From the NCBI RefSeq assembly GCF_000165485.1, contig NC_014623.1, positions 2,933,501 to 2,997,500 on the forward strand: 64,000 nt of DNA. The letters run 5' to 3'. The position numbers and the translations under genes are program-made. Below the pieces are notes generated by a model. The model was not told the DNA's origin, did not search any database, and saw nothing but the letters and a program-made list of their open reading frames with translations. Positions within the stretch are counted from its first letter, which is position 1. Each line of letters opens with the position of its first letter. Below are positions 1 through 64,000 of this stretch, one piece after another. The stretch is from Stigmatella aurantiaca DW4/3-1. Lineage in GTDB: Bacteria; Myxococcota; Myxococcia; Myxococcales; Myxococcaceae.

Positions 1-676
1 ACACCTGCAGGTAAATGGTGTCGACCGCGCTGCCGAGGTTGTCCTTGAGGCTCCTCCAGAAGCTCTGATTGGTGTAGGGCGCGAAGGTGATCTTGTAGCC
101 CAGGCCGATCAGCATCTGCCCGAACTGGGTGGTGGGGGCGAGATTGTAGGCGCTCTCGTCATCGAAGTTGACCGCGGTGGCGCCCGTGACGCTCTTCAGC
201 GCCTGGAAGTTGCGGTACAGGATGCTGTTGCTGCCAGTGCCGCAGACCAGGGTGCTGCCGCAACCGGCGGCGGTGCCGTTGACCAGCTTGATCATCCGCT
301 CGAAATCGGGAACGCCCCAGGCGCCGATCGACACTTCGATGCGATTGACCGAGGTCGGCGCGGTCTTGAGCGAGGCCAAGCGCGTCGGCCAGGCTGGGTC
401 GCCGATGTAGGCGCCGTTCTTGACCACGGGGATGTCGTTGTAGACGAGGTCGCCGTTGTCCTCGATGTGGAAGCTCCACAGCATCACGGTGGTAAAGCCC
501 GAGTTGCGCAGGTCGTTCATCACCGCGGTGCCGCCGGAATAGAACGGGCCGCCGCCATAGACGGCCGAATCGGCATGGGCCGTCGGCGCAATGGCGGCCA
601 TGGCGAGGGCGGCGAGCGCCGAACAGGCTTGGTGGGCAGGACGGAGGCGGGACAAGAGTTGCTTCGACTTCGGCAT
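1..676 (-). CDS. Secreted protein, possibly GH18/TIM-barrel-like (3' end outside window)
   Basis: The frame is open from an ATG at 676 to the window edge, so about 225 N-terminal residues are visible. An AGGGGA ribosome-binding site lies just upstream. Residues 1-35 form a clear signal peptide (basic MPKSKQLLSRLR start, Ala/Leu core, AHA cleavage site), so the protein is exported. The mature part begins DSAVYGGG. GFTTVMLW (about 60-67) and VNFDDES (about 169-175) look like strand-end motifs of a chitinase-like TIM barrel; this is resemblance only. No neighbour shares its strand closely. Codon use looks fully coding. Export is a confident call; the enzymatic role is not. Confidence 0.6.
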   Translation of the reverse strand, partial: MPKSKQLLSRLRPAHQACSALAALAMAAIAPTAHADSAVYGGGPFYSGGTAVMNDLRNSGFTTVMLWSFHIEDNGDLVYNDIPVVKNGAYIGDPAWPTRLASLKTAPTSVNRIEVSIGAWGVPDFERMIKLVNGTAAGCGSTLVCGTGSNSILYRNFQALKSVTGATAVNFDDESAYNLAPTTQFGQMLIGLGYKITFAPYTNQSFWRSLKDNLGSAVDTIYLQV

Positions 677-883
677 GGTGAGATCCCCTGCAATGAGCGT
701 CGTGGACGCGATGGCATCGATGCGCGCCGGACGAGCTGCGGGTCTGCCCGCGGCGCGATTGCGCGCTTCCTGTCGCCGACCTTGGCGACGGGCCCACATT
801 GCGAGCGCCGAAATCAGAGTGTCAATAGTTAAATCTGCTTAAGCAGGGAAATGATGTTTTGCCTGAGTGCTGGTCGGATGTGC

Positions 884-1335
884 ACGCGCCCACATGGCGG
901 AGTGGGTTGGGCGCGAGCCGCCCTGCCGCGTGAGGGGTAAGTCCTTGTCTTGCGAAGTGAGATGCGCGCTGGGTGGCGCGTTCCCGCGCCCTTGGGAGCC
1001 GTGACAGGGAGCGCACGTACTCTGGCGGGCTCACGAGACGTTGGCTCGTGGAGTGGCCGAGGGGGGCACATGTTCTTGAGTTCCGAAGTGGTGCACTCGA
1101 CTGCAAGGGATACCCCATGACGCTCACATGGGGGGGAGTGGTGCTGCTGACGCAGGTCCTCGGAGCGGAGGAGTCGGCTGCCGACGCGAGGCCTTCGGCC
1201 TCTACGGCCGAGGCTGTGCTGCCTGCACTGCCCGCGGCAACAGCCGAGGACGGACTGTGGCACTCCCTCCTCCGATTGGAGGCCAGCACGCTGGCGCTGC
1301 TGCCGCAAGGGGGAGGGGGAGAGCAGGAGGGCTAG
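884..1335 (+). repeat. Duplicated 5' module, copy 1 (upstream DNA plus signal-peptide region)
   Basis: This stretch aligns with 28253-28641: both run from a GCGCGCC..GGAGTGGG block, through TTCCCGCGCCCTTGGG or its close variant, into the start of the same protein (MTLTWG). A shorter piece of the left part recurs near 40190-40225. The copies are diverged at many positions, so the duplication is old. The block includes the presumed promoter of the relic gene that follows. Apart from this repeat I see no gene between 677 and 1116. Confidence 0.5.
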
Positions 1336-1617
1336 GCGCAGCTGAGACCGACGCTGGTGGTGGATGACGGAGGAACATGGGGCCTGCAACTGGGCGCTGA
1401 GGTGCGAGTGAGGCTGTGGGGAGGAGAGGGGGGACCGGGGCGGGTGAGGAAGGAGGACTGGGACAGTCTGTCGGACTGGGGGCAGGTGGTGCGTGCGCTC
1501 AAGCTGGGCAGTGAGGCGTCCACAGTGGCGTTGTGGGTGGGGGCGATGGAGGACTACAGCTGTTGTCGGGGCACTTGGTGCGGCGCTACAGCAACCGGGC
1601 CCACCCTGACTACCTGA
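1117..1617 (+). pseudogene. Broken exported/outer-membrane-type protein, N-terminal part
   Basis: An ATG at 1117 opens a frame beginning MTLTWGGVVLLTQVLGAEES, a signal-peptide-like start. The frame meets a TAG at 1333-1335, then continues in the same frame as AQLRPTLVVDDGGTWGLQLG up to about 1555. There the coherent reading moves one frame over (LLSGHLVRRYSNRAHPDY) and is lost near 1617. So the gene carries an in-frame stop and a frameshift and has lost its 3' part. A truncated relative of the start survives at 28491-28641. The family looks like a myxobacterial surface or outer-membrane protein, but I cannot name it. Confidence 0.5.
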
Positions 1618-1803
1618 CTCTTCGCCAGGGGCGTGAAAACTTCTCGCGCTATGGAGCCTGTTCAGAGCGTGCAATCTCATCAGGTTGGATTGATCCCGAG
1701 ATTCGAGACGCCTATGTGCGAGCCGTCACTGATATTAAAATTTGCCCTTCTTAAGCCAGCGGTACACAGTTGTGCTGTTTCTAAATAGCATGGTTGTCTG
1801 GTA

Positions 1804-2085
1804 ATGGAACGGCTGGATGCTCTCCTTGCCAGTGCGGCACCTCATCCCTGGCACGCTGGGGGGCCCGAGTGCACCCGCTTGGCTGGAAGACGATCGTGGG
1901 TGGGTGTCCTTGGTGCGCGAGTATCAGCAGATCGCTTCGGAGACACGCTTGACCGGCTCTACGCGCAGGACCCCGTACTCAAGGCGGCACTGACAGCTCT
2001 TCGGGAGCGCACCAGCCCGGTCGACACTCTCTCTCGGAGGGCGCTCCGGGAGTGCATCGATGGCCTGCTCTGCCCGTTCTTCTGA
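1804..2085 (+). pseudogene. Small conserved protein, frameshifted copy 1 of 3
   Basis: The ATG at 1804 starts MERLDALLASAAPHPW; the C-terminal half DTLDRLYAQDPVLKAALTAL and ..DTLSRRALRECIDGLL matches the proteins at 13262-13531 and 23783-23944. Between them the matching residues (WLEDDRGWVSLVREYQQIAS) lie in another frame, so an indel around 1940 breaks the gene. Combining the copies gives an ancestral protein of about 90 residues, rich in charged residues and probably all-helical, without membrane segments. The function is unknown. Between 1618 and 1803 I see only an open but unrecognised stretch. Confidence 0.5.
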
Positions 2086-2263
2086 GTACGTCGAATAGAG
2101 CCAATTCCTATCGGTGTTTCTCGGCTTCTAGTGACGACTTGTCGAAAGAAGCGAGAGCTTTGGCGTCGACGCTGCCTCCGCGATGCTCAGAGGCGTGGTC
2201 AGGCCGCCGCATCCAGGAGTCATCATCGAGCACGTCGTGAAGCTGCTTGGATTCGATGCCCCG

Positions 2264-3703
2264 TTATGGATTGCGCACGGGGTGTGAAGTGGGCTGGCGC
2301 TCATGATGAGGGACAGGCAGGTAGCACGTCCCCTTGAACATGGATCCTTTGAGGGTGTCGCACTCCTCGCGCGCCAATGGGGTCTTGATCCAACACCCGC
2401 CGTTGAGGGGAGTCTGCTGCGGACGCGCACAGCGTCCCTTCGCGTCGGGCCGCCGCTGTCCTGGGAGTACCTCGGGCGGTGTGTCCTCCGTCGGCCCTCC
2501 TGGCGTGGAGGGGATGGGGGCCGCCACAGCGGACGTGGGCACTGCCTTGTCGCCGAGCCCTGTCGTGCCACCATCATTCAAGCGAGCCCTCCCCATTTGG
2601 AATGTCAGAAGTGGCCCTCGCCAAAGCAGGGTACCCAGCACGAGGAGCGGCAAAAGCGCCGCTGCCGCTGCAAGACGAAATTGCCAAGGCTGGGCGCGTG
2701 CTGGATGCCCAGCCCGCTCGATGGAGCTTGGCGTGGGGGATGACTCCGCGGGTGCCTGAGCATGCATGTCGGCAGCTTCAAGGCTCCGTGGGAGGCTGCT
2801 GGGATTTGTGCTCCGGGCGGCTTGCTCCAGTGCCTCGGCCAATTCCTCCGCGGTGCCGCGCTGCTCGGGGCGCAGGGAGAGCATCCGCAGAATCAATGCA
2901 TTGAGCTGCACGTCCACGCGGGGATTGAGGGTGAGCGGAGCGGGCGAGGCAAGGCCCGCCAAATGCCAGGTGCCCGCCTCATCCCGGACGGGCTCGCCGA
3001 GTTCGGGGTACTCGCCGGTGACGAGCCGGTAGGCGGTGACCCCCAAAGCGTAGAGGTCATCGGCCGGCTGTGCGGAGTAATGGGCTTTGGGGTCGCGGAA
3101 GAACTGGAGTTCGAACAGGCAGGCCTCCGGGGAACGGTAAGCAGGCGTGCCTGGGGGCAAGGTGCCGGGGGTGAGGGTGGCGGCGTCCGGGTAGCGGCCG
3201 GAGCCCAGGTCCGTGAGCAGGGCAAGGCTGTCGGAGTGGCGCACCAGAACATTGTCGCCCTTGACGTCGCGGTGAAGGCATCCTTGGGCGTGCAAGGCTT
3301 GGAGGGCGCGTGCCAGGTGGGCCAGAAGCCGGAGCACCTGCTGAGAGGAGGGGCGATGTCGCTGGGCCCAGTCATACAGAGGGGCTCCATCCACCCAGTC
3401 CATCACGAGGAAGGGGTGGAGCGTGCCGCCTGGGTGTTGCCAGATGCCGGAGTCTCTCAGGCTGGGGAGATTGGGATGGTGCACGCGGGAGAGCAATTCC
3501 ACCTCGCGTGCGAAGCGAGGGTCTCTGGGAATCAGAGCGAGCTTGAGAGCCCCAGGGGTGGCACGCTCAATGTCCACTGGCACTGCTTGGTAGACGGCAC
3601 CGTGGACGCCGCCCCCCGCCCAGGCCAGCACGCGCCAGTTGCCCACGAGGGTGCCTGGAGGAAGGAGCGCGGGGTTCAACTCGGGGGCTCGGGGAGTGTG
3701 CAA
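2264..3703 (-). CDS. Membrane-anchored Hanks-type Ser/Thr protein kinase
   Basis: A 479-residue protein with a bacterial Ser/Thr kinase domain at about 22-295: glycine loop AGGGVHGAVYQA (29-40), catalytic lysine in GALKLAL (51-57), catalytic loop HRDVKGDN (144-151), and a DLG in place of the usual DFG (165-167). After a Pro/Ser linker comes one hydrophobic helix (about 343-361), then an extracytoplasmic tail with paired cysteines (GRCARPQQ..GGCWIK..EECDTL..GTCYLP). This layout, cytosolic kinase plus cysteine-containing tail, is common among myxobacterial kinases. It is monocistronic, convergent with the relic at 1804. Kinase activity is likely because all catalytic residues are present; its signal and substrate are unknown. 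Confidence 0.93.
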   Translation of the reverse strand: MHTPRAPELNPALLPPGTLVGNWRVLAWAGGGVHGAVYQAVPVDIERATPGALKLALIPRDPRFAREVELLSRVHHPNLPSLRDSGIWQHPGGTLHPFLVMDWVDGAPLYDWAQRHRPSSQQVLRLLAHLARALQALHAQGCLHRDVKGDNVLVRHSDSLALLTDLGSGRYPDAATLTPGTLPPGTPAYRSPEACLFELQFFRDPKAHYSAQPADDLYALGVTAYRLVTGEYPELGEPVRDEAGTWHLAGLASPAPLTLNPRVDVQLNALILRMLSLRPEQRGTAEELAEALEQAARSTNPSSLPRSLEAADMHAQAPAESSPTPSSIERAGHPARAQPWQFRLAAAAALLPLLVLGTLLWRGPLLTFQMGRARLNDGGTTGLGDKAVPTSAVAAPIPSTPGGPTEDTPPEVLPGQRRPDAKGRCARPQQTPLNGGCWIKTPLAREECDTLKGSMFKGTCYLPVPHHERQPTSHPVRNP

Positions 3704-3759
3704 GGGGGCCTCAGATGCGTGCGAACGGTGGCGGTAAGGTCATCGGCAACGAGAAACTC

Positions 3760-4413
3760 TTATTTTGGGACGGCCCCCAATACCGGCGTCAAATCCGGAT
3801 CGGCCTTCTGCATCGCCCGACGATAAGCCGGCCGCGCGCCGATGCGTTGCAGATACGCCAGGATGTTCGGCCAGGGCGAGAGGTCATACGGCTTGAACAG
3901 CCGCATCGTGGTCAACGTGAACACGGTCATGATATCCGCCGCCGTCAACTCGTTGCCGGCCAGATAGGGCGCCTCCCCCAACCGCTTCTCCAAGGTCGAG
4001 AAGACCAGATTGAACCGGTCCTTGGCCGCCTGCAGCGGCGCGTTCTTGTCCGAAGGATCGACGCGCTCCAGATACCTCACCTGCAAGACGAGCGGTTGCA
4101 GCGTCCCGTTGGCGAAGTGGAACCAGTAGAGATAGTCGGGGAAACTGGGTTCGCCGGGCTTCACAGCGAGTCGGCCATTGCCATGGGTCTGGATCAGATA
4201 CTCGCAGATTGCCCCGGATTCCCCGAGGACGAGGTCGCCGTCGGTGAGGACCGGCGCCGTGCCCATCGGATGAAGCGCCTTGTATTCCGGCGGAGCCAGT
4301 CGGTTGTCGGACCGGCGCTGATACCGCTTCAGCTCATAGTCGAGCCCGAGCTCCTCACAGAGCCAGACGATCCGCTCCGATTGCGAATGTCCGAGATGGT
4401 GCAGCGTCAGCAT
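3760..4413 (-). CDS. Glutathione S-transferase family protein
   Basis: A 217-residue protein of typical GST length. The N-terminal thioredoxin-like domain (about 1-80) starts LTLHHLGHSQSERIVWLCEE and contains the cis-proline segment MGTAPVLTDGD followed by ESGAICEYL, the glutathione-contact region. The C-terminal helical domain (about 90-215) carries AGNELTAADIMTVF, the conserved N-capping segment of the GST fold. It would conjugate glutathione, or reduce or isomerise electrophiles, in the cytosol; the substrate cannot be read from sequence. It is divergent from the XRE-type regulator at 4515, about 100 bp away, which probably controls it. Confidence 0.92.
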   Translation of the reverse strand: MLTLHHLGHSQSERIVWLCEELGLDYELKRYQRRSDNRLAPPEYKALHPMGTAPVLTDGDLVLGESGAICEYLIQTHGNGRLAVKPGEPSFPDYLYWFHFANGTLQPLVLQVRYLERVDPSDKNAPLQAAKDRFNLVFSTLEKRLGEAPYLAGNELTAADIMTVFTLTTMRLFKPYDLSPWPNILAYLQRIGARPAYRRAMQKADPDLTPVLGAVPK

Positions 4414-4514
4414 ATGGACTCCGTTCTGAACGCCCTTGCCCGAAGCATTGTCCTGGTCATGCGCGAACCGTAAGCTGTGCGAATCAGCTAGAAAAGGAGT
4501 GCCTGCATACTGGT

Positions 4515-5318
4515 ATGGCGACTACCACCCTCCCCGAATTTCTCCGCGTTCGGCGCGAGCGGCTTCACCCCGTGTCAACCGAGCGGCGTCGCACTCCCGG
4601 ACTTCGTCGCGAGGAGGTCGCGGCGCGCGCCGGAGTGAGTGTCACCTGGTACACGTGGCTCGAACAGGGGCGCGGCGGCGTGCCGTCCGACGACGTGCTC
4701 GAACGCCTCGCTCGAGCACTTGAGCTCGACGACACGAATCGCGAGATGCTGTTCCTGCTCGCTCACGCGCGTCCGCCACCGCGCCGTCACACGCCGCCCG
4801 CCGAGGTCACGCCGACGCTCCAGCGCGTGCTCGACAACTTGCACGTGCCCGCCTTCGTGAAGACGCCGACGTTTCAGATCGTCGCGTGGAATCGCGCCGC
4901 CGTGGCGGTGATCGGCGACTACACCGCGATTCCCGAGCGCGACCGCAACATGCTGCGCCGGGTCTTTCATCCCGAAGCCGCCAAATTCCTGCCGCATGGC
5001 GATGACATGCGTCGCACGTGCCTCGCCGCGTTTCGTGTCGACATCGCGCGTGCGGGTGCATCAGAAGAAGCCGCCGCGCTTGTCGACGAGTTGATGGAGG
5101 CGAGCGCGGACTTTCGCCAGCTGTGGGCCGAGTATGAGCTGTACACACACGGCGTGAGGTACAGGCGACTCGTCCGGCCGAATGTCGGCGAGCTCGTGTT
5201 CGAGACGTCGGTGTTTTCCGTCGACGACAGCGACGGCCTCAGCATGTTTGTTTTCTCACCAGCGGACGACGCTTCCGCGCGCGGAGTCGAACAGCTGCTC
5301 CGCGAGCTTGGCGAGTAG
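4515..5318 (+). CDS. XRE-family regulator with MmyB-like ligand domain
   Basis: A 267-residue regulator. The N-terminal helix-turn-helix (about 5-75) has the signature RRTPGLRREEVAARAGVSVT and YTWLEQGRG of the XRE/MmyB-type family. The remaining 180 residues match the PAS-like ligand-binding half of that family (VPAFVKTPTFQIVAWNRAA; ELYTHGVRYRRLVRPNVGEL). It is divergent from the GST at 3760, a common arrangement in which the regulator represses the neighbouring redox or detoxification gene and itself. The ATG at 4515 follows an AAAAGGAGT site (4492-4500) and fits the family N-terminus. The ligand is unknown. Confidence 0.9.
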   Translation: MATTTLPEFLRVRRERLHPVSTERRRTPGLRREEVAARAGVSVTWYTWLEQGRGGVPSDDVLERLARALELDDTNREMLFLLAHARPPPRRHTPPAEVTPTLQRVLDNLHVPAFVKTPTFQIVAWNRAAVAVIGDYTAIPERDRNMLRRVFHPEAAKFLPHGDDMRRTCLAAFRVDIARAGASEEAAALVDELMEASADFRQLWAEYELYTHGVRYRRLVRPNVGELVFETSVFSVDDSDGLSMFVFSPADDASARGVEQLLRELGE

Positions 5319-5519
5319 CGCCGAGAGTCTCGTAGCCAATGGGAAGAACGGCGCGAGCGGTCTCGCAAAGAGTTCTACTGCGGGTAGCCATGTTGGATAT
5401 TCTGGATACCGGTACGCAACACCGATCTGTGGGCACATGGGAGGTCACTCGCCGCCGCGCCCAGCGGGCTGCTTGGCGGACCGCTCGGCGAACTCCGGGC
5501 CCACGAGGAGTTCTCGAAA

Positions 5520-6830
5520 ATGAGACTTGGACTGTTCGCGCTCACGGCCCTCCTGGCTTTCTCCTCCGCCCGCGCGGATCCCGGTGCGCCTTTCGCCCAG
5601 GGATGGTTCGACGCGGCCGTGACGAACCGCGTCGCTTGGGACTTCCAGGGTTGGGCTTGCGCAGGCGGCGCCGGTCAGACCCGGCAGTCGATCTCGATCG
5701 TGCTGGCCTTCGGTGGTGCCGGCTCGGGTGAGCCGACCCAGGAGCTCGACTCCGCAACGGAGATGAGACCGGACGCGGCCAGCGCGTGCGCCGGCGATCC
5801 GATGGTCGGCTGGTACGGGAGGCGGTTCGCCGCCACGCCCTCCTTGCCCGTCTACGCTTACGCGAAATCGCTCACCGCGAGCCCAGGCGCGCTCCAACCA
5901 CTGGGCGGATCCCCAATCACCCCGCGCGTCTGGCACGACGACATCGTGTGGCGGAACGTCGCGACGGGCGACGTGTACAAGCAGCTGATGAATCGCTTCG
6001 AGATCGTCACGGGCAGGTTCATCTACAACGAACCCAGCCTCGCGTGGAAGATCGTCGGCCGCGGCGATGACGACGGCGACAGCACGCGCGACCTCCTGTG
6101 GCGCAACGACACGACCGGCGATGTGTTCATGCAGCTGACGAGCGCGTTTCGCGTCCTCTCCGGCCAGCTCATCTACAACGAGCCCAGCCCGGCCTGGCAG
6201 ATCGCTGGCTCGGGCGATTACAACGGCGACGGCAAGGCCGACATCCTCTGGCATAACAGCTCGACCGGACAGGTGTTCGTGCACCTGATGAACGGGACCG
6301 TGATCATCGCCGGGCAGCACCTGTACATGGAGCCCAGCACCGACTGGGAGATCATGGGCTCCGGTGACTACAACGGCGATGGCAGGTCCGACATCTTGCG
6401 GCGCAATCGCGTGACCGGGCAGGTAGCCTTGAAGCTCGTGGGCGGCTCCAATGGCGCCTTGTTCGTGGCGGACAAGGTTGTCCTCACCTGGCCTGATCTG
6501 GAGTGGAAGATCGTGGGCTCGGGAGACTACAGCGGCGATGGTATGGCCGACATCCTGTGGCGCAACGAGCACTCGGGCACGGTGTTCCTCCACCTGCTGT
6601 GGGGTGGCGCGGTCACGGCGGGTCAGGCCATCTTCGCGGAGCCCAATCCGTACTGGAAGATCGTCAATACGTCCGCCGACTACAATGGAGATAACAAGCG
6701 CGATGTCCTTTGGTACCACGAGCAGGGCGGTCAGGTGTTCATGCAGCTGCTGGACGGCCTCAATCAGCCGGAGGGTCAGATCGTGTACGTGGAGCCCGAT
6801 CTGAACTGGCAGATCGTCCCGATGCGGTAG
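5520..6830 (+). CDS. Secreted FG-GAP/VCBS-repeat protein
   Basis: A 436-residue exported protein. Residues 1-19 (MRLGLFALTALLAFSSARA) are a signal peptide. From about residue 135 to the end run some six repeats of about 46 residues, each with a calcium-binding-like DYNGDGKADILW motif, a T/S-G-x-V-F stretch and YxEPSxxWxI. This is the FG-GAP/VCBS pattern that folds as a beta-propeller. A separate N-terminal region (20-130) has two cysteines and may be another small domain. A GAGGAG-type site 8-13 bases upstream supports the ATG. It is probably a surface or secreted binding protein. Confidence 0.88.
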   Translation: MRLGLFALTALLAFSSARADPGAPFAQGWFDAAVTNRVAWDFQGWACAGGAGQTRQSISIVLAFGGAGSGEPTQELDSATEMRPDAASACAGDPMVGWYGRRFAATPSLPVYAYAKSLTASPGALQPLGGSPITPRVWHDDIVWRNVATGDVYKQLMNRFEIVTGRFIYNEPSLAWKIVGRGDDDGDSTRDLLWRNDTTGDVFMQLTSAFRVLSGQLIYNEPSPAWQIAGSGDYNGDGKADILWHNSSTGQVFVHLMNGTVIIAGQHLYMEPSTDWEIMGSGDYNGDGRSDILRRNRVTGQVALKLVGGSNGALFVADKVVLTWPDLEWKIVGSGDYSGDGMADILWRNEHSGTVFLHLLWGGAVTAGQAIFAEPNPYWKIVNTSADYNGDNKRDVLWYHEQGGQVFMQLLDGLNQPEGQIVYVEPDLNWQIVPMR

Positions 6831-6889
6831 CGCGGCACACGGCGGGCGAGGTCGAGCACGGCGCACGGCGCTCGTCTCGGACGCGACCC

Positions 6890-7066
6890 GTCGCGAGGGA
6901 TCGCACCGTACAGCTCGTGGAGCCACCGGTTCCCGGCACCGTGCTCGGCGCGTTCATGCCGGACGAGGTGCAGGACGATCGGCGGCGCATCGAGAGGCAG
7001 GGATAAGAGCTGGATGCCGGAGCGATTACACACCGCAGCGGCGAAGCGAGCGGGAAAGTAGCGCAA
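6890..7066 (-). pseudogene. LysR-family regulator, C-terminal relic
   Basis: On the minus strand the residues ARFAAAVCNRSGIQLLSLPL followed by DAPPIVLHLVRHERAEHGAG and NRWLHELYGAI match the end of the LysR effector-binding domain (the LPPIxLxLxWHERxxxDPGNRWLR pattern). No start, DNA-binding domain or upstream half is present. The rest of 6831-7288 shows no other gene. Confidence 0.4.
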
Positions 7067-7288
7067 CAGTCGGAGGTGGACAGGAGATCAGGGAGCACGA
7101 ACGTGCTTGAGGCGCGCATGGGCCTGCCCCGATGGAGTGGCTCTCCCGCGCTTCGTGTGGATCGCGTTCTGAGGAATTCACAGGGCCTTGTGCGAGTCGC
7201 AGCCTCGCGGAACCTGTCTGCTTGTCGGACAGGTTCGTGCCTTGCCCGTCGTACAGGGCCTTGGCCAACGGCAGCCGGAGGACGTCCC

Positions 7289-7462
7289 TCAGGAGGGCCT
7301 CCGCCAGGGGGAGCTGTTCACATGAGGCACCTCCTGCACCTCCAACGCCGGTGTCGGCTCTCCTTGGGGGTTCAGCACGCCCACGCGCACCAGATGCTCC
7401 ACCATCTCTGTCATGCGGACGGCGTCGGTGCCGAGCGCATCGTCGACATCGGCGATCCGGGG
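7289..7462 (-). pseudogene. 3' fragment of an unrecognised gene
   Basis: A minus-strand frame ending at 7289 reads IADVDDALGTDAVRMTEMVE and then HLVRVGVLNPQGEPTPALEV before its stop. Codon use and residue composition look coding, unlike the overlapping frames. A TGA lies just upstream, so only a C-terminal fragment remains. No family was recognised. It lies immediately downstream of the HxlR gene on the same strand. Confidence 0.3.
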
Positions 7463-7541
7463 TCACTCGAGCAGTCCGCTGCCGCCGTCGCCCTTCGGGG
7501 GCAGGTGTCGCTCGTTGGTGCGCTTGGCGAAGGCGCGCCCA

Positions 7542-7925
7542 TCACTGACCCTTAGGCGCTGACCGCTTGCGCCGTCCTGGTGTGGGGCGCTTTTCGGCCC
7601 ACGTCAGGAGCTCGTCGAGCGCGGGGCAAAGCGACTGCCCCCACTCGGTCAGGTGGTACTCGACCTTGGGCGGCACTTGCGCGTGGACGATGCGCGTGAC
7701 GATGCCGTCCTGTTCGAGCTGGCGAAGTTGCTGGATGAGCATCTTCTGCGAGATGGCGGGGATAGCGCGCTCGAGGTCGGAGAAGCGCAGCTTCTTCCCG
7801 CCGAACAGGTGGAAGAGGATGACCAGCTTCCAGCGCCCCTCGAGCATCTGGATGGCGTCCTCGATGCCGCTGGCCGCTGTCGCAGGCGTGTGTGGGTCAT
7901 GCTTACCCAAAGGTGTGTACCCCAC
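7542..7925 (-). CDS. HxlR-family transcriptional regulator
   Basis: A 127-residue winged-helix protein with the HxlR signature: IEDAIQMLEGRWKLVILFHL, RFSDLERAIPAISQKMLIQQ, then LRQLEQDGIVTRIVHAQVPP, and a C-terminal LTEWGQSLCPALDELLTWAE. Length and start are normal for the family. It is divergent from the NTF2-like gene at 7970 with only 44 bp between start codons, so both promoters and the operator must overlap. A GGTGTGTA/TACACC imperfect inverted pair flanks that spacer. The gene probably controls the NTF2-SDR transcript and itself. HxlR regulators often sense aldehydes, quinones or redox stress. Confidence 0.92.
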   Translation of the reverse strand: MGYTPLGKHDPHTPATAASGIEDAIQMLEGRWKLVILFHLFGGKKLRFSDLERAIPAISQKMLIQQLRQLEQDGIVTRIVHAQVPPKVEYHLTEWGQSLCPALDELLTWAEKRPTPGRRKRSAPKGQ

Positions 7926-7969
7926 TTTTCCGTGCGTACTTGTGAAAATGAAACATACACCTTAGAGAA

Positions 7970-8320
7970 ATGGCCATGCAAACGAACCCATCGACATCCC
8001 TCAAGCTGCTCGCGCCCATCGCGAGCTTTTTCGCCCACGAAACGACGGACCCACAGGCGGTGGCCCGGTGCTTCTCCGAGGGAGCCGTCGTGCTGGACGA
8101 AGGCCACGAGCACCAAGGCCGCGCAGCCATCGCTGCGTGGAACGCCGCCGTCGTGGCCAAGTACAAGTTCACGACCGAACCGCTCACGGCCGAGACCATT
8201 GGCGACCGCACGACGGTCACCGCCAGGGTGGCCGGCAGTTTCCCCAGCAGCCCCGCCCAACTCCGGCTTCAGTTCACCGTGACCGGCGACCTCATCACCC
8301 GCCTGGAGATCGCGCCATGA
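7970..8320 (+). CDS. NTF2/SnoaL-like protein
   Basis: A 116-residue protein of the cone-shaped NTF2/SnoaL fold: IASFFAHETTDPQAVARCFS is the first helix pair, EGHEHQGRAAIAAWNAAVVA the entry to the pocket, and a C-terminal sheet follows (TVTARVAGSFPSSPAQLRLQ). Such small proteins act as isomerases or cyclases or bind small molecules. Its stop overlaps the start of the SDR relic by ATGA (8317-8320), so the two were one transcript under the divergent HxlR gene. The substrate is unknown. A second, unrelated NTF2-like gene lies at 23272. Confidence 0.88.
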   Translation: MAMQTNPSTSLKLLAPIASFFAHETTDPQAVARCFSEGAVVLDEGHEHQGRAAIAAWNAAVVAKYKFTTEPLTAETIGDRTTVTARVAGSFPSSPAQLRLQFTVTGDLITRLEIAP

Positions 8321-8700
8321 GCTTCGACCTCGAAATGAAAGACCGTCGCGCGCTCGTCACGGGCGGCGCCAAGGGCGTCGGCGCAGCGGGGGTCACCGCA
8401 CTGCGCGAGGCAGGCGCTCGCGTCGTCGCCACCGCGCGCTCCGTGCCGAGCGACGCGGACGGCGTGCATGACGTGGCGGCCGATTCCACGACCGCAGAGG
8501 GTTGCGCGCTGGTCGCGCGTGAGGCGCTCGCACACCTCGGCGGCATCGACAGACTGATGGCCGCCGTCCGGCTCGACCGGGCCCTTCTCCCGTGGATGTT
8601 GGCGCAGAGATCGGGCGTCATCGTGCATGTCACCTCGATTGAGCATGAGCTGCCCTTGCCCGAGTCCACCACCGACGGCGGAACGGTGCCCACGGCGTGA
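8317..8700 (+). pseudogene. SDR oxidoreductase with two internal in-frame deletions
   Basis: The frame opens MSFDLEMKDRRALVTGGAKG, with the SDR cofactor motif TGGAKGVGAAG, and stays open for 127 residues, half the usual 250-260. After GGIDRL it jumps to AAVRLDRALLPWMLAQRSGV, skipping the normal NNVGG region. After HELPLPESTT it jumps to DGGTVPTA at the C-terminus, skipping the catalytic Tyr-x-x-x-Lys segment and about 90 more residues. Without the catalytic pair it cannot be an active SDR. The 3' half missing here resembles the orphan SDR fragment at 27363-27656. Translation is coupled to the NTF2-like gene by an ATGA overlap. Confidence 0.75.
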
Positions 8701-8710
8701 GGGGGGCGGC

Positions 8711-8757
8711 TTGCAGAATTAGGCAGGATTCATGCACTATCCGGCAGGACTTTGCGA
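8711..8757 (+). promoter_or_regulatory. Probable AraC-type operator, copy 1
   Basis: The leader of the AraC gene contains GCAGGATTCATGCACTATCC and then GGCAGGACTTTGCGAGCG, which recurs with few changes in front of the alcohol dehydrogenase at 9711-9757. Shared words in the same order and spacing are GCAGGAT, GCAC.ATCCGGCAGGA and GCGAGCG. Two GCAGGA half-sites in tandem suit a dimeric AraC protein. This is the likely autoregulatory site of the regulator that follows. Confidence 0.5.
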
Positions 8758-8780
8758 GCGCGGCTCCTAATACTTCAACG

Positions 8781-9707
8781 ATGAAGTCCGACGCTGATAC
8801 GCAAGAGCTGCTTGCGAGGCTCACCGCGCAGTTCCTCCGGCGTACGCCGTCCGACGGCGAGACCACGACGATCGTTCCGGGCCTCACGCTGATGCGCTTG
8901 AGCGGTCCCACGGTCGTCCAGCGGGGGATGCTGAAGCCCTCGTTCTGCGTCGTGGCCCAAGGAGAGAAGATCGGGCAGGCCGGTGCCGACACCACCATCC
9001 GGTACAGCGCTGGGCAGTTCCTCGCGTCGAGCATCAACATGCCCGTCGCAGGTCAGGTGCTCCACGCGTCGAAGGCGAGGCCGTACCTCGCGGCGGTCTT
9101 CGAGCTGTGTCCTGCCGACGTCCTCTCGGTGCTTGCGGACGCGAAGATCCAAGTCGATGCCACTGCCCCGTGCTGCCCGGCGACATTCGTCGGTACGGCC
9201 GACGCGCGCCTGCTCGATGTGGTGTTGCGATCGGTGTCATCGCTCGACGATGAGCGCGAGGCGCGCTTCTTCGCACCGCTCCTGCGCAGGGAGCTCATTT
9301 ACCGTCTCGTCACGGGGCCCAGCGCGTTCGCGGTAGCGCAGAGTGCGCTGCAGTCGCGACCGGACGACGGAGTGGGTCGCGCCGTGGAGTGGATCAAGAC
9401 CCACTTCGCTCAGCCGCTGGTCATCGACGAGCTCGCGAAGCACGTGAACATGAGCACCTCAAGCCTCCATCACAAGTTCAAGGCGACCGTGATGATGGGG
9501 CCGTTGCAGTACCAAAAGCGGCTGCGGCTCGAAGAGGCGCGCCGCCTCCTGCTGAGCGGCCTCGCCGACGCGACCCGCGCCGCGTTCGACGTGGGCTACG
9601 AGAGCCCGTCGCAGTTCATCCGCGAGTACCGGCGCCTCTTCGGTACGTCGCCCATGCGCGACGTAAAGCGGATGCGAGACGGGGCACGCACGGCGCATCT
9701 CGGCTGA
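8781..9707 (+). CDS. AraC-family regulator with AraC_N cupin-like domain
   Basis: A 308-residue protein. The N-terminal domain (about 20-200) matches the AraC_N type: GLTLMRLSGPTVVQRGMLKP, SFCVVAQGEK, and SAGQFLASSINMPVAGQV. The C-terminal pair of helix-turn-helices (about 205-300) is complete: PLVIDELAKHVNMSTSSLHH, FKATVMMGPLQYQKRLRLEE and DVGYESPSQFIREYRRLFG. The ATG at 8781 is preferred over an in-frame start at 8697 because the extra residues are leader DNA carrying the operator. It probably regulates the adjacent dehydrogenase operon; aldehydes are plausible inducers for this regulator type. Confidence 0.9.
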   Translation: MKSDADTQELLARLTAQFLRRTPSDGETTTIVPGLTLMRLSGPTVVQRGMLKPSFCVVAQGEKIGQAGADTTIRYSAGQFLASSINMPVAGQVLHASKARPYLAAVFELCPADVLSVLADAKIQVDATAPCCPATFVGTADARLLDVVLRSVSSLDDEREARFFAPLLRRELIYRLVTGPSAFAVAQSALQSRPDDGVGRAVEWIKTHFAQPLVIDELAKHVNMSTSSLHHKFKATVMMGPLQYQKRLRLEEARRLLLSGLADATRAAFDVGYESPSQFIREYRRLFGTSPMRDVKRMRDGARTAHLG

Positions 9708-9710
9708 CGT

Positions 9711-9757
9711 GCAGGATCGTGCAGCAATCTCGCACCATCCGGCAGGATCGCGAGCGA
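9711..9757 (+). promoter_or_regulatory. Probable AraC-type operator, copy 2
   Basis: Upstream of the dehydrogenase, GCAGGATCGTGCAGCAATCT is followed by CGCACCATCCGGCAGGATCG and GCGAGCG. It repeats the elements seen before the araC-type gene at 8711-8757 with similar spacing to the start codon. This supports direct control of the dehydrogenase operon by that regulator. Confidence 0.5.
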
Positions 9758-9779
9758 CGCGGCCCTTATGTTGAGCGGC

Positions 9780-10832
9780 ATGAAAACCCACGGATTCGCC
9801 GCCACCGCTCACAACAAGCCGCTCTCTCCCTTCTCGTTCGACCGCCGCGAGCTGCGCGCGAACGACGTTGCCATCGAGATCCTCTACTCGGGCATCTGCC
9901 ACACCGATCTGCACACGGCCCGCAACGACTGGGGCATCACGGCGTACCCGGTGGTGCCGGGCCACGAGATCATCGGGCGCGTGATCGCCGTCGGCAGCGA
10001 GGTGAAGGCGCGAAAAGTGGGCGACGCCGTGGCCGTGGGCACGATGGTCGACGCGTGCATGACGTGCGATCAGTGCCGACGGGGCGAAGAGCAGATGTGC
10101 CGAACGCTGCCCACCTACACGTTCGGCGGACACGACCGCGTCACCGGCGAGCTGACGCAAGGGGGCTTCGCGAAGCACCTCGTGGTGCGTGAGGAGTTCG
10201 CGCTCGCGGTGCCGAAGGGGCTCGACCTCACGCGCGCGGCGCCGCTGCTCTGCGGAGGCGTCACGGTGTACTCGCCGCTGCGCACGTGGAAGGTGGGCCC
10301 CGGCAGTCGCGTCGGTGTCGTTGGCCTCGGTGGCCTCGGCCACCTCGCGGTGAAGTTCGCGGTGGGCCTCGGCGCTCATGTCACGGTGCTAAGCCGCACG
10401 AAAGACAAGGAGGCGGGCGCGCTCGCGCTCGGGGCAGACGCGTTGCTCGTCTCGTCGGACGCCGAGGCCGTGAAGCGCGCGGCGTCCTCGTTCGACGTCA
10501 TCATCGACACGGTGCCGTACAAGCACAATCTGTCACCCTACGTGTCGCTGCTCGATATCGAGGGGACGCTCGTCCTCGTGGGCCAGCTCGGCCCCGTCGA
10601 CGAGTTGAACACGTTCCCGCTCGTGGCTGGGCGCCGGCGCATCGTCGGCTCTCCGTCGGGCGGGCTGAGCGAGACGCAGGAGATGCTCGAGTTCTGCGCG
10701 CGCAAGAACATCCTCCCCGACGTCGAGGTGATACGCTTGGAGCAAGTCAACGAGGCCTTCGTGCGCCTCGACCGCTCCGATGTCCGCTATCGCTTCGTCA
10801 TCGACATGACGAAGTTCGGAGGGGCGGTATGA
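9780..10832 (+). CDS. Zinc-dependent NAD(P) alcohol dehydrogenase (YahK/CAD type)
   Basis: A 350-residue medium-chain dehydrogenase that would interconvert aldehydes and alcohols. Catalytic zinc ligands are visible: Cys40 in SGICHTDLH and His62-Glu63 in VVPGHEIIG. The structural zinc site is Cys93, Cys96, Cys99 and Cys107 (CMTCDQCRRGEEQMC). The nucleotide-binding fold has GVVGLGGLGHLAVKFA. The sequence order matches the YahK/cinnamyl-alcohol group. I prefer the ATG at 9780 (MKTHGFAA), though 9768 is also possible. The stop overlaps the next start by ATGA, so the two form an operon, probably under the AraC regulator upstream. Confidence 0.92.
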   Translation: MKTHGFAATAHNKPLSPFSFDRRELRANDVAIEILYSGICHTDLHTARNDWGITAYPVVPGHEIIGRVIAVGSEVKARKVGDAVAVGTMVDACMTCDQCRRGEEQMCRTLPTYTFGGHDRVTGELTQGGFAKHLVVREEFALAVPKGLDLTRAAPLLCGGVTVYSPLRTWKVGPGSRVGVVGLGGLGHLAVKFAVGLGAHVTVLSRTKDKEAGALALGADALLVSSDAEAVKRAASSFDVIIDTVPYKHNLSPYVSLLDIEGTLVLVGQLGPVDELNTFPLVAGRRRIVGSPSGGLSETQEMLEFCARKNILPDVEVIRLEQVNEAFVRLDRSDVRYRFVIDMTKFGGAV

Positions 10833-11569
10833 GCGCGGAGAAGTTCTCCATCGGCGTGATCGGCAGCGGTCTCATCGGAGGCGCCGTGGCTCGCCTGGCT
10901 CGCGAAGTCGGCCACGATGTGATGATCGCAAACTCACGTGCCCCCGAGACCCTGGCTGACTTCGCTCGAGAGATCGGCGCGAAGGCGGTCTGGGCACGCG
11001 AAGCGGCAACCGCGAAGGACATCGTCGTGCTCTCCATCCCGCCGAAGGGCGTGGCGCAGATGCCGCCCGAGGTGTTCGCGGCGACGCCGAAGGGCGCGGC
11101 CATCGTCGACACGGTCAACTACTACCCGCGCACGCGCGACGGAGTCATCATCGAGATCGAGGAGGGCCTCCTGGAGAGCGAGTGGGTCGCTCGATGCATC
11201 GGGCGTCCGGTCATCAAAGCGTTCAACATGGTCAAGGCGCGCAGTCTGGCGACCGCAGGCGCGCCGCGCGGAACCCCAGGGCGCATCGCCATCTCGCTGG
11301 CGGGCGACGACCCAGAGGCGAGAGCCCGCGTGGCGACGTTGATTGACCAGATGGGTTTCGACCCGGTCGACGTCGGGGCGCTGTCAGAGTCCTGGCGGAT
11401 GCAGCCCGGCACCATCGGGTACTGCCACGACTACAATGCATTGACGTTGCGCGCGGCACTGGCGGCGACGAGAAGGTCGCGCATCGCCGAGTACCGCGAG
11501 GAGTCTGACGACTTCGCTACAGAGCAGGTGAAGCTGCTCGGCAGCGTTGATGCGGTGGGCCGGGCGTAG
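10829..11569 (+). CDS. NADP-binding oxidoreductase, F420-dependent NADP reductase-like
   Basis: A 246-residue Rossmann protein. The N-terminal nucleotide-binding motif is GVIGSGLIGGAVARLAREVG (about 9-28), followed by the NADP-contact segment MIANSRAPETL. The core IVVLSIPPKGVAQMPPEVFA and the segment GRPVIKAFNMVKARSL match the NADPH-dependent F420 reductase/prokaryotic STEAP-like family. Length is normal. It is translationally coupled to the alcohol dehydrogenase, so it may act on the same aldehyde or its cofactor pool. The real electron acceptor cannot be read from sequence. Confidence 0.85.
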   Translation: MSAEKFSIGVIGSGLIGGAVARLAREVGHDVMIANSRAPETLADFAREIGAKAVWAREAATAKDIVVLSIPPKGVAQMPPEVFAATPKGAAIVDTVNYYPRTRDGVIIEIEEGLLESEWVARCIGRPVIKAFNMVKARSLATAGAPRGTPGRIAISLAGDDPEARARVATLIDQMGFDPVDVGALSESWRMQPGTIGYCHDYNALTLRAALAATRRSRIAEYREESDDFATEQVKLLGSVDAVGRA

Positions 11570-11875
11570 CGATGGGGGACAAGATGAGGGTCTGGCAGTT
11601 GGCCGAGTGGGGCGGAACAACTTCCACGAATGCTTGATTAGGTGCGACACCACTTGAGCACCGGGAAAGGAACGAGCAGATCGCTACCTGTAGCCTCAAC
11701 AGGGCCTCCATCTCTCCTATACGTCAAGGGAGACCTCCACGCCCGCGCCGTCCCGGGAGAATTTCGCCGCGTCGCGCGGCCGATGTTCCCGCGCATCTTC
11801 CAGGACTTCCGCCGGCGGAAGGTTATTCCCTGACAGGGAGCCGGGGGCTGCTTTCGCGGAAGAGGGACCGCACCG
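11570..11875. other. Intergenic stretch without a gene
   Basis: About 300 bases between the oxidoreductase operon and the PPOX-fold gene. No frame has convincing codon bias and I see no strong hairpin terminator. It should contain the promoter of the downstream gene; no clear -35/-10 pair stands out. Confidence 0.5.
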
Positions 11876-12454
11876 ATGGCCACCCAGTTCCCGCACCTCG
11901 AGCCCATCCACCGCGACTTCATCCTGCGCCAGCGGATGTTCTTCACGGCCTCCGCCGCCAGCACCGGTCGGGTGAACCTCTCACCGAAGGGGCTCGACTC
12001 GCTCCGCGTGCTCGGCCCCAGCGAGGTCGTCTACCTGGACCTCACCGGCAGCGGGAACGAGACCGCCGCGCACCTGCGCGCCGACGGACGCCTCACCCTC
12101 ATGTTCTGCGCCTTCGAGGGGCCTCCCATGATTCTGCGCCTCTATGGGCGGGGCCAGGTGCTGCGCCGGGGCAGCACCGGGTACACCCGGCTGCTGGCCT
12201 CCGAGTTCGGCGGCGTGGAGCCGCTGGGGGCTCGGCAGATGGTGAAGCTCGACATCGACCTCGTGCAGAAGTCCTGCGGCTACAGCGTGCCCCTCTACGA
12301 GTTCACCGGCGACAGGCCCACGCTCGCACGCTGGGCTGAGAACAAGGGTGAGGAGGGACTGGCGGAGTACCGGCGCAAGAAGAACACGCGCAGCCTCGAC
12401 GGCCTGCCTACCGGCCTCTTCGACGAGGACGACACACCCCCAGGCGAGACGTAG
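11876..12454 (+). CDS. Pyridoxamine 5'-phosphate oxidase-fold protein
   Basis: A 192-residue protein of the PPOX/FMN-binding split-barrel family: the N-terminal FILRQRMFFTASAASTGRVN and LSPKG, then VVYLDLTGSGNETAAHLRAD and RLTLMFCAFEGPPMILRLYG are the typical FMN-pocket strands. A C-terminal helix (GLAEYRRKKNTRSLDGLPTG) is shared by one branch of the family. It would bind a flavin and reduce a small molecule, but such orphans are mostly uncharacterised. It stands alone. The ATG fits the family N-terminus. Confidence 0.88.
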   Translation: MATQFPHLEPIHRDFILRQRMFFTASAASTGRVNLSPKGLDSLRVLGPSEVVYLDLTGSGNETAAHLRADGRLTLMFCAFEGPPMILRLYGRGQVLRRGSTGYTRLLASEFGGVEPLGARQMVKLDIDLVQKSCGYSVPLYEFTGDRPTLARWAENKGEEGLAEYRRKKNTRSLDGLPTGLFDEDDTPPGET

Positions 12455-12859
12455 GAGCCAGGCCCGTGGATTCAGGCGAAGCCCACCTCGAAGTCCATGG
12501 TCGCGGCCTCTTCCCGGGCGCGGTGGCAACCCGGGGAGAGAGTAGCACTCGTGGTCTTAGGGAATGGGCCCCCAGTCCTGGCCCGCGGCGGGCACGCCCC
12601 CGCTCCCGCCCCGCGCGGAGTCCGGAGGCAGCGGGCCGGGAATGATTTCGATTTCCCGCGCCTGCGTCACTTGGCGGCCAACTCGTCGAACTCCAGCTCC
12701 AGGAATCGCCTGGCCGTGCTCGCGCAGCGACGAGAGACGAAGGACAGTCGAGGCCGTCCAATCAGCCGCGGGACTGGAAAGCCGGCGAACCCGCTCCCCA
12801 ATGGTGGTCCTTATGAGAGGTTGCGTTGAGTTTCTTCTGGTCGCAATGGAGGTTGAACG
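12455..12859. other. Intergenic stretch with a possible 3' gene relic on the minus strand
   Basis: On the minus strand a frame ending at about 12667 reads GFPVPRLIGRPRLSFVSRRC and ASTARRFLELEFDELAAK before its stop, which looks like the C-terminal end of a protein. No start or upstream domain survives. Nothing else in these 400 bases looks like a gene. Confidence 0.3.
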
Positions 12860-13231
12860 ATGATGGATGTGGACCTGTGGTCGGAACACGTCAAATGGAT
12901 CGAGTCGTTATCGACATTCCTCGGCTGCCAACTGCAGACCGTCCAGGGGAGTGAAACCATGGGGGTTGATACTGCCTCTGCAACGCTAGAGGGAGTAGTT
13001 GGGGCGCGGCATTCAGGGGTCGTGGTTGAGCTTGTTGTGAAGCTCTTGGTGACCCGGAATGATGGTGGTGTATCGGTTTGGGATCTTGTGTTTTTCTTTG
13101 TTGATAAGCGACGCGTTGCAGAAGAAGGGAAGTGCTGTTTGGCGGTGGAATGGCGTGAAGGTCAATGGAGTCGACGCGACTGGGAGGCGGACGATAGTGG
13201 CGAGTGGGCAGGCCTTGAGATGCTTGAGTAA
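12860..13231 (+). CDS. Small hypothetical protein
   Basis: A 123-residue reading frame beginning MMDVDLWSEHVKWIESLSTF and ending DWEADDSGEWAGLEMLE. It is noticeably less GC-rich than its neighbours and has a sensible mix of hydrophobic and acidic residues (VVGARHSGVVVELVVKLLVT; GVSVWDLVFFFVDKR). No signal peptide or clear membrane helix. I do not recognise the family. The compact alpha/beta pattern and acidic tail would suit an immunity-type protein, but nothing nearby supports that. The next relic starts 30 bp downstream. Confidence 0.5.
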   Translation: MMDVDLWSEHVKWIESLSTFLGCQLQTVQGSETMGVDTASATLEGVVGARHSGVVVELVVKLLVTRNDGGVSVWDLVFFFVDKRRVAEEGKCCLAVEWREGQWSRRDWEADDSGEWAGLEMLE

Positions 13232-13261
13232 TTCTCAACGTGCCGGAGCGGAACCTGGACC

Positions 13262-13531
13262 GTGGGGAACTTGCAGCTTGGAAGGAGGGTCCCGTCTCTC
13301 CAGGGATGCTGCGCCTGCCTCTCTCGGCTGGAGGACGACCCTGAGCTGGTGCCCCTAGTATATGAGTATCAGCAACTCGTTTCGGACGAAACGCTCGATC
13401 GACTCACCGAGCGGGACCCCGCACTCAAGGCGGCGCTGACATCGCTCCGGGAGCGCACCAGTCCCCCCGAGACTCTCTCTCGCAGGGCACTCCGCGAGCA
13501 CATCGACGAACTGCTCGACGCGTTCTCCTGA
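13262..13531 (+). CDS. Small conserved protein, copy 2 of 3
   Basis: From a GTG at 13262 the frame reads into SRLEDDPELVPLVYEYQQLV, SDETLDRLTERDPALKAALT and ends with ALREHIDELLDAFS. The C-terminal 54 residues and 19 bases of 3' flank are identical at DNA level to 23783-23963. A more distant, frameshifted copy at 1804 shows an ancestral N-terminus (MERLDALLASAAPHPW), which is not present here. So the first 20 or so residues are probably junction sequence and the protein may be a fusion or relic. Function unknown. Confidence 0.45.
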   Translation: MGNLQLGRRVPSLQGCCACLSRLEDDPELVPLVYEYQQLVSDETLDRLTERDPALKAALTSLRERTSPPETLSRRALREHIDELLDAFS

Positions 13532-13550
13532 ACACGGGCTGCGTCTATTT
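13370..13550 (+). repeat. 181-bp perfect direct repeat, copy 1
   Basis: Starts CAGCAACTCGTTTCGGACG and ends GGGCTGCGTCTATTT; by eye it is identical base for base to 23783-23963. It covers the 3' end of the small conserved gene plus short 3' flank. Such identity between relics implies a recent copying or recombination event. Confidence 0.9.
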
Positions 13551-13553
13551 TCG

Positions 13554-13950
13554 GAGAAAGTTTGAGCCATTCTGAGTGACGGGGTCGCGCGCTTTGCGTC
13601 GAAGACGCACGTGATCACCCGCAAATCTTCTCTTTCAGCGAACGCTGCCAGGATAGCGTCCGTGGTCAAAGTGCTGCACGCTTTCTCCCTGTGAGAGGGC
13701 CCGTCTGCGGGACTCAATCCTTTCCTGAATCTTTTCGACGATCCGTCCGCCCAGGACCCACATGATGAATGCAGAAAAGGGTTACGCGAGATCGGGAAAA
13801 TCCGGGTCCGATTGAATCTCCGCGAACTTCACTTCTTGTGTGCCCGGATATCCTAGCGAAGGACCGCTGTCGGCTTCCCTCTTACAGGGGCGGAGGTGGT
13901 CGAAGGCCGCATTCTGGCTCTGGTTTGCGGATACGCTCTAGACTGAAGCG
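13554..13950. other. Intergenic stretch without a recognised gene
   Basis: About 400 bases upstream of the WD40 gene. Frames crossing it lack coding bias. The final 60 bases before 13951 should hold the WD40 promoter. Confidence 0.4.
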
Positions 13951-14913
13951 ATGTGGCGCCGGTATCCCCAGGGACTCGATGCGGGCGAACCCGACGGAGA
14001 TCCGCTCGGGGCGCCGATGCTGTGGCCCGACGGGCGTCACATCGCCGCGAACGGGCTCGGGCGCATCTTCCTCTGGAGTCTGGCGACCGGTGAGTGCACG
14101 CGGGTCCTGAAGACGGGCGCCATCTTTCGGGATGGAGAGCCCTCGTTCCGGCTGGCGGGTGAAGCCGCGCTGGGCCGCGTGCTCGAGGCGCACAAGATCC
14201 GAGGCCTGGCCGTCTGGGACTCCAAGGACTGGCGACGCGTGCAGACCTTCGAGGGCCACGGCGAGGAGGTCCAGGCCGCCGCGTTCGTCAGCGAGGACCG
14301 CGTCGTCTCCATCAGCGGCGACAGCAGCGCGCGGCTGTGGGAGGCACGGACGGGCGAGAACCTGCGCACGCTGGAGACCGGACCGCTCTACGCGCTCGCG
14401 CATGCGCCCGCCCGAGGCCTCGTCGCCGTGGGCGGAAGCAACGGCGCCGTGCACCTGCTCGAAGGCCTCACGCTCAACGTCCGCGCCCTCTTCCACCTAC
14501 GCATGGCCACCGCTCGCCATGAGCCCCTCGGCGCCGAGCGCAAGAAGCAGATCGGCATCGTGTGGAACCGCCCGTCGAACACCCTCCGGGCGCTGGCTTG
14601 GCACCCCGACGGAGAGCACCTCCTCTGTGGGTCCTGGGACTTCGTGGCCCGCATGTTCCACAGCCGCACCGGCCGCGTCGTGCGGCAATGGCAGGGCCAT
14701 GCGCACTGGGTGAACTCCGTCGCGGTGGAGCCCGCGCGCCGGCTGCTGTGCACCGGGAGCTCCGATGGCACCGTGCGCGTCTGGTCGCTCGACTCCACCG
14801 AGTGCCTCGCCGTGCACGACGTCGGCCACGCCAATCTGGGCGGCCTGCTGGTGCACGACCGGACGCTCTACGTGACGTGTCAGCGGGAGCTGTTATCGAT
14901 GCCTCTGGACTAG
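13951..14913 (+). CDS. WD40-repeat protein
   Basis: A 320-residue protein made of WD40-type blades: ..GRIFLWSLATGECTRVLKTG, ..SGDSSARLWEARTGENLRTL, ..CGSWDFVARMFHSRTGRVVR, and HAHWVNSVAVEPARRLLCTG followed by SSDGTVRVWSLDSTECLAVH. Five to seven blades can be counted, enough for one propeller. No signal peptide or catalytic domain is attached. It is presumably a cytosolic interaction scaffold. The next small membrane-protein relic starts 43 bp downstream on the same strand and may have been co-transcribed before the IS66 insertion. Confidence 0.85.
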   Translation: MWRRYPQGLDAGEPDGDPLGAPMLWPDGRHIAANGLGRIFLWSLATGECTRVLKTGAIFRDGEPSFRLAGEAALGRVLEAHKIRGLAVWDSKDWRRVQTFEGHGEEVQAAAFVSEDRVVSISGDSSARLWEARTGENLRTLETGPLYALAHAPARGLVAVGGSNGAVHLLEGLTLNVRALFHLRMATARHEPLGAERKKQIGIVWNRPSNTLRALAWHPDGEHLLCGSWDFVARMFHSRTGRVVRQWQGHAHWVNSVAVEPARRLLCTGSSDGTVRVWSLDSTECLAVHDVGHANLGGLLVHDRTLYVTCQRELLSMPLD

Positions 14914-14955
14914 CACAGCGCCTCCCCATTGGCGGTCGAAGAGGCGTGGTTCTCG

Positions 14956-15049
14956 GTGCGCATTCTGAAATGGCTCGTTGGTGGCATGCTGGTCGTGGCC
15001 TTGTTGCTAGGCGGGGCGTTCGTCTGGGGCATGCGGCGGGTGTCGCGGG
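14956..15049 (+). pseudogene. Small membrane protein cut by IS66
   Basis: A GTG at 14956 opens VRILKWLVGGMLVVALLLGG and AFVWGMRRVSRG, a single transmembrane helix with a positively charged inner flank. The reading enters the IS66 left end at 15050, so everything after about 31 residues is IS sequence. The continuation is not obvious on the right of the IS. Confidence 0.5.
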
Positions 15050-15110
15050 GTAAGCCTCCGCTCCCGCCCATGTCGCGCAGAAGGGAGAGAGTCGCCAGAG
15101 TGAGCGGACG

Positions 15111-15506
15111 ATGACGACCAGCGCAGAGACGACAAAGACAGAAGAGCCAGAATGGTTGGCAGCGGCCCGACAACCGAGGTGGACGCCGGAAATAGCAGCC
15201 GAGGTGGTACGAGCCTGGCAGAAGGAAGGAGGAGCGCAGAGCGCGTTCATGCGCAAGCACGGGCTGCCCCGAGAGAGGCTGCGATTCTGGTCGAGGAGGC
15301 GCGCAGAGTGGGAGCAGAAAGAGAAACCTGCAATGGGCTTCGTGCCGGTGGAGGTGACGCCGGAGGCACCGAGTCAAAGGAGGCAGGGAGTTGGGGAGGC
15401 GGTAGTGGTGGAAGTGAAGGGAGTGAGGGTGAGGGTGGAGGGGGGAGCCAGCCAGGAGTTGGTGGAGCGGGTGCTGAGAGCTCTCCAGCGGGTGCAAGGA
15501 TGCTGA
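15111..15506 (+). CDS. tnpA: IS66 accessory protein TnpA
   Basis: A 131-residue IS66 orf1 product. The helix-turn-helix-like segment RWTPEIAAEVVRAWQKEGGA and QSAFMRKHGLPRERLRFWSR is the expected DNA-binding part. The C-terminal strand-rich end (VVVEVKGVRVRVEGGASQEL) is typical. Its stop overlaps the tnpB start (15500-15506), indicating coupled translation. Confidence 0.85.
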   Translation: MTTSAETTKTEEPEWLAAARQPRWTPEIAAEVVRAWQKEGGAQSAFMRKHGLPRERLRFWSRRRAEWEQKEKPAMGFVPVEVTPEAPSQRRQGVGEAVVVEVKGVRVRVEGGASQELVERVLRALQRVQGC

Positions 15507-15844
15507 GACTGCCGGAGGGGGTGAAAATCTGGGTGGCGACGGCGCCGTGCGACATGAGAAAGCAGGCCGACGGGTTGAGCGCACTGGTGGAGGGAAGCTT
15601 GGGCCAGGCGCCGAAGTCTGGCCACCTGTTTGTCTTCTTCTCGCGAAGGAGAGATTTCGTGAGGATTCTGTTCTGGGAGACGAATGGATATTGCACGGTG
15701 AGCAAGAGACTGGAGGCAGGACGCTTCCGGGTGCCTGAGCCGGTAGAAGGCCAGGGAGCGGTGCACCTGGAGGCGAGGCAACTGGCCGAAGTGCTGGCCC
15801 TGGTAGAGACAGGCAGCGGGGTGCGCCAGAGGCCGGTGCATTGA
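15500..15844 (+). CDS. tnpB: IS66 accessory protein TnpB (Orf2)
   Basis: A 114-residue protein with the strongly conserved Orf2 pattern: MLRLPEGVKIWVATAPCDMR, KQADGLSALV, SGHLFVFFSRRRDFVRILFW and ETNGYCTVSKRLEAGRF. It is required with TnpA and TnpC for IS66 transposition. The ATG at 15500 overlaps the tnpA stop and gives the exact family N-terminus. Confidence 0.92.
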   Translation: MLRLPEGVKIWVATAPCDMRKQADGLSALVEGSLGQAPKSGHLFVFFSRRRDFVRILFWETNGYCTVSKRLEAGRFRVPEPVEGQGAVHLEARQLAEVLALVETGSGVRQRPVH

Positions 15845-15888
15845 GTCTTCAGTTGCGCACCCTACCTGGGACGTAGCATACCTGGGGC

Positions 15889-17550
15889 ATGAGCAGGCCC
15901 ACAACAGTCCAGGAGCAGGGGGCCGGGCCGGAGCCGAGACCGGAGCCCCCCGGCGAAGCCAGTGACATGGAGGCGGTGCGTGCGTACATGCGGCAGTTGC
16001 TGGAGGAGGGCCGAGGTGAGGAGGCCATCGAGTTGTTGCTGGGCCTTTTAGGAAGGCTGCGCGAGGAGCATTCCAGCACGGCGATGAGGCTGAAGGAGGC
16101 GTTGAGGCAACTGTACGGGCGCAGGAGTGAGAAGACCCCCGCCAGTTCCCTGCAACTGCTGCTGTCACTGCTCACCCAGCCGCCGCCTGGCCCGCCCGAG
16201 GCCGACAGCGGAGCGCAAGCGCCTGCGGCGGCCCCAGCCGCCCCGCCGGAGCAGGCGCCGAAGAAGCCGCCCCGGCGTGTCCTGGCGCGCGGCGCCAAGG
16301 CGCTGCCGGCCCACCTGGAGCGGCGCGAGGTGCAGGTGGAGCCTTCTGCCGAAGAGTGTACGTGTCCTGAATGCGGTCAGCCCAGGAAGAGCATTGGCCA
16401 GGAAGTCAGCCAGCGGTTGGAATTGGAGCCCGCGCGCTTCTATGTGCGAGTGGAGAAGCGGCCCAAGCTGGCGTGTGCTCGCTGTAAGGAGGGTGTGGTG
16501 GCCGCCCCCGCGGGCGAGACGCCGCTGCCAGGAGCGTTGCCGGGCCCCGGCCTGCTGGCGCAGCTGTTGGTAGGCAAGTACCGAGACGGCCTACCGGTGC
16601 ACCGCCAGCAGGCCATTTTCGATAAACGGTATGGGGTGAAGCTGCCGCCTTCCACCCTGGGCGACTGGGTGGCCGGTGCCAGCGACTTGCTGGTGCCCCT
16701 GGTGGCGCTGCTCAAGCGCCGAACGCTCAGTGACTTCCTGCTGCATACTGATGACACCGGGGTGCGAGTGCTGGACAAGGAGGACGCGCGTGGCGTCAAG
16801 CGCGGCCACCTCTGGCCTTACATCGGCCAGGGCGGCAATCTCTTCGTCGAGTACACACCGGATTGGAGTAGCCAGGGGCCCCAGGCGGTGCTGGCCAACT
16901 TCCAGGGCTATCTCGTGGTGGACGGCTACAAAGGCTACCAGGCGCTCTTCGGCCACGCTTCGCCTCGCACCGAGGTGGGATGTTGGATGCACGCCCGGCG
17001 TGGCTTCGAGCGTGCTCACCTGGCAGGTGACGCGCGTGGCAGCACAGTGCTGGCCCTCGTGCAGAAACTGTATGCCGTGGAACGCCAAGCCACCCAAGCC
17101 AGTCTGTCCTGCCAAGCCCGGCTGGCGCTGCGCTTGGAGAAGAGCGCTCCGGTCTGTCTCGAACTCTTCGGTTTGCTGACGGATTGGGCTCCTCACGTGC
17201 CCCCGAAAACGCCGCTGGGTAAGGCCATTGCCTATGCGCTCCACCGCTCTGTCCCCTTGGGCCGCTTCCTCGAGGATGGACGCGTGCCTCTGGACAATGG
17301 AGAGGCCGAACGGCTCATCAAGCTGATTGTCCTCGGCAGGAAGAACTGGCTCTTCCTGGGCAGCGACGCCGCAGGCCACCGCGCGGCGGCTGTCTATTCC
17401 CTGGTCCTCAGCTGCTATCGGCTGGAGATGGACCCCTGGGCTTACTTTCGCGACGTGTTGCCCAAACTCGGTGACACCCTCTTCCCCGCCTCTCGCATCG
17501 CGGAGCTCCTCCCCGAGGCGTGGGCACAGCAACCAGCTCAGCAGCGATAG
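15889..17550 (+). CDS. tnpC: IS66-family transposase TnpC
   Basis: A 553-residue DDE transposase. An N-terminal helical region and Pro/Ala linker lead to a zinc ribbon (CTCPECGQ..CARCKEG), then the catalytic core with FLLHTDDTGVRVLDKE (first Asp), YLVVDGYKGYQALFGH (second Asp) and DNGEAERLIKLIVLGRKNWL (Glu). The full length and intact motifs suggest the element could still move. It follows tnpB by 44 bp. Confidence 0.93.
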   Translation: MSRPTTVQEQGAGPEPRPEPPGEASDMEAVRAYMRQLLEEGRGEEAIELLLGLLGRLREEHSSTAMRLKEALRQLYGRRSEKTPASSLQLLLSLLTQPPPGPPEADSGAQAPAAAPAAPPEQAPKKPPRRVLARGAKALPAHLERREVQVEPSAEECTCPECGQPRKSIGQEVSQRLELEPARFYVRVEKRPKLACARCKEGVVAAPAGETPLPGALPGPGLLAQLLVGKYRDGLPVHRQQAIFDKRYGVKLPPSTLGDWVAGASDLLVPLVALLKRRTLSDFLLHTDDTGVRVLDKEDARGVKRGHLWPYIGQGGNLFVEYTPDWSSQGPQAVLANFQGYLVVDGYKGYQALFGHASPRTEVGCWMHARRGFERAHLAGDARGSTVLALVQKLYAVERQATQASLSCQARLALRLEKSAPVCLELFGLLTDWAPHVPPKTPLGKAIAYALHRSVPLGRFLEDGRVPLDNGEAERLIKLIVLGRKNWLFLGSDAAGHRAAAVYSLVLSCYRLEMDPWAYFRDVLPKLGDTLFPASRIAELLPEAWAQQPAQQR

Positions 17551-17632
17551 GCTCGTCGACTCTCCTTCTCTCACCCTCCCTTCCTGCCACGCTCTTCGCC
17601 CTACGACACCCTGGGTCGGAGCGGAGGCTTAC

Positions 17633-18483
17633 CGAGGATGCGTGTCGCGTCGTCGAGGGCCATTACAGCAAGCAGGTGCGCGCGGCGTTGCACCAGAGCG
17701 TGGAGAAGCTCACCAGAGGCAAGCTGACGGCGGAGTTCTAGGCGCGCCGACCATGAGTGCCAGTTGCCGACGCCAGGGCTGTACCGCGTGCAGAGCGTCG
17801 CGAGTGCCCGGCGCGGCCGGTCTGGCCCGCGTCCGCAGCCGCTGCGGTGACGCCCACCAGCGGCTGCAGCTCTTCGCCTGCCAGCGCCACCTGCGTATCC
17901 GCCTCCCACGCCGCGACGTCCGGCCGACGCGCCCTCTTGCAGGCATGGGAGCGGCACCCGCCCGGTGGCAGGAATAAGGTGAACTTCGCGGATACATGGA
18001 TGGTGCCCAGCAGCGCCCGCCCCTACCCATTCGGCACCTGGAACCCGAAGCCGTCTGGTATCGACGCCGTCCATGGCGCGAAGCCCAGGTGCACTACGGC
18101 GACGGGTGCCCAGGAGAGGGCGTCCAGCATCCCGCAGAAGGGGAGGCGTCGGGGGAGCATCGTACAGACCTGGGGTGGGCTATGTGGTGGATCATGCTAC
18201 CCCATGGATGGGTGCCGCCTCCTTCCTCCTGCGTGTCTGGTCCTTCCCGTACAGCCCTGCTCGTAGCTCTTGGCGCGAGCGCGGTGTCGGCCTCCGCTGT
18301 ATTGGTCACGTAGAGTACGGCTGGCGGTACGGGCCTCGCGGGAACGGCGTGGTGGTTGGTGTCATACCCTTGCCCACTCTTCCTTGTGGTGAGGCTGTGC
18401 CAGACCACTCTGATGCGCTGACGCTCCAGGCGCAAACGGCCGCCAAGCTGCTGGGCGTAGTCCGCTGAGGCAAGCGAAACGCG
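17633..18483. other. Relic-filled region right of IS66
   Basis: Begins with a 3' gene fragment ending at 17741 (VVEGHYSKQVRAALHQSVEK, LTRGKLTAEF). Near 17815-17850 the bases GCGGCCGGTCTGGCCCGCGT match 25760-25780. A further frame at 18290-18468 reads YGWRYGPRGNGVVVGVIPLP and looks like another decayed 3' end. No intact gene or family was recognised. Confidence 0.35.
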
Positions 18484-19335
18484 TTACGTCGCACGCGGCG
18501 GCCCGAACCATCGGGTCAGGGCCTCACGCAGACCCTGGTCCGTGCCCTCCCCGACCCACGCGACGTGTCCGTCCGGTTGAATCAGCACCGCAATGGGTGC
18601 AGTGACCGCGCCGAGCACCGGGAACTCCCACTCCCCCGGGTAGCGAGCAGCGACCCTCCGAACCCGGTCCGCCCAGGGCGTGACGTCGAGCGTGCCGGGC
18701 TCGCCCAGGTTGAGCAGCACCGGCCGCGCGTCGTGCAACAGGTGGAACACGCGCCGCGGGCCGTCGGCGGTGACCAGGTCGAGGTCCGGCATGCGGCGCC
18801 CGAGCAGCGGGTGCCCGTTGCCCAGGTCGTAGTGGACGTCCAGCCCCGACATCATCGCCGCGTACTGTTTGCGTGGCCCGTCCATCCGCAGCAACTCAGC
18901 CAGCGTCTCGCGCACGGCGTCCATCCGCGCGTCACCGCGGCTCAGCGCGGTCTGCGCCAGGGTCTTCCGCAGCGCACGGGCCGCGACGGGGTGCCGCTCG
19001 GCCTGGTACGTGTCGAGCAGGTTCTCCGGCGAGACGCCGCGCACGGCCTGGGCCAGCTTCCACCCCAGGTTCACGGCATCCTGCACGCCGAGGTTGAGCC
19101 CCTGTCCGCCCATCGGCGAGTGCACGTGGGCCGCGTCGCCGGCCAGGAGCACCCGCAGGTTGCGGTAGGACGCCGCCTGCCGCGTCATGTCGGTGGACCT
19201 CGAGAGGTACGTGGCGTTGCGCAGGCCGTAGTCCGTCCCGTAGAGCGCGACGAGCCCCTCGCGCAGCCCCTCGAGGGTCGGCGCGTCGTCCGTGCCGACC
19301 CGCTCCTCTCTCAGCACGACGCTCACGCGTCCGTC
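18484..19335 (-). pseudogene. FAD-dependent monooxygenase, C-terminal half only
   Basis: About 283 residues of a PheA/TfdB-type aromatic hydroxylase. The second FAD motif is intact (RVLLAGDAAHVHSPMGGQGL, NLGVQDAVNLGWKLAQAV), followed by the thioredoxin-like C-terminal domain (GRRMPDLDLVTADGPRRVFH; WADRVRRVAARYPGEWEFPV). The N-terminal Rossmann GxGxxG half is missing: near 19335 the sequence switches to the DHFR-like relic on the opposite strand. The longer minus-strand frame to 19890 is not homologous. It cannot bind FAD normally. Confidence 0.75.
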
Positions 19336-19342
19336 CTCCAGC

Positions 19343-19707
<365 letters not shown>

Positions 19708-19792
19708 CATCGGGCTTGTGCCCTCGTCGCACGTCATTGGAGCGAATGTGCGCGCCCTGCTCACTCGCATTGACGCGCGGCCGAATGTGGCC

Positions 19793-19837
19793 TTGACGCA
19801 CCCATGACGCGGCGACCGAATTTTAGGTAGGCACAGG
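19793..19837 (+). repeat. IS701-type left-end relic, copy a
   Basis: Contains TTGACGCACCCATGACGCGG followed by CGACCGAATTTTAGGTAGGC. The ATGACGCGGCGACCGA part equals the start of the IS701-type transposase at 22057 (MTRRP), but a TAG follows after eight codons. Related copies are at 22034, 24218 and 24263. Confidence 0.5.
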
Positions 19838-19890
19838 GCCGCATTGTGGTGCTCGCGACGGGCCAGGAGCGGGTGCCAGCACCCTTCCAA

Positions 19891-20532
19891 TTAGAGCGTG
19901 AGGCTGCGCAGGGTGGCGTCGTCCGCCACGCGCATCCACGGCTGAACGTATTGCTCCAAGGTGGGAAACGGCCGCCCCGGCTCGGCGACCAGGAGCATGC
20001 CCGCGTTGACGTCCACCAGCGTCTCCTGCTCCTTCCCGTCTCCATCGGAGAAGGAAACCTTGCGCTGGGGCGTGGCGCTCGTCGGGTCGTAGTCGCCGAG
20101 CTTCGCGGGCGTCGGCATGAGCCAGCGCAGGCGAAGGTCCACCTCCACGGCCTCGGGGGCGGTCCACCGGATGGTGGGCAGCGGCGTGTCCTTCTTCCAG
20201 GGAGGACGGAACCAGGTGGCCACGGGAGTCCCTCGCGCATTGCGCGCGACCCCCAGCTGCACATATGGGTTCGTCCCGAACTGGGTGGCGGCCCACTCCG
20301 TCCACCGCAGCTCGAGGTGGTCCGCGGCGAGAATGGCCTTGGGGCTGCCATCCGTCGCGGTCACCGTCTTGTCATCTCGCAACCGGACGCTCACCACCAG
20401 CAGGTCACCGCGTCGGCGCAGGCTCACCTTCAGGTCCGCGTCCTCGGGCTCCTTCCAGTGCTTCTGGCCCCAGGAGACCTGTCCAGGAGAAGGAAGGACC
20501 GTGGCCTCCAACTCAGAGACGCCCTGTGCCAT
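19891..20532 (-). CDS. Conserved hypothetical protein, probably 5'-truncated
   Basis: A 213-residue frame from an internal ATG (MAQGVSELEATVLPSPGQVS). The frame is open for another 22 codons upstream, very acidic (DDENDEGDESESD), before meeting a stop, so the gene has probably lost a 5' part. The body is beta-rich with WGQKHWKEPEDADLKVSLRR, LRDDKTVTATDGSPKAILAA and DHLELRWTEWA, resembling carbohydrate-binding or sugar-sensing beta-sandwich domains. No catalytic motif or signal peptide is visible. The family was not recognised. It is divergent from the histidine kinase at 20684. Confidence 0.55.
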   Translation of the reverse strand: MAQGVSELEATVLPSPGQVSWGQKHWKEPEDADLKVSLRRRGDLLVVSVRLRDDKTVTATDGSPKAILAADHLELRWTEWAATQFGTNPYVQLGVARNARGTPVATWFRPPWKKDTPLPTIRWTAPEAVEVDLRLRWLMPTPAKLGDYDPTSATPQRKVSFSDGDGKEQETLVDVNAGMLLVAEPGRPFPTLEQYVQPWMRVADDATLRSLTL

Positions 20533-20683
20533 GCCGTCCGACTCGGACTCATCTCCCTCATCATTCTCGTCGTCCGCCAGAGTATTTTTCCCCTATGTCT
20601 CAAGTAGGCTGGTCAGTAAACAAAGGAGCGCGACTCAGGATTCAGGACATCCGCCCTCCGGTCCATTGCATTAAGGTCGTCCC

Positions 20684-21943
20684 ATGAAATTTCTGGGTGA
20701 CTTGGACGAGGCCTCGCTGGCGCGGACGCAACGGTGCAACCGTCGCCTCGTGGAACCGAGCCGGCTGCAGGCCATCCGGGACACCGGGCTGATGGACACG
20801 CCCCAGGAGGAGGCCTTTGATCGCCTCGCCCGCTTGGCAGCGCAGCTCCTCGACGTCCCTCTGACCATCATGTCCCTGGTGGACGCGGACCGTCAGTTCT
20901 TCAAGGCGGACTTCGGCCTGCCCTCGCCCTTCCGGGAGACACGGCAGTTACCGATTGACGCCTCGCTGTGCCGCTACACGCTCGAGGGGGAGCCCATCAT
21001 CTCCTCGAACGCGCCCGCCGACCCGTTCCTGAAGTTCCATCCCTCGACCGGACCCTGGGGAATCGTCGCTCTCATCGTGCTCCCGTTGATCAACCCGGAT
21101 GGGCACGTGCTGGGGACCTTCTGCTGCATCCAGCCCAAGGTGCGCGAATGGACCTCGCGGGACCTCACGGTGATGCGGGAGCTGACGGCCTCCATCATGA
21201 CGGAGATCAACCTTCGCAATCAGATACAGAAACTGAAGACCGAGCAGAACCTTCGGGACACGTTCGTCGCGGCGCTCACCCATGACCTTCGCACGCCCCT
21301 GACGGCGGCGAAGATGAGCGTGCAAGTGCTGGGGAGGCGCCATGCGGACCTGCCGAGCGTCCAGTCTTCCGTGGCCCGGGTGAGCGGGAGCCTGGACCGC
21401 GCGGAGCGCATGATTCAAAACCTGCTGGACGCAAGCCGCATCCAGGCCGGGCAGCGGGTGGCGCTGGAGATGGGGGAATGCGACTTCCACGCGGTCATCG
21501 CCCAAACCCTGGACGAACTCGCGGCGGTCTATCCGGAGCGTTTCGTGCTGAAGGCGGAGGGCATGTTCACGATGAGGGCGGATCCGCTCGGGCTGCGCCG
21601 CATCGTGGAGAACCTGGCCTCCAACGCGGCGAAGTACGGCGCGCCGGGCACCCCGATTGAAGTCCTGCTCGAACGGAGCGAGCACCAGGTGGTGCTCCAG
21701 GTTCGCAACCAGGGCACCCCGATTGCCGCGGACGAATTGCAGACCATCTTCGAGCCGTTTCATCGCACGAGGTCCGCGACGGAGAGCGCCGAGAAGGGCT
21801 GGGGACTGGGTCTACCCCTGGTGAGGGGCCTCGTCGAAGCGCACGGAGGCACGGCCACCGTAACGAGTTCCGCCGAGGAGGGAACCTGCTTCACCGTCGC
21901 CCTTCCTCTTGAGGCGACTTCGCACCAGCGGCTCTCTGCCTGA
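20684..21943 (+). CDS. GAF-domain sensor histidine kinase
   Basis: A 419-residue cytosolic two-component kinase without membrane helices. A GAF domain (about 35-175) is followed by a HisKA dimerisation helix with phosphoacceptor His200 in VAALTHDLRTPLTAAKMSVQ. The HATPase_c domain has the N box NLASNAAKYG, and GWGLGLPLVRGLVEAHGG in the ATP lid and G2 region. It senses a soluble ligand or redox state and phosphorylates an unlinked response regulator, since none is adjacent. The start context is ordinary; the N-terminal segment GLMDTPQEEAFDRLARLAAQ is typical of this GAF-HK family. Confidence 0.92.
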   Translation: MKFLGDLDEASLARTQRCNRRLVEPSRLQAIRDTGLMDTPQEEAFDRLARLAAQLLDVPLTIMSLVDADRQFFKADFGLPSPFRETRQLPIDASLCRYTLEGEPIISSNAPADPFLKFHPSTGPWGIVALIVLPLINPDGHVLGTFCCIQPKVREWTSRDLTVMRELTASIMTEINLRNQIQKLKTEQNLRDTFVAALTHDLRTPLTAAKMSVQVLGRRHADLPSVQSSVARVSGSLDRAERMIQNLLDASRIQAGQRVALEMGECDFHAVIAQTLDELAAVYPERFVLKAEGMFTMRADPLGLRRIVENLASNAAKYGAPGTPIEVLLERSEHQVVLQVRNQGTPIAADELQTIFEPFHRTRSATESAEKGWGLGLPLVRGLVEAHGGTATVTSSAEEGTCFTVALPLEATSHQRLSA

Positions 21944-22033
21944 GGGGTTCGGCCCCCTGTGACAGAGGAGAGAGGTCGTCTCGGCCTACATACCGAGCTG
22001 ATGCGCCCTCCGCGCGCGCCTCGCTCGCTCGCC

Positions 22034-22088
22034 TTGACGCGCGACTCGACGGGGCAATGACGCGGCGACCGAGTTTGGGGCGCAGGTA
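22034..22088 (+). repeat. IS701-type left end, copy b
   Basis: TTGACGCGCGACTCGACGGG then GCAATGACGCGGCGACCGAG. Here the ATG is the true start of the IS701-type transposase fragment, which identifies what copies a, c and d derive from. Confidence 0.5.
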
Positions 22089-22416
22089 TGTGCTGGAAGA
22101 GGAGAGCCGGCGAGGCTCATTCGCGCTGTACGCGATGGGGCTGTTGGGGGATGGGGAGCGAAAGAGTGTGGAACCCATTGCAGCGCGCGCACGTCCGGAC
22201 CCCAAGAGGGTGGACGCTGTGCAGCAGAGGTTGTTGCACTTCGCGGTGGACTCGAAATGGAGCGACCGAGACGTCAGACGGGTGGCGGCCCAGTACGCGT
22301 TGGAGGCCATGACGAAGCGAGAGCCGATGGAAGCCTGGATTGTGGATGACACGGGCTTCCTCAAGCAGGGCAAGCACTCGGTGGGAGTGCAGCGGCAGTA
22401 CACGGGTTCTGCGGGC
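22057..22416 (+). pseudogene. IS701-family transposase, N-terminal 120 residues
   Basis: Starts MTRRPSLGRRYVLEEESRRG, continues ERKSVEPIAARA..VDAVQQRLLHFAVDSKWSD and reaches the conserved AWIVDDTGFLKQGKHSVGVQ and RQYTG segment of IS701-type transposases, with the first catalytic Asp. At 22417 an IS66-type left end (GTAACCGTTCACC) interrupts it, and the rest of the transposase is absent. Confidence 0.75.
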
Positions 22417-22790
22417 GTAACCGTTCACCGGACTGGGCTGTCTGAGGGGGGAGCAGGGGCGAACAGAGGGGAGAGGAACCTATCGACAGGGGAGGAGGAG
22501 GAATTTACTACCTGAGAGGTGAGCCCGGAAGATGCCAAAGATGTCCGAATCGCGGAGCTGGAAGCGAAGCTGGCGGAGAGGGACGAACGCATTGGGCAGC
22601 TGATGGCGCTGGTGGGTGCACTCACCCAGCGGATGGTGGAGCTGGAGCAGAAGCTGGCCCAGAACTCCAGCAACTCCTCGCGCCCTCCCTCGTCTGATGC
22701 GCCTGGCAGCGCGCGCCCTGGGAAGAAGCCCACCGACCTTCTGCAGACGAATGTCTCTGCATGCGCTTTGCCGAAGCGGCGACCCTTGGC
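22417..22790 (+). pseudogene. IS66-family left end and transposase N-terminus, truncated
   Basis: The left end GTAACCGTTCACCGGACTGG and the following 100 bases match the start of the second IS66 at 48803. A GTG at 22519 begins VSPEDAKDVRIAELEAKLAE and reaches SSNSSRPPSSDAPGSARPGK, the coiled-coil and PPSSD region of TnpC-type transposases. Homology ends near 22790 where unrelated DNA (the AI-2E relic) begins. Only about 90 transposase residues remain. Confidence 0.75.
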
Positions 22791-22892
22791 CATGGGAGTT
22801 CAAGCGTGGAAAAAAGGTCTGGCGCGGTCCCGTTCACGGCCCCGTCACGACCAAGACTTCGAGCTGATGCGATCTCTCGCGATCTCGCGGCC

Positions 22893-23275
22893 GGGCGCTG
22901 CTGTCGATCCTGACCAACTATGTGCCGAACGTCGGCCTGGTCATCGGTCTCGTAACCCATGCGGTGCTGGCCCTATTGGTCAGTAGTCCGCGGGAAGCTA
23001 TCCTGGTCGTCATGACCTACCTCGTGATCAAGACGATTTTCCAAGCCATCATCCAGCCGAAGGTCGTCGGCGACGCCGTCGATCTGTCCCCCACGCTCAC
23101 CTTCGTCGGCGTCATCTCCTGGGGAGGGCTGCTGGGTGCGCTCGGCGCGCTGCTCGCCGTCCCGCTGACCCTCCTGGAGAAAGCGCTGCTGATCGACAGC
23201 GATCCAGCCGCCGGGTGGCTGGTGCCTCTGCTGTCCGGTTCCGGCGGGCGGAAGAACTCGGGAGAGTACTCATGA
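22893..23275 (+). pseudogene. AI-2E family transporter, C-terminal fragment
   Basis: From about 22893 the frame reads ALLSILTNYVPNVGLVIGLV, then IQPKVVGDAVDLSPTLTFVG and VISWGGLLGALGALLAVPLT, the last three membrane segments of the AI-2E exporter/permease family. The normal protein has about 350 residues; some 125 remain. An IS66 fragment abuts on the left. The stop overlaps the NTF2-like gene by ATGA, so the two probably formed an operon. Confidence 0.75.
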
Positions 23276-23649
23276 CGACCCCAACCGGCCTAACAGACGT
23301 TGCGCTGGAGCGCCTGCGGGAAGCGATCGACTCGCACGACCCGCAGCGAGTAGCCGACTGCTTCACCTCGGACTACCGGAGTGAGGTCCCTCTTCACCCC
23401 GATCGCAGCTTCGTCGGGAACGATCATGTGCTTCGGAACTGGACGGCGATGTTCGCGCGGGTTCCGGACATCACCGCGCGTATCCTGCGCTCTGCGACCG
23501 GTGACGACGGCACCATCTGGAGCGAATGGGAGATGAGCGGGACCGGCCCGGGCGGTGCAGCGGCCGCGTTCGCTGGACCGGTGATCGTCACCGTGCGCGA
23601 TGGAAGGATCGATTGGGCGCGCTTCTACCTCGACGCCGTTGAGTCCTGA
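23272..23649 (+). CDS. NTF2/SnoaL-like protein
   Basis: A 125-residue NTF2-fold protein: ALERLREAIDSHDPQRVADC forms the first helices, DRSFVGNDHVLRNWTAMFAR and VPDITARILRSA line the pocket, and the C-terminal strands end VIVTVRDGRIDWARFYLDAV, typical of SnoaL-like polyketide-cyclase and isomerase relatives. The ATG at 23272, overlapping the stop of the AI-2E fragment, gives the family N-terminus; a longer frame from 23215 would overlap that gene heavily. Having lost its upstream operon, its expression is uncertain. Confidence 0.82.
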   Translation: MTTPTGLTDVALERLREAIDSHDPQRVADCFTSDYRSEVPLHPDRSFVGNDHVLRNWTAMFARVPDITARILRSATGDDGTIWSEWEMSGTGPGGAAAAFAGPVIVTVRDGRIDWARFYLDAVES

Positions 23650-23659
23650 GCACTGCGCG

Positions 23660-23782
23660 GCAGGACGCCGATTTCGGCTCTTCCGTCGCGCCGCGGCTGT
23701 GACAGCGTGGTTCCCCACCACCGCCGGAAGCAGCGGCTCAGCACGGCCGGCTCGGCCAAGCCCAGTCGCGTGCTGATCCCGG
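23660..23782 (-). pseudogene. AraC-type regulator, C-terminal helix-turn-helix relic
   Basis: On the minus strand the frame reads GISTRLGLAEPAVLSRCFRR then WWGTTLSQPRRDGRAEIG, matching the last helix-turn-helix of AraC regulators (LGxxxxxxxSRxFRRxxGxTxSxxR). The upstream part is replaced at 23783 by the 181-bp repeat. It would have faced the NTF2-like gene. Confidence 0.4.
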
Positions 23783-23963
23783 CAGCAACTCGTTTCGGAC
23801 GAAACGCTCGATCGACTCACCGAGCGGGACCCCGCACTCAAGGCGGCGCTGACATCGCTCCGGGAGCGCACCAGTCCCCCCGAGACTCTCTCTCGCAGGG
23901 CACTCCGCGAGCACATCGACGAACTGCTCGACGCGTTCTCCTGAACACGGGCTGCGTCTATTT
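23783..23963 (+). repeat. 181-bp perfect direct repeat, copy 2
   Basis: Identical by eye to 13370-13550. Codes for the last 53-54 residues of the small conserved protein (SDETLDRLTERDPALKAALT..) without any start, joined on the left to an AraC relic and on the right to a DUF4328-like relic. Confidence 0.9.
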
Positions 23964-24180
23964 AAGGAGTAGCGCAAAGCCCATGGGAATGCGTCTCCAA
24001 TACGCTTGCACGCTCCCGTGGACGAAGAGCGCTGCCCACCATACAGCCAGATGGAGTGAGGCGGCGAGCGACGCGCCCCCCAACTCCTTGGCAATCCTTC
24101 GCATGATACGAAACGGCATCACCATGTGGATAATGGGCACGAACAAACGGGAGAGAGGACCCAGCGGCTCGTCGTGCGCA
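23958..24180 (-). pseudogene. DUF4328-like membrane protein, C-terminal relic
   Basis: Minus-strand residues SRLFVPIIHMVMPFRIMRRI, AKELGG and SLHLAVWWAALFVHGSVQAY look like the last membrane helices of DUF4328-type proteins (FxPxxNLxMPYxxMRELW then a WW-containing helix). No complete gene is present. Confidence 0.35.
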
Positions 24181-24217
24181 TCGCTCGCCCGTCATGACGC
24201 GCGTTTTGACGCAGCCT

Positions 24218-24298
24218 TGACGCACGTATGACGCCGCGACCGAATTTTGGGTAGGCACAGGCACCCGTGACGCAGCAACCGAGTTAGGGGCAGGCATA
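24218..24298 (+). repeat. IS701-type left-end relics, copies c and d in tandem
   Basis: Copy c is TTGACGCACGTATGACGCCG then CGACCGAATTTTGGGTAGGC; copy d follows directly as GTGACGCAGCAACCGAGTTA with GGGGCAGGCA. Both resemble the IS701-type left end at 22034 and stop within nine codons of the ATG or GTG. Confidence 0.45.
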
Positions 24299-24372
24299 CC
24301 CCTTCGATCACGTCAACTGTGCCCTGGGTCAATTACGCCAGCACCTTCGTCACAGACATTCGAAGGCTGGGG

Positions 24373-24711
24373 TTACAACGGTACATTGAGCGAGACGGCG
24401 TCCCGACCGGAGATCCAGTCGCGCAAGTACTTGTTAAGCTCGCCGTAGAACGACACCGACACCAGTTCGGCCACGGAAAACAATTGGACGAGCAGCGCTT
24501 CCACATTTCTGTTGTGCGTTTCGGCCGCATCGGCGTCGACGTACTCCTCGACTATCGAGTAGTGCCCCGGCCGCTGTGTGACAAACCACTGATAACGCAA
24601 CGTTCCTGGTTCGTCTGCGGCGGCGGAAGCCAACGCCCGGGCGAGCCGAATGAACTCCGATTCATTGTCTGGTCGCTGCACTCGAAACTCACACTGCACC
24701 ATGAGAGTCAT
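24373..24711 (-). CDS. Antibiotic-biosynthesis-monooxygenase (ABM) family protein
   Basis: A 112-residue ferredoxin-like-fold protein. Starting at the ATG at 24711 (MTLMVQCEFRVQRPDNESEF) it shows the ABM layout: VQCEFRVQ first strand, IRLARALASAAADEPGTLRY helix, QWFVTQRPGHYSIVEEYVDA sheet and ETHNRNVEALLVQLFSVAEL helix. Relatives are cofactor-independent quinol monooxygenases or heme-degrading enzymes, acting in the cytosol as dimers. An overlapping frame running to 25317 adds 200 residues without homology and is not used. It is monocistronic. Confidence 0.82.
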   Translation of the reverse strand: MTLMVQCEFRVQRPDNESEFIRLARALASAAADEPGTLRYQWFVTQRPGHYSIVEEYVDADAAETHNRNVEALLVQLFSVAELVSVSFYGELNKYLRDWISGRDAVSLNVPL

Positions 24712-25156
24712 CCGATGATGATACGGCAGAATGCACACTGGAGTTGCTTCAAGGTGTACTCCACATGCGGCCATATCCAAGGAGTCAGTTCCGTGGGGCT
24801 GGATGTGATTCCTGAGGAGGTGGCTCCATCGCCCCACCGCCAGGCTGTGCGGTGAGGGGGCGAACGTGGACGCTCTGAGCGCAGTCTCGACGCTCTGCGA
24901 GGTTCTCTGGTGCCGAAAGCGGATGGGACGGAGCTTCGCGAGTCTGAGGGCTATCGGTGAAGAGACGGAGGGCGGCTCCGCAAAGATCAAGGGCGTGCCG
25001 CGGCCAATCTCACCCTGGGTATGAGTTGGAGCGTCGCATGCCGACCTTGTGGCGCGCTCGCCGGGAACCGCAAACTCAGTAAGAGACGAATCCAGAAAGC
25101 AGGGAGACGCGTTCCCAGCAACCTTAGAGCGGAAAGAACAGTTTTCCAGGGGATTG

Positions 25157-25196
25157 CTGTTAACGCCGCCCCGATGGTTAACAGCTCCTGTTAACC
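25157..25196. promoter_or_regulatory. Triple GTTAAC operator-like dyad
   Basis: A perfect inverted repeat with 9-bp arms GGTTAACAG and CTGTTAACC around CTC (25176-25196), preceded at 25157-25164 by a third CTGTTAAC. This is AT-rich and highly structured against a GC-rich background. It has the form of a binding site for a dimeric regulator or a recombinase; no adjacent intact gene identifies the protein. Confidence 0.45.
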
Positions 25197-25390
25197 TCTC
25201 TCTCCCCCAAACGCGCGAAAGAGCGCTCCAGAGAGCCCAATCGACGGCCGAGAAGAGGGGGTGTCGCACTCTGCGGGGTAGAGAGCCGAGAGCGCCCTCT
25301 TCAGCACCGCGAGCCAAAAGCCCTTGGGATTCAGCGGCTTAAGCACGAAGGCCCCGCGATATTCATCGCGAGGCCCGTGTTAAACAAAAA

Positions 25391-25412
25391 GGCCCTGCCG
25401 GTTAGCAGGGCC
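25391..25412. terminator. Bidirectional hairpin terminator
   Basis: Stem GGCCCTGC/GCAGGGCC with a six-base loop, preceded by AAAAA and followed by TTTC, so it could work on both strands. A near-identical hairpin lies at 28081-28116. Confidence 0.7.
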
Positions 25413-25421
25413 TTTCATTCA

Positions 25422-25455
25422 GCTCCCCGAACGAAGCCCTGCGCGAACTCGTTCT
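25422..25455. repeat. 34-bp direct repeat, left copy (possible attL)
   Basis: GCTCCCCGAACGAAGCCCTG followed by CGCGAACTCGTTCT; identical to 33354-33387, which lies 69 bp past the end of a serine recombinase gene. A weaker relative follows the terminator at 28117. Each of these copies sits just downstream of a hairpin. Confidence 0.55.
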
Positions 25456-25894
25456 CGGTTTTTCTCTGAGGGGACTCAAACTCTCTGAGAGCCGAAAGCC
25501 GAGTGATATCCAGTGGTTTCAAAGAAGGGGCTGGGGCCCCATTCAATCGGGGACCGATTGAATGTGTGCAAACGACAGGGTGGGGGCCTCCCGTTCATGG
25601 TTCTGCTCCTCTCGGCGCTGGCTTCACAAGGAGTGCGTGGTGGTGGCACGCGTGGGCGTGCGGGCGACGCGCTGAGGTGGGTGAGCGTCGCATGCTTCGA
25701 GGCGTGCGTAGGTGCAGGGACGAAGCTCTGTCCAGGCGGCTTCGTGGCCTATGGCGGCCGGTCTGGCCCGCGTCCACGGTCGCTGCGGGTGGCCGTTGGG
25801 CCAGCCGCACCGGGCTGCCGGGCGGCTTGGCTCCGTCCGCTACTGTCGTGTCCACTGCCACCGGACGAAGGGGCTTGGCGTAGAATCCCAGGCC

Positions 25895-26449
25895 ATGGGC
25901 CTCCTCACCTTCGGTCTCAATGTGACTTTGGACGGGTGCATCGATCACACCCAAGGAATCGCGGACGACGAGCTGCACGACTATTGGAGGCTGCTCATGG
26001 AGCAGAGCGGGGCGATGCTCTTCGGGCGCAACACCTACGAGCTGATGGAGGGAGCCTGGCCTGCGGTGGCACGCGACGAAAAGGCGCCGCGCGCGATGCG
26101 CGAGTGGGCACAGAAGCTCGAGGCGAAGGCGAAGTACGTCGTGTCGGGCTCGCGGAGCGACTTTCCGTGGCAGAACACGATCAAGGTGGAGGGTGACCTT
26201 CGCGAGGCGATCTCGGCGTTGAAAGCGAAGACCGAGCGGGGTGTCCTCGTCGGAGCGCCCAAGCTCGCGGCTGCGCTCGAGGAGTGGGGGCTCATCGACG
26301 AGTACCGCATTGTCGTTCATCCCATCATCAGCGGCCGCGGGCCGACGTTGTTTCATGGCCTGTCGAGTGCGCGGCATCTCGAGCTCCTCTTGACGCAGCG
26401 GTTCAAGTCCGGCGTGCAGGCGCTCCACTTCCGTCGCAAAGCGGGATGA
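25895..26449 (+). CDS. DHFR/RibD-C-like reductase family protein
   Basis: A 184-residue intact member of the dihydrofolate-reductase-like family often annotated with RibD C-terminal homology: GLLTFGLNVTLDGCIDHTQG start, AMLFGRNTYELMEG, AKYVVSGSRSDFPWQNTIKV, GVLVGAPKLAAALEEWGLID and RIVVHPIISGRGPTLFHGLS. These residues line an NADPH-binding pocket in the fold. The physiological substrate of this bacterial subgroup is unknown. A decayed relative lies at 19343. It stands alone inside the repeat-bounded segment. Confidence 0.88.
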   Translation: MGLLTFGLNVTLDGCIDHTQGIADDELHDYWRLLMEQSGAMLFGRNTYELMEGAWPAVARDEKAPRAMREWAQKLEAKAKYVVSGSRSDFPWQNTIKVEGDLREAISALKAKTERGVLVGAPKLAAALEEWGLIDEYRIVVHPIISGRGPTLFHGLSSARHLELLLTQRFKSGVQALHFRRKAG

Positions 26450-26555
26450 GCGTGGACGGACCCGAGCGCTTCTCCGGCGGCTGCCATCGCGGCACTCCTT
26501 TTTATGCATCTTCGGTTTTCCCGCAGGATGCTCATGACTTTTCATTCTGCGAGCC

Positions 26556-27356
26556 TCATTTGCGAGCTACCGCGACTTCGCGGGCCAGTGCGACGAACGC
26601 CGTGTGAGCGGCCGAGGAATTGCGCCGGCCAGGGTAGTAGAAGCAGTGCCGAGCGAGCTCCGGTGTCCAGTCCTCGAGCACGCGAACGAGGCGTCCCGCT
26701 TCGATGTCGCCTCGCACGTCCGGCTCCATGAAGAAGCCGAGTCCGATGCCCTCCAGGACTGCGATCCGCGAGAGGCTGGCCTCGTCCAGCGTGATGGGCC
26801 CCGTCACATCGATCAGGGCCGTTTGCCCCCGCTTACGGAACTCCCACCGGAAGAGGCTGCTGTTCGGCAAGCGCACCCGGATACACCGATGACGGAAGAG
26901 GTCCGATGGGACGCGCGGCCGACCGTGCTTCTTCAGGTACGCCGGCGAAGCGACGATGGCATTGCGTTGGGGCTCTCCAAGCGGAATTGCAATCATGTCG
27001 GTGGGCACGAGGTTCGCCATCCGCATGCCGAAGTCGAACCCCTCGGCGACGAGGTCGACCAGCCGGCCTTCTGTCACGATGTCGACATGCACGTCCGGAT
27101 GGCGGCGGAGGTACTCCAGCACCAGTGGCGCGAGGATCTCGCGCGCCGCTGTCGCAAACGTGTTGATGCGCAGCATGCCGGACGGCTTTGCCTGCTGGGA
27201 GCGAGCCGCGTCCATCGCGCCGCGGATGTCCTCGAGTCCCGGAGCCACCTGTTCGACGAACGCTCTGCCGGCGTCGGTCAGCGAGACGCTGCGCGTCGTG
27301 CGGTTGAAGAGGCGGACGCCAAGACGTGCTTCGAGCTTCGCGATCGCGCTGCTCAT
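26556..27356 (-). CDS. LysR-family regulator lacking the first part of its DNA-binding domain
   Basis: A 266-residue frame. The effector domain is complete ([60 protein letters not shown]). The N-terminus begins [20 protein letters not shown], inside the recognition helix region; the normal 30-35 residues before it are missing. Immediately beyond 27357 the plus strand carries an SDR fragment whose own 5' half is missing too. LysR and SDR genes commonly lie back to back, so one deletion probably removed both 5' ends and the shared promoter. DNA binding and expression are doubtful. Confidence 0.75.
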
Positions 27357-27362
27357 CGCCGT

Positions 27363-27656
27363 AAGGCCCTCTCGAAGGAGGTCGCGCCGCAGGGCGTGCG
27401 CGTGAATCGCGTGTCACCGGGCTGGGTCGAGACCGAGGCCTCCGTCGGATTCATGAGCGAGATCGCGGCGAAGAACGGCACCGACGAGGCGGGCGCGAAG
27501 GAGCTCGTGATGCGCTCGCTCGGCGGAATTCCTCTCGGGCGCCCCGCGCTTCCGGCCGAGATCGCCGAGCTGATCGGGTTTCTCGTCTCGGACCGAGCGA
27601 GCGCGATCACCGGGGCGGAGTACGTGATCGACGGCGGGACGGTGCCCGTGAGCTAG
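27363..27656 (+). pseudogene. SDR oxidoreductase, C-terminal fragment
   Basis: In frame from 27363: [60 protein letters not shown] and [16 protein letters not shown], the last 97 residues of a 260-residue SDR. It has no start and no cofactor or catalytic motif. It corresponds to the part deleted from the SDR relic at 8317 and may be a close relative. Confidence 0.8.
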
Positions 27657-27990
27657 CAGGCTGCTGAAAAACTCCGGTGCGGGGACGGCCTCCCGCACCG
27701 GAGCAGGGTCTCCTCCTGACCTGGTGAGCCAGGAGCCTCCGGACGACAAGGGCAACCCCACCGTCGACTTCCACGGCGAGAAGAGAAGCAACGCCGTGCA
27801 CGCGTCAACGACCGACCCGGAGTCGAGGCTGGCGCGCAGAGGATGCCGGGTATGACGTGCAGTGCTTCGTGGAAGCTGTACGGGAGCGACGGATGACTCC
27901 GCACGTGGCCCAAACGCGGGACGTGCGCCGGGCCAGCCGAATCGACGGCCGGGCCCCCCGCCATACGGGTTGCCCCCTGCCAGCGCGCTC
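27657..27990 (+). pseudogene. IS5/IS1182-type transposase, internally deleted fragment
   Basis: Residues NPTVDFHGEKRSNAVHASTT and DPESRLARRG near 27750-27840, then in another frame DVQCFVEAVRERRMTPHVAQ and RRASRIDGRAPRHTGC near 27855-27975, are two separate parts of an IS5/IS1182-type transposase. The segment that should lie between them, with catalytic residues, is missing. The DNA directly follows the SDR stop. Confidence 0.65.
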
Positions 27991-27999
27991 TCTTCAGCA

Positions 28000-28250
28000 C
28001 CGCGAGGAAAATCCCTGGGGATTCAGCGGCTTGAGCACGAAGGCCCCGCGGTGTTCATCGCGAGGCCCGTGGAAAACAAAAAGGCCCTGCCGGGTTAGGG
28101 CAGGGCCTTCTTTTTTGCTCCCCGTTCGAAGTGGCTTGCGAACGCGTTCGCGGCTCCGCCCAGAGAGCGCAACCGGAATCACCTTGTGATTCCAGGTACT
28201 TCCCCGCACGGCCCGCCGAATAGGGGCATCAGCGCCCGGCTGCGAACGAC
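28000..28250. repeat. Dispersed repeat block related to 25290-25455 and 40079-40225
   Basis: The left part (GGATTCAGCGGCTTGAGCAC then GAAGGCCCCGCGG) matches 25310-25390. The right part (GCGAACGCGTTCGCGGCTCC then GCCCAGAGAGCGCAACCGGA) matches 40084-40130, and AATAGGGGCATCAGCGCCC recurs at 40167. The block bridges two repeat families. Confidence 0.5.
28081..28116. terminator. Strong hairpin terminator
   Basis: Stem AAGGCCCTGCC/GGCAGGGCCTT (28081-28091 with 28099-28109), short loop, then C and six Ts. Preceded by AAAACAAAA. It is a variant of the terminator at 25391. Confidence 0.75.
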
Positions 28251-28252
28251 GA

Positions 28253-28641
28253 GCGCGCGCCAGCCTGGTGGAGTGGGCTGGACACGAGCTGCCCCGCCGC
28301 GCGAATGGTAGGTTCTTGTCCCGCCAGGTGAGATGCACGCGCTGAGTGGAGCGCTCCCGCGCCCTTGGGTTCTCGAACTTCTTCCAGGGCGCGGTCGCTG
28401 CGCCGACGGTAGCCGTAGGCGACTGGGCCGGGACCGAGCCGGTCCTGCCGGAGCCTTCCGAGGTTGGGCACCCGACTGCGAGGTCCACCCCGTGACACTC
28501 ACCTGGGGGGTGGTTCTGCTGCTGACGCAGGTCCCCGGAGCGGAGCATCCGGCCGACGGCGCGCGGCCCTCCGCTTCCTCGCCCGCGGCCATATTGCCTG
28601 CGGACACTCCGCCCACGGCCGCTCGCGAAGGCGGACAGTGA
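28253..28641 (+). repeat. Duplicated 5' module, copy 2
   Basis: Aligns with 884-1335, including the CCCGCGCCCTTGGG block and the start of the coding region. Confidence 0.5.
28491..28641 (+). pseudogene. Signal-peptide fragment of the exported protein seen at 1117
   Basis: From a GTG at 28491: VTLTWGVVLLLTQVPGAEHP, then ADGARPSASSPAAILPADTP and a stop at 28641. It matches the first 50 residues of the relic at 1117 (MTLTWGGVVLLTQVLGAEES). The rest of the gene is gone. Confidence 0.5.
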
Positions 28642-28829
28642 GAGACCGAGCGGAGCCGCTCGACAGTCGGCACTACGTGAGCAGCCACCTACGCAAGGGC
28701 TCTCCGGGGTTCCAGGGCTCCACGCCAGGTTCAGAGCCTTGCACCGCCGGTGCGCTTCCGGTTCCGGAAGCCATCCATACCTTTGAGGTATCATGCTGTC
28801 GGCCCTACCCACGGGAGCACATCCCTTCC

Positions 28830-30230
28830 ATGCCCCATCGAATCCCTCAGGCTTCAGCGCATCAGCAAGCCGTCATCGAGGAGCTGAGCAACCTCGTCCA
28901 CGGCATCTCCGCGCCCTTCGTCTGCAGCGGCACACTCGTGCCTGAAGCCCCGGTGACACTGCGCTTCAAGGACGGAGTGCAGGTGCCCATCACGCGGTTG
29001 GAGCGCGGTACGGATCCACACACCGCTCTTGAGCCTCTGCTCGCCCGATGCTCGCCGGCCCCCTTCGGAAAGGGCAGGAAGACGCTGTACAACCGCCGCG
29101 TGCGTGATGCCCTCCACCTCAAGGCCGAAGGGGGGGCATTCACCGTCCTGAACTTCGATCCGGCCGCCTCCGGCGTGCTTGAAGTCGTCCGCCAGCAGCT
29201 CTGCCCGGGCGACCCTACCGCCCTCACCGCCGTGCTGTACAACGTCAACGTGTACGGGACGGAGGGCCACTTCGAGCCTCACAAGGACACGCCTCGAGGC
29301 AGCCAGATGCTGGGCACCTTGGTGGTATGCCTCCCCTCGCGGTTCTTCAACGGTCAGCTCGTGCTCACGCACCGCAGCGCACACAAGGTCTTCGACTGGG
29401 GGCGGGACATCAGCGAACAGGCAGAGCCGTCGCGCATCCACTGGGCGGCCTTCTTCGGTGACGTGGACCATGCCATCGACAAGGTGTGGATGGGGCTGCG
29501 CGTGACGCTGACCTACCTCCTCTACCGGGGGGAGGGCGCCATCACCGCCCCCAGGCCCTCTGGCGAAGCCACGGAGCGACTCCGTCAGGGGTTGGAGCGA
29601 GCACTGGCGGATCGCCACTTCCTTCCGCGGGGCGGTGTGCTCGGCTTCCCCTGCTTTCACATGTACAGCCACGAAGCAGCCTTCCGGCGCAGTCTGCCGC
29701 CGCTGACCCTGAAGGGAGCAGCCCTTCACAGGTTGAAAGGACGCGATGCCGAGGTGGCGGCGGCAGCGCTCAGGGCGGGCCTGTCTGTTTCACTTCAGCC
29801 CTACCTCATCGAGCTGTGCGCTGATGAGACCTGGCAGTTGAAGCGATTCCCAACCGAAGAAGAACAAGAGCTGCTGGATGAACGATTGTTGGACCCGTGG
29901 GTGCTCGAGAAGGCCCTGCCTATCGCCGCTCACGGGGACGTGCCCAGGGGTTTCGGAGTGACGTGGGTCATCTCTCCGCCAGAGTTCAACGGCCCCGTGA
30001 AGCCGCGCACCGTGGAGGGCGATGCGGACAGTCCCTCCTCGGAGGAACCTGTCGCTCAGCTCTTCCACTCCGGTGCGTACAGCGCCACTGGGTACTTCGG
30101 CAACGAGGGGGGCGAGACCGACTTCTACCTCTATGCCGCGCTTCACGTGGTAATCCCACCTCTGGGCAAAGGCCTGCGCCAGGTGACGCGAGCCGCTCGG
30201 AAATCGGCTCGCGCTGGGAAGCACTCCTGA
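28830..30230 (+). CDS. 2OG-Fe(II) oxygenase-superfamily-like protein
   Basis: A 466-residue protein. The central region YNVNVYGTEGHFEPHKDTPR (about 137-156) with His151-x-Asp153, and the later DVDHAIDKVWMGLRVTLTYL, give the H-x-D..H..R pattern of Fe(II)/2-oxoglutarate dioxygenases of the prolyl-hydroxylase type. The C-terminal half has no motif I recognise, and the protein is longer than typical single-domain members. I use the ATG at 28830 (MPHRIPQASAHQQAVIEELS); a longer in-frame extension to 28464 runs through the duplicated module and is rejected. Convergent with the small gene at 30247. Confidence 0.75.
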   Translation: MPHRIPQASAHQQAVIEELSNLVHGISAPFVCSGTLVPEAPVTLRFKDGVQVPITRLERGTDPHTALEPLLARCSPAPFGKGRKTLYNRRVRDALHLKAEGGAFTVLNFDPAASGVLEVVRQQLCPGDPTALTAVLYNVNVYGTEGHFEPHKDTPRGSQMLGTLVVCLPSRFFNGQLVLTHRSAHKVFDWGRDISEQAEPSRIHWAAFFGDVDHAIDKVWMGLRVTLTYLLYRGEGAITAPRPSGEATERLRQGLERALADRHFLPRGGVLGFPCFHMYSHEAAFRRSLPPLTLKGAALHRLKGRDAEVAAAALRAGLSVSLQPYLIELCADETWQLKRFPTEEEQELLDERLLDPWVLEKALPIAAHGDVPRGFGVTWVISPPEFNGPVKPRTVEGDADSPSSEEPVAQLFHSGAYSATGYFGNEGGETDFYLYAALHVVIPPLGKGLRQVTRAARKSARAGKHS

Positions 30231-30246
30231 CCGCCCGCGCGCTTTT

Positions 30247-30480
30247 TTACAGACACCAGCGGGCTGCATCCTCTGGGGCCGCGGGGAAGGAGAGCAGGCC
30301 GATCGCGTACAGCAGCCCCATGCCGGCGAACTCGACGTCGTCGTCTTCCTCCTCACCGAGGCGCCCCTCGATGATCAGGTGCCAGTCGTCAGCGGACGTG
30401 GGCCGCTTCTCGGTCTTGACCACCTGGATGTCCACGCAGGCGATGCTGCGGATCACCTCGTGCTCGATGGGCTCGGTCAT
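30247..30480 (-). CDS. Small acidic hypothetical protein
   Basis: A 77-residue protein, MTEPIEHEVIRSIACVDIQV then ..EGRLGEEEDDDVEFAGMGLL and a stop after ARWCL. It has a coherent alpha/beta composition and GC3 bias. Longer frames reaching 30654 are not supported. Family not recognised. It is convergent with the oxygenase-like gene and divergent from the DUF1016 gene at 30555, with 74 bp for two promoters. Confidence 0.5.
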   Translation of the reverse strand: MTEPIEHEVIRSIACVDIQVVKTEKRPTSADDWHLIIEGRLGEEEDDDVEFAGMGLLYAIGLLSFPAAPEDAARWCL

Positions 30481-30554
30481 GAGACTCGAGGCTACCGCAA
30501 GCATGGCGGCAGAGAACGCTTGATGGAGGGGGAACAAGCGTGCAGGGTGGGGAC

Positions 30555-31697
30555 ATGGCAGCGAAGGAGCCCGTGGCGACGAAGGACAGAAACTACCTTG
30601 AGGTGTTCGACGACGTCGCCGAGTTGCTCGAGGCGTCGCGCGCAGCGTCGGCAAAATCCATCAACGCGCTGATGACGGCCGCGTACTGGCTGGTGGGGCG
30701 GCGCATCTTCGAGGGCGAGCAGCAAGGGAAGGGCCGCGCTGACTATGGTGCGCAGCTGGTCCAGAGGTTGGCGGGCGACCTGTCGGCGAGGTTCGGCCGG
30801 GGCTTCGGTCGCGCAAACCTCTTCCAGATGCGAGCGTTCTTCCTCGCATATCGTGACACTGTCCAGACAGCGTCTGGACAATCTGGCGGCGTGAAGAAAG
30901 TCCGGACGGCGTCTGGACAATTGGCTCGACAGGAAGTGCGGATGACGTCTGCACGGTTGCTCCCTGACCTGGCTCGGGCCTTCCCGTTGCCCTGGTCGCA
31001 TTACGTGCGCATGCTCGCCGTGAAGAGCCCTTTGGCTCGGGCCTTCTACGAGGCCGAGGCGTTCCGCGGAGGCTGGACCTATCGGCAGCTCGACCGGCAG
31101 ATCCAGAGCCAGTTCTACGAGCGTGCGGCGCTTTCGAAGAACAAGGTCTCGGTGCTCGCGAAAGGCTCGAAGGTCGAGGACGACCTCGCGCCTGAGGACG
31201 CCATCAAAAACCCCTTCATTCTCGAGTTCCTCGACCTCAAGGACGAATACTCCGAGAGCGACCTTGAGGAGGCGCTCGTCCAGAAGCTTGAGACGTTCCT
31301 CCTGGAGCTTGGAGGGGCGTTCGCCTTCGTCGGTCGCCAACGGCGGCTTCGCGTCGGGGACGAGTGGTACAAGGTCGACCTGGTCTTCTTCCACCGCGAG
31401 CTACGGTGCCTGGTCATCATCGACCTGAAGCTTGGGAAGTTCACCCACGCTGACGCGGGACAGATGCACCTGTACCTGAACTACGCGCGCGAGCACTGGA
31501 GGGTGAAGGGTGAGAACCCGCCAGTGGGTCTCATCCTCTGCGCGGAGAAGGACCATGCCGTCGCGCGCTACGCGCTGGAGGGGCTGCCGAACAAGGTCAT
31601 GGCGGCCGAGTACCGCACTGCGCTCCCCGACGAGGAGACCCTTGCCGAGCAGGTACGCCAGGCTCAGGTCGCGCTCGTGCGCCGGAGGACGAGGTGA
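30555..31697 (+). CDS. YhcG/DUF1016-family PDDEXK nuclease
   Basis: A 380-residue protein. The N-terminal DUF1016_N part (NYLEVFDDVAELLEASRAAS; YWLVGRRIFEGEQQGKGRAD; RFGRGFGRANLFQMRAFFLA) is followed by the C-terminal nuclease domain with KNPFILEFLDLKDEYSESDL, VGDEWYKVDLVFFHRELRCL and VIIDLKLGKFTHADAGQM, where Asp and D-L-K form the PDDEXK-like site. The family is linked to DNA repair and mobile-element or phage defence. The linker carries three tandem copies of a palindromic 19-21-bp DNA unit (30861-30954), coding VQTASGQ-like repeats. It lies inside the segment bounded by 34-bp repeats, beside the recombinase. Confidence 0.9.
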   Translation: MAAKEPVATKDRNYLEVFDDVAELLEASRAASAKSINALMTAAYWLVGRRIFEGEQQGKGRADYGAQLVQRLAGDLSARFGRGFGRANLFQMRAFFLAYRDTVQTASGQSGGVKKVRTASGQLARQEVRMTSARLLPDLARAFPLPWSHYVRMLAVKSPLARAFYEAEAFRGGWTYRQLDRQIQSQFYERAALSKNKVSVLAKGSKVEDDLAPEDAIKNPFILEFLDLKDEYSESDLEEALVQKLETFLLELGGAFAFVGRQRRLRVGDEWYKVDLVFFHRELRCLVIIDLKLGKFTHADAGQMHLYLNYAREHWRVKGENPPVGLILCAEKDHAVARYALEGLPNKVMAAEYRTALPDEETLAEQVRQAQVALVRRRTR

Positions 31698-31799
31698 CCG
31701 AGGCGAAGGAGCGCCCCGCGCCCCCGAAGGGGTAGGGAAACGACATCGCCCGTTGTTTCGTTGTCCCAATGTGGCCTCGAAACCCGCGTTTCTTGAGTG

Positions 31800-31985
31800 A
31801 TGATACCTCTCATCTCTCAGACGCGTGGGCGGAAGCGACACCTCAACCTGGAAGTTGTCGGCCTGGAGGGGCCGCTCGGGGCGCCTCCCCCCTGGGAGTG
31901 GCAGCTCATCGAGTCGGCGCTCGCGAAGGTGCTCGATCCGAAACAGGCGAAGACCGGGGAGGCCCGCGATGCGACAGCGCCCTGA
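31800..31985 (+). CDS. Small protein preceding the recombinase
   Basis: A 61-residue frame, MIPLISQTRGRKRHLNLEVV then GLEGPLGAPPPWEWQLIESA and a basic/acidic tail. It overlaps the recombinase start (31969) by 17 bases, which suggests coupled translation. Small genes of this kind often precede large serine recombinases in myxobacterial elements; the family itself is unknown to me. Confidence 0.45.
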   Translation: MIPLISQTRGRKRHLNLEVVGLEGPLGAPPPWEWQLIESALAKVLDPKQAKTGEARDATAP

Positions 31986-33284
31986 ACGCACGGAGTGGGT
32001 CGCCTACGTGCGAGTCAGCACCGCCGAGCAGGCCGAGCGGGAGCTCTCGCTGCCCGCGCAGCAGAAGGCCATCCGCGAGTTCGCGGTCCGCCATGGCGCC
32101 ACCATCGCGCAGGAGTACATCGAGGCCGGCGCCTCCGGCACGGACCGGAGGAGGCCCGTGCTGCAGCGGCTCCTCGGTGACGCGCTGAAGCCGACGAGCA
32201 CCATCAGCACCATCGTGGTTCACCACACGTCGCGCTTCACCCGCGATGCGACGCACGCGCGGGTGATGAAGGCGAAGCTTCGAAAGGCGGGGGTTCGTGT
32301 GATGTCGGTGCTGCAGGAGTTCACCGATGATCCGGTGGGCAAGCTGATGGAGGGCTTCTTCGAGTGCATCGACCAGTACGAGTCGGAGCTGAACGGGCTG
32401 CGTACCTCGGCGGCGATGCGCGAGGCGGTGCGACAGGGGCACTGGCCTGGGGCGCGCGCCCCGTATGGCTACAGGAGCGTGCCCGTGGAGGTGCACCCCG
32501 GCGTCGTGCACCACCGACTCGTGCTTGAGCCGGCCGAGGCGGAGCTCGTGCGGGAGGCGTTCGAGCTCTACGTCGGCCAGAGCGGAGCGAAGTCCGTCGC
32601 GCGGACATTGAACCAGCGGGGGTACAGGACGCGGGCAGGGGCCTTGTGGTCGAAGAACCTGGTCATGCTGCTCCTCGAGGAGGAGGCGCTGACGGGCACG
32701 GTCTGGTGGGGCCGTCGGAAGGGGAGGGCACTGCGACCGAAGGAGGAGTGGATGTCACTGAAGGTTGAGCCGATTATCGACACGGAGACGTGGGCGCTCG
32801 CGCAGCAACTCCGTGGAGAGCGCGAGCCGAAGCGTACGCCCGGTCGGGCCCCGACGCGGCCGAAGCTGCTGAAGGGCCTCGCGTGGTGCGGGAAGTGCGG
32901 CGCGAGCTACCAGTATGAGACCGGCGGCAAGACGGTCATCAACGGGCACTACACGTATGGGTCTACAACTGTCGAAACCTCCTGCGCGTCGGGAAGGAAG
33001 CGTGCAGCGGATTCCGGATCTCGACCGAGACGCTGGATGCGGCCGTCTTGGGGGCGATCACGCGGATCGTCTGCACCGAGGAACGCGGGCGAGATATGGC
33101 GAGCCGCCGTGGTTGGCCCCTCGACCGGGTTCTCGACGCCTGGCGCACGCTTGTTCGCAGCGAGGAGATAGGCCGCGCCTACGTGCTGCGTCTCATAGAG
33201 CGCATAGAAGTTCACGGCGAACGGATCATCGTGACGCCGAAGACCGGAGGGAGAAAGGAGCCCGAGTCGAGCGATGAGCCATGA
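31969..33284 (+). pseudogene. Large serine recombinase with a late frameshift
   Basis: The ATG at 31969 opens a large serine recombinase. The resolvase domain has the catalytic serine in VAYVRVSTAEQAERELSLPA and the conserved STIVVHHTSRFTRDATHA and LMEGFFECIDQYESELNGLR. The recombinase domain follows (GHWPGARAPYGYRSVPVEVH; SVARTLNQRGYRTRAGALWS) and a zinc ribbon starts CGKCGASYQYETGG. Near 32960 the frame breaks: the expected YNCRNLLRVGKEACSGF and the coiled-coil tail to 33284 (RDMASRRGWPLDRVLDAWRT) are in another frame. The first-frame product ends at 33171 with 400 residues. Catalysis may survive but DNA binding is damaged, so the element is probably fixed. Confidence 0.85.
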
Positions 33285-33353
33285 CGAGCCAAAAAACGAG
33301 AAAAACCGCAGCCCTGTGTAGGTCCGCGGTTTCTCCCACTACCGTCATGCTGT

Positions 33354-33387
33354 GCTCCCCGAACGAAGCCCTGCGCGAACTCGTTCT
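33354..33387. repeat. 34-bp direct repeat, right copy (possible attR)
   Basis: Identical to 25422-25455. It lies just beyond the 3' end of the serine recombinase and a hairpin. The two copies delimit 7.9 kb. Weaker similarity continues for about 100 bases to the right of both copies. Confidence 0.55.
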
Positions 33388-33725
33388 TTGTTTCTCTCTA
33401 GAGAACTCGAATACTCTGAGGTGGAGAAGGCGCTGCAATTTCCAGCGGTTACGAGTGGATGGGTAGAGAAGCTTACCAATCGGGGACCGATTGGTCCGCC
33501 GCGAACTTTGCACCCGATTGAGTGCCAGAGCACGCCTTGCGGCGGATCAACACCTCGATTCTGGGTGGGTGGGAGAGAGACACACATGGCGGCCGCAGTC
33601 GGTGTGGCAGAGGGACACGGGATGACGGAGGCCCAGTTTCAGCCCCGTCTTGCGGCTCCCATATCCGCAACGTTGCCCTTCGCCCTCGAAGGCGGTTCTT
33701 GACTACGTCGCCCTACAGCCTTCTC

Positions 33726-33806
33726 CTACCTCCTCAGAGGTAGATGGCATGTCGGACCGCCCTGCTAGGTTACCCGACGCTCGTACACACGCCAGGAGGG
33801 CTAACG
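33726..33806 (+). promoter_or_regulatory. Conserved leader of the nuclease-like gene (copy A)
   Basis: Starts with an inverted repeat (CTACCTC-CTCA-GAGGTAG), followed by GATGGCATGTCGGACCGCCC and TGCTAGGTTACCC, then AGGAGGG eight bases before the ATG at 33807. The leader at 47908-47960 shares GATGGCATGTCAGACCGCCC and GCTAGGTT at similar distance. Conservation outside the coding region suggests a shared promoter or operator. Confidence 0.45.
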
Positions 33807-34580
33807 ATGGGCGAGCTGACCGAGTTTGCATCGGGGGCAGGGCGAGGGCTTGGAGGGCTTTCTCGCCGACAGTTTGCGGAGCGAGCTGTGAAATCCAAAG
33901 AGGTGCTGCTCGCCGCCATGGGCCACTTGGGCCACCAGCACGTTAATGACTATGTGCGGGAGCCTAATGCTGTGCTTGAGGAGCAGGTACTTCTGGTGGC
34001 GCACTGCTTCGTCGCAACGTGGCCCACGAGGGAGAAGCCGCATCCCGTTGACGTCGTCGCGATGGCTGTCCTGAAGTGCGGGAAGTTGGAGGCATCGCTG
34101 GTCCGCCGCATCTTTGGCGGCTTCTCGCTGGAGAGCGATCTATCAGCCCCAACGGAAGCGCAGCTTCAAAAGGAGGGGCTTCGAATCGCCCGCGAGGTCG
34201 TGGTGCGCGACAGCCGCGCGGACCTCGTTGGATATGGCAAGGCGTTCTTCGAGCGTAACGTGATTGCCGTCGAGCTGAAGAATGCACCCGAGGCATGCGA
34301 GCGCCTCGCGGACCAGCTGGCGGACTATCGGCGTGCCGCCGACTCTGTTCGCGTTGTCATGTCGCCGGAGTGTCTGGCTCGTGCGTCGCTCGCACGCGGC
34401 GAACTGGCGGAGCCCTTCGCTTACGCCGAGTGCATCTCGAAGATGGGGGCTGAACTCTGGACTCTGGACTCAACCACGGGCGAGTTTCAGCGAATCAAAG
34501 GGGCCTCGTCGGGTGCGTATGTGTCCGCAGACTACGAATTACTCTGGACGCGGCTGGCCGGTGTGGCAGTAGCCGCGTAG
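33807..34580 (+). CDS. PD-(D/E)XK-like protein, paralogue A, flanking the defence island
   Basis: A 257-residue protein of unknown family. The ATG at 33807 follows AGGAGGG and gives exactly the same length as its paralogue at 47961; the upstream in-frame ATG at 33748 lies in the conserved leader. An N-terminal helical part (LEEQVLLVAHCFVATWPTRE; FGGFSLESDL) precedes SRADLVGYGKAFFERNVIAV then ELKNAPEACERLADQLADYR. Asp139 with Glu156-x-Lys158 has the spacing of a restriction-endonuclease-fold active site, and RRAADSVRVVMSPECLARAS resembles the following strand and helix. It is 44 bp upstream of cap4, same strand, so may belong to the CBASS operon. No described defence family was recognised. Confidence 0.7.
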   Translation: MGELTEFASGAGRGLGGLSRRQFAERAVKSKEVLLAAMGHLGHQHVNDYVREPNAVLEEQVLLVAHCFVATWPTREKPHPVDVVAMAVLKCGKLEASLVRRIFGGFSLESDLSAPTEAQLQKEGLRIAREVVVRDSRADLVGYGKAFFERNVIAVELKNAPEACERLADQLADYRRAADSVRVVMSPECLARASLARGELAEPFAYAECISKMGAELWTLDSTTGEFQRIKGASSGAYVSADYELLWTRLAGVAVAA

Positions 34581-34624
34581 TGACCAGGAGAATTCTTCGG
34601 CCGATCTCCACGTTGAGGTGTTCT

Positions 34625-36133
34625 ATGGCTTTGAAGCAGGTCGCAGCACGGATGGAAGGCGACGTGTTCCAGGGGATGGTCTTCTGGCTGAACGCGGCCA
34701 TGCTGCTTAGACCCTCGGCGAAGGTCTCGCGAGTATCGATCGAGCACGATCAGGCGGCGGGTGTCGACGACGTATCGGTTCACTACGATTCGCCAGGAAT
34801 CAACGCCGGTGGGCGCTCGTGCGCGGCCGACTACTTCCAGGTGAAGTACCACGTCGATCGAAGCTCGGAGTACGCCTCCGACAGCTTCTGCGACCCGGAT
34901 TTTATCGGCGCCACGCGTTCGCTGCTTCAGCGTTTCCACGATGCGCGCTCTCGGCTGGGCAACGCTGATGGCTGGTATAGGTTGAACCTGGTCAGCAACT
35001 GGCAGTGGGCCTCAAGTGACAGGCTCGGACCGCTTCTGCGTCAGTCGGAAGATGGCGCGCTTCCTGACCGGTTCTTCAGCGAGGGTGCGCGCTCAGAGCT
35101 CGGCAAGATCCGGAATGCGTGGCGCGAGCATCTCGAACTTTCTGAAGCCGACTTCGAAGACTTCGCGCGTCGTCTTCGGCTCCGCGTGGACTACCTCAGC
35201 CGCCCCGCTCTCAAGGATCTGCTCAACGAGCGTCTCATCAACGTTGGAATGCGAGAGATCCCCGTCGACAAGGCGCAGAATGTCTACGACTCGCTTACGC
35301 AGCACTTCATCATGAACGGGACCAACTCGTTCGACCGGGAGACGTTCCGCGCAATGTGCGAACGAGAGGGGCTGCTCGTTTCGCCGCCACCATCAGGTCC
35401 TCCAGTATTGGGCATTCGCAGCTTCATGCGGTTCGCGGAGCGCATGGAGGACGAGTGCATGTCCTTCGTCTGCGTGGCTAGCAACTTCGAGGGCCGTCAC
35501 ATTCGTTCTGCGGACTCCTGGCAGAACGTGGTTCTGCCTGACGTGGCGTCGTTCCTGAGGGGCGCCTCGTCGCTCCGCACGGACGAACACCACCTTCTGC
35601 TCGAATGCCACAGCTCACTCGCGTTCCTCGCCGGTTACGAACTCGACCGGAAATCGGGCGCGCAGGTCTTCCCCGTCCAGAAGGGCGTTCGGATGTCGGT
35701 GTGGAAGCCTGGGGGCTCAATGAGCATTGCGAACAGCGCGTGGGCAATGACGACGAGCCCCGCTGGTAGCGGCTCCGACGTGGCGATCTCCGTCTCCGTT
35801 TCCCGAGATGCACTCGCCGACGTGAAGGCGTACGCGGATGGTTCATCAGCCATCGGAGGGGTAGTCGACGCTCGTCCAGCGTCGGGCATCGGGCAGCGCG
35901 CGGTCGCAAACGCTGACCACGCCGTGGCACTCGCGGACAGCCTCGCCGAGGTGATTCGCGCGCACCGGCCCAAGGAGGGTGGCACGACACATCTCTTCAT
36001 CGCTGCTCCCAACGCCCTCGCCTTCTTCCTCGGGCAGCATCGAGGAGCGCTGGGCAAGGTGCAGCTCTACGAGTTCGATTTCGAAGGTGAACGGGGAGGC
36101 TCGTACTCGCCGAGCATTCGCCTGCCCGCCTGA
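34625..36133 (+). CDS. cap4: CBASS effector Cap4: dsDNA nuclease fused to SAVED domain
   Basis: A 502-residue effector. The N-terminal Cap4-type nuclease domain (EGDVFQGMVFWLNAAMLLRP; ADYFQVKYHVD) shows Asp48-Asp49 and the Gln72-Val-Lys74 signature of this PD-(D/E)XK branch. The C-terminal SAVED domain (about 290-500) carries AVANADHAVALADSLAEVIR and THLFIAAPNALAFFLGQHRG followed by KVQLYEFDFEGERGGSYSPS. In characterised relatives SAVED binds the cyclic oligonucleotide made by the CD-NTase and activates DNA cleavage, killing the infected cell. The ATG at 34625 follows GAGGTG; the track start at 34580 is too early. The CD-NTase follows after 11 bp. Confidence 0.88.
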   Translation: MALKQVAARMEGDVFQGMVFWLNAAMLLRPSAKVSRVSIEHDQAAGVDDVSVHYDSPGINAGGRSCAADYFQVKYHVDRSSEYASDSFCDPDFIGATRSLLQRFHDARSRLGNADGWYRLNLVSNWQWASSDRLGPLLRQSEDGALPDRFFSEGARSELGKIRNAWREHLELSEADFEDFARRLRLRVDYLSRPALKDLLNERLINVGMREIPVDKAQNVYDSLTQHFIMNGTNSFDRETFRAMCEREGLLVSPPPSGPPVLGIRSFMRFAERMEDECMSFVCVASNFEGRHIRSADSWQNVVLPDVASFLRGASSLRTDEHHLLLECHSSLAFLAGYELDRKSGAQVFPVQKGVRMSVWKPGGSMSIANSAWAMTTSPAGSGSDVAISVSVSRDALADVKAYADGSSAIGGVVDARPASGIGQRAVANADHAVALADSLAEVIRAHRPKEGGTTHLFIAAPNALAFFLGQHRGALGKVQLYEFDFEGERGGSYSPSIRLPA

Positions 36134-36144
36134 CGAGGTTCGCA

Positions 36145-37284
36145 ATGGAACTACCGACTGACTTCAAAGAATTCCTGCAAGAGATTCGGCCGACCGAGAA
36201 TCAGCGCTCGGATCTGCAGACTGGGCACAAGACGCTGCGCGAGCGGTTGCTTGCGGACGAGGACCTGAAGAAGTGCTTCATCTCGGACTTCCTCCAGGGC
36301 AGCTATCGACGTGCAACGGCCATTCGTCCGAAGGGCGACCGCCGTTCTGACGTCGACATCATCGTCGTCACGAGACTCTCCGAGCGAGAGTACACGCCAG
36401 CGAAGGCGATGGACCTGTTCAAGCCATTCCTCGATAAACACTACAAGAGGAAGTGGCGGCAGCAGGGCCGCTCTTTCGGCATCGAGCTGTCGTACGTCGA
36501 GCTTGACCTGGTTCTCACTTCGGCTCCTTCGGAAGCGGAAGTGGGCATCCTGCGGTCGGACGCCGTCACGAGCGATGACGATCTCGAAGAGGCGAAGGAC
36601 TGGCGCCTCCACCGTTCGTGGGTCGCGCTAGGTTCGCGCTACCGAAGCGATGCCAAGAACCTGCTCGCAGAGGCCAAAGGGCAGGACGAGTGGAGGGCGC
36701 AGCCGCTCCACATCCCTGATCGCGATGCGGACAAGTGGGAGCCCACGCATCCTCTCGCGCAGATAGCTTGGACGCGCGATAAGAACGCTCGCACCGACGG
36801 TCATTTCGTCAACGTCGTGAAGGCGATCAAGTGGTGGCGTGTCGAGAACTATGAGGAGCCGAAGCACCCGAAGGGCTTTCCGCTTGAGCGGCTCATCGGC
36901 GAGTGCTGCCCCGACGGCATTACGAGCGTCGCGGAGGGTATCGTGAAGACGCTAGAGAAGATAGTCTCGCAGTACGCACTGACTGTTCTGGCTGGTGGCA
37001 AGCCGATCCTTCCTGACTACGGCGTATCGACTCATGACGTCTTCAAGCGGATCTCCGCTGAGGACTTCAAGAAGTTCTACGACCAAGCAAAGACGGGCGC
37101 AGACCTCGCGCGCCGTGCCTACGCCTCGGAGGACCGAACGGAGAGTGGCAACCTCTGGCGCGAGCTGTTCGGGCGCAAGTTTCCGAAGCCGCCGGAAAGC
37201 GGGGGGGGGACGGGAGGGTCGAGCCGTGGTGGTTTCACGCCGCCAACGGGACCGGCCGTTCCGGGGAGCGGACGCTTCGCGTGA
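36145..37284 (+). CDS. CBASS CD-NTase (cGAS/DncV-like nucleotidyltransferase)
   Basis: A 379-residue SMODS-type enzyme that would make a cyclic di- or trinucleotide signal on phage infection. The polymerase-beta-like core is intact: Gly52-Ser53 in FLQGSYRRATAI, the metal-binding pair Asp69-x-Asp71 in RRSDVDIIVVTRL, and the third Asp121 in LSYVELDLVLTS. The helical second half (NVVKAIKWWRVENYEEPKHP; FPLERLIGECCPDG) follows. The C-terminal Gly-rich tail ending GSGRFA would be the site joined or removed by Cap2 and Cap3. The stop overlaps the GTG of cap2. Nucleotide product cannot be read from sequence; a SAVED effector suggests a tri- or tetranucleotide. Confidence 0.92.
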   Translation: MELPTDFKEFLQEIRPTENQRSDLQTGHKTLRERLLADEDLKKCFISDFLQGSYRRATAIRPKGDRRSDVDIIVVTRLSEREYTPAKAMDLFKPFLDKHYKRKWRQQGRSFGIELSYVELDLVLTSAPSEAEVGILRSDAVTSDDDLEEAKDWRLHRSWVALGSRYRSDAKNLLAEAKGQDEWRAQPLHIPDRDADKWEPTHPLAQIAWTRDKNARTDGHFVNVVKAIKWWRVENYEEPKHPKGFPLERLIGECCPDGITSVAEGIVKTLEKIVSQYALTVLAGGKPILPDYGVSTHDVFKRISAEDFKKFYDQAKTGADLARRAYASEDRTESGNLWRELFGRKFPKPPESGGGTGGSSRGGFTPPTGPAVPGSGRFA

Positions 37285-39143
37285 CCTCAACGCCCGTCCT
37301 TACACCGCTCAAGATCGAGCGCGGCCTGCACGGGCTGCAGGGTATCGCTGCGTGCCTCGTCGAGGGTGGGCCGAGGTTCGACGAAAAAGTGCACTGCTGG
37401 GTCGTCACACTGTCACTCCATCGCGATGTCGGCGCTCGGTTCGTCGGAACGTCGACGAGATGGTGCGTACTCATCGACGGGAGCTATCCTTTCGGCCCTA
37501 TCTCGTTCTACCCCGCCGCGGAAGGCGGGATCACCGCGACGTTCCCTCATCAACGGAAGAACACGGCTGGCCGCGAGCGACGTGGTTGGCGAGGTGGCAA
37601 GTTGTGTCTCGACTCTCCGTTTGGAGACGAGCGACGAGTAACCGTGGTTCGCGATCCAGTTGGCGACGTCGATGCGCGACTCAGGTGGCACGTCGAGCGC
37701 GCGATGGCATGGCTTCAGCACGCTGCCAACGACCAGCTCCTGGCTGAGGGTGAACCATTCGAATTGCCCGAACGCCCTCACACCATCGTGCGAGAGTGGG
37801 AGCGCCACCTCGTTGTGCACGACGAGACCGCAACTTCGTTCGCGGCGTGGAGCGGCCGAGAGCGTTCCTTTGGTCGTGCGCGTTTCGGCGCTGTCACCGA
37901 CATCGGCGGTGCACTTGGAGTATCTCGTTTCGAAGACCAGCAAGGAATCACCATTCGCACCTGGGCTGGCCGTGAGCTTGGCGATCTCGGGAAAGGCTAC
38001 GTCAACGGCTTTTGGTGGCTCTTGCCCAAGCCCATCGTTTTGCTGCCGTGGCAGGCGCCTGGCACATGGGGGGAGCTTCGACGGATCGCGAAAGCGATGG
38101 GGCTCGAAACCGATGCAATGCTGCGATGGCTCTTCCCCTCAATTCGAGGCGCGAAGGCGAGGAGCGTTCTGCTGCTCGGTTACCCCGTGCCTCTGCGCGT
38201 TGGTGCGTCGCCTTCTGAGGTGCACTGGGACGCCCTCCTGCTGCCATGCCTGAACGAAGCGGCGGGGAAACCGCCGAGTGGTTTTCGCCCAAACGCGCGC
38301 GGTTGGTGGCACCGCGACCGATTCGGGAAGTTCGCGGACAACGTTCCGCTCGAGTACTTGTACTTGGAGAACTGGAGCCCCCAGCGTCTCCAAGCTCGCG
38401 GCCGACTTCCAAGTGCAGTGCGGGACCTGCGAATCGCGCTTCTTGGCGTCGGCGCTCTTGGTTCGCTCCTCGCGGAGATGCTCGTGCGCGCGGGCGTCAC
38501 GGATATTGCCCTCGTCGATGACGACCGTGTGGATGCTGGCAACGTGTGCCGACATGTGGCCACGCTCGTCGATGTCCGTAAGGGCAAGGTGCAGGTCGTT
38601 GCGCAGCGACTGCGGCAGATTTCGCCGGCTGTTCGAGTCGTTGAGGTGAGCAAGGCTCTCTGTGGCGACGCGAAGACAATCGTCGAGCGGCTCGACCCTT
38701 ATGATGTCGTCATCGAGTGCACGGCTTCAGACGAGGCCGTGACGTTGCTCGCGACGGGGTGGTGGTCGATCCCGCGTGTCTTCGCTTCGTTCTCACTCGG
38801 CTACGGCGGGAAGCGACTCTTTTCGTTCGGCGTGAGCGGCCACGAGTTCCCCCAGCAGGAGTTCACATCGAACGTTCGCTTGTGGATCGAGCACGAGGCG
38901 GCAACATGGGCCAACAGTGAAGAGGTCCTTGAGGGAGCAGGGTGCTGGTCGCCGCTGTTCCCGGCTCGCTACGACGACGTGGTAATGGCTGCCGCAACAT
39001 GCGTGAAGGAACTTGAGACGCTCGTCGCGCAGCGGCCACGCGCCCCTCGCTTTCGGGTGTTCGCGCAGACCGCCTCCGACGATGGCTTCCAGGGGTTCGT
39101 ACCCGAGGCCATCCCGCCCACCGTGGAGGCGAAGGCGCCATGA
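37281..39143 (+). CDS. cap2: CBASS Cap2: E2-E1 ubiquitin-like ligase fusion
   Basis: A 620-residue type II CBASS accessory enzyme. The N-terminal E2-like domain (about 1-170) has Cys109 in RRGWRGGKLCLDSPFGDERR as probable E2 cysteine. The C-terminal adenylation (E1/ThiF) domain has the nucleotide loop LLGVGALGSLLAEMLVRAGV (about 388-407), IALVDDDRVDAGNVCRHVAT, and a probable catalytic Cys near 480 in VIECTASDEAV. In known systems Cap2 conjugates the CD-NTase C-terminus to a target and primes the enzyme. Start is GTG, overlapping the CD-NTase stop (GTGA); the stop overlaps the cap3 start (ATGA). Confidence 0.9.
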   Translation: MTSTPVLTPLKIERGLHGLQGIAACLVEGGPRFDEKVHCWVVTLSLHRDVGARFVGTSTRWCVLIDGSYPFGPISFYPAAEGGITATFPHQRKNTAGRERRGWRGGKLCLDSPFGDERRVTVVRDPVGDVDARLRWHVERAMAWLQHAANDQLLAEGEPFELPERPHTIVREWERHLVVHDETATSFAAWSGRERSFGRARFGAVTDIGGALGVSRFEDQQGITIRTWAGRELGDLGKGYVNGFWWLLPKPIVLLPWQAPGTWGELRRIAKAMGLETDAMLRWLFPSIRGAKARSVLLLGYPVPLRVGASPSEVHWDALLLPCLNEAAGKPPSGFRPNARGWWHRDRFGKFADNVPLEYLYLENWSPQRLQARGRLPSAVRDLRIALLGVGALGSLLAEMLVRAGVTDIALVDDDRVDAGNVCRHVATLVDVRKGKVQVVAQRLRQISPAVRVVEVSKALCGDAKTIVERLDPYDVVIECTASDEAVTLLATGWWSIPRVFASFSLGYGGKRLFSFGVSGHEFPQQEFTSNVRLWIEHEAATWANSEEVLEGAGCWSPLFPARYDDVVMAAATCVKELETLVAQRPRAPRFRVFAQTASDDGFQGFVPEAIPPTVEAKAP

Positions 39144-39652
39144 CGGACTGGAGCGGGAAGACAGCTGACGGCACCTTCGCCGTGCAGATTCAGGCGCCGG
39201 TGCTCGGTGCTCTAGATCGCCTCTGCCGCGAAGCAGGCGCTTTCGAGACAGGCGGCATCCTCATTGGCCGCTACTCGGACGATCTCGCGGTGGCGATCGT
39301 GCGGGAGGCGACGCCGCCACCGCTAGACTCGCGTCGCGGGCGCTCGTGGTTCGTGCGGGGCGTGGGCGGCCTCGGCGACATTCTCGGCAATAGTTGGCGG
39401 GCGAAGGAGCGCACGTACTACGTCGGTGAGTGGCACTTCCATCCCGTCGCCCACATCGAACCGAGCGGCGACGACTTCGACCAGATGCTCAAAATCAGCC
39501 ACGCCAAGAAGTACGACTGTAAGGAACCGTTGCTGCTCATCCTCGGCACCGGCAAGCAAGATGGGTGGCGCTCGCTCCGTGCGTTCGTCTGCCCAGCGGG
39601 CTGCGCCCCATTGGAGCTCTTACCTCGGGTTGGAGCCGCTGATGAAAAGTGA
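39140..39652 (+). CDS. cap3: CBASS Cap3: JAB/JAMM isopeptidase
   Basis: A 170-residue Mov34/MPN/PAD-1-like metalloprotease. The JAMM site is complete: Glu36 in AFETGGILIGR, His99-x-His101 in GEWHFHPVAHIEPSGDDFDQ, then Ser109 and Asp112 at the canonical spacing. It would cleave the CD-NTase conjugate made by Cap2 and keep CBASS in check. Starts by ATGA overlap with cap2. A tiny frame of 35 codons overlaps its 3' end. Confidence 0.9.
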   Translation: MTDWSGKTADGTFAVQIQAPVLGALDRLCREAGAFETGGILIGRYSDDLAVAIVREATPPPLDSRRGRSWFVRGVGGLGDILGNSWRAKERTYYVGEWHFHPVAHIEPSGDDFDQMLKISHAKKYDCKEPLLLILGTGKQDGWRSLRAFVCPAGCAPLELLPRVGAADEK

Positions 39653-39749
39653 AACTGCGGAAGGGGCGCCGGACGCGCGTGGTGACTTCTTCCCCGGCAC
39701 CCCTGTGGCTACCGGAGATTCGGGTCCAGTGCTCGCGTGCGCCAGCTAA
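39642..39749 (+). CDS. Possible 35-residue peptide overlapping cap3
   Basis: ATG at 39642, eleven bases before the end of cap3, gives MKSETAEGAPDARGDFFPGT and ends VLACAS. It has normal GC bias and sits before the downstream hairpin, so it could be translated by coupling. There is no homologue in the window; chance is a fair alternative. Confidence 0.25.
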   Translation: MKSETAEGAPDARGDFFPGTPVATGDSGPVLACAS

Positions 39750-39778
39750 CGCTTCATTGCATGCTCAGAATTGTGAAT

Positions 39779-39803
39779 GGGGCCCTGGATAGAGCAGGGC
39801 CCC
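39779..39803 (+). terminator. Hairpin after the CBASS operon
   Basis: Perfect 9-bp stem GGGGCCCTG/CAGGGCCCC with loop GATAGAG. No T-run follows, so it may be a weak terminator or an mRNA-end stabiliser. It lies 126 bp after cap3. Confidence 0.5.
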
Positions 39804-39898
39804 CACTGCCTGCTGGGGCCAGACGGGGAGCGGTGTGATCGACTGTCTCTGGGGCGCGAGGCGGCTCGGCACAGATCTCGGCAGAATTCTGTCCTGCC

Positions 39899-39934
39899 GG
39901 TTACGGTCGGCAAGAGCGGTTACGGTCGGCAAGA
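39899..39934 (+). repeat. Tandem 19-bp repeat
   Basis: GGTTACGGTCGGCAAGA occurs twice at 39899 and 39918, 19 bases apart. GGTTACGGTCGGC occurs again at 47531 near the other end of the defence island. It immediately precedes an IS relic. Confidence 0.5.
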
Positions 39935-39942
39935 ATGGTAGG

Positions 39943-40062
39943 ATGCGGATCTTTGTGAAGGCGCTGGTCGAGACGATGCTCTCGGCTTTGCGGGGCCGCT
40001 CGGAGCTGGTGCTGGAGAACCTGGTTCTTCGCCAGCAACTCGCAGTCTTCCGTGAGACGCGC
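39943..40062 (+). pseudogene. IS3/IS481-type integrase N-terminal relic
   Basis: MRIFVKALVETMLSALRGRS then ELVLENLVLRQQLAVFRETR is the typical start of rve-type transposases (LALENLALRQQLAVL). Homology stops after about 40 residues, where the dispersed repeat block at 40079 begins. Confidence 0.55.
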
Positions 40063-40078
40063 CCGTCCCCATTCGGTG

Positions 40079-40225
40079 CCGGTTGCGAACGCGTTCACGG
40101 CTCCGCCCAGAGAGCGCAACCGGAATCACCCAGTGGTTTCAGGTGCTTCCCTGCGCAGGCGGCCGAATAGGGGCATCAGCGCCCAGCTGCGAACTACGAG
40201 CGCGCGCCAGCATGGCGGAGTGGGT
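40079..40225. repeat. Dispersed repeat block related to 28136-28280
   Basis: GCGAACGCGTTCACGGCTCC, GCCCAGAGAGCGCAACCGGA and AATAGGGGCATCAGCGCCCA are shared in order with 28139-28240. The block ends GCGCGCGCCAGCATGGCGGA, the start of the duplicated 5' module at 884 and 28253. Confidence 0.55.
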
Positions 40226-40563
40226 CTTCGGGACGGACGTGAGCCTACTCACTTTCACGTAGCACGCGATCAGCATCGCAGCAGGAGGGTAGGTGCGGTG
40301 CCGCTTGCCACCCAGGACGGCGTCGCTCCGGGCGGAGACGGTCGTGCGGAGTGCATCGAGCATCAACCTCCGGTCCTTCGTGGAGAATCGTGGGGGGACG
40401 ATGGAGAGGGAGTGCCGCCCCGGAGCATGTCGGCGGGAGCGCCGCCGCGCAGCCAAGTGAAGGTAGGGAAGAGCGGTTGCCTGGATGCTCTGCGAACGAT
40501 CGGCCGACCCCGTTGGCCTGGGGTGAGCAACGCGGTTGCGGGGGCGGCGCCGCTGGAGCCCCC

Positions 40564-41040
40564 ATGCAGGAGACCCATAAGGCGAGAGTCCTGCGCAGGG
40601 CTCGCGGGAGGCGGACGGTAGGGTGTGCGCTGGCGTGGCGAGGTGGAAATGGGCAGGTGCAGGAGCGTGGGTGGGAGTACCGGCGGAGGCAGCCGCAGGG
40701 GACGGTGCTGTACGAGGCGGTGAGGGATCACCTCGCCACGTTGCTGGCGGAGGCCAGTGAGATGGGGAGAGGCTTGCCCCGGTATGTGGAGCGGGACTTC
40801 GCCAAGTACCTGGAATGTGGGGTATTGGCGCACGACTTCGCGCGGGTGCAATGCGAGAACTGCAAGGACGAACTCCTCGTCGCTTTTTCATGCAAGGGGC
40901 GTGGGGTGTGTCCCTCCTGTAACTGTTACCGCGCACGCAGGATGAGGGGGAAGTGGGCAGAATTGAGCGCACTGGTTGATGGCAAGGCGCTGGTCTCGCG
41001 AAGCTCGTGCTGCACCTCGAGCACCCTGGCTTGCGCGTGA
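40564..41040 (+). pseudogene. IS91-family transposase, N-terminal fragment
   Basis: [40 protein letters not shown] and the zinc finger CENCKDELLVAFSCKGRGVC with PSCNCYRARRM define an IS91/Y2-type transposase. After about 155 residues the frame ends (41040) and the HUH/Y2 catalytic part is absent. The region 40226-40563 has no recognised gene. Confidence 0.75.
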
Positions 41041-41123
41041 AGGGCGCCACCGGTGGCGCCTCTGCAAAGTGAGACGTGTGGCTGCTGGACCCCGCGGTGC
41101 AGACCCTGGAGGTCTCATTGAAC

Positions 41124-43400
41124 TCAAGCCGTGGTCTGGGTGGAGGCCCCGGCCCGCTGGGGATCTCGCTCCAACTGGGCGATGAGTTCGTCGGTCAAGG
41201 CTCTATCCAGCACGCGAACCCCCAGCTCATGTCGGGCCCGGTGCTCGTTATCGTAGTAGCCCTCGAAGGAGAGGAAGTTGAAGCTCGAGACAATGGCCCA
41301 GTCGTCGCACACCAGGATTTTGGCATGCACGTTTCGGTTGAGCAGGCGTGCCCCCGACGCCTCAAGCTTGTCACGCCTTGCGCCGTAGTCACCCCCGGCA
41401 TCCCACTCGTCGTTGAACACCAGGGTGACCTTGACGCCGCGCTCCAGGGCCTTGTGCAGCTCCTCCACGGGCACCGAACCCAGCACACCGCTGCCGAGCG
41501 TCTTGGAGGAGATGACGATGCGCTCCCGGGCGGAGGCGAAGGCTTCCAGCAGGAGCTGGCGGTGCTCGGCATCAAAAGTGGGGATGGCGGCGCCGCGCAC
41601 TTGGAGCAGTTCCTTCTTGAGGCTGGCCAGGCTCTGCTTCCATCCGTCGTGCCAGATGCCTCGGGCGAGCGCCATGGCCTTTTCGGGGGAGAGCGTTCCT
41701 CTCAGGGTGCTCTGTGCCGATGAGGGCTGCGGGCTGGGCGGCCGGACCTTGCCTCCGAGGGCCACCGGCGCAGCTGTGGCGCGGCGCCCGAAGAGGGTGG
41801 GGTCGTCATTGAGCGCACGTTGGAGGCGGAAGTCCGGCAGCAGCGTGCGCGCCCAACTCAGGATGGAAATCAGGGCACGGGGGGTCTCAGGCCGCTCATC
41901 CACGGCGCTCCACTCCTCCATGGCACCCTCGGGCACCGCAGCCTGCTTGTCGGGGAGCTCCAGCTTGAGTCCAATCTCCAGCGCGCTGCGTTCCGGGCCG
42001 CTGTTGAGGAAGTTGCAACTGGTGACGAGGGCCCAGCTCATGTCGCAGACGATGAACTTAGCGTGCACCGCGCAGGAGCGGTCCGGGACGTAGAGCGCGC
42101 CAGGGCGCTGTCCATCCGGCCGTGTCAGCTCCATCAGCTCGCGCAGACGTGGAGGGATGCACTGCTGCGCCTGCGCCTTGTGGTCGATGCCCCACAGCAG
42201 GTGCACCTGCACGCCTCGCGTGACGGCGTCGAGGATGGCCATGCGCAGCGGCTCACTTTGCTCCAACTGCCCCAGCCAGGGGCCGGCGAGCACCGTCTGC
42301 TGCCTGGCCTCGCGCAGCGCGCGCAGGAGCAGCTCATGGTGCGCCGCGGCCCCGACCACCAGGTGCGTGTCGGCCCGGTAGCTGCGCCCCTCGGAGACCT
42401 CCTCAGCGGCGTTCTGCTCCAGCGACGAGAGCTGCGTGTGCATCTGCAGCAGCTCCTCCTGGGGAAGGGTCGTGGGGTCCGCAAGGTCCTTAAGGGCGCT
42501 CTCCAGCTCGGAGACACTCAGGGCGGGATGGATGCTGCGAGCGACAGCTTCCTGCGCTCCGGACTTCTCGTCGAGCGGGAGGCGGACGAAGAACTGGTTC
42601 TTGTCGCGAGCAATGCCGCGGTCCCACAGCTGCCGGAGGCCCAGGGCGATACCGCGCCTCACCGAGGCCGGAAGCGTCGCCGGGCCCACGACTCGCAGGT
42701 CGGGCGGACCGTCCTCCTGGGCGCCCGGGAGTGCTCGAAGCTCGACGACGACCCTCCTGCGCTGCGCGTTGGCGCCCGCCAGCCCACCCACGTCGCTCGC
42801 GCCGTGCACCGTTGCATCGAGGACCCGCTGCCGCAGGAGGCTTGAGGCAATCATCTGCTCGGCGCTGCTCAGGTCCTCCTCACCAGACGAGTAGCGGCTG
42901 CGCAGCGCGCTGGCCACTGCCACCATCAGCTGTGCTTTGGGAATCTCCTCGATGAGAGGCAGCTGGTCGTTCTCGGGCGCGTACAGTAGGGGGGGCGGCT
43001 GGGTGGCCTCCCGGGTCGCGTGGAAGACGGCTCCAGAGACGAGCTCCTGGAAGAGGACGTATTCACGCGGGTCCGGTGGCCTCAAGGAGGCCAGTCGCCG
43101 TGCCCATCCCTCGGTTGGGTGCGCGGGGTCACCTATCTCCTGGCGCACGGATTCCGACAACACCATCATCCCCGAGGAGCGCTCCAGCGTGATGAAGCCT
43201 GCGCGCAGCAGGTCCACGCACAGGTCCAGGGAAACCCGGGGAGGCAGCGCCAGTGATTGGCGAAGCTTCTCCTCGGTGTTGGCGCTCGCTGCAATGGTGC
43301 GCAGCGCGAACTGCTCCATCAGGCTCAGCCCGTCAGCTGGCCCCAGATGCACCTGGACCTTGAGGGAACGGCAGGGGATGGCCACGGAGATGGTCTTCAC
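41124..43400 (-). CDS. mkoB: Mokosh type I-like MkoB: dual-HKD phospholipase D-type protein
   Basis: A 758-residue protein with two PLD halves. Each has an HxK(x4)D motif followed by Ser/Asn: VHAKFIVCDMSWALVTSCNF (about 444-463) and VHAKILVCDDWAIVSSFNFL (about 689-708). They are preceded by ARQQTVLAGPWLGQLEQSEP and ERIVISSKTLGSGVLGSVPV segments typical of PLD nucleases. A long N-terminal part (1-340) has winged-helix-like sequences (TEEKLRQSLALPPRVSLDLC). The pair of a kinase-helicase fusion and a PLD protein matches Mokosh type I, a described anti-phage system; assignment is from domain order. Its start overlaps the helicase stop by four bases, so they form one operon. Confidence 0.82.
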   Translation of the reverse strand: MKTISVAIPCRSLKVQVHLGPADGLSLMEQFALRTIAASANTEEKLRQSLALPPRVSLDLCVDLLRAGFITLERSSGMMVLSESVRQEIGDPAHPTEGWARRLASLRPPDPREYVLFQELVSGAVFHATREATQPPPLLYAPENDQLPLIEEIPKAQLMVAVASALRSRYSSGEEDLSSAEQMIASSLLRQRVLDATVHGASDVGGLAGANAQRRRVVVELRALPGAQEDGPPDLRVVGPATLPASVRRGIALGLRQLWDRGIARDKNQFFVRLPLDEKSGAQEAVARSIHPALSVSELESALKDLADPTTLPQEELLQMHTQLSSLEQNAAEEVSEGRSYRADTHLVVGAAAHHELLLRALREARQQTVLAGPWLGQLEQSEPLRMAILDAVTRGVQVHLLWGIDHKAQAQQCIPPRLRELMELTRPDGQRPGALYVPDRSCAVHAKFIVCDMSWALVTSCNFLNSGPERSALEIGLKLELPDKQAAVPEGAMEEWSAVDERPETPRALISILSWARTLLPDFRLQRALNDDPTLFGRRATAAPVALGGKVRPPSPQPSSAQSTLRGTLSPEKAMALARGIWHDGWKQSLASLKKELLQVRGAAIPTFDAEHRQLLLEAFASARERIVISSKTLGSGVLGSVPVEELHKALERGVKVTLVFNDEWDAGGDYGARRDKLEASGARLLNRNVHAKILVCDDWAIVSSFNFLSFEGYYDNEHRARHELGVRVLDRALTDELIAQLERDPQRAGASTQTTA

Positions 43401-46400
43401 GGCTTTCCTCCGGAAGAGGCCTTGAAGTGGAAGCCCAAGGCGGGGTCGGCCGCATTGAGACGGAAGCGCTCTTGGGAGCGGATGTGGCGCGTGACGTTGG
43501 CCCAGTGCGGCAAGTCCGAGAAGCGCTCGAAGTGGCGCAGGCTGCCCAGGATGACCAGCAGCCGCCGGGCCCGGCTGAACATGACGTTGATGCGCGCCGG
43601 ATCGTCCAGGAAGCCCAGCGCTTGCGCCTGCCGCTCGTTGGCGTTGTTGCGCACTAGGCTGACGAAGACGACCTCGGCCTGGCGGCCCTGGAAGGAGTCC
43701 ACAGAGTGGAAGGACTCGGGCGCCAGTTGGATTCGCTTGCGCAGGAGTTCGCGCTGCTTGAGGTAGGGCGTCAGGACAACAACGGCGGGAATGTCCGGGT
43801 CGTGCTGGCGCAGCTCCCCCATGGTGTTGAGCAGGTGCTTGAGCAACTGCATCTCGGCCTGGTTGGTTCGGCCTCGTTCGTAGGCCCCGATGCCCAGCGA
43901 GCTGGTGTCCACCCAGAGCAGGGCGGACTGCCGGAACTGCTCGGGACGCTTCACGCCATGAAGGCGCCGGGTGTCGGGGTGGGGCCGCAGCTGGCCCCCA
44001 TAGAAGCCGTGGCTGACCAACTCGCTGATGTCCGGGTGCATTCGGCGCTGCTCGTCAATCATGTGTCGGGGGGGCGAGCTGGAACCGTGCGCAGAAGCGC
44101 CCTCCATCAGGTGCCGGAAGTGCTTGAGGTAGGGCAGCATCGCCTCGGTGGCGGGGCGCCCCACGCTTTCGGCCGTCAACCGCTCACGGATGTCATGGCG
44201 CAGCATCTGTTCCACCTCGCCGTAGCGGAAGGCGGGCAGCTGCGCCTGGTCGCCGATGAGCAGCCAGCGGTCTCCCTGGACGAGGGGGATGGCCAGCTCG
44301 CTCAGCCAGGCACGTGCGGCCTCCTCGATGACCACTAGGTCGAAGCCGCCCGCGCGCATCGCCTCGGTATTGGCGCCGGCACCGGCGCAGGTGGCAAAGA
44401 CGATGCTGGCCGCCCGCTGCACCCTGTGGAAGAGCTCGACGTCCAGCTCTTGCTTCCGGGCCGTGGTTTGCCACTGGTCTTGGATGGCCGCGAGTGCCGG
44501 GGTGTTGTCCGAGGCCTCGCTGCGCTCCAGGCGGCCGCGCATGTCCTCCACCACATGCGCGACGAGGGAGTCCCTGGCCCGGAGGCTGACCCGGTGCTCC
44601 GTGGCTTGGCTGGCAACGCGCACGCTCAGCGGGCGGAGCTCCTTATCCGGCCAGCTCTTGCGCAACTGCTCGCTGATGACCTCCAGGAGGTTGTCGAGCG
44701 CGTCGTTGGACTGGGCACTCACCAGGATGCGTGCGAAAGGGTCCGTCTTGAGCACATCCAGGATGACGTTCGAGGCCACGAACGTCTTGCCAGTGCCCGG
44801 AGGCCCCTGCAGGACGAATAGGGGCCAGGAGGCGATGATGCGGCGGATGAGCTGGGCTGTGCGCTCGTCCTGGATGTGCCGCGCGACGTGTTGCAACTCG
44901 GCGGGCGTTGCCAGCTCCAGCGCGCGCGGCTCGCGCAGCTGGGCGAGCAGTTCGTGGTCCTGGGACAACCCCAGGGCCGCGCGCTGCTGACGGTGCAGCA
45001 CGGCGCGCGAGCGGCTGTCATCCAGGCGGAGCCTGCCCCGGCGGGGAATCAGCCGGTCTCCCTCCATGGGCTTGAAGCGCACGCTGCGCGCATCGAGCCG
45101 CGCATCGAACTGGAGCTTCAGGGGGACGTCTCGCCCCTGCTCATCCCGCAACAGGAAGACCGGCTGCTCGTCGCGGTCGACCGCCTCCTCCACCATGCGC
45201 TCGAAGAAGTCGCCCATCTCAGGGACCTTCCCCGCGCGCCAGAACAGCTCGGCGAAGGCGTCCTTCGGGTCCTTGAGGTGGGTGGGCGGTTGCCGGGCGG
45301 TGGCTCGGAGGATGATGGGGCGAGGGGTGAGGTCCCCGGGAGGTGCCGGGCCGTCCTCCACACGCTCGTAGGCGTACTCCTTGATTGCCAGCTCCGCCTC
45401 GTGCACCTGCACCAGCCAGTCGACCGTTGCGCTCACCTCGGGGACGTGGATGCTGGCGCTGTCAAAGCGGATGGATTCGACGAGGTCAGCCCAGGAGTCA
45501 TCGGTGGCCGGTGGCCGGGTGCGTCCGGTCTGGCGGAAGAAGGAGGCGCTCACCGTAGGCATGGTGCGCTGCCGAGGTTGGTTCCTCAGCTCACGGACCC
45601 TGGAGGCATGATCGGCGTACTTGACCACCAGGACACGGCGGTCTTCTTTAGGGCTGTCCTGGTAGAGGTACTGGCAGAAGTAGGCATAGCGCTGGCCCAG
45701 CAGAACCACTTTTGCGGAGCCGGCATCCTGTGCCACGCCGCTGTCCCAGGGCTCGAAACCCTGAGGTGACCAGGTGAGCACGCCTCCAGTCAGGTCTCGC
45801 TCGATGAGGCCCGCATATTCCTGCTCGTCGAGCCGCTCCGGGGCGCTGCGCCCCGCGCCATCCTTGTACATCCGCTCCACCGACTGGCGCAGGAAGTACA
45901 GGTGCAGCGGGGCCCGGCGCGCCTGGCTCGCCTCGGCCTCGAACTGGTTGAGCAGCGAGGGGAACAGCCGCCCCAGGGTGGCGTGCGCCTCGATGGCGGA
46001 GGGGATGCGGTTGCGCGCAGCGGGAGCCGTCATCTGCTCGAGCAGCCGACGCAGCTCCAGGGGCAACTGCGCCTGGCGCAGCCGCTGCTGGGCGCTCTCG
46101 ATGAGCCGTCGATGTGCGCTCTCGTCATACCCGTTGAGGACGGCCGCCCGGCACTCCTCTTGGGGGGGCAGGCCGACGAACCAGTCGATGCCCACCATGC
46201 CGAGGCTGAAGACGTCACAGGAGAAGTTCTCCAGGTCGCGCACGGAGCGGCCCAGCAGCGGGCCCAGCCGCTCGGGCGCCAGAGTGATGAGCGAGGCGGC
46301 GTCACGGGGCAGCAGGGCGCTGCCGCGGGACTCATGCACCACGCCCTGGCCCCGCAGCCAGCTGGCGACGAAGGCGCTCATCTGGAAGCCATCCAGGCGG

Positions 46401-46915
46401 GGGCTGGAGTCGTGCTCGTCCAGCGCGCATAGCACCTGGGGGGTGATGGTGCGGTGGATGAGGCCCTCGCGGTGCAGCAGGGCGACGGCGTCCAGCAGGT
46501 TGAGCAGCATGCGCAGCGCATGCACCCGGTCCTTGCGCAGGCGCTGCAGCGCAATGTGCGCTCCGACGAGGGGCTGCCCCGGGTCCTCGATGAACAGGTA
46601 GCCCAGGCCCAGGCTCGGCAGGCTCGCCGCATCGCGCAATATGGGCAGGGCAGGGTGCTGGCGCCGGGAGATGCGCATCAGCGCCCGTGTCTCGTTGCGC
46701 CAGAAGCTCGTGAGCACCGTCTCGGCGGCGCCCAGCCGGTAGATGCGCATGATGAGGGGGTTGGCGGCGCCATGGGGGTAGACGAAGGTTTGCCACACGT
46801 TGCCGGGGACGAGGTCCTCGACCTCTCCCTCCACGGGGGGCGCATAGCGCTCATGGAGCTGCCCTCCGGGCGCGAATAGGTAGGAGAGGTGCTGACGGAC
46901 GTCGAACTCGCTCAT
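43397..46915 (-). CDS. mkoA: Mokosh type I-like MkoA: kinase-like domain fused to SF1 helicase
   Basis: A 1172-residue protein. Residues 1-350 form a protein-kinase-like domain (LLNLLDAVALLHREGLIHRT; CDVFSLGMVGIDWFVGLPPQ), but the catalytic loop reads HRTITPQV where HRDxKPxN is expected, so it is probably a pseudokinase. The C-terminal UPF1-like SF1 helicase is intact: FVLQGPPGTGKTFVASNVIL (about 700), DLVVIEEAARAW (about 857), LLIGDQAQLPAFRYG, EQRRMHPDISELV, VDSFQGRQAEVVFVSLVRNN and RINVMFSRARRLLVILGS. The ATG at 46915 follows AAGGAGG at ideal spacing; the frame runs on to 47206 without support. Mokosh helicases are thought to sense phage RNA intermediates. Confidence 0.85.
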   Translation of the reverse strand: MSEFDVRQHLSYLFAPGGQLHERYAPPVEGEVEDLVPGNVWQTFVYPHGAANPLIMRIYRLGAAETVLTSFWRNETRALMRISRRQHPALPILRDAASLPSLGLGYLFIEDPGQPLVGAHIALQRLRKDRVHALRMLLNLLDAVALLHREGLIHRTITPQVLCALDEHDSSPRLDGFQMSAFVASWLRGQGVVHESRGSALLPRDAASLITLAPERLGPLLGRSVRDLENFSCDVFSLGMVGIDWFVGLPPQEECRAAVLNGYDESAHRRLIESAQQRLRQAQLPLELRRLLEQMTAPAARNRIPSAIEAHATLGRLFPSLLNQFEAEASQARRAPLHLYFLRQSVERMYKDGAGRSAPERLDEQEYAGLIERDLTGGVLTWSPQGFEPWDSGVAQDAGSAKVVLLGQRYAYFCQYLYQDSPKEDRRVLVVKYADHASRVRELRNQPRQRTMPTVSASFFRQTGRTRPPATDDSWADLVESIRFDSASIHVPEVSATVDWLVQVHEAELAIKEYAYERVEDGPAPPGDLTPRPIILRATARQPPTHLKDPKDAFAELFWRAGKVPEMGDFFERMVEEAVDRDEQPVFLLRDEQGRDVPLKLQFDARLDARSVRFKPMEGDRLIPRRGRLRLDDSRSRAVLHRQQRAALGLSQDHELLAQLREPRALELATPAELQHVARHIQDERTAQLIRRIIASWPLFVLQGPPGTGKTFVASNVILDVLKTDPFARILVSAQSNDALDNLLEVISEQLRKSWPDKELRPLSVRVASQATEHRVSLRARDSLVAHVVEDMRGRLERSEASDNTPALAAIQDQWQTTARKQELDVELFHRVQRAASIVFATCAGAGANTEAMRAGGFDLVVIEEAARAWLSELAIPLVQGDRWLLIGDQAQLPAFRYGEVEQMLRHDIRERLTAESVGRPATEAMLPYLKHFRHLMEGASAHGSSSPPRHMIDEQRRMHPDISELVSHGFYGGQLRPHPDTRRLHGVKRPEQFRQSALLWVDTSSLGIGAYERGRTNQAEMQLLKHLLNTMGELRQHDPDIPAVVVLTPYLKQRELLRKRIQLAPESFHSVDSFQGRQAEVVFVSLVRNNANERQAQALGFLDDPARINVMFSRARRLLVILGSLRHFERFSDLPHWANVTRHIRSQERFRLNAADPALGFHFKASSGGKP

Positions 46916-47960
46916 CGTCCCTCCTTGGGACAGGGAAGCTGACGTAACGCAGCCGCGAGCAGGTGCAACCCGCCGCGTATGAAATACATGCGCGCCGTGA
47001 AGCACCATGGCCAACCCGCCCGGCACGGAGTCGCTTGAAACCCTCCGACGGGTCTGGCCAGACATCGCGCTCACCTCGCGTGCGCGCTGCGCACCAGTGG
47101 ATGCCCGCGTGCCTGGCCGGGGAGGCCTGTACCAGCGCCGCCTGGCGGACCCGGTGGACGGGCGAGGACCTGGATGAGGTCGCGCGTTGGGAGCGCTCTC
47201 CATCATCGACGAGGGCCTCGCGCCCCCGCACGCTGCTTGGGCGCGGGAGGCAGCGCGCTACGGCGTCATCTTCGGGTTGCTCTTAGAGGCCGAGGGCTCG
47301 CGGCTTGGAATCGAAGAGGCAGGTCAACGCGAGGCCCATTAGGGCCTGCCGGTGCGAACCGCCTGCCTGCGTGGCCCCGTTGCTGTCCCGGCAGCGGCGT
47401 CTGAGACTGGCTTCGGCTGGCGCGGCGGGGTGGCGCGCCAGGCGCGCGGGTACCTCACACGCCCGCACCGTGGGCCAGCGCCGTCCCTTGCCCGCTGACT
47501 GTACGTCTGGAAGCGCTCCACGTGGCGATGGGTTACGGTCGGCGTCATAGGGGCGGCCGCTTTGCTGTGCGCGCATCCGCCCTCAGTCGAACAGAGGGTG
47601 GGCTGCTTATCTCGCCCGTGGAGCACTTCCCGCAGCAGCGTCGCTCTACGACGAGGAACTCCGAACGTTCAGGCCACCTGCATCAGGGAAGACGCCGCCT
47701 CGGCAGTCAGTCCGAGCTGACGACGCCCAATCGCGCGCCTCGCTCACTGGCATTGATGCGCTACCTAGCGGGTCTTGACTCACCTAGGACGCAGTGATCG
47801 AGCTTGGAGAGGTTGATGTATGCCTTGTCCCTTCGCGAGGGCCACTGGACCCCGTGTCCCTACCTTTGGTTACCTTTGATGCCCCCCCCTGATGGGGATG
47901 GCATGTCAGACCGCCCCGCTAGGTTGCTCTGCGCTTGTGCGTACTTTAAGGGAGCTGAAG
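46916..47960. other. Kilobase gap between mkoA and paralogue B
   Basis: Holds the mkoA promoter on the minus strand, a gene relic ending at 47342, a GGTTACGGTCGGC copy (47531), a CTCGCTCACTGGCATTGATG stretch (47737) like the DNA left of the IS701-type relics, and a tandem TACCTTTG pair near 47862. No intact gene was found. Confidence 0.4.
47180..47342 (+). pseudogene. 3' fragment of an unrecognised gene
   Basis: The frame ending at 47342 reads LGALSIIDEGLAPPHAAWAR, EAARYGVIFGLLLEAEGSRL and GIEEAGQREAH. It has strong coding character but a TGA precedes it, and the upstream reading (WTGEDLDEVARWE) is in another frame. Thus a frameshifted gene end. No family was recognised. Confidence 0.35.
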
Positions 47961-48734
47961 ATGGGTGCGTTGACTGATGCTGCATCGGGAGAAGGGCGGG
48001 GACTCGGAGGTCTACCGCGTCACCAGTTCGCAGCGCGCGTTGCGAAGTCCAAAGAGGCGCTACTTGCTGTCATGCTTCACCTGGGCCACCAGCACGTCGC
48101 AGAATACGAGCGGCAGCCGCTGGCCGTACTTGAGAAGCAGGTGCTCGTGATGGCGCGCTGCTTCACCGAAACATGGCCAAAGAAAGAGAAGCCGCATCCC
48201 ATCGACGTCGTTGCGATGGCCGTGCTGGAGTGCGGGGGACTTGATGCGTCACTGGTCCACCGTATCTTCGGAGGCTTCTCGCTGGAGAGCGAACTGACGG
48301 CTCCCATGGAAGCGCAGCTTCGAAAGGATGGGCTTCAAGTCGCTCGCGAGGTCGCGGTGGGCGATAGCCGCGCGGACCTCGTTGGGTATCGCATGGGCTT
48401 GTTCGAGCGTAGCTTGATTGCCATCGAGCTGAAGAATGCACCGGAGGAATGCGAACGCCTCGGGGGACAGGTGGCGGATTATCGTCGTGCTACCGATGCC
48501 GTTCGCGTCGTCATGTCGCCCGAGTGCCTTGCGCGCGCGTCGCTGGCTCGTGGGGAATTGGTGGAACCCTTCGCCTACGCCCAATGCATCTCGAAGATGG
48601 GTGCTGAGCTCTGGACGCTGGACTCAGCTACAGGCGACTTTGAGAGAATCACTGGAGCCTTGTCGGGTACCTACGTTGCCGCTGATTATGACGAACTCTG
48701 GACGCGCCTGGCCGTTGTGAGAGTAGCTGCGTAG
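47961..48734 (+). CDS. PD-(D/E)XK-like protein, paralogue B, flanking the defence island
   Basis: A 257-residue paralogue of the protein at 33807, alignable end to end without gaps and identical at well over half the positions. The active-site-like residues are kept: Asp139 in SRADLVGYRMGLFERSLIAI and Glu156-x-Lys158 in ELKNAPEECERLGGQVADYR. The C-terminal half (VRVVMSPECLARASLARGEL; CISKMGAELWTLDSATGDF) is most conserved. AGGGAG precedes the ATG at 47961. Unlike A it is not followed by CBASS genes; an IS66 begins 68 bp downstream and may have removed a former partner. Unknown function; nuclease is inferred. Confidence 0.7.
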   Translation: MGALTDAASGEGRGLGGLPRHQFAARVAKSKEALLAVMLHLGHQHVAEYERQPLAVLEKQVLVMARCFTETWPKKEKPHPIDVVAMAVLECGGLDASLVHRIFGGFSLESELTAPMEAQLRKDGLQVAREVAVGDSRADLVGYRMGLFERSLIAIELKNAPEECERLGGQVADYRRATDAVRVVMSPECLARASLARGELVEPFAYAQCISKMGAELWTLDSATGDFERITGALSGTYVAADYDELWTRLAVVRVAA

Positions 48735-49184
48735 TGACCAAGCCGAGAATGGTCCCTGCGTATGGGGGAGCTCGATACGCCCAACCTAGTGTAGCCCCAT
48801 TGTAAGCGTTCACCGGACTGGGCTGTATGAGGGGTGAGCAGGAGGGGACAGAGGGGAGAGGAACCTATCGACAGGGTAGGTTTGGGAGTGTACTACCTGT
48901 GGGGTGAGCCCGGTTGACCCCACAGATGCCCGCATCGCCGAGTTGGAAGGGGAAGTGGCCGAGCTGAAGAAGCTCGTGGCGGCACTGCTCGCGGAGAATG
49001 CATCCCTGCGCGCTGAAGTGGCTGAGCTGCGAGGGCGACTGGGCCAGAACTCGACCAACTCGTCCAAGCCCCCATCGTCCGACCCACCCGGGACACAGCG
49101 CCCCTCGAAGCCAGCTTCGGGTCGCCGCCCTGGTGGCCAGCCGGGACACAAGCACCACAAGCGAGAGCTGGTGCCAGCGGAGCA

Positions 49185-50701
49185 GGGTGTGGATCTGATC
49201 CTGAGCGTTGGACAAAGTCCAGAGAATCTGTTGGGTAGGGTGGACTGAGGAGGCAGAGCGATGCCCAAGGTCACCATCGAAGTACCCGAGGGATTCGAGG
49301 AAGTGGTCAAGCAGTTGGAGCAGACACTGCAGCGAGCGCAGAAGGGAGTAGAGGGAGCGAAGGCTGGGGACCTGGAGGCGTGGGATGCGGCATGGCAGTC
49401 GGTGAATGAGGGAGTGGAGGAGAGCGAGCGGCAGCTGAAACGGAGGTTGCTTCGAGTCCTCGACGTCGACGCGCCCCAGGTCTGCATCAACGGCAAGCTC
49501 CACAAGCGAGTCGGGCGGTACGAGGCCCGGTACAAGACGAGGCAAGGGCCGGTAGAGGTAGAGCGCAGCCTGTACCGGGAAGTAGGGGTGCGTAACGGGC
49601 CGACGGTGGACGTGGTGGGCTTGAGGGCCGGAGCGGTGGAGGACGGGTGGCTGCCGGAGACAGCGCAGGCGATGGCGCACCTGATGGCCTGTGGCACCTC
49701 GCGGGAAGCAGACAGCACGGCCCAAGCGTTGGGTCGGCTGCCCTACAGCCGCAGCAGCTTCGAGCGGGTGGGGCACGCGGTGGGGGCGCTGTATGGCAGC
49801 CAGAGGCCACGGGTGGAAGCGGCGCTGGCGTCCGCATGGCCTGTGCCACAGCAGGCCCAAAGTGTGAGCGTGAGCCTGGACCGGGTGAGCGTGCCGATGG
49901 AGGAGCCACGCCCCAGGCCCCGGGGCCACCCCAAGGCCAAAGCCCCCAAGCGGCCGGCGACGCGTGCTTTCCGCATGGCGTACGTGGGCACCGTCACCCT
50001 GCACGACAAGGAGGGGCAGGCCCTCAAGAGCTTGCGCTATGGGCGCATGCCTAGGGCGACGCGAAACTGCTGACACAGCGCATGGCGCAAGATGTCCAGC
50101 AGGTGCTCAGCCAGCGACTGATGCCTGTGGTGGTGCTCACCGATGGCGCACCAGAAATGATGAACCTGCTGGACCAGGCGCTGGCCTCCCACACGCCCAA
50201 GGCGACGCAGGTGGTGCGCCTGGTGGACTTCTGGCACTTGATGGAGAAGTTGGCCCTGGCGGCCCTGCTCATTCACGGCGCGCTGGCTCCTCAGGGGATT
50301 GAGCGGTGGAAGCTTTGCCTGCTCAACCGAGAGGGGGCCGTGTGGCAGGTGCTCGCCGAACTGCATGAGAGTGGCAAGCGGCAGCAGCGACAAGGCGAGG
50401 GGCTGCCCGTCCACGACGCCATCACCTATCTGGAAAACCACGGGGAACGGATGAGCTATACCCTGGCACGCCAGAAAGGCTTGCCTATTGGCAGTGGGGG
50501 CGTCGAAGCCGCCTGCAAGTCCCTGGTGACCCTGCGGATGAAGCGACCCGGCTCCCGCTGGAAAGAAGACTCCGGCCAGCGAGTCCTGGACCTGCGCTCC
50601 CTCGTCTTGAGCGACCGCTGGGAGCCCGCCATGCGACTCACCCTCGCTCCCCTGCGCTCCGAAGTCCGGCTCGCTGCTTGATCAGGATCAGAACCAGACC
50701 C
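49185..50701 (+). mobile_element. ISKra4-type element nested in IS66
   Basis: A 1517-bp element with inverted ends GGGTGTGGATCTGATCCTGA (49185) and, reading inward from 50701, GGGTCTGGTTCTGATCCTGA: 18 of 20 match. It is flanked by an 8-bp target duplication GCGGAGCA (49177-49184 and 50702-50709). It carries one frameshifted transposase gene. Confidence 0.88.
49261..50681 (+). pseudogene. ISKra4-type transposase, one-base frameshift
   Basis: First part from ATG 49261: MPKVTIEVPEGFEEVVKQLE, APQVCINGKLHKRVGRYEAR, EVGVRNGPTVDVVGLRAGAV and SVSLDRVSVPMEEPRPRP (catalytic region). Near 50050 a base is missing, giving a stop at 50073; the true continuation GDAKLLTQRMAQDVQQVLSQ and VVVLTDGAPEMMNLLDQALA reaches 50681 (ENHGERMSYTLARQKGLPIG, SGGVEAACKS). 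The normal product is about 473 residues. A programmed shift is possible but unproven. Confidence 0.82.
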
Positions 50702-51912
50702 GCGGAGCAGGTCCACCGCACTGTCGACATTGCCGCGCCACGGCAGTGCGACCAGTGCGAGCAGGGGTTGGCAGGCCGTGCTGTCGAGCCTCTCCGGCAC
50801 CAGACGGTGGAGGTGGAGCCGATAAAGCCGCACGTGACAGAGTACCGGTGCCACGGCAAGCAGTGTGGCGGATGCGGCGCGGTGAGCTATGGCGAGCTTC
50901 CCGTCGAGGTGGCAGGCCACACCTTTGGAGAGCGCCTGACCGGCATCATCGTGCTGCTGTCGGGGCAGTACCGGCTCTCCAAGCGCAAGGTGCAGGATGC
51001 GCTTTCGGACCTGCTCGGAGTGCGCATCTGCCTGGGCTCCATTTCCAACCGCGAAGCCGAAGTCGCCAAGGCGTTGGAGGTGCCGGTGGCGCAGGTGGGG
51101 GACGCCATCCGAGAGGCGGAGCGCGCCCATGCGGATGAGACAGGCTGGTTCGAAGGCAAGGTGAATGGACGAGCCAAGCGGGCCTGGCTGTGGGTCGTCG
51201 TCACCGCGCACCTGGCACTCTTCCGCATCTCCCCCAGCCGGGGCAGCGAGGTGGCCAAGGCCCTGCTGGGCGAGGACTTCACCGGTTTTCTCACCACGGA
51301 CCGATGGAGCGCGTACAACTGGTACGACACCTTCCTGCGCCAGTTGTGCTGGAGCCACCTGACGAGGGACTTCCAGAGCTTCATTGACCGGGGTGGGGAA
51401 GGCGGCCGCCTCGGCGCGCTGCTCATGAAGGAGCGCGACCGCATGTTCCAGTGGTGGCGCCGAGTACGCGACGGGACGATGCCTCGAGAGGAGTTTGAAC
51501 TGCGGATGCCGAAGGTCGAGCGCAGAGTCGGCAGGCTCCTCCGTGACGCCGTCGTGTGCGCAGAGGACAAGACCGCCGGCACGGCGGCGGAAATCCTGAA
51601 GCTTGAGTCGGCCATGTGGACGTTCGTCCATGTGGAGGGGCTCGAGCCCACCAACAACTTCGGTGAGCGCACCATCCGCCACGCTGTCATGTACAGGAAG
51701 ACCAGCTTCGGGACGCAGTCGCCAGAAGGCAGCCGCTTCGTCGAGCGGATTCTCACAGTGGTCACGACGCTGCGGCTGCAGAAGCGCAACGTGCTCGAAT
51801 ACCTGACCGCAGCCGTTGGCGCGCATCGACGAGGGCTTCCAGTGCCATCCCTCCTCCCCGTCGCAGAGCCCTCTCAGCTCGCGGTCGCTGCCTGAGGCAG
51901 TGAACGCTTACG

Positions 51913-52353
51913 GTCGCCCTTCTGGAGGCGGACGCGGCCCTTCCACGGACGCAGCGGCGGTGGCTCGAGGATTTCGACCAGCCCCGTATTGAGACGCACG
52001 TGGGAGTGGCGAAGGCAGACCTGCGCTTCGTGGACGTGCTCGTCATCGAAGAGGGGCCCGCTGCTGGCCCGAGGCCGCGCGTGGAGACGTTCAGCTTCAA
52101 GAGCCGGGACCTCCGCTTCTTGGAGCAGAGAGAGCTGGCCACTCAGATGGTAGCGGACGCCGCTGCGGCCCTACGGTATTACGGTGAGACGGTGCGCATC
52201 CGTAGACCCGGGCTTCGACTTGAGGTGAGAGTTCAAAGGGTCCGCCTCGTTTATGAAGGTAATCAGCTCAAACCCAAAAAGGTTGGGGTGTTGGAGGCGG
52301 CCTTGGACGCTATCAGAGAGGAAGTCGACGGGGTGGAAGTGGTGGTCCAATGA
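51913..52353 (+). pseudogene. C-terminal part of a larger protein cut by IS66
   Basis: The frame is open from the IS66 right end: LLEADAALPRTQRRWLEDFD, QPRIETHVGVAKADLRFVDV, LVIEEGPAAGPRPRVETFSF and a final VYEGNQLKPKKVGVLEAALD. No start remains except an internal GTG at 52000. The stop overlaps the ATG of the next gene (52350-52353). A nuclease-like toxin end followed by its immunity gene would fit this layout, but I see no decisive motif. Confidence 0.5.
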
Positions 52354-53684
52354 GCCTTCCTGAGGTTCGTAGAGTGAATATGGACGACAACCTCCTACTC
52401 TCGTTCGAAGGTGCTCTCTCGCATCTGGCTGATTTCGAGCGCGAACTGGAACCCTTCCTGCAGGCGCTTGAGTTAGGTGCCGGGGAGTGGATGCCGGACA
52501 TCGTCAAAGGAAAGCGGCGCCAGAGCTATTCTCGTGCTGCCATCTGGAAAATACTGGGAGAGGAGCGCGGCGAAAGGAGTACCTCCGTTGGGCTCTATCG
52601 CAAGAAGTGGCCCGTGTTGGATATGACGCTCCGGCTCAGGTTTCCGCCTCTTCCTTCAAGCCTCCAAGTTTGGCTCGATGTTCAACCCCTCGCCCTCTTT
52701 GCAGCGGACGAATGCTGCCGGAGTTTCATAGAAATGGTCCGGGCATGGGCCATCCGCTACCCGGCTCCGTATGCTTCGGCGCACAGTATGGCTGACCGTG
52801 AGTTGGCGGGCTTCCCTCACTTCGGCCGCGAAGCGGAGGTGTCTCGGAGGGATGGCTTCGACAAGGTCTATGAGGTGTGTTGGCTGAACATCTTTGGCCC
52901 GAAGTTGGTGGCGTCCGTAGGCCGAGAGCGGATGCTCTCGACGCCTGCGCACCTCGTGGAAGAACTCCCTAACGGCTCCGTCATCCTGGTGTTGCGGCCC
53001 ACTGCCGCCGACTTCGCGAGCGACGAAGCGCGCGTCGCCCAGGCCCGAGCGCATGTCCACCTGCGGCCAGACCTCGACTTCGACACGGTGCTGCGTACCC
53101 TGCTGGAGCGCAGCGCCGCGCTCGCTCCCGTCGAGCCGCGCTTCCATCCTGACGTGGCGCCGTTCCTCTCGCGGTTACCTGACGAGTTCGTCCTCAGCGA
53201 GCGGCAACGGAAGATTGCCGAGCTCAACGCGTTCCGGCCTCCTGAACCGGAAGAGTGGCTGCCAGCCGCCCTTCCCTCGGACGTGGAGAATCCGGAGCGC
53301 ATCCTCACTTCCTATGGAGACTTGTCCGAAGGCCTCGTGGCAGCGCTGCACACGAAGGTGCCCTCCCTCATGGAGGAGACGGCCGAGTCACTCACGGACC
53401 TGGACTTCTACTTCTGGAGGGAGAACTTCCCGGAGCGGTACACGCGAGAGCTCATCGACGAGCACACCGCACCAGCGCTAGGGGCCTACCTGGGTGGCGT
53501 GCTGGTGCGGCGGCTGGGCGGGAGGTGGGTGCCGCGGAAGAAGCTGGAAGAGTCCCAGGTGCGCGTCGGCAAGCGCGTCTGGCTGCCCTTTCTCCGCGCC
53601 CGTCGGTACATGCAGTCCCGCCAGGCGTTGCTGGACTACTCGCTCACGCAGTTCTTTCGGGAAGCGGAGCGGCACCGGGGTTGA
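52350..53684 (+). CDS. Conserved hypothetical protein, possible immunity function
   Basis: A 444-residue soluble protein with no signal peptide or membrane helix. The middle has YEVCWLNIFGPKLVASVGRE, VEELPNGSVILVLRPTAADF and AHVHLRPDLDFDTVLRTLLE. The last 100 residues (DLDFYFWRENFPERYTRELI; GGVLVRRLGGRWVPRKKLEE; RARRYMQSRQALLDYSLTQF) recur as a decayed fragment at 63745. It is coupled to the truncated gene before it by an ATGA overlap, as immunity genes are to toxins in myxobacteria; the immunity role is inference. Family not named with confidence. Confidence 0.6.
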   Translation: MSLPEVRRVNMDDNLLLSFEGALSHLADFERELEPFLQALELGAGEWMPDIVKGKRRQSYSRAAIWKILGEERGERSTSVGLYRKKWPVLDMTLRLRFPPLPSSLQVWLDVQPLALFAADECCRSFIEMVRAWAIRYPAPYASAHSMADRELAGFPHFGREAEVSRRDGFDKVYEVCWLNIFGPKLVASVGRERMLSTPAHLVEELPNGSVILVLRPTAADFASDEARVAQARAHVHLRPDLDFDTVLRTLLERSAALAPVEPRFHPDVAPFLSRLPDEFVLSERQRKIAELNAFRPPEPEEWLPAALPSDVENPERILTSYGDLSEGLVAALHTKVPSLMEETAESLTDLDFYFWRENFPERYTRELIDEHTAPALGAYLGGVLVRRLGGRWVPRKKLEESQVRVGKRVWLPFLRARRYMQSRQALLDYSLTQFFREAERHRG

Positions 53685-54016
53685 TTGACGGTCGCCTTTG
53701 GGCCCGCTCACCGGCCGGGCGTTCACGTCAGTGGCGGCCGTGAGGGGAACTGCGGCGCCATCGCAGTAGGAGCCGAGCCACTGGATTCCGGCTGGATGTA
53801 GGACCGCCCGGGTGGGCAGGGAAAACGGGCTGCTCATCGCCTACCTCCTGTCCCAGCCCAGTTGCCGCGTACCGCTTGCCTCTTGTTGGAGGCACGTTGC
53901 TCTGGGGCGGCAAGGTGTACCGCGAGAATTCCGCCGCATCTCCCGGACTGTGGGATTTGAGCCCACTGAGCGAGTGGCCGCGATGGTAGCGTGGCAATCT
54001 AGGAGGTCACCCATCA
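53685..54016. other. Intergenic stretch before the DUF2381 gene
   Basis: About 330 bases without a recognised gene. It ends in AGGAGG (54001-54006), the ribosome-binding site of the DUF2381 gene. The segment CGCGAGAATTCCGCCGCATC near 53920 partly resembles 11757-11775; meaning unknown. Confidence 0.4.
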
Positions 54017-54551
54017 TTGTTCCAACCGCTTAGATTGTCCCTGGTGCTCGTGCTCCTCTGGGGGACTGCGGCACGAGCCGAGTCGGCGCCTGGGGGGCGC
54101 GTAGAGCGCACACGAGCCGTCACCGTCACGGGTAACCCCGCTGAGTCGCTGCCCGAAGTACGTGTCGCGGGGGATACACCCACGCTGCTTCTGTTCTCCG
54201 CGCCGATCCAGAAGAAGACCCTCACCTTCGACGAGTCCCGGATCCGCGTACTGGATTCTGGGGAATTCACGATCGTCGTTCAAGGCGTGGCGGACCTTCA
54301 GGAAGGTGAACGCCACGAGATTGGGGTCTTCTTCGCCGATGGAAGGGCGCCGATGCGGGCTGCTTTCGTGCTCGTCACCGACCCCTCCGAAGTGGACATC
54401 CGGATCGACGTGAGGCGCCCCGAACTGCCCGCCATGCCTTGCCCGAACGAAGCCCAGCCCCGGGCGCCACTCCCAGAGGATTTCGTGTTGCTCGGCTACG
54501 TGGGCGAGGAAGGTGTCTCGGTGACACCCATCAAGGATGTAGATGCCCTAG

Positions 54552-56267
54552 AGCACCGATCAGGCTGAAACCTACGTCAATTCGAGCGCTTGGAGAGGGG
54601 GATCGACACCCGAGCGCGTCCATGCTCATGAGTGCTGCCGGTGCGAGGAGGAGCGGCATGGAGCGATGGAAGCCGGAGGTGAAGTGCAGCGAGCGGGAGG
54701 AGAGGCTGCTGAAGCTGGCGGGCAGGAGCCGAAAGCTGTTCGTGTTCCTGAGAGAGCATCGCCACGAGCTGTTCGCGGAGGCCTTCCAAGCGGAGTTGGA
54801 GGCAATGTATCGCGACTCGGGACAAGGAGACGAGCCGCAGCCGCCCGCGCTGATGTGCATGGGAGTGCTGCTCCAGGCCTACCTCCAAGTCTCGGATGCG
54901 GAGGCGGTACGGCTGTCGGCGACGGACCGTTGCTGGAGATTGGTGCTGGGGACGCTTGCGCAAGACGATGACAAACCCGCCTTCTCGCAGGGAGGGCTGC
55001 AGCAGTTTCGCCAACGGCTCATCCGCCACGACATGGACCGTCGGCTGCTGGAGCGGACGGTAGAGCTGGCCAAAGAGACGAGAGCCTTCGACTGGAAGAA
55101 GCTGCCCAAGCAGCTGAGAGTGGCGGTGGACAGCCGCCCTTTAGAAGGAGCCGGGCGGGTTGAGGACACCTTCAACCTGCTCGGCCACGCGGGGCGGAAA
55201 ATAGCCGAGTGCATGGCAGTGGCGCTGGAAACAACCGTCGAGGAGGGCTGTGCTCAGGCGGGCGCGCCGCTGCTGGCGGCCTCGAGCATCAAGGCCGCCT
55301 TGGACGTCGACTGGAACGATTCGGAACAGAAGGCCGAGGCACTCAATCGCCTCTGCAAGCAGTTGGATCGGCTGTCAGCATGGGTGGAGAAGAGGCGTCC
55401 CAAGGAGAGCGAGGAGGCACCGCTGGGGCGCTACATCGAAGCGCTCGTTCAGGTGAAAGCACAGGACTTGGAGCCTGTGCCAGGCGGGGTACGGATTCGG
55501 CAAGGTGTCGCCGAGGACCGGCGCGTCTCCATTGAAGATGCTCAGATGCGCCACGGCCGCAAGAGCAAGAGCAAGCGGTTCAATGGTTTCAAGCAGCACC
55601 TGAGCACGCATCTGGATTCGGAGCTGGTGCTGGCCTGTGCGGTGACGCCCGCCAATCGGCCTGAGGAGGAGGCGGCTCCCCAGCTTCAAGCGGACATGGC
55701 GCGGATAGGATTCGAGCCGGATGAACTGCTGATAGACCGGGCCTATCTGAACAGCACCCTGGTGGAGCACGTGGTGGGGAGGGCAGGTGCCATCGTCTGC
55801 AAACCGTGGAAAGGTGCTCACGGCAAGCCTGGGCTCTTTGGGAAAAGAGACTTCAAGATCAACGTTCGTGACGGAACCATCACCTGTCCCGGCGGACAGG
55901 TGGAGACCTTTGAGCCGGGGCAGGTCGTCCAGTTCGAGCCTGAAGTCTGCGGCCCGTGCCCCCTGCGCGCGCAGTGTACGCATGCAGCGACCGGCCGGGG
56001 ACGGACCGTCACGATGGGGGAGGATGAAGCCCTCCAGAAGAAGCTGCGAAGTCTTCAAGAAACCCGCACCGGACGCGCCAAACTGCGCGAGCGCGTCGGT
56101 GTCGAACATCGGCTCGCCCACCTGAGCAACCGGCAGGGGCCTCGTGCTCGCTATCTGGGCACGCGCAAGAATACATTCGACCTGCGTCGCCTCTGTGCCG
56201 TGCAGAACCTGGAGACCCTCGCACGACGCTCAGCGGCGAACGGAGGGGCTCTAACCTGTTCGGTGCT
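54552..56267 (+). mobile_element. IS1182-type element inside the DUF2381 gene
   Basis: A 1716-bp element with ends AGCACCGATCAGGCTG and, reading inward from 56267, AGCACCGAACAGGTTA. It is flanked by CTAG on both sides (54548-54551, 56268-56271), the 4-bp duplication expected for this family. It contains one transposase gene on the plus strand. Confidence 0.88.
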
Positions 56268-56271
56268 CTAG
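54622..56271 (+). CDS. IS1182-family transposase
   Basis: A 549-residue DDE transposase: ALMCMGVLLQAYLQVSDAEA, QLRVAVDSRPLEGAGRVEDT (first Asp), FNGFKQHLSTHLDSELVLAC, PDELLIDRAYLNSTLVEHVV (second Asp), CPLRAQCTHAATGRGR cysteine cluster, and REKVE-type end RERVGVEHRLAHLSNRQGPR. The stop TAG (56269-56271) lies in the right CTAG duplication, outside the element. Starts at 54622, 54628 or 54658 are possible; I use the first after the IS end. The intact frame suggests activity. Confidence 0.88.
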   Translation: MLMSAAGARRSGMERWKPEVKCSEREERLLKLAGRSRKLFVFLREHRHELFAEAFQAELEAMYRDSGQGDEPQPPALMCMGVLLQAYLQVSDAEAVRLSATDRCWRLVLGTLAQDDDKPAFSQGGLQQFRQRLIRHDMDRRLLERTVELAKETRAFDWKKLPKQLRVAVDSRPLEGAGRVEDTFNLLGHAGRKIAECMAVALETTVEEGCAQAGAPLLAASSIKAALDVDWNDSEQKAEALNRLCKQLDRLSAWVEKRRPKESEEAPLGRYIEALVQVKAQDLEPVPGGVRIRQGVAEDRRVSIEDAQMRHGRKSKSKRFNGFKQHLSTHLDSELVLACAVTPANRPEEEAAPQLQADMARIGFEPDELLIDRAYLNSTLVEHVVGRAGAIVCKPWKGAHGKPGLFGKRDFKINVRDGTITCPGGQVETFEPGQVVQFEPEVCGPCPLRAQCTHAATGRGRTVTMGEDEALQKKLRSLQETRTGRAKLRERVGVEHRLAHLSNRQGPRARYLGTRKNTFDLRRLCAVQNLETLARRSAANGGALTCSVL

Positions 56272-56602
56272 CCCAGGGCCTCAAAGCAGCCTCTGGGCTC
56301 TTCTATCGCGGGAAGGGATGGGCGCTGGTGTCGCTAGAGATTCGGAATGACTCCTCGCAACCTAGGTGGACACCGCAAGAGGCAGCGTTTACGGGGATAC
56401 GAGGACCGTCGCTTCAAGCGCGGCTAGTAGTGGAAGGTCAGGGCGCGATCGGTCCAGGAGAACAAGGGCGAGTGCTTGCCGTGGTGGACATGCCGACGTT
56501 GAGTGCGGACACGTTCTTCACGTTGGAGTTACGTGGAGAGAGTGGCCGTACTCTCAAGCTTCCGAACATTCGTTTTCTGAAAGCGATGATGGAGGGGGGG
56601 CA

Positions 56603-58348
56603 ATGACATCGAATCTGCTGAGGCTGCCATCTGGTGCCATTGTTGACGGCTGGCATGTTTCAAGGGAACTCGGCAACGGTGGGTTTGCCGTCGTCTACTT
56701 GGTGGAGAAGAACGGCAAGCCGCATGCGCTCAAGGTGGCGCGCCATCGCGAAGCCAGTGGGGATGACAAGCAGACGCATGCCCGGATGGTGCGTGAGGCG
56801 ACAACACTCCTCATGCTGGATCATCCCAACATCATCCGGCACAGGGGGTATGGCTACGCGGAAACGGGCAATATGTATGTCGCGTTGGAATACGTGGACG
56901 GCTGGACGCTGGCGGAGTGGAAAGAGCGCAAGCACCCCACGATCCATGAAATCTTGCGAGTCTTCGTCAAGCTCGCTTCCGCGCTGTCGTACATGCATGA
57001 GCGGGGCGTGCTTCATCGGGATTTGAAGCTGGTCAACGTCCTGATCCGCAAGAGCGATGGGGAGCCCATCATCATCGACTTCGGCTGCGCGACCTACTCA
57101 ATGGCCGAAGACCTGACAGAAGAAGGGTTGCCACCGGGGACCGAGCGCTTCCGAGCACCCGAGCAGTTCAAGTTCCTGCGGGAACACAAGAACGAGCACC
57201 GGGCACGGTATGCATTCAGGGTGGCCGACGAGATCTTCGCGTTTGGAGTCATGCTCTACGAACTGCTGGCGGACCCGCGACCAGCGGAACAACGGCCGCG
57301 CATCGCCCTGAACAACCCCATGATGCCACCGCCTCCGGTACGGGCGGCGAATCCCCGGATACCCTTGGCGCTCAGCGAACTGGTCGAGAGGATTCTTTCT
57401 CGGGACCCCTCCAAGCGCCCCGTTGACACGGAGGCCCTCCGTCGTGAACTGGAAGAGCACCTGGAACGCTCGGGGGCCGAGTACATGGTGCCCGCCCATG
57501 CCCCCTCGGAACAGTGGTCGTCCGAGCCTTCAGGGGTTGGGGGGCCTCCTGGGGTGCCTTCCAACGGCCCTACGCTGCCCAAGAGGGCCTCAAGGGTGCT
57601 CGCCGCAGGTGCCGCCCTGGTGATGGCCCTGGCTGCGGCTGTGACCTTCTGGCGGGCCTCTGGAGACATTCCCTCCCCGATTCCGGACCATTCCACCCCG
57701 CCGATGACCTCCCCCCTTGATATGTCCCTCCCGAGCCCCGCGCCGATCGTCCTCCCCCCGGCGACGGACGTTGGCCAGAAGGAAGGTTCCACCGTGAAGA
57801 TGACGACACCTGAAGTCCCGACCCAAGAGCGCCCCCCGCGCGTGCGCAACAAGGTCAGTGCTGCCGAATGCGCGGGGCTGTCCCTCGTTGCGGCACTGGC
57901 AGCGGGCTGCCCCGGTTCTCAGATCCGGCCCGAGTCCTTCACCTGTCCGGCCGGTGCTGTACGTGCCATGGTGAATGAGCTTCACTGGGAACACCTCGAC
58001 CGCTTCCACCTCGTTCTCGACGACCGGCACAACATTGACGGGAGAGCTTGGTTCACCCCCGGCTCAGAAGTGGTGGGGGTTGTCCCGAAGATGAAGGGGC
58101 TTAACCGGAGGCAGCTCGAAGTGGCCCCCCCCGGGACACGCTTCTACGGGAAGGCGTACTACCTCTCGGACAAGATGGGCCGAGCGGACGGGCCAGCGCT
58201 GGTGGTGCGGTACGACCGCGTGAAGCTCCCCGGGCAGGACGAGAGGCCCGTCTGCTTCGTGGTAGAGGGGACCGCCTACGAGTTCAAGGATAGTCGCGTG
58301 CAGGCCAGCAACTGGAACGTTGGCAAAGTCGTGGACCGCTGGCCCTGA
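56603..58348 (+). CDS. Membrane-anchored Hanks-type Ser/Thr protein kinase
   Basis: A 581-residue kinase. The kinase domain spans about 14-290 with RELGNGGFAVVYLVEKNGKP, HALKVARH, HRDLKLVN (138-145), IIIDFGCATYS (DFG 159-161) and RFRAPEQF. A Pro-rich linker leads to one transmembrane helix (about 331-350) and a 230-residue outer region with cysteines (SAAECAGLSLVAALAAGCPG) and no named domain. All catalytic residues are present, so it is likely active. It is coupled to the DUF2381 gene, which would be a secreted partner; the IS upstream probably reduces its expression. Confidence 0.92.
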   Translation: MTSNLLRLPSGAIVDGWHVSRELGNGGFAVVYLVEKNGKPHALKVARHREASGDDKQTHARMVREATTLLMLDHPNIIRHRGYGYAETGNMYVALEYVDGWTLAEWKERKHPTIHEILRVFVKLASALSYMHERGVLHRDLKLVNVLIRKSDGEPIIIDFGCATYSMAEDLTEEGLPPGTERFRAPEQFKFLREHKNEHRARYAFRVADEIFAFGVMLYELLADPRPAEQRPRIALNNPMMPPPPVRAANPRIPLALSELVERILSRDPSKRPVDTEALRRELEEHLERSGAEYMVPAHAPSEQWSSEPSGVGGPPGVPSNGPTLPKRASRVLAAGAALVMALAAAVTFWRASGDIPSPIPDHSTPPMTSPLDMSLPSPAPIVLPPATDVGQKEGSTVKMTTPEVPTQERPPRVRNKVSAAECAGLSLVAALAAGCPGSQIRPESFTCPAGAVRAMVNELHWEHLDRFHLVLDDRHNIDGRAWFTPGSEVVGVVPKMKGLNRRQLEVAPPGTRFYGKAYYLSDKMGRADGPALVVRYDRVKLPGQDERPVCFVVEGTAYEFKDSRVQASNWNVGKVVDRWP

Positions 58349-58508
58349 GAACACGTGCCAGGGGGACGTGACAGGTAGGCTCAGATTGTCGCCTCGCTCG
58401 CTCGAACGACATCGAATGACCTGGGGGGTAGTTTCCTTTCGTCCAATCCTGCGGGTAATATTCCCCTGCGTCGCGTCGGCTCGGTGCCGCGCGAGCGGAG
58501 GGACGAAC

Positions 58509-59645
58509 ATGTCAGCAACCGGTTTTGGAGTTCCAAAAGGGGCGATTCTCTTCGAGGAAAATGGCTTTCAGTACGAATTCCGCGAATACTTGGGGGAGAT
58601 TCACCAGGGGGTTCACCTCCTTTTGGCGTGGCGACGTGAAGGGGGGCAGCCCCAAGACAAGGTGCTGATCAAGGCGATTGGCCCTTCGAATGCCACCCAT
58701 CCGCCGATATCGAGAATCAAGCGGGCCCGGGTGAGGCTGGAAGAGCAGGTGCGCCTCTCCAAGTTTCTTGTCCACCCAGGGATCCTTGAAGTCCATAAGA
58801 TGAAGCAGGTCGAGGGGACTTTGTACGTGGTCAACGAGTTCCCGAGCGGGAACAGCTTGAGTTCTCTGCTGACGCTCGTGGGGGAGTGCCGACGGTGGTA
58901 TTCGTCCGAGTTCACGATGTTTGTCGGTGCCCGAGTCGCAGACGTCTTGGCGTTCGCGCACGGCGCAAAAGACGAGCGATGGCGCCCCTTGAACATTGTT
59001 CACCGCGCCATCGATGCAGATCACGTCTTCCTGGATTGGAAGGGCATTGTTCGAGTCTCTGACTTTGGCCTCGCGCTTTCCACCTTGCCAGGGCGCGTGG
59101 CTTCCACCCTCCCTCGCCCGCAGGGGGATCACTTCTACTGCTCGCCGGAGATGCTTCTGGGCAAACGCGTTGACGCGCGCTCGGATCTCTTCTCCCTGGG
59201 CGTGCTCATGCTCGAAATGTCCACGGGTCATAATCTGCTCTATGCCCCCGATGAGGTGACCGCAGAGGTGAAAGCGTCCCTTTCGCCATCACAGCTTCGC
59301 CGAGTGATGCGCGCCATCCAACGGGCACACCTTTCGGGGGGCAACCCTCTTTTGGAGGATGCGATCTGGCGCGCGGCAACCTACACGCAAGCGGATGTGG
59401 ATCGGTTGACAGCAAACCTTTATGAGGGCCTTCGCGTCACGATCCGCAAGCTTCTTCATCGCGTGCCCGAGGAGCGCTACCAGACGGCGGGAGAACTGGC
59501 GGAGCATCTGAACCGCTGGCTCGGAGAGCCGACTTTCACACCTGCCGATGTGATGACGGAGCTGAAGAGCGTCATGGATGAGGCTGGGCGGAGGATGGCC
59601 GGGACGGAGCTACAACATTCCCTAGCCGAGAACACCTCGGCGTAG
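58509..59645 (+). CDS. Ser/Thr kinase-like protein, probable pseudokinase
   Basis: A 378-residue protein with a kinase fold and no membrane segment. The lysine strand VLIKAI and the DFG (185-187, VRVSDFGLAL) are kept, and HFYCSPEMLLGKRVDARSDL matches subdomains VIII-IX. But the catalytic loop is HRAIDADHVF (165-174): the proton-accepting Asp is Ala, and the glycine loop is also degenerate (LGEIHQGVHL). It therefore probably binds but does not phosphorylate. The C-terminal helix region (IRKLLHRVPEERYQTAGELA) is complete. It follows the active kinase by 160 bp on the same strand, with a similar fragment at 61398. Confidence 0.85.
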   Translation: MSATGFGVPKGAILFEENGFQYEFREYLGEIHQGVHLLLAWRREGGQPQDKVLIKAIGPSNATHPPISRIKRARVRLEEQVRLSKFLVHPGILEVHKMKQVEGTLYVVNEFPSGNSLSSLLTLVGECRRWYSSEFTMFVGARVADVLAFAHGAKDERWRPLNIVHRAIDADHVFLDWKGIVRVSDFGLALSTLPGRVASTLPRPQGDHFYCSPEMLLGKRVDARSDLFSLGVLMLEMSTGHNLLYAPDEVTAEVKASLSPSQLRRVMRAIQRAHLSGGNPLLEDAIWRAATYTQADVDRLTANLYEGLRVTIRKLLHRVPEERYQTAGELAEHLNRWLGEPTFTPADVMTELKSVMDEAGRRMAGTELQHSLAENTSA

Positions 59646-59793
59646 CCGCCCCCCCCCTTGCTGGCCCCCAAAGCTTCGAGGGGGCTCAGCAGTTCGAAGG
59701 TAAGAACTCGCCGTGAGCCTGCCTTGGTCCGAGTGGTGGATGAGCCCCTTGGGCGACTGGCGTTCCTGGAGCGCCATCTCCAAGCCTGAGAGC

Positions 59794-61307
59794 CACCCCT
59801 TTCAAGGTGCCTATATACCAAGAGAAAGCAGGAAATGAGCGCCCTGCGCGCGCCCGAGGGAATAGAGGACTGCTGCGGCGAATCAAGGAGGCCTCTGCGA
59901 CTGGAGAGGTGTGATGGCCTTCGATGCAATCCTTGAGCGGTTCGTGAAAAACAGCCCGGTCAGTGTCATGGCCCGGCTGGTGCTGCAGCGTGCCGTCAGC
60001 GCGGAGTGGATGGACTCACTGTTCGAGGCGCATCGGAAGAGGCAGTACACCCGGGAGTTGCTGTTCTCCACCGTGGTGGAGTTGATGTCCGTGGTGGCCA
60101 TGGGGCTGCGTCCCTCGCTGCATGCGGCCGCCAAGGCTACAGAGGTAGGCACCTCGATCGCTGCGCTCTACGAGAAGGTGAATCGAATGGAGCCGGACTT
60201 GGTGCGAGCTCTGGTCCGTGGCAGCGCCCAACGACTGGAGCCTGTAGTCCAGCCGCTGAGGACAGGGGAGAAGCCCTGGGCAGAGGGCTATCGCGTCCGA
60301 GTCATGGACGGCAATCATCTGCCTGCCAGCGAGAAAAGGCTCAAGCCGCTGCGTGAGTTTCGAGGCGCCGCCCTGCCCGGACACTCGCTGGTAGTGTACG
60401 CCCCGGAGCAGGGCTTGGTGGTGGACGTGGTGCCGTGTGAGGACGCACACGCTCAGGAGCGGACGCTGGTGGCTGCTGTGCTGGAGCACGCCCAGCAGGG
60501 CGACTTGTGGATAGCCGATAGGAACTTCTCCACGACTCGGATTGTCTTTGGCCTGGAGGACAGGCACGCCGCCTTCATCATCCGAGAGCATGGACGCACG
60601 CCCAGCCCTACAGAGGTGGGGAAGCGAAAGAGGGTGGGCCGTGTGGAAACGGGCGTTGTCTTCGAGCAGCCCGTCCAGGTGGAGGACGACGGTGGGCGCC
60701 TGCTCACGCTGCGTCGCATCGAACTTCAGCTGGATGAGCCCACCGAGGAGAGGGAGCCCCTCATTCGTCTGCTCACCAACGCTCCCGAAGAAAAGCTCTC
60801 CGCCGAGAAGGTAGCGTGTTTGTACCGCAAACGGTGGAGCATCGAAGGCATGTTTCAGAGCTTGGAGTCTGCGCTCCATAGTGAGGTGCGGACGCTGGGT
60901 CACCCACGAGCGGCGCTGCTCGCATTCGGGACTGCCGTGGTGGCCTACAACATCCTGGCGGTCATCCAGGCGGCAGTCGAGGCAGCGCACCCCGAGGCCA
61001 AGGCCGAGGGCATTGAACTTTCCCCCTTCTTCGTTGCTACCGAAGTGCAGGCCACCTATGGCGGGATGATGATTGCTGTGGGGGATGACGTTTGGACCGC
61101 CTTCGACGAGCAGTCTCCTCTCCAACTCAGTCGAACCCTCATCCGCATTGCGCAGCACGCTCAGCCCAAGCGTCTGCGCAAGCACCCGCGGGGGCCCAAA
61201 AAGAAAACGAAGAAGGGCTACGTCTCAGGACGCACTGCACGTCAGCACGTCGCCACGGCTCGAGTCCTCGCCTCCGGGCGCATTGATTCAACATCTTGAA
61301 AGGGGTG
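59794..61307 (+). mobile_element. IS4-type element
   Basis: A 1514-bp element with inverted ends CACCCCTTTCAAGGTG (59794) and its near complement CATCTTGAAAGGGGTG (ending 61307). It is bounded by an 11-bp target duplication AGCCTGAGAGC (59783-59793 and 61308-61318). It carries one intact transposase and sits inside an IS3-type relic. Confidence 0.9.
59914..61299 (+). CDS. IS4-family transposase
   Basis: A 461-residue DDE transposase. YRVRVMDGNHLPASEKRLKP contains the first catalytic Asp, QGDLWIADRNFSTTRIVFGL the second, and LYRKRWSIEGMFQSLESALH is the YREK-type signature with the Glu. A basic tail (RKHPRGPKKKTKKGYVSGRT) follows. The ATG at 59914 gives MAFDAILERFVKNSPVSVMA. The open frame, matched ends and exact target duplication point to a recent and possibly active element. 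Confidence 0.92.
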   Translation: MAFDAILERFVKNSPVSVMARLVLQRAVSAEWMDSLFEAHRKRQYTRELLFSTVVELMSVVAMGLRPSLHAAAKATEVGTSIAALYEKVNRMEPDLVRALVRGSAQRLEPVVQPLRTGEKPWAEGYRVRVMDGNHLPASEKRLKPLREFRGAALPGHSLVVYAPEQGLVVDVVPCEDAHAQERTLVAAVLEHAQQGDLWIADRNFSTTRIVFGLEDRHAAFIIREHGRTPSPTEVGKRKRVGRVETGVVFEQPVQVEDDGGRLLTLRRIELQLDEPTEEREPLIRLLTNAPEEKLSAEKVACLYRKRWSIEGMFQSLESALHSEVRTLGHPRAALLAFGTAVVAYNILAVIQAAVEAAHPEAKAEGIELSPFFVATEVQATYGGMMIAVGDDVWTAFDEQSPLQLSRTLIRIAQHAQPKRLRKHPRGPKKKTKKGYVSGRTARQHVATARVLASGRIDSTS

Positions 61308-61397
61308 AGCCTGAGAGCGCCAGGTGCCGGTCGGTGTGCTCGCCCATGGCCCAGCCCACCACCTTGCGTCTGAACAGATCCATCACCACCGTGCACC

Positions 61398-61748
61398 GGA
61401 TGAGGTGACCGCAGGGCGGGGGATGCGGTCTGGCGCGCGGTGACCTACACGGAAGCGGACGTCGAGCGGTACACGGCCAGTCTCCCGGAGGGACTGCGCA
61501 TGACGCGGCGCAAGCTCCTCCATCCCGAGTGGGAGAAGCGCTATCAGACGGCGGGGGAGTTGGGGAATGCTCTGCGCCGCTGGCTCGGAGAGCTGACCTT
61601 GAGCCCCGCCGATGCGGTCGAGGAACTGGAAGGCGTCGTGAATGAGGCTTCGGCGCGCTGGGCCAGGGAGGGAGTGGAACGCTCTCTTTCCGCTAGAAGA
61701 AAGCTCCACCATTCGGCTCTCAGCATCGATCGTCAGAGAGGCTCGTGA
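61398..61748 (+). pseudogene. Kinase-like gene fragment related to 58509
   Basis: GATGAGGTGACCGCAG (61398) equals 59252-59267 in the pseudokinase gene, after which about 100 bases are missing and the match resumes at GATGCGGTCTGGCGCGCGGT. The protein reads AVTYTEADVERYTASLPEGL, KLLHPEWEKRYQTAGELGNA and RRWLGELTLSPADAVEELEG, the C-terminal region of that kinase-like family. No catalytic part is present. It overlaps the end of the convergent Imm11 gene by 16 bases. Confidence 0.7.
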
Positions 61749-62320
61749 GGGCCGGTCACGCGCTCGAACGATACCCCCAGGTTCCCGACCTGTTCGAGCG
61801 CGTTCTTAATATCCTCTGATACGATGAAGGCGGTCTTGAACTTCATCAGCCGAAAGACATGGGCGCCCTCGGTCTTCGAGGGGGCGATTCGCAGGCCGTA
61901 GATCCAACGGTACTCTCCTTCATATTCAGGAAAAGGATCGTCCTCTGCGTAATGCTGCACTTCCTGGCATTGTTTTTCATCAATGCAATCAATCACTTGG
62001 GATGCATTGATGACGAAGTACGGTTCGGCTTCTCCTTCTATCGACACCGGAAGAAGTTGCACGTCATCGGGAGCAAGGGTCCTAAAGACATTCGCGATGG
62101 CCTCACTGGCGATGGGGGTCTTCTCGATACTAGAGAACGCAAACGTGCGCTTCTCGCCTGGGGTAGCAATCTGAGCCTTCATGCACCCCGGGTCCTCAAG
62201 CATTCGTCCATCAGCAAACATCCAAGGCTCCTCAAACGCTTCGCCAGACTCCCGTGTCGGCGTCTCGATGAGCCATTGCGGCACGTCAGCCCTTCTTACC
62301 CAATAGAAATTGCGCTCCAC
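61733..62320 (-). CDS. Imm11-family immunity protein (MXAN_0049 type)
   Basis: A 195-residue protein with the Imm11 pattern: NFYWVRRADVPQWLIETPTR, EEPWMFADGRMLEDPGCMKA, AIANVFRTLAPDDVQLLPVS, VINASQVIDCIDEKQCQEVQ, YRWIYGLRIAPSKTEGAHVF and FIVSEDIKNALEQVGNLGVS. This family is found beside toxins in myxobacteria. The GTG at 62320 starts one base after the stop of the AHH-nuclease gene, so the two are translated together. It should neutralise that toxin by direct binding. Confidence 0.85.
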   Translation of the reverse strand: MERNFYWVRRADVPQWLIETPTRESGEAFEEPWMFADGRMLEDPGCMKAQIATPGEKRTFAFSSIEKTPIASEAIANVFRTLAPDDVQLLPVSIEGEAEPYFVINASQVIDCIDEKQCQEVQHYAEDDPFPEYEGEYRWIYGLRIAPSKTEGAHVFRLMKFKTAFIVSEDIKNALEQVGNLGVSFERVTGPHEPL

Positions 62321-62321
62321 C

Positions 62322-63620
62322 TCACCCCTCCACCTTCACAATGAAACTGCGCAGCGGAGAGCCAGGAGTCAAAAGCTCGTCGGAAATATTTGCAAGCTCG
62401 CGCATCAACTTGATCCGACAAGTCTCAGTCGTCCGGCAGCGCTCTACGGCTCGTTCTAGTCGATCCACCACTTCCTTGTGGTAGCGCTCGGGGTGTGGCC
62501 CCTCATGGCCATTGAGTCTCACTTTGTTCGCTGCGTCCTCAAGTGACATGCCCGCCTTCTTGAAAATCTTCTCGCACTGTGGCGTCCACGGCCCGCCAGA
62601 AGCAGCCGAAGCCAGGTTCTTGTTCGTGCAGATGTGGTGGACCGGGCCTTCGGAGTCGCCACGAATATCGTTCGAGTACATCGCGACGGCAGCAGTGGCT
62701 CCCGGAGCCAGCGTGACGTTCAGCACTCCAGCAGCAGGCATCGCGATGGAAGTCACGCCGCCGTTCAGTGCCGCCCCGAGGTGGAATCCTGCCTCGGCCT
62801 GCGCTCGGAGCGCGGCCTGCGGAAAGCCCGGGAGCTTCGGACCCTGGGCCGCCATCGCGCTCTTTCCGCCGAGAGCCGCCATGACGACGAGAACCAATAC
62901 GCGCGTGCCATTCGTACCGAGCACCTTTCCGAAGCGGTGGCCGACGTCCTGCAATTCGATGAGAGTCGTCGCTCTCTCCGCGTCGTCCCACAGCCTGACG
63001 AAGCCTCGGCCAATCTCCCAGACCGGAACAATGCCCAGGTAAGCCACCATGGCCGCCGTCAACGCGACCGCAAGGACCTTGGTGACCGGTTCGGGAAGAG
63101 TCATCGTGAGGAGAAGTGTCAGCGCGGCCGAGGTCACCATGGCCTTGAGCGCTGCTGGATTCAGCACCTTGCCGGCCTCTGCCTCGACGCTCTCCCACAC
63201 GGTGTCGAGCGCGAACGAGAGCGCCATCAACGTGCGGTCCTTGCGCGAGAAAGTCAGACCCGTCCCGCCCACGAGGGTCAAGCAGTCGTCCCCGTCGGGG
63301 CAGAGGCGCGCATACAAGGACTCAGGTGAACTCCCCGAGCCGAAGTCCGCGATTGCCCTCGATGACGTGAGCAGAATCCTGGAGCGCACCCACCCTCGCT
63401 GATCCGCTGCATCCGTTTCGCGGAACGCAACATCCATGCGCACGTCAAGGATGAGCTGCGTGAGGGCCGCCTTGAACTCGTCCTCACTCACTTGGACTGG
63501 GTCAACCTCCACGGACTCGTGGGCCACCCGTCTGCCGTCTCCAGCATCAACGTGGACGACGCGAGGGGTCGCACATCCACCTAGAAGAAGCAATGACGCG
63601 ACGACTCCCAGTAATCGCAC
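62322..63620 (-). CDS. Lipoprotein with C-terminal AHH nuclease domain (toxin)
   Basis: A 432-residue protein. The N-terminus MRLLGVVASLLLLGGCATPR is a lipoprotein signal with lipobox LGGC. The middle has hydrophobic segments (MVTSAALTLLLTMTLPEPVT; VLAVALTAAMVAYLGIVPVW) that may cross or insert into membranes. The C-terminal 110 residues are an AHH-type HNH nuclease: VHHICTNKN near 328, WTPQCEKIFKKAGMSLEDAA, then NGHEGPHPERYHKEVVDRLE. It fits a contact- or membrane-delivered DNA- or RNA-cleaving toxin. The immunity gene follows directly. Delivery route is inference. Confidence 0.85.
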   Translation of the reverse strand: MRLLGVVASLLLLGGCATPRVVHVDAGDGRRVAHESVEVDPVQVSEDEFKAALTQLILDVRMDVAFRETDAADQRGWVRSRILLTSSRAIADFGSGSSPESLYARLCPDGDDCLTLVGGTGLTFSRKDRTLMALSFALDTVWESVEAEAGKVLNPAALKAMVTSAALTLLLTMTLPEPVTKVLAVALTAAMVAYLGIVPVWEIGRGFVRLWDDAERATTLIELQDVGHRFGKVLGTNGTRVLVLVVMAALGGKSAMAAQGPKLPGFPQAALRAQAEAGFHLGAALNGGVTSIAMPAAGVLNVTLAPGATAAVAMYSNDIRGDSEGPVHHICTNKNLASAASGGPWTPQCEKIFKKAGMSLEDAANKVRLNGHEGPHPERYHKEVVDRLERAVERCRTTETCRIKLMRELANISDELLTPGSPLRSFIVKVEG

Positions 63621-63744
63621 GTAATCCCCCGAAGCCGAATCACCTGGAAATCAGGAAGAAAGGAATCTTAATCCTTGGATTCTTAGGATCAAAAGTTTTT
63701 ATCGATTTGCTTCTATGTAGGTTCTGGTCGGCGTCCGTGGGAAG

Positions 63745-63935
63745 TGCTGGTGCGGCGGCTGGGAAGGACGTGGGTGCTGCGGCAGAAGGTGGAAGAGTCC
63801 CAGGTGCGCATGGGGCAGGCGCTTCTGGTTGCCCTTCCCCCGCGCCCGCCGGTACATGTCGTCCTGCCAGTCGCTGCTGGAGCACTCGCTCCCCCAGTTC
63901 TTCCATGTGGCGGAGTGGTACCGGCTTTGATGTGG
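63745..63935 (+). pseudogene. 3' fragment related to the gene at 52350
   Basis: EVLVRRLGRTWVLRQKVEES and QVRMGQALLV match GGVLVRRLGGRWVPRKKLEE SQVRVGKRVW of the protein ending at 53684; further DNA similarity (CGGTACATG..GTCCTGCCAG..) continues in other frames to about 63935. It is a frameshifted fragment of about 60 residues without a start. Confidence 0.65.
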
Positions 63936-64000
63936 TGCTGCCGCTCTTCGCGCGCCATGAAGGGCGACTGACGCGCAGTCAAGGGCGAAGCGAGCTGGGC

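What the first reader, a model, noticed from the sequence alone, without database searches (positions are those of the whole stretch)
41124..46915. Mokosh type I-like pair with a degenerate kinase domain
The kinase-like/SF1 helicase fusion plus dual-HKD PLD protein matches the published Mokosh type I domain order. Here the kinase loop is HRTITPQV, lacking the catalytic Asp and the metal-binding Asn, and the DFG is not recognisable. So the kinase part may act as a sensor or scaffold, contrary to a simple phosphorylation model.
Basis: partly seen in the sequence, partly recalled or inferred. Interest (0 to 1): 0.66.

Follow-up and report, generated by a model that had tools for sequence, protein, structure and literature searches.

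The report
Mokosh-like pair with dead kinase
A bacterial gene pair that looks like a phage-defence system carries a kinase-shaped domain without the residues a kinase needs, and its relatives that share this loss also carry a doubled PLD-type partner enzyme, which suggests that in this branch the partner, not the kinase, does the work.

Summary
The genes at 41124-46915 are a MkoA/MkoB (Mokosh type I) pair by PADLOC profiles. MkoA residues 1-325 predict as a protein-kinase fold (Z 18), but VAIK Lys, HRD Asp, the loop Asn and DFG Asp are all replaced. The copy is not broken: three orthologues share the loss, and among them the domain is under purifying selection much like the helicase (dN/dS 0.08-0.15 against 0.09-0.10).

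The loss is not general in MkoA. Of 37 MkoA/MkoB loci compared, 19 have the dead kinase and 18 have HxDxxxxN. On a helicase tree the 19 lie on one side of a single branch (100/99). The same branch separates MkoB with two HKD motifs (18 of 19, one near-miss) from MkoB with one (8) or none (10), and helicase motif II EEA (19 of 19) from DEA (18 of 18).

Best reading: in this branch the pseudokinase is a scaffold or switch for a UPF1-like helicase, and the two-HKD PLD protein is the only catalytic effector. Where MkoB lacks HKD (four fetched loci also carry a PP2C phosphatase gene), the kinase or a NERD domain is the likelier effector. The traits change together on one branch only, so their coupling is inferred. 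Anti-phage activity is untested.

The parts
43397..46915 (-). mkoA: kinase-like / middle region / UPF1-like SF1 helicase, 1172 aa, ATG start
   Evidence: translation; PADLOC PDLC03920 7.1e-201; orthologues
45941..46915 (-). MkoA residues 1-325: pseudokinase domain
   Evidence: AlphaFold2 pTM 0.73, pLDDT 67; the 50 listed Foldseek matches are protein kinases; VIA-align Z 18.4; catalytic residues replaced
46433..46456 (-). degenerate catalytic loop HRTITPQV (residues 154-161); HRD Asp is T156, loop Asn is V161
46382..46390 (-). DFG-equivalent G176-F177-Q178
46745..46747 (-). VAIK Lys equivalent, R57
44891..45940 (-). MkoA residues 326-675: middle region without Pfam match at E 0.1
   Evidence: purifying selection
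43400..44890 (-). MkoA residues 676-1172: SF1 helicase (AAA_11/AAA_12; nearest solved relatives by sequence SMUBP-2, UPF1/NAM7)
44783..44806 (-). helicase Walker A GPPGTGKT (704-711)
44315..44326 (-). helicase motif II EEAA (864-867); DEA[ASG] in the 18 kinase-intact relatives
41124..43400 (-). mkoB: PLD-superfamily protein, 758 aa, GTG start overlapping the mkoA stop (GTGA)
   Evidence: PADLOC PDLC03922 2.5e-92; junction
42042..42065 (-). MkoB HKD motif 1, HAKFIVCD (446-453)
41304..41327 (-). MkoB HKD motif 2, HAKILVCD (692-699)
46919..46926 (-). Shine-Dalgarno-like AAGGAGGG before mkoA
   Evidence: sequence

Best explanation
The locus is an intact two-gene member of a pseudokinase branch of the MkoA/MkoB (Mokosh type I) family. 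SHOWN by sequence: the kinase-fold domain has lost VAIK Lys, HRD Asp, loop Asn and DFG Asp; it is maintained by selection; the sampled members of this branch pair it with a MkoB of two HKD (one member: one HKD and one near-HKD) and a helicase whose motif II reads EEA. INFERRED: MkoA's UPF1-like helicase engages foreign RNA or DNA; the pseudokinase domain does not phosphorylate but acts as scaffold or switch that couples helicase engagement to MkoB; MkoB, whose two HKD half-sites can build one active site inside a single chain, cuts the nucleic acid. In this branch the PLD is therefore the only catalytic effector, whereas in branches whose MkoB lacks HKD the kinase (or the NERD domain) is the likelier effector.
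For: Profiles: MkoA 7.1e-201, MkoB 2.5e-92. Kinase fold: AlphaFold2 of residues 1-345, the 50 listed Foldseek matches are protein kinases, best Z 18.4 with 3.9 A over 247 residues. Catalytic loss in 19 of 19 branch members: HRD Asp is N8/S7/R2/T1/A1, loop Asn S8/A5/T4/V2, DFG Asp G16/R3; VAIK Lys kept in 8, replaced in 10, gap in 1. Maintained: dN/dS 0.081-0.154 for the kinase-like part against 0.089-0.104 for the helicase in the three pairs among three orthologues; window against Pyxidicoccus 0.40 for both parts, with dS near 1. One change on a helicase tree of 37 loci, 100/99 support, in 100% of 200 bootstrap trees. Co-variation: strict HKD count 2 in 18 of 19 (M. iwaonis 1 strict plus a near-HKD) versus 1 in 8 and 0 in 10 of 18 kinase-intact loci; motif II E in 19 of 19 versus D in 18 of 18. 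PP2C gene directly downstream in 4 of the 4 Hyphomicrobiales kinase-intact loci fetched and listed in 0 of 10 pseudokinase plasmid loci. The MkoB model matches two-lobed PLD enzymes, PLD3 and PLD4 with ssDNA among them.
Against: The traits change together on one branch only, so the tree gives 1 independent pair and no statistical support for functional coupling. Intact kinase with single-HKD MkoB occurs in 8 of 18, so kinase and PLD activity are not exclusive; 14 of 18 kinase-intact loci list no PP2C. Kinase inactivity is read from sequence; kinase folds without HRD can have other activities. MkoB model confidence is low (mean pLDDT 54.7), and its listed matches include lipid-acting PLD1/PLD2, phosphatidylserine synthase and the top hit, a phospholipase D, so the substrate may be lipid and not nucleic acid. 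Loci were gathered with a few queries, so the sample is not even. No phage test exists for this locus.
Confidence: 0.6

Rival explanations
1. Atypical but active enzyme: the kinase-like domain uses other residues (for example AMP transfer, or a shifted metal site such as the E/Q after GF) and still modifies a target.
For: VAIK Lys is kept in 8 of the 10 alphaproteobacterial members and the alpha-C Glu in 17 of 19; the segment at DFG is strongly conserved (F 19 of 19, then E 14 and Q 5), so the pocket may still bind nucleotide in part of the branch.
Against: In the nine members of the window's half VAIK Lys is R, Q or T, and the E is Q in five; no Asp or Asn is conserved at either metal-binding position in the 19.
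Confidence: 0.15
2. Ordinary active Mokosh type I kinase; the degeneracy is only an alignment or sequencing error.
For: The same PADLOC profile matches intact-kinase members.
Against: Three orthologues from other genomes carry HRS in the same place; no HxDxxxxN in any of the 19.
Confidence: 0.02
3. Decaying gene: the kinase part is relaxing towards loss.
For: Pfam Pkinase is below its cut-off.
Against: Open frames, dN/dS 0.08-0.15 close to that of the helicase, and structural kinase residues kept.
Confidence: 0.03
4. The pseudokinase is the phage sensor itself (binds a phage protein), with the helicase as transducer.
For: Kinase folds without catalysis commonly act as interaction modules (established knowledge); the domain is N-terminal and is present across distant members.
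Against: Among three close orthologues it evolves about as slowly as the helicase, which is unlike a domain chasing a fast-changing phage ligand; no direct evidence either way.
Confidence: 0.2

Closest known systems
Mokosh type I, kinase-intact members of profile PDLC03920 (cyanobacterial and actinobacterial plasmids)
   Same: Gene order, kinase-fold + middle + SF1 helicase, adjacent PLD-like MkoB; same MkoA profile in the 7 of 9 scanned
   Different: They keep HRDxKPxN with DFG or DFA, motif II DEA, and MkoB has one HKD in 8 of 9 (none in M. marinum)
E. coli / Vibrio / Acinetobacter kind of Mokosh type I (PDLC03921 / PDLC03923)
   Same: Kinase-fold and helicase in MkoA, adjacent MkoB
   Different: 1635-1714 aa MkoA with an HGDxxxxN loop in the five sampled, NERD in the E. 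coli one; MkoB without HKD; profiles tested on E. coli (both genes) and Vibrio (MkoA)
Rhizobial plasmid pairs of R. etli type (ten loci)
   Same: Same branch: pseudokinase, two-HKD MkoB (one near-HKD in M. iwaonis), motif II EEA
   Different: VAIK Lys kept in 8 of 10; 26-31% identity to the window over the matched helicase part in the eight listed
PglW of type 2 BREX (PMC12839542, passages only)
   Same: Defence protein with NERD, a pseudokinase and an active kinase; described there as a possible sensory hub
   Different: The helicase BrxHI is a separate gene and the system is another one
KSR1 and other eukaryotic pseudokinases
   Same: KSR1 is among the VIA-align matches, Z 17.8; scaffold role recalled
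   Different: About 12% identity, fold only; tied with active kinases

Membership tests
Mokosh type I (PADLOC profiles) | MkoA profile match over most of its length | tested here: met
   PDLC03920 E 7.1e-201, profile 46-1099 of 1112
Mokosh type I (PADLOC profiles) | adjacent MkoB profile match | tested here: met
   PDLC03922 E 2.5e-92, 4-base overlap
Mokosh type I | kinase-fold domain N-terminal to the helicase | tested here: met
Mokosh type I | catalytically complete Ser/Thr kinase (implied by the published label, recalled; not required by the profile) | tested here: not met
   K, D, N, D all replaced; hence filed as a variant branch, not as a kinase-active member
Mokosh type I | SF1 helicase with Walker A | tested here: met
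   GPPGTGKT; AAA_11/AAA_12; motif II is EEAA, not DEA
Mokosh type I | PLD domain with HKD in MkoB | tested here: met
   two strict HKD motifs; PF13091 68.5 bits
Mokosh type I | protection against phage | not testable with these tools
   no experiment
E. coli-kind Mokosh type I (PDLC03921) | NERD domain in MkoA | tested here: not met
   no NERD match in the window's MkoA at E 0.1; NERD 32.5 bits in the E. coli one
Mokosh type II (MkoC) | helicase and PLD in one protein (read from where MkoA and MkoB match the MkoC profile) | tested here: not met
   two separate genes; MkoC matches only in parts
Protein kinase superfamily, pseudokinase | kinase fold with loss of HRD Asp and DFG Asp | tested here: met
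DISARM DrmC | DrmC equivalog score | tested here: not met
   68.9 bits against cut-off 133

The most novel reading that the evidence does not exclude
The family that annotation tools call Mokosh type I holds at least three mechanistic classes that trade effectors around a common helicase: a nuclease class (pseudokinase, two-HKD PLD, helicase motif II EEA; this window), a kinase class (intact kinase, HKD-less MkoB, in four Hyphomicrobiales loci with a PP2C phosphatase gene that may act as off-switch), and a class with both. If the helicase motif II Asp-to-Glu change slows ATP turnover, the nuclease class may work as an ATP-clamped scaffold and not as an unwinding motor.
Probability: 0.4. Interest if true: 0.72.

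Novelty: new variant of a known kind. Interest (0 to 1): 0.55.

Why it matters
I saw no worked-out mechanism for Mokosh: a review passage lists it as unknown (PMC12926258), while another paper states by citation that it degrades viral transcripts (PMC11291487). A branch with a dead kinase and a doubled PLD, beside branches with a live kinase and a PLD without HKD, separates the two enzymes by natural experiment and says which residue to mutate in which branch. It also warns that one annotation label covers proteins that may act in different ways.

Tried and rejected
The search for related loci with MkoA in genome contigs gave nothing; with the MkoB alignment it gave three loci, two of which (L015, L016) are the contigs already met as G024 and G053. 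Viral contigs gave no relative with MkoB or MkoA. Phage records gave only partial helicase matches, 4 records. Searches with a kinase-intact MkoA in the window's phylum and in that of G195 gave nothing, but there was no positive control, and only 2-3 of up to 298 listed candidates a genome were scored, so they do not show absence. The PADLOC MkoA profile alone cannot identify Mokosh: it has 51 matches in the window's own genome, most of them covering only its kinase part.

PADLOC was run on 5 of the 19 pseudokinase MkoA and 10 of the 18 kinase-intact ones; the others are placed by BLAST descent and by the tree. Dropped before counts: Acidiphilium multivorum, whose mkoA match is in two pieces and whose mkoB lies beside an IS66. 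Near-identical or similar plasmid records (for example H51, H52, H102-H104, H109-H111, H114, H115, H119-H121) were not fetched. The helicase of the own genome (L003/L014) served as outgroup only. In one search a relaxed HKD pattern (N allowed at the last place) gave Moraxella 2; the strict recount gives 0 there and 1 for M. iwaonis, and is the count used. Agro_fabrum has a long branch, so its place is less sure. Mesorhiz as annotated lacks the N-terminal part, so its VAIK position is a gap. 'Intact' means HxDxxxxN within the first 760 residues, no more. The plasmid gene tables are incomplete and list hypothetical proteins that I did not test, so absence of PP2C means not listed in the stretch shown. 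In one search the window row was read from a gapped file, so its printed positions are alignment positions; positions here come.

The kinase-domain model is moderate (pLDDT 67; the best of five is clearly better than the rest) and the listed Foldseek TM-scores are 0.38-0.48 by query length, so only the fold class is claimed. The MkoB model is unreliable before about residue 290. phmmer of MkoB against PDB sequences found nothing at E 0.01. With an outgroup the pseudokinase branch is nested among kinase-intact lineages, but its sister fork has 90/92 and the outgroup branch is long, so the direction of change rests mainly on the loss being the derived state.
Full report
What is there. Two genes on the minus strand overlap by four bases (GTGA): mkoA, 43397-46915, 1172 aa, with a Shine-Dalgarno-like AAGGAGGG before its ATG, and mkoB, 41124-43400, 758 aa. 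PADLOC's profiles call them MkoA (PDLC03920, E 7.1e-201) and MkoB (PDLC03922, E 2.5e-92). Pfam finds the SF1 helicase (AAA_11, AAA_12) and PLDc_2, but Pkinase only at 17.6 bits against a cut-off of 31.7. The nearest solved helicases by sequence are SMUBP-2 and UPF1/NAM7.

The kinase part. Residues 1-345 were folded with three relatives from named contigs (L015 Corallococcus sicarius, L016 Pyxidicoccus caerfyrddinensis, L017 a MAG titled Deltaproteobacteria): pTM 0.73, mean pLDDT 67. The 50 Foldseek matches listed from the PDB are protein kinases, and VIA-align gives Z up to 18.4, 3.9 A over 247 residues. So the fold is that of a protein kinase. The catalytic residues are gone: VAIK Lys is R57, HRD Asp is T156, the loop Asn is V161, and DFG reads G176-F-Q. 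Kept in the window are the alpha-C Glu E75, P-E-R of the APE motif, D234 and R303. There is no HRD elsewhere in the domain.

Not decay. Among 96 genomes of the family, 5 have a match at E 1e-60 or better: the window's own, three at 52-53% identity, and one at 33%; a search of 195 genomes of the phylum gives the same five. None of the other six genomes of the genus matches, which fits gain by transfer. The three orthologues carry HRS in place of HRT. Between them dN/dS is 0.081-0.154 for the kinase-like part, 0.094-0.146 for the middle region and 0.089-0.104 for the helicase; between the window and Pyxidicoccus it is 0.40, 0.44 and 0.40, with dS near 1. The domain is therefore kept by selection.

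Is the loss general? No. Of 37 pairs, 19 lack HxDxxxxN and 18 have it. The 19 are five from the window's family, four from the group of G195 (the MAG titled Deltaproteobacteria) and ten from alphaproteobacterial plasmids. In them the HRD Asp is N (8), S (7), R (2), T (1) or A (1); the loop Asn is S, A, T or V; the DFG Asp is G (16) or R (3); VAIK Lys is kept in 8, replaced in 10 and not covered in 1. On a helicase tree of the 37 the 19 are one side of a branch with 100/99 support, in 100% of 200 bootstrap trees. With an outgroup helicase (32 of these loci) the branch is nested within kinase-intact lineages, its sister fork at 90/92 and the outgroup long. Loss of kinase residues is best read as one old event.

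What changed with it. Strict HKD motifs in MkoB: two in 18 of 19 of the branch (M. iwaonis has one strict and one near-HKD), against one in 8 and none in 10 of the 18 kinase-intact loci. Helicase motif II: EEA in 19 of 19 against DEA in 18 of 18. In the four Hyphomicrobiales kinase-intact loci fetched, a gene annotated as PP2C phosphatase follows mkoB (PF13672 in the one tested), and there MkoB has no HKD. None of the ten pseudokinase plasmid loci lists a PP2C in the stretch shown, nor do the other 14 kinase-intact loci. These traits changed on one branch, so the data cannot show that one change required the other: the test finds one independent pair.

How it most likely works. By established knowledge of the families, a UPF1-like SF1 helicase binds and moves on RNA or DNA, a PLD enzyme needs two HKD half-sites (two chains with one each, or one chain with two), and kinase folds without catalysis act as binding or switching modules. 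I infer that MkoA binds foreign nucleic acid, that the pseudokinase part relays or gates this, and that the two-HKD MkoB cuts. The MkoB model, poor before about residue 290, matches two-lobed PLD enzymes, PLD3 and PLD4 with bound ssDNA among them, but also lipid-acting ones, so the substrate is open. In the branches whose MkoB has no HKD the kinase, or NERD in the E. coli kind, is the only obvious enzyme besides the helicase.

Comparison with what is known. One passage of PMC10952713 lists NERD for Mokosh type I and a PLD-like domain for types I and II. Passages of PMC11291487 state, by citation, that Mokosh degrades viral transcripts, and compare MkoA and MkoB with the piRNA pathway. One passage of PMC12278908 only names MkoA and MkoC among helicases. 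One passage of PMC12926258 lists the mechanism as unknown. The original description (Millman et al. 2022) is not held and is recalled. In the listings of my searches (the longer ones show 15-30 of 74-169 papers) I saw no account of a pseudokinase branch of Mokosh. Passages of PMC12839542 describe a pseudokinase beside an active kinase in PglW of type 2 BREX, the nearest precedent in a defence protein that I saw; the E. coli kind of MkoA also matches the PADLOC PglW profile over residues 53-445.

Verdict. The interpretation needs one correction, that the loss marks a branch and not the family, and gains the linked changes in MkoB and in helicase motif II. It is a new variant of a known kind.

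Noticed in passing
window 34580-39652 (+): Type II CBASS-like operon facing the pair: SAVED/endonuclease effector, SMODS cyclase, E1-E2 protein and JAB peptidase (PADLOC and Pfam).
   Followed up: partly
window 30540-33171, 40351-41040, 50678-51895, 15889-17550: DUF1016/YhcG PDDEXK nuclease gene, large serine recombinase, an IS91-type zinc-binding transposase remnant and IS66 transposases around the island.
   Followed up: partly
L013:14984-17050, L017:7512-9548, L045:13004-15070, L046:12697-14625: Third gene overlapping the end of a 1095-1100 aa mkoB in all four members of one sub-branch; three of the four have a Walker A (AAPGMGKS/GAPGMGKS) and weak AAA/NACHT matches, the fourth has none. 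Possible three-gene Mokosh variant.
   Followed up: partly
L037:8370-9095, L038:8445-9254, L039:8382-9167, L051:8382-9167: PP2C phosphatase gene after a kinase-intact mkoA and an HKD-less mkoB in four Hyphomicrobiales plasmids.
   Followed up: partly
L014:8072-12720 (own genome, about 20 kb beyond the window's right end): Kinase-like gene (445 aa) next to a separate UPF1-like helicase gene (1151 aa) that matches the helicase half of MkoA: the same two parts unfused.
   Followed up: no
L018 (Nostoc plasmid pNPM2): Mokosh pair followed, after one small gene, by a cyclase/E2/Mov34 CBASS-like set, as Mokosh and CBASS are neighbours in the window.
   Followed up: no
L031, L034, L041: IS66 genes within about 1 kb of Mokosh genes in three other plasmids, as IS66 lies near the pair in the window; may be chance.
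   Followed up: no
E. coli genomes, L048: 350 of 5426 complete E. coli genomes hold DNA similar to the mkoA of Vibrio anguillarum (327 over at least 80% of the query).
   Followed up: partly
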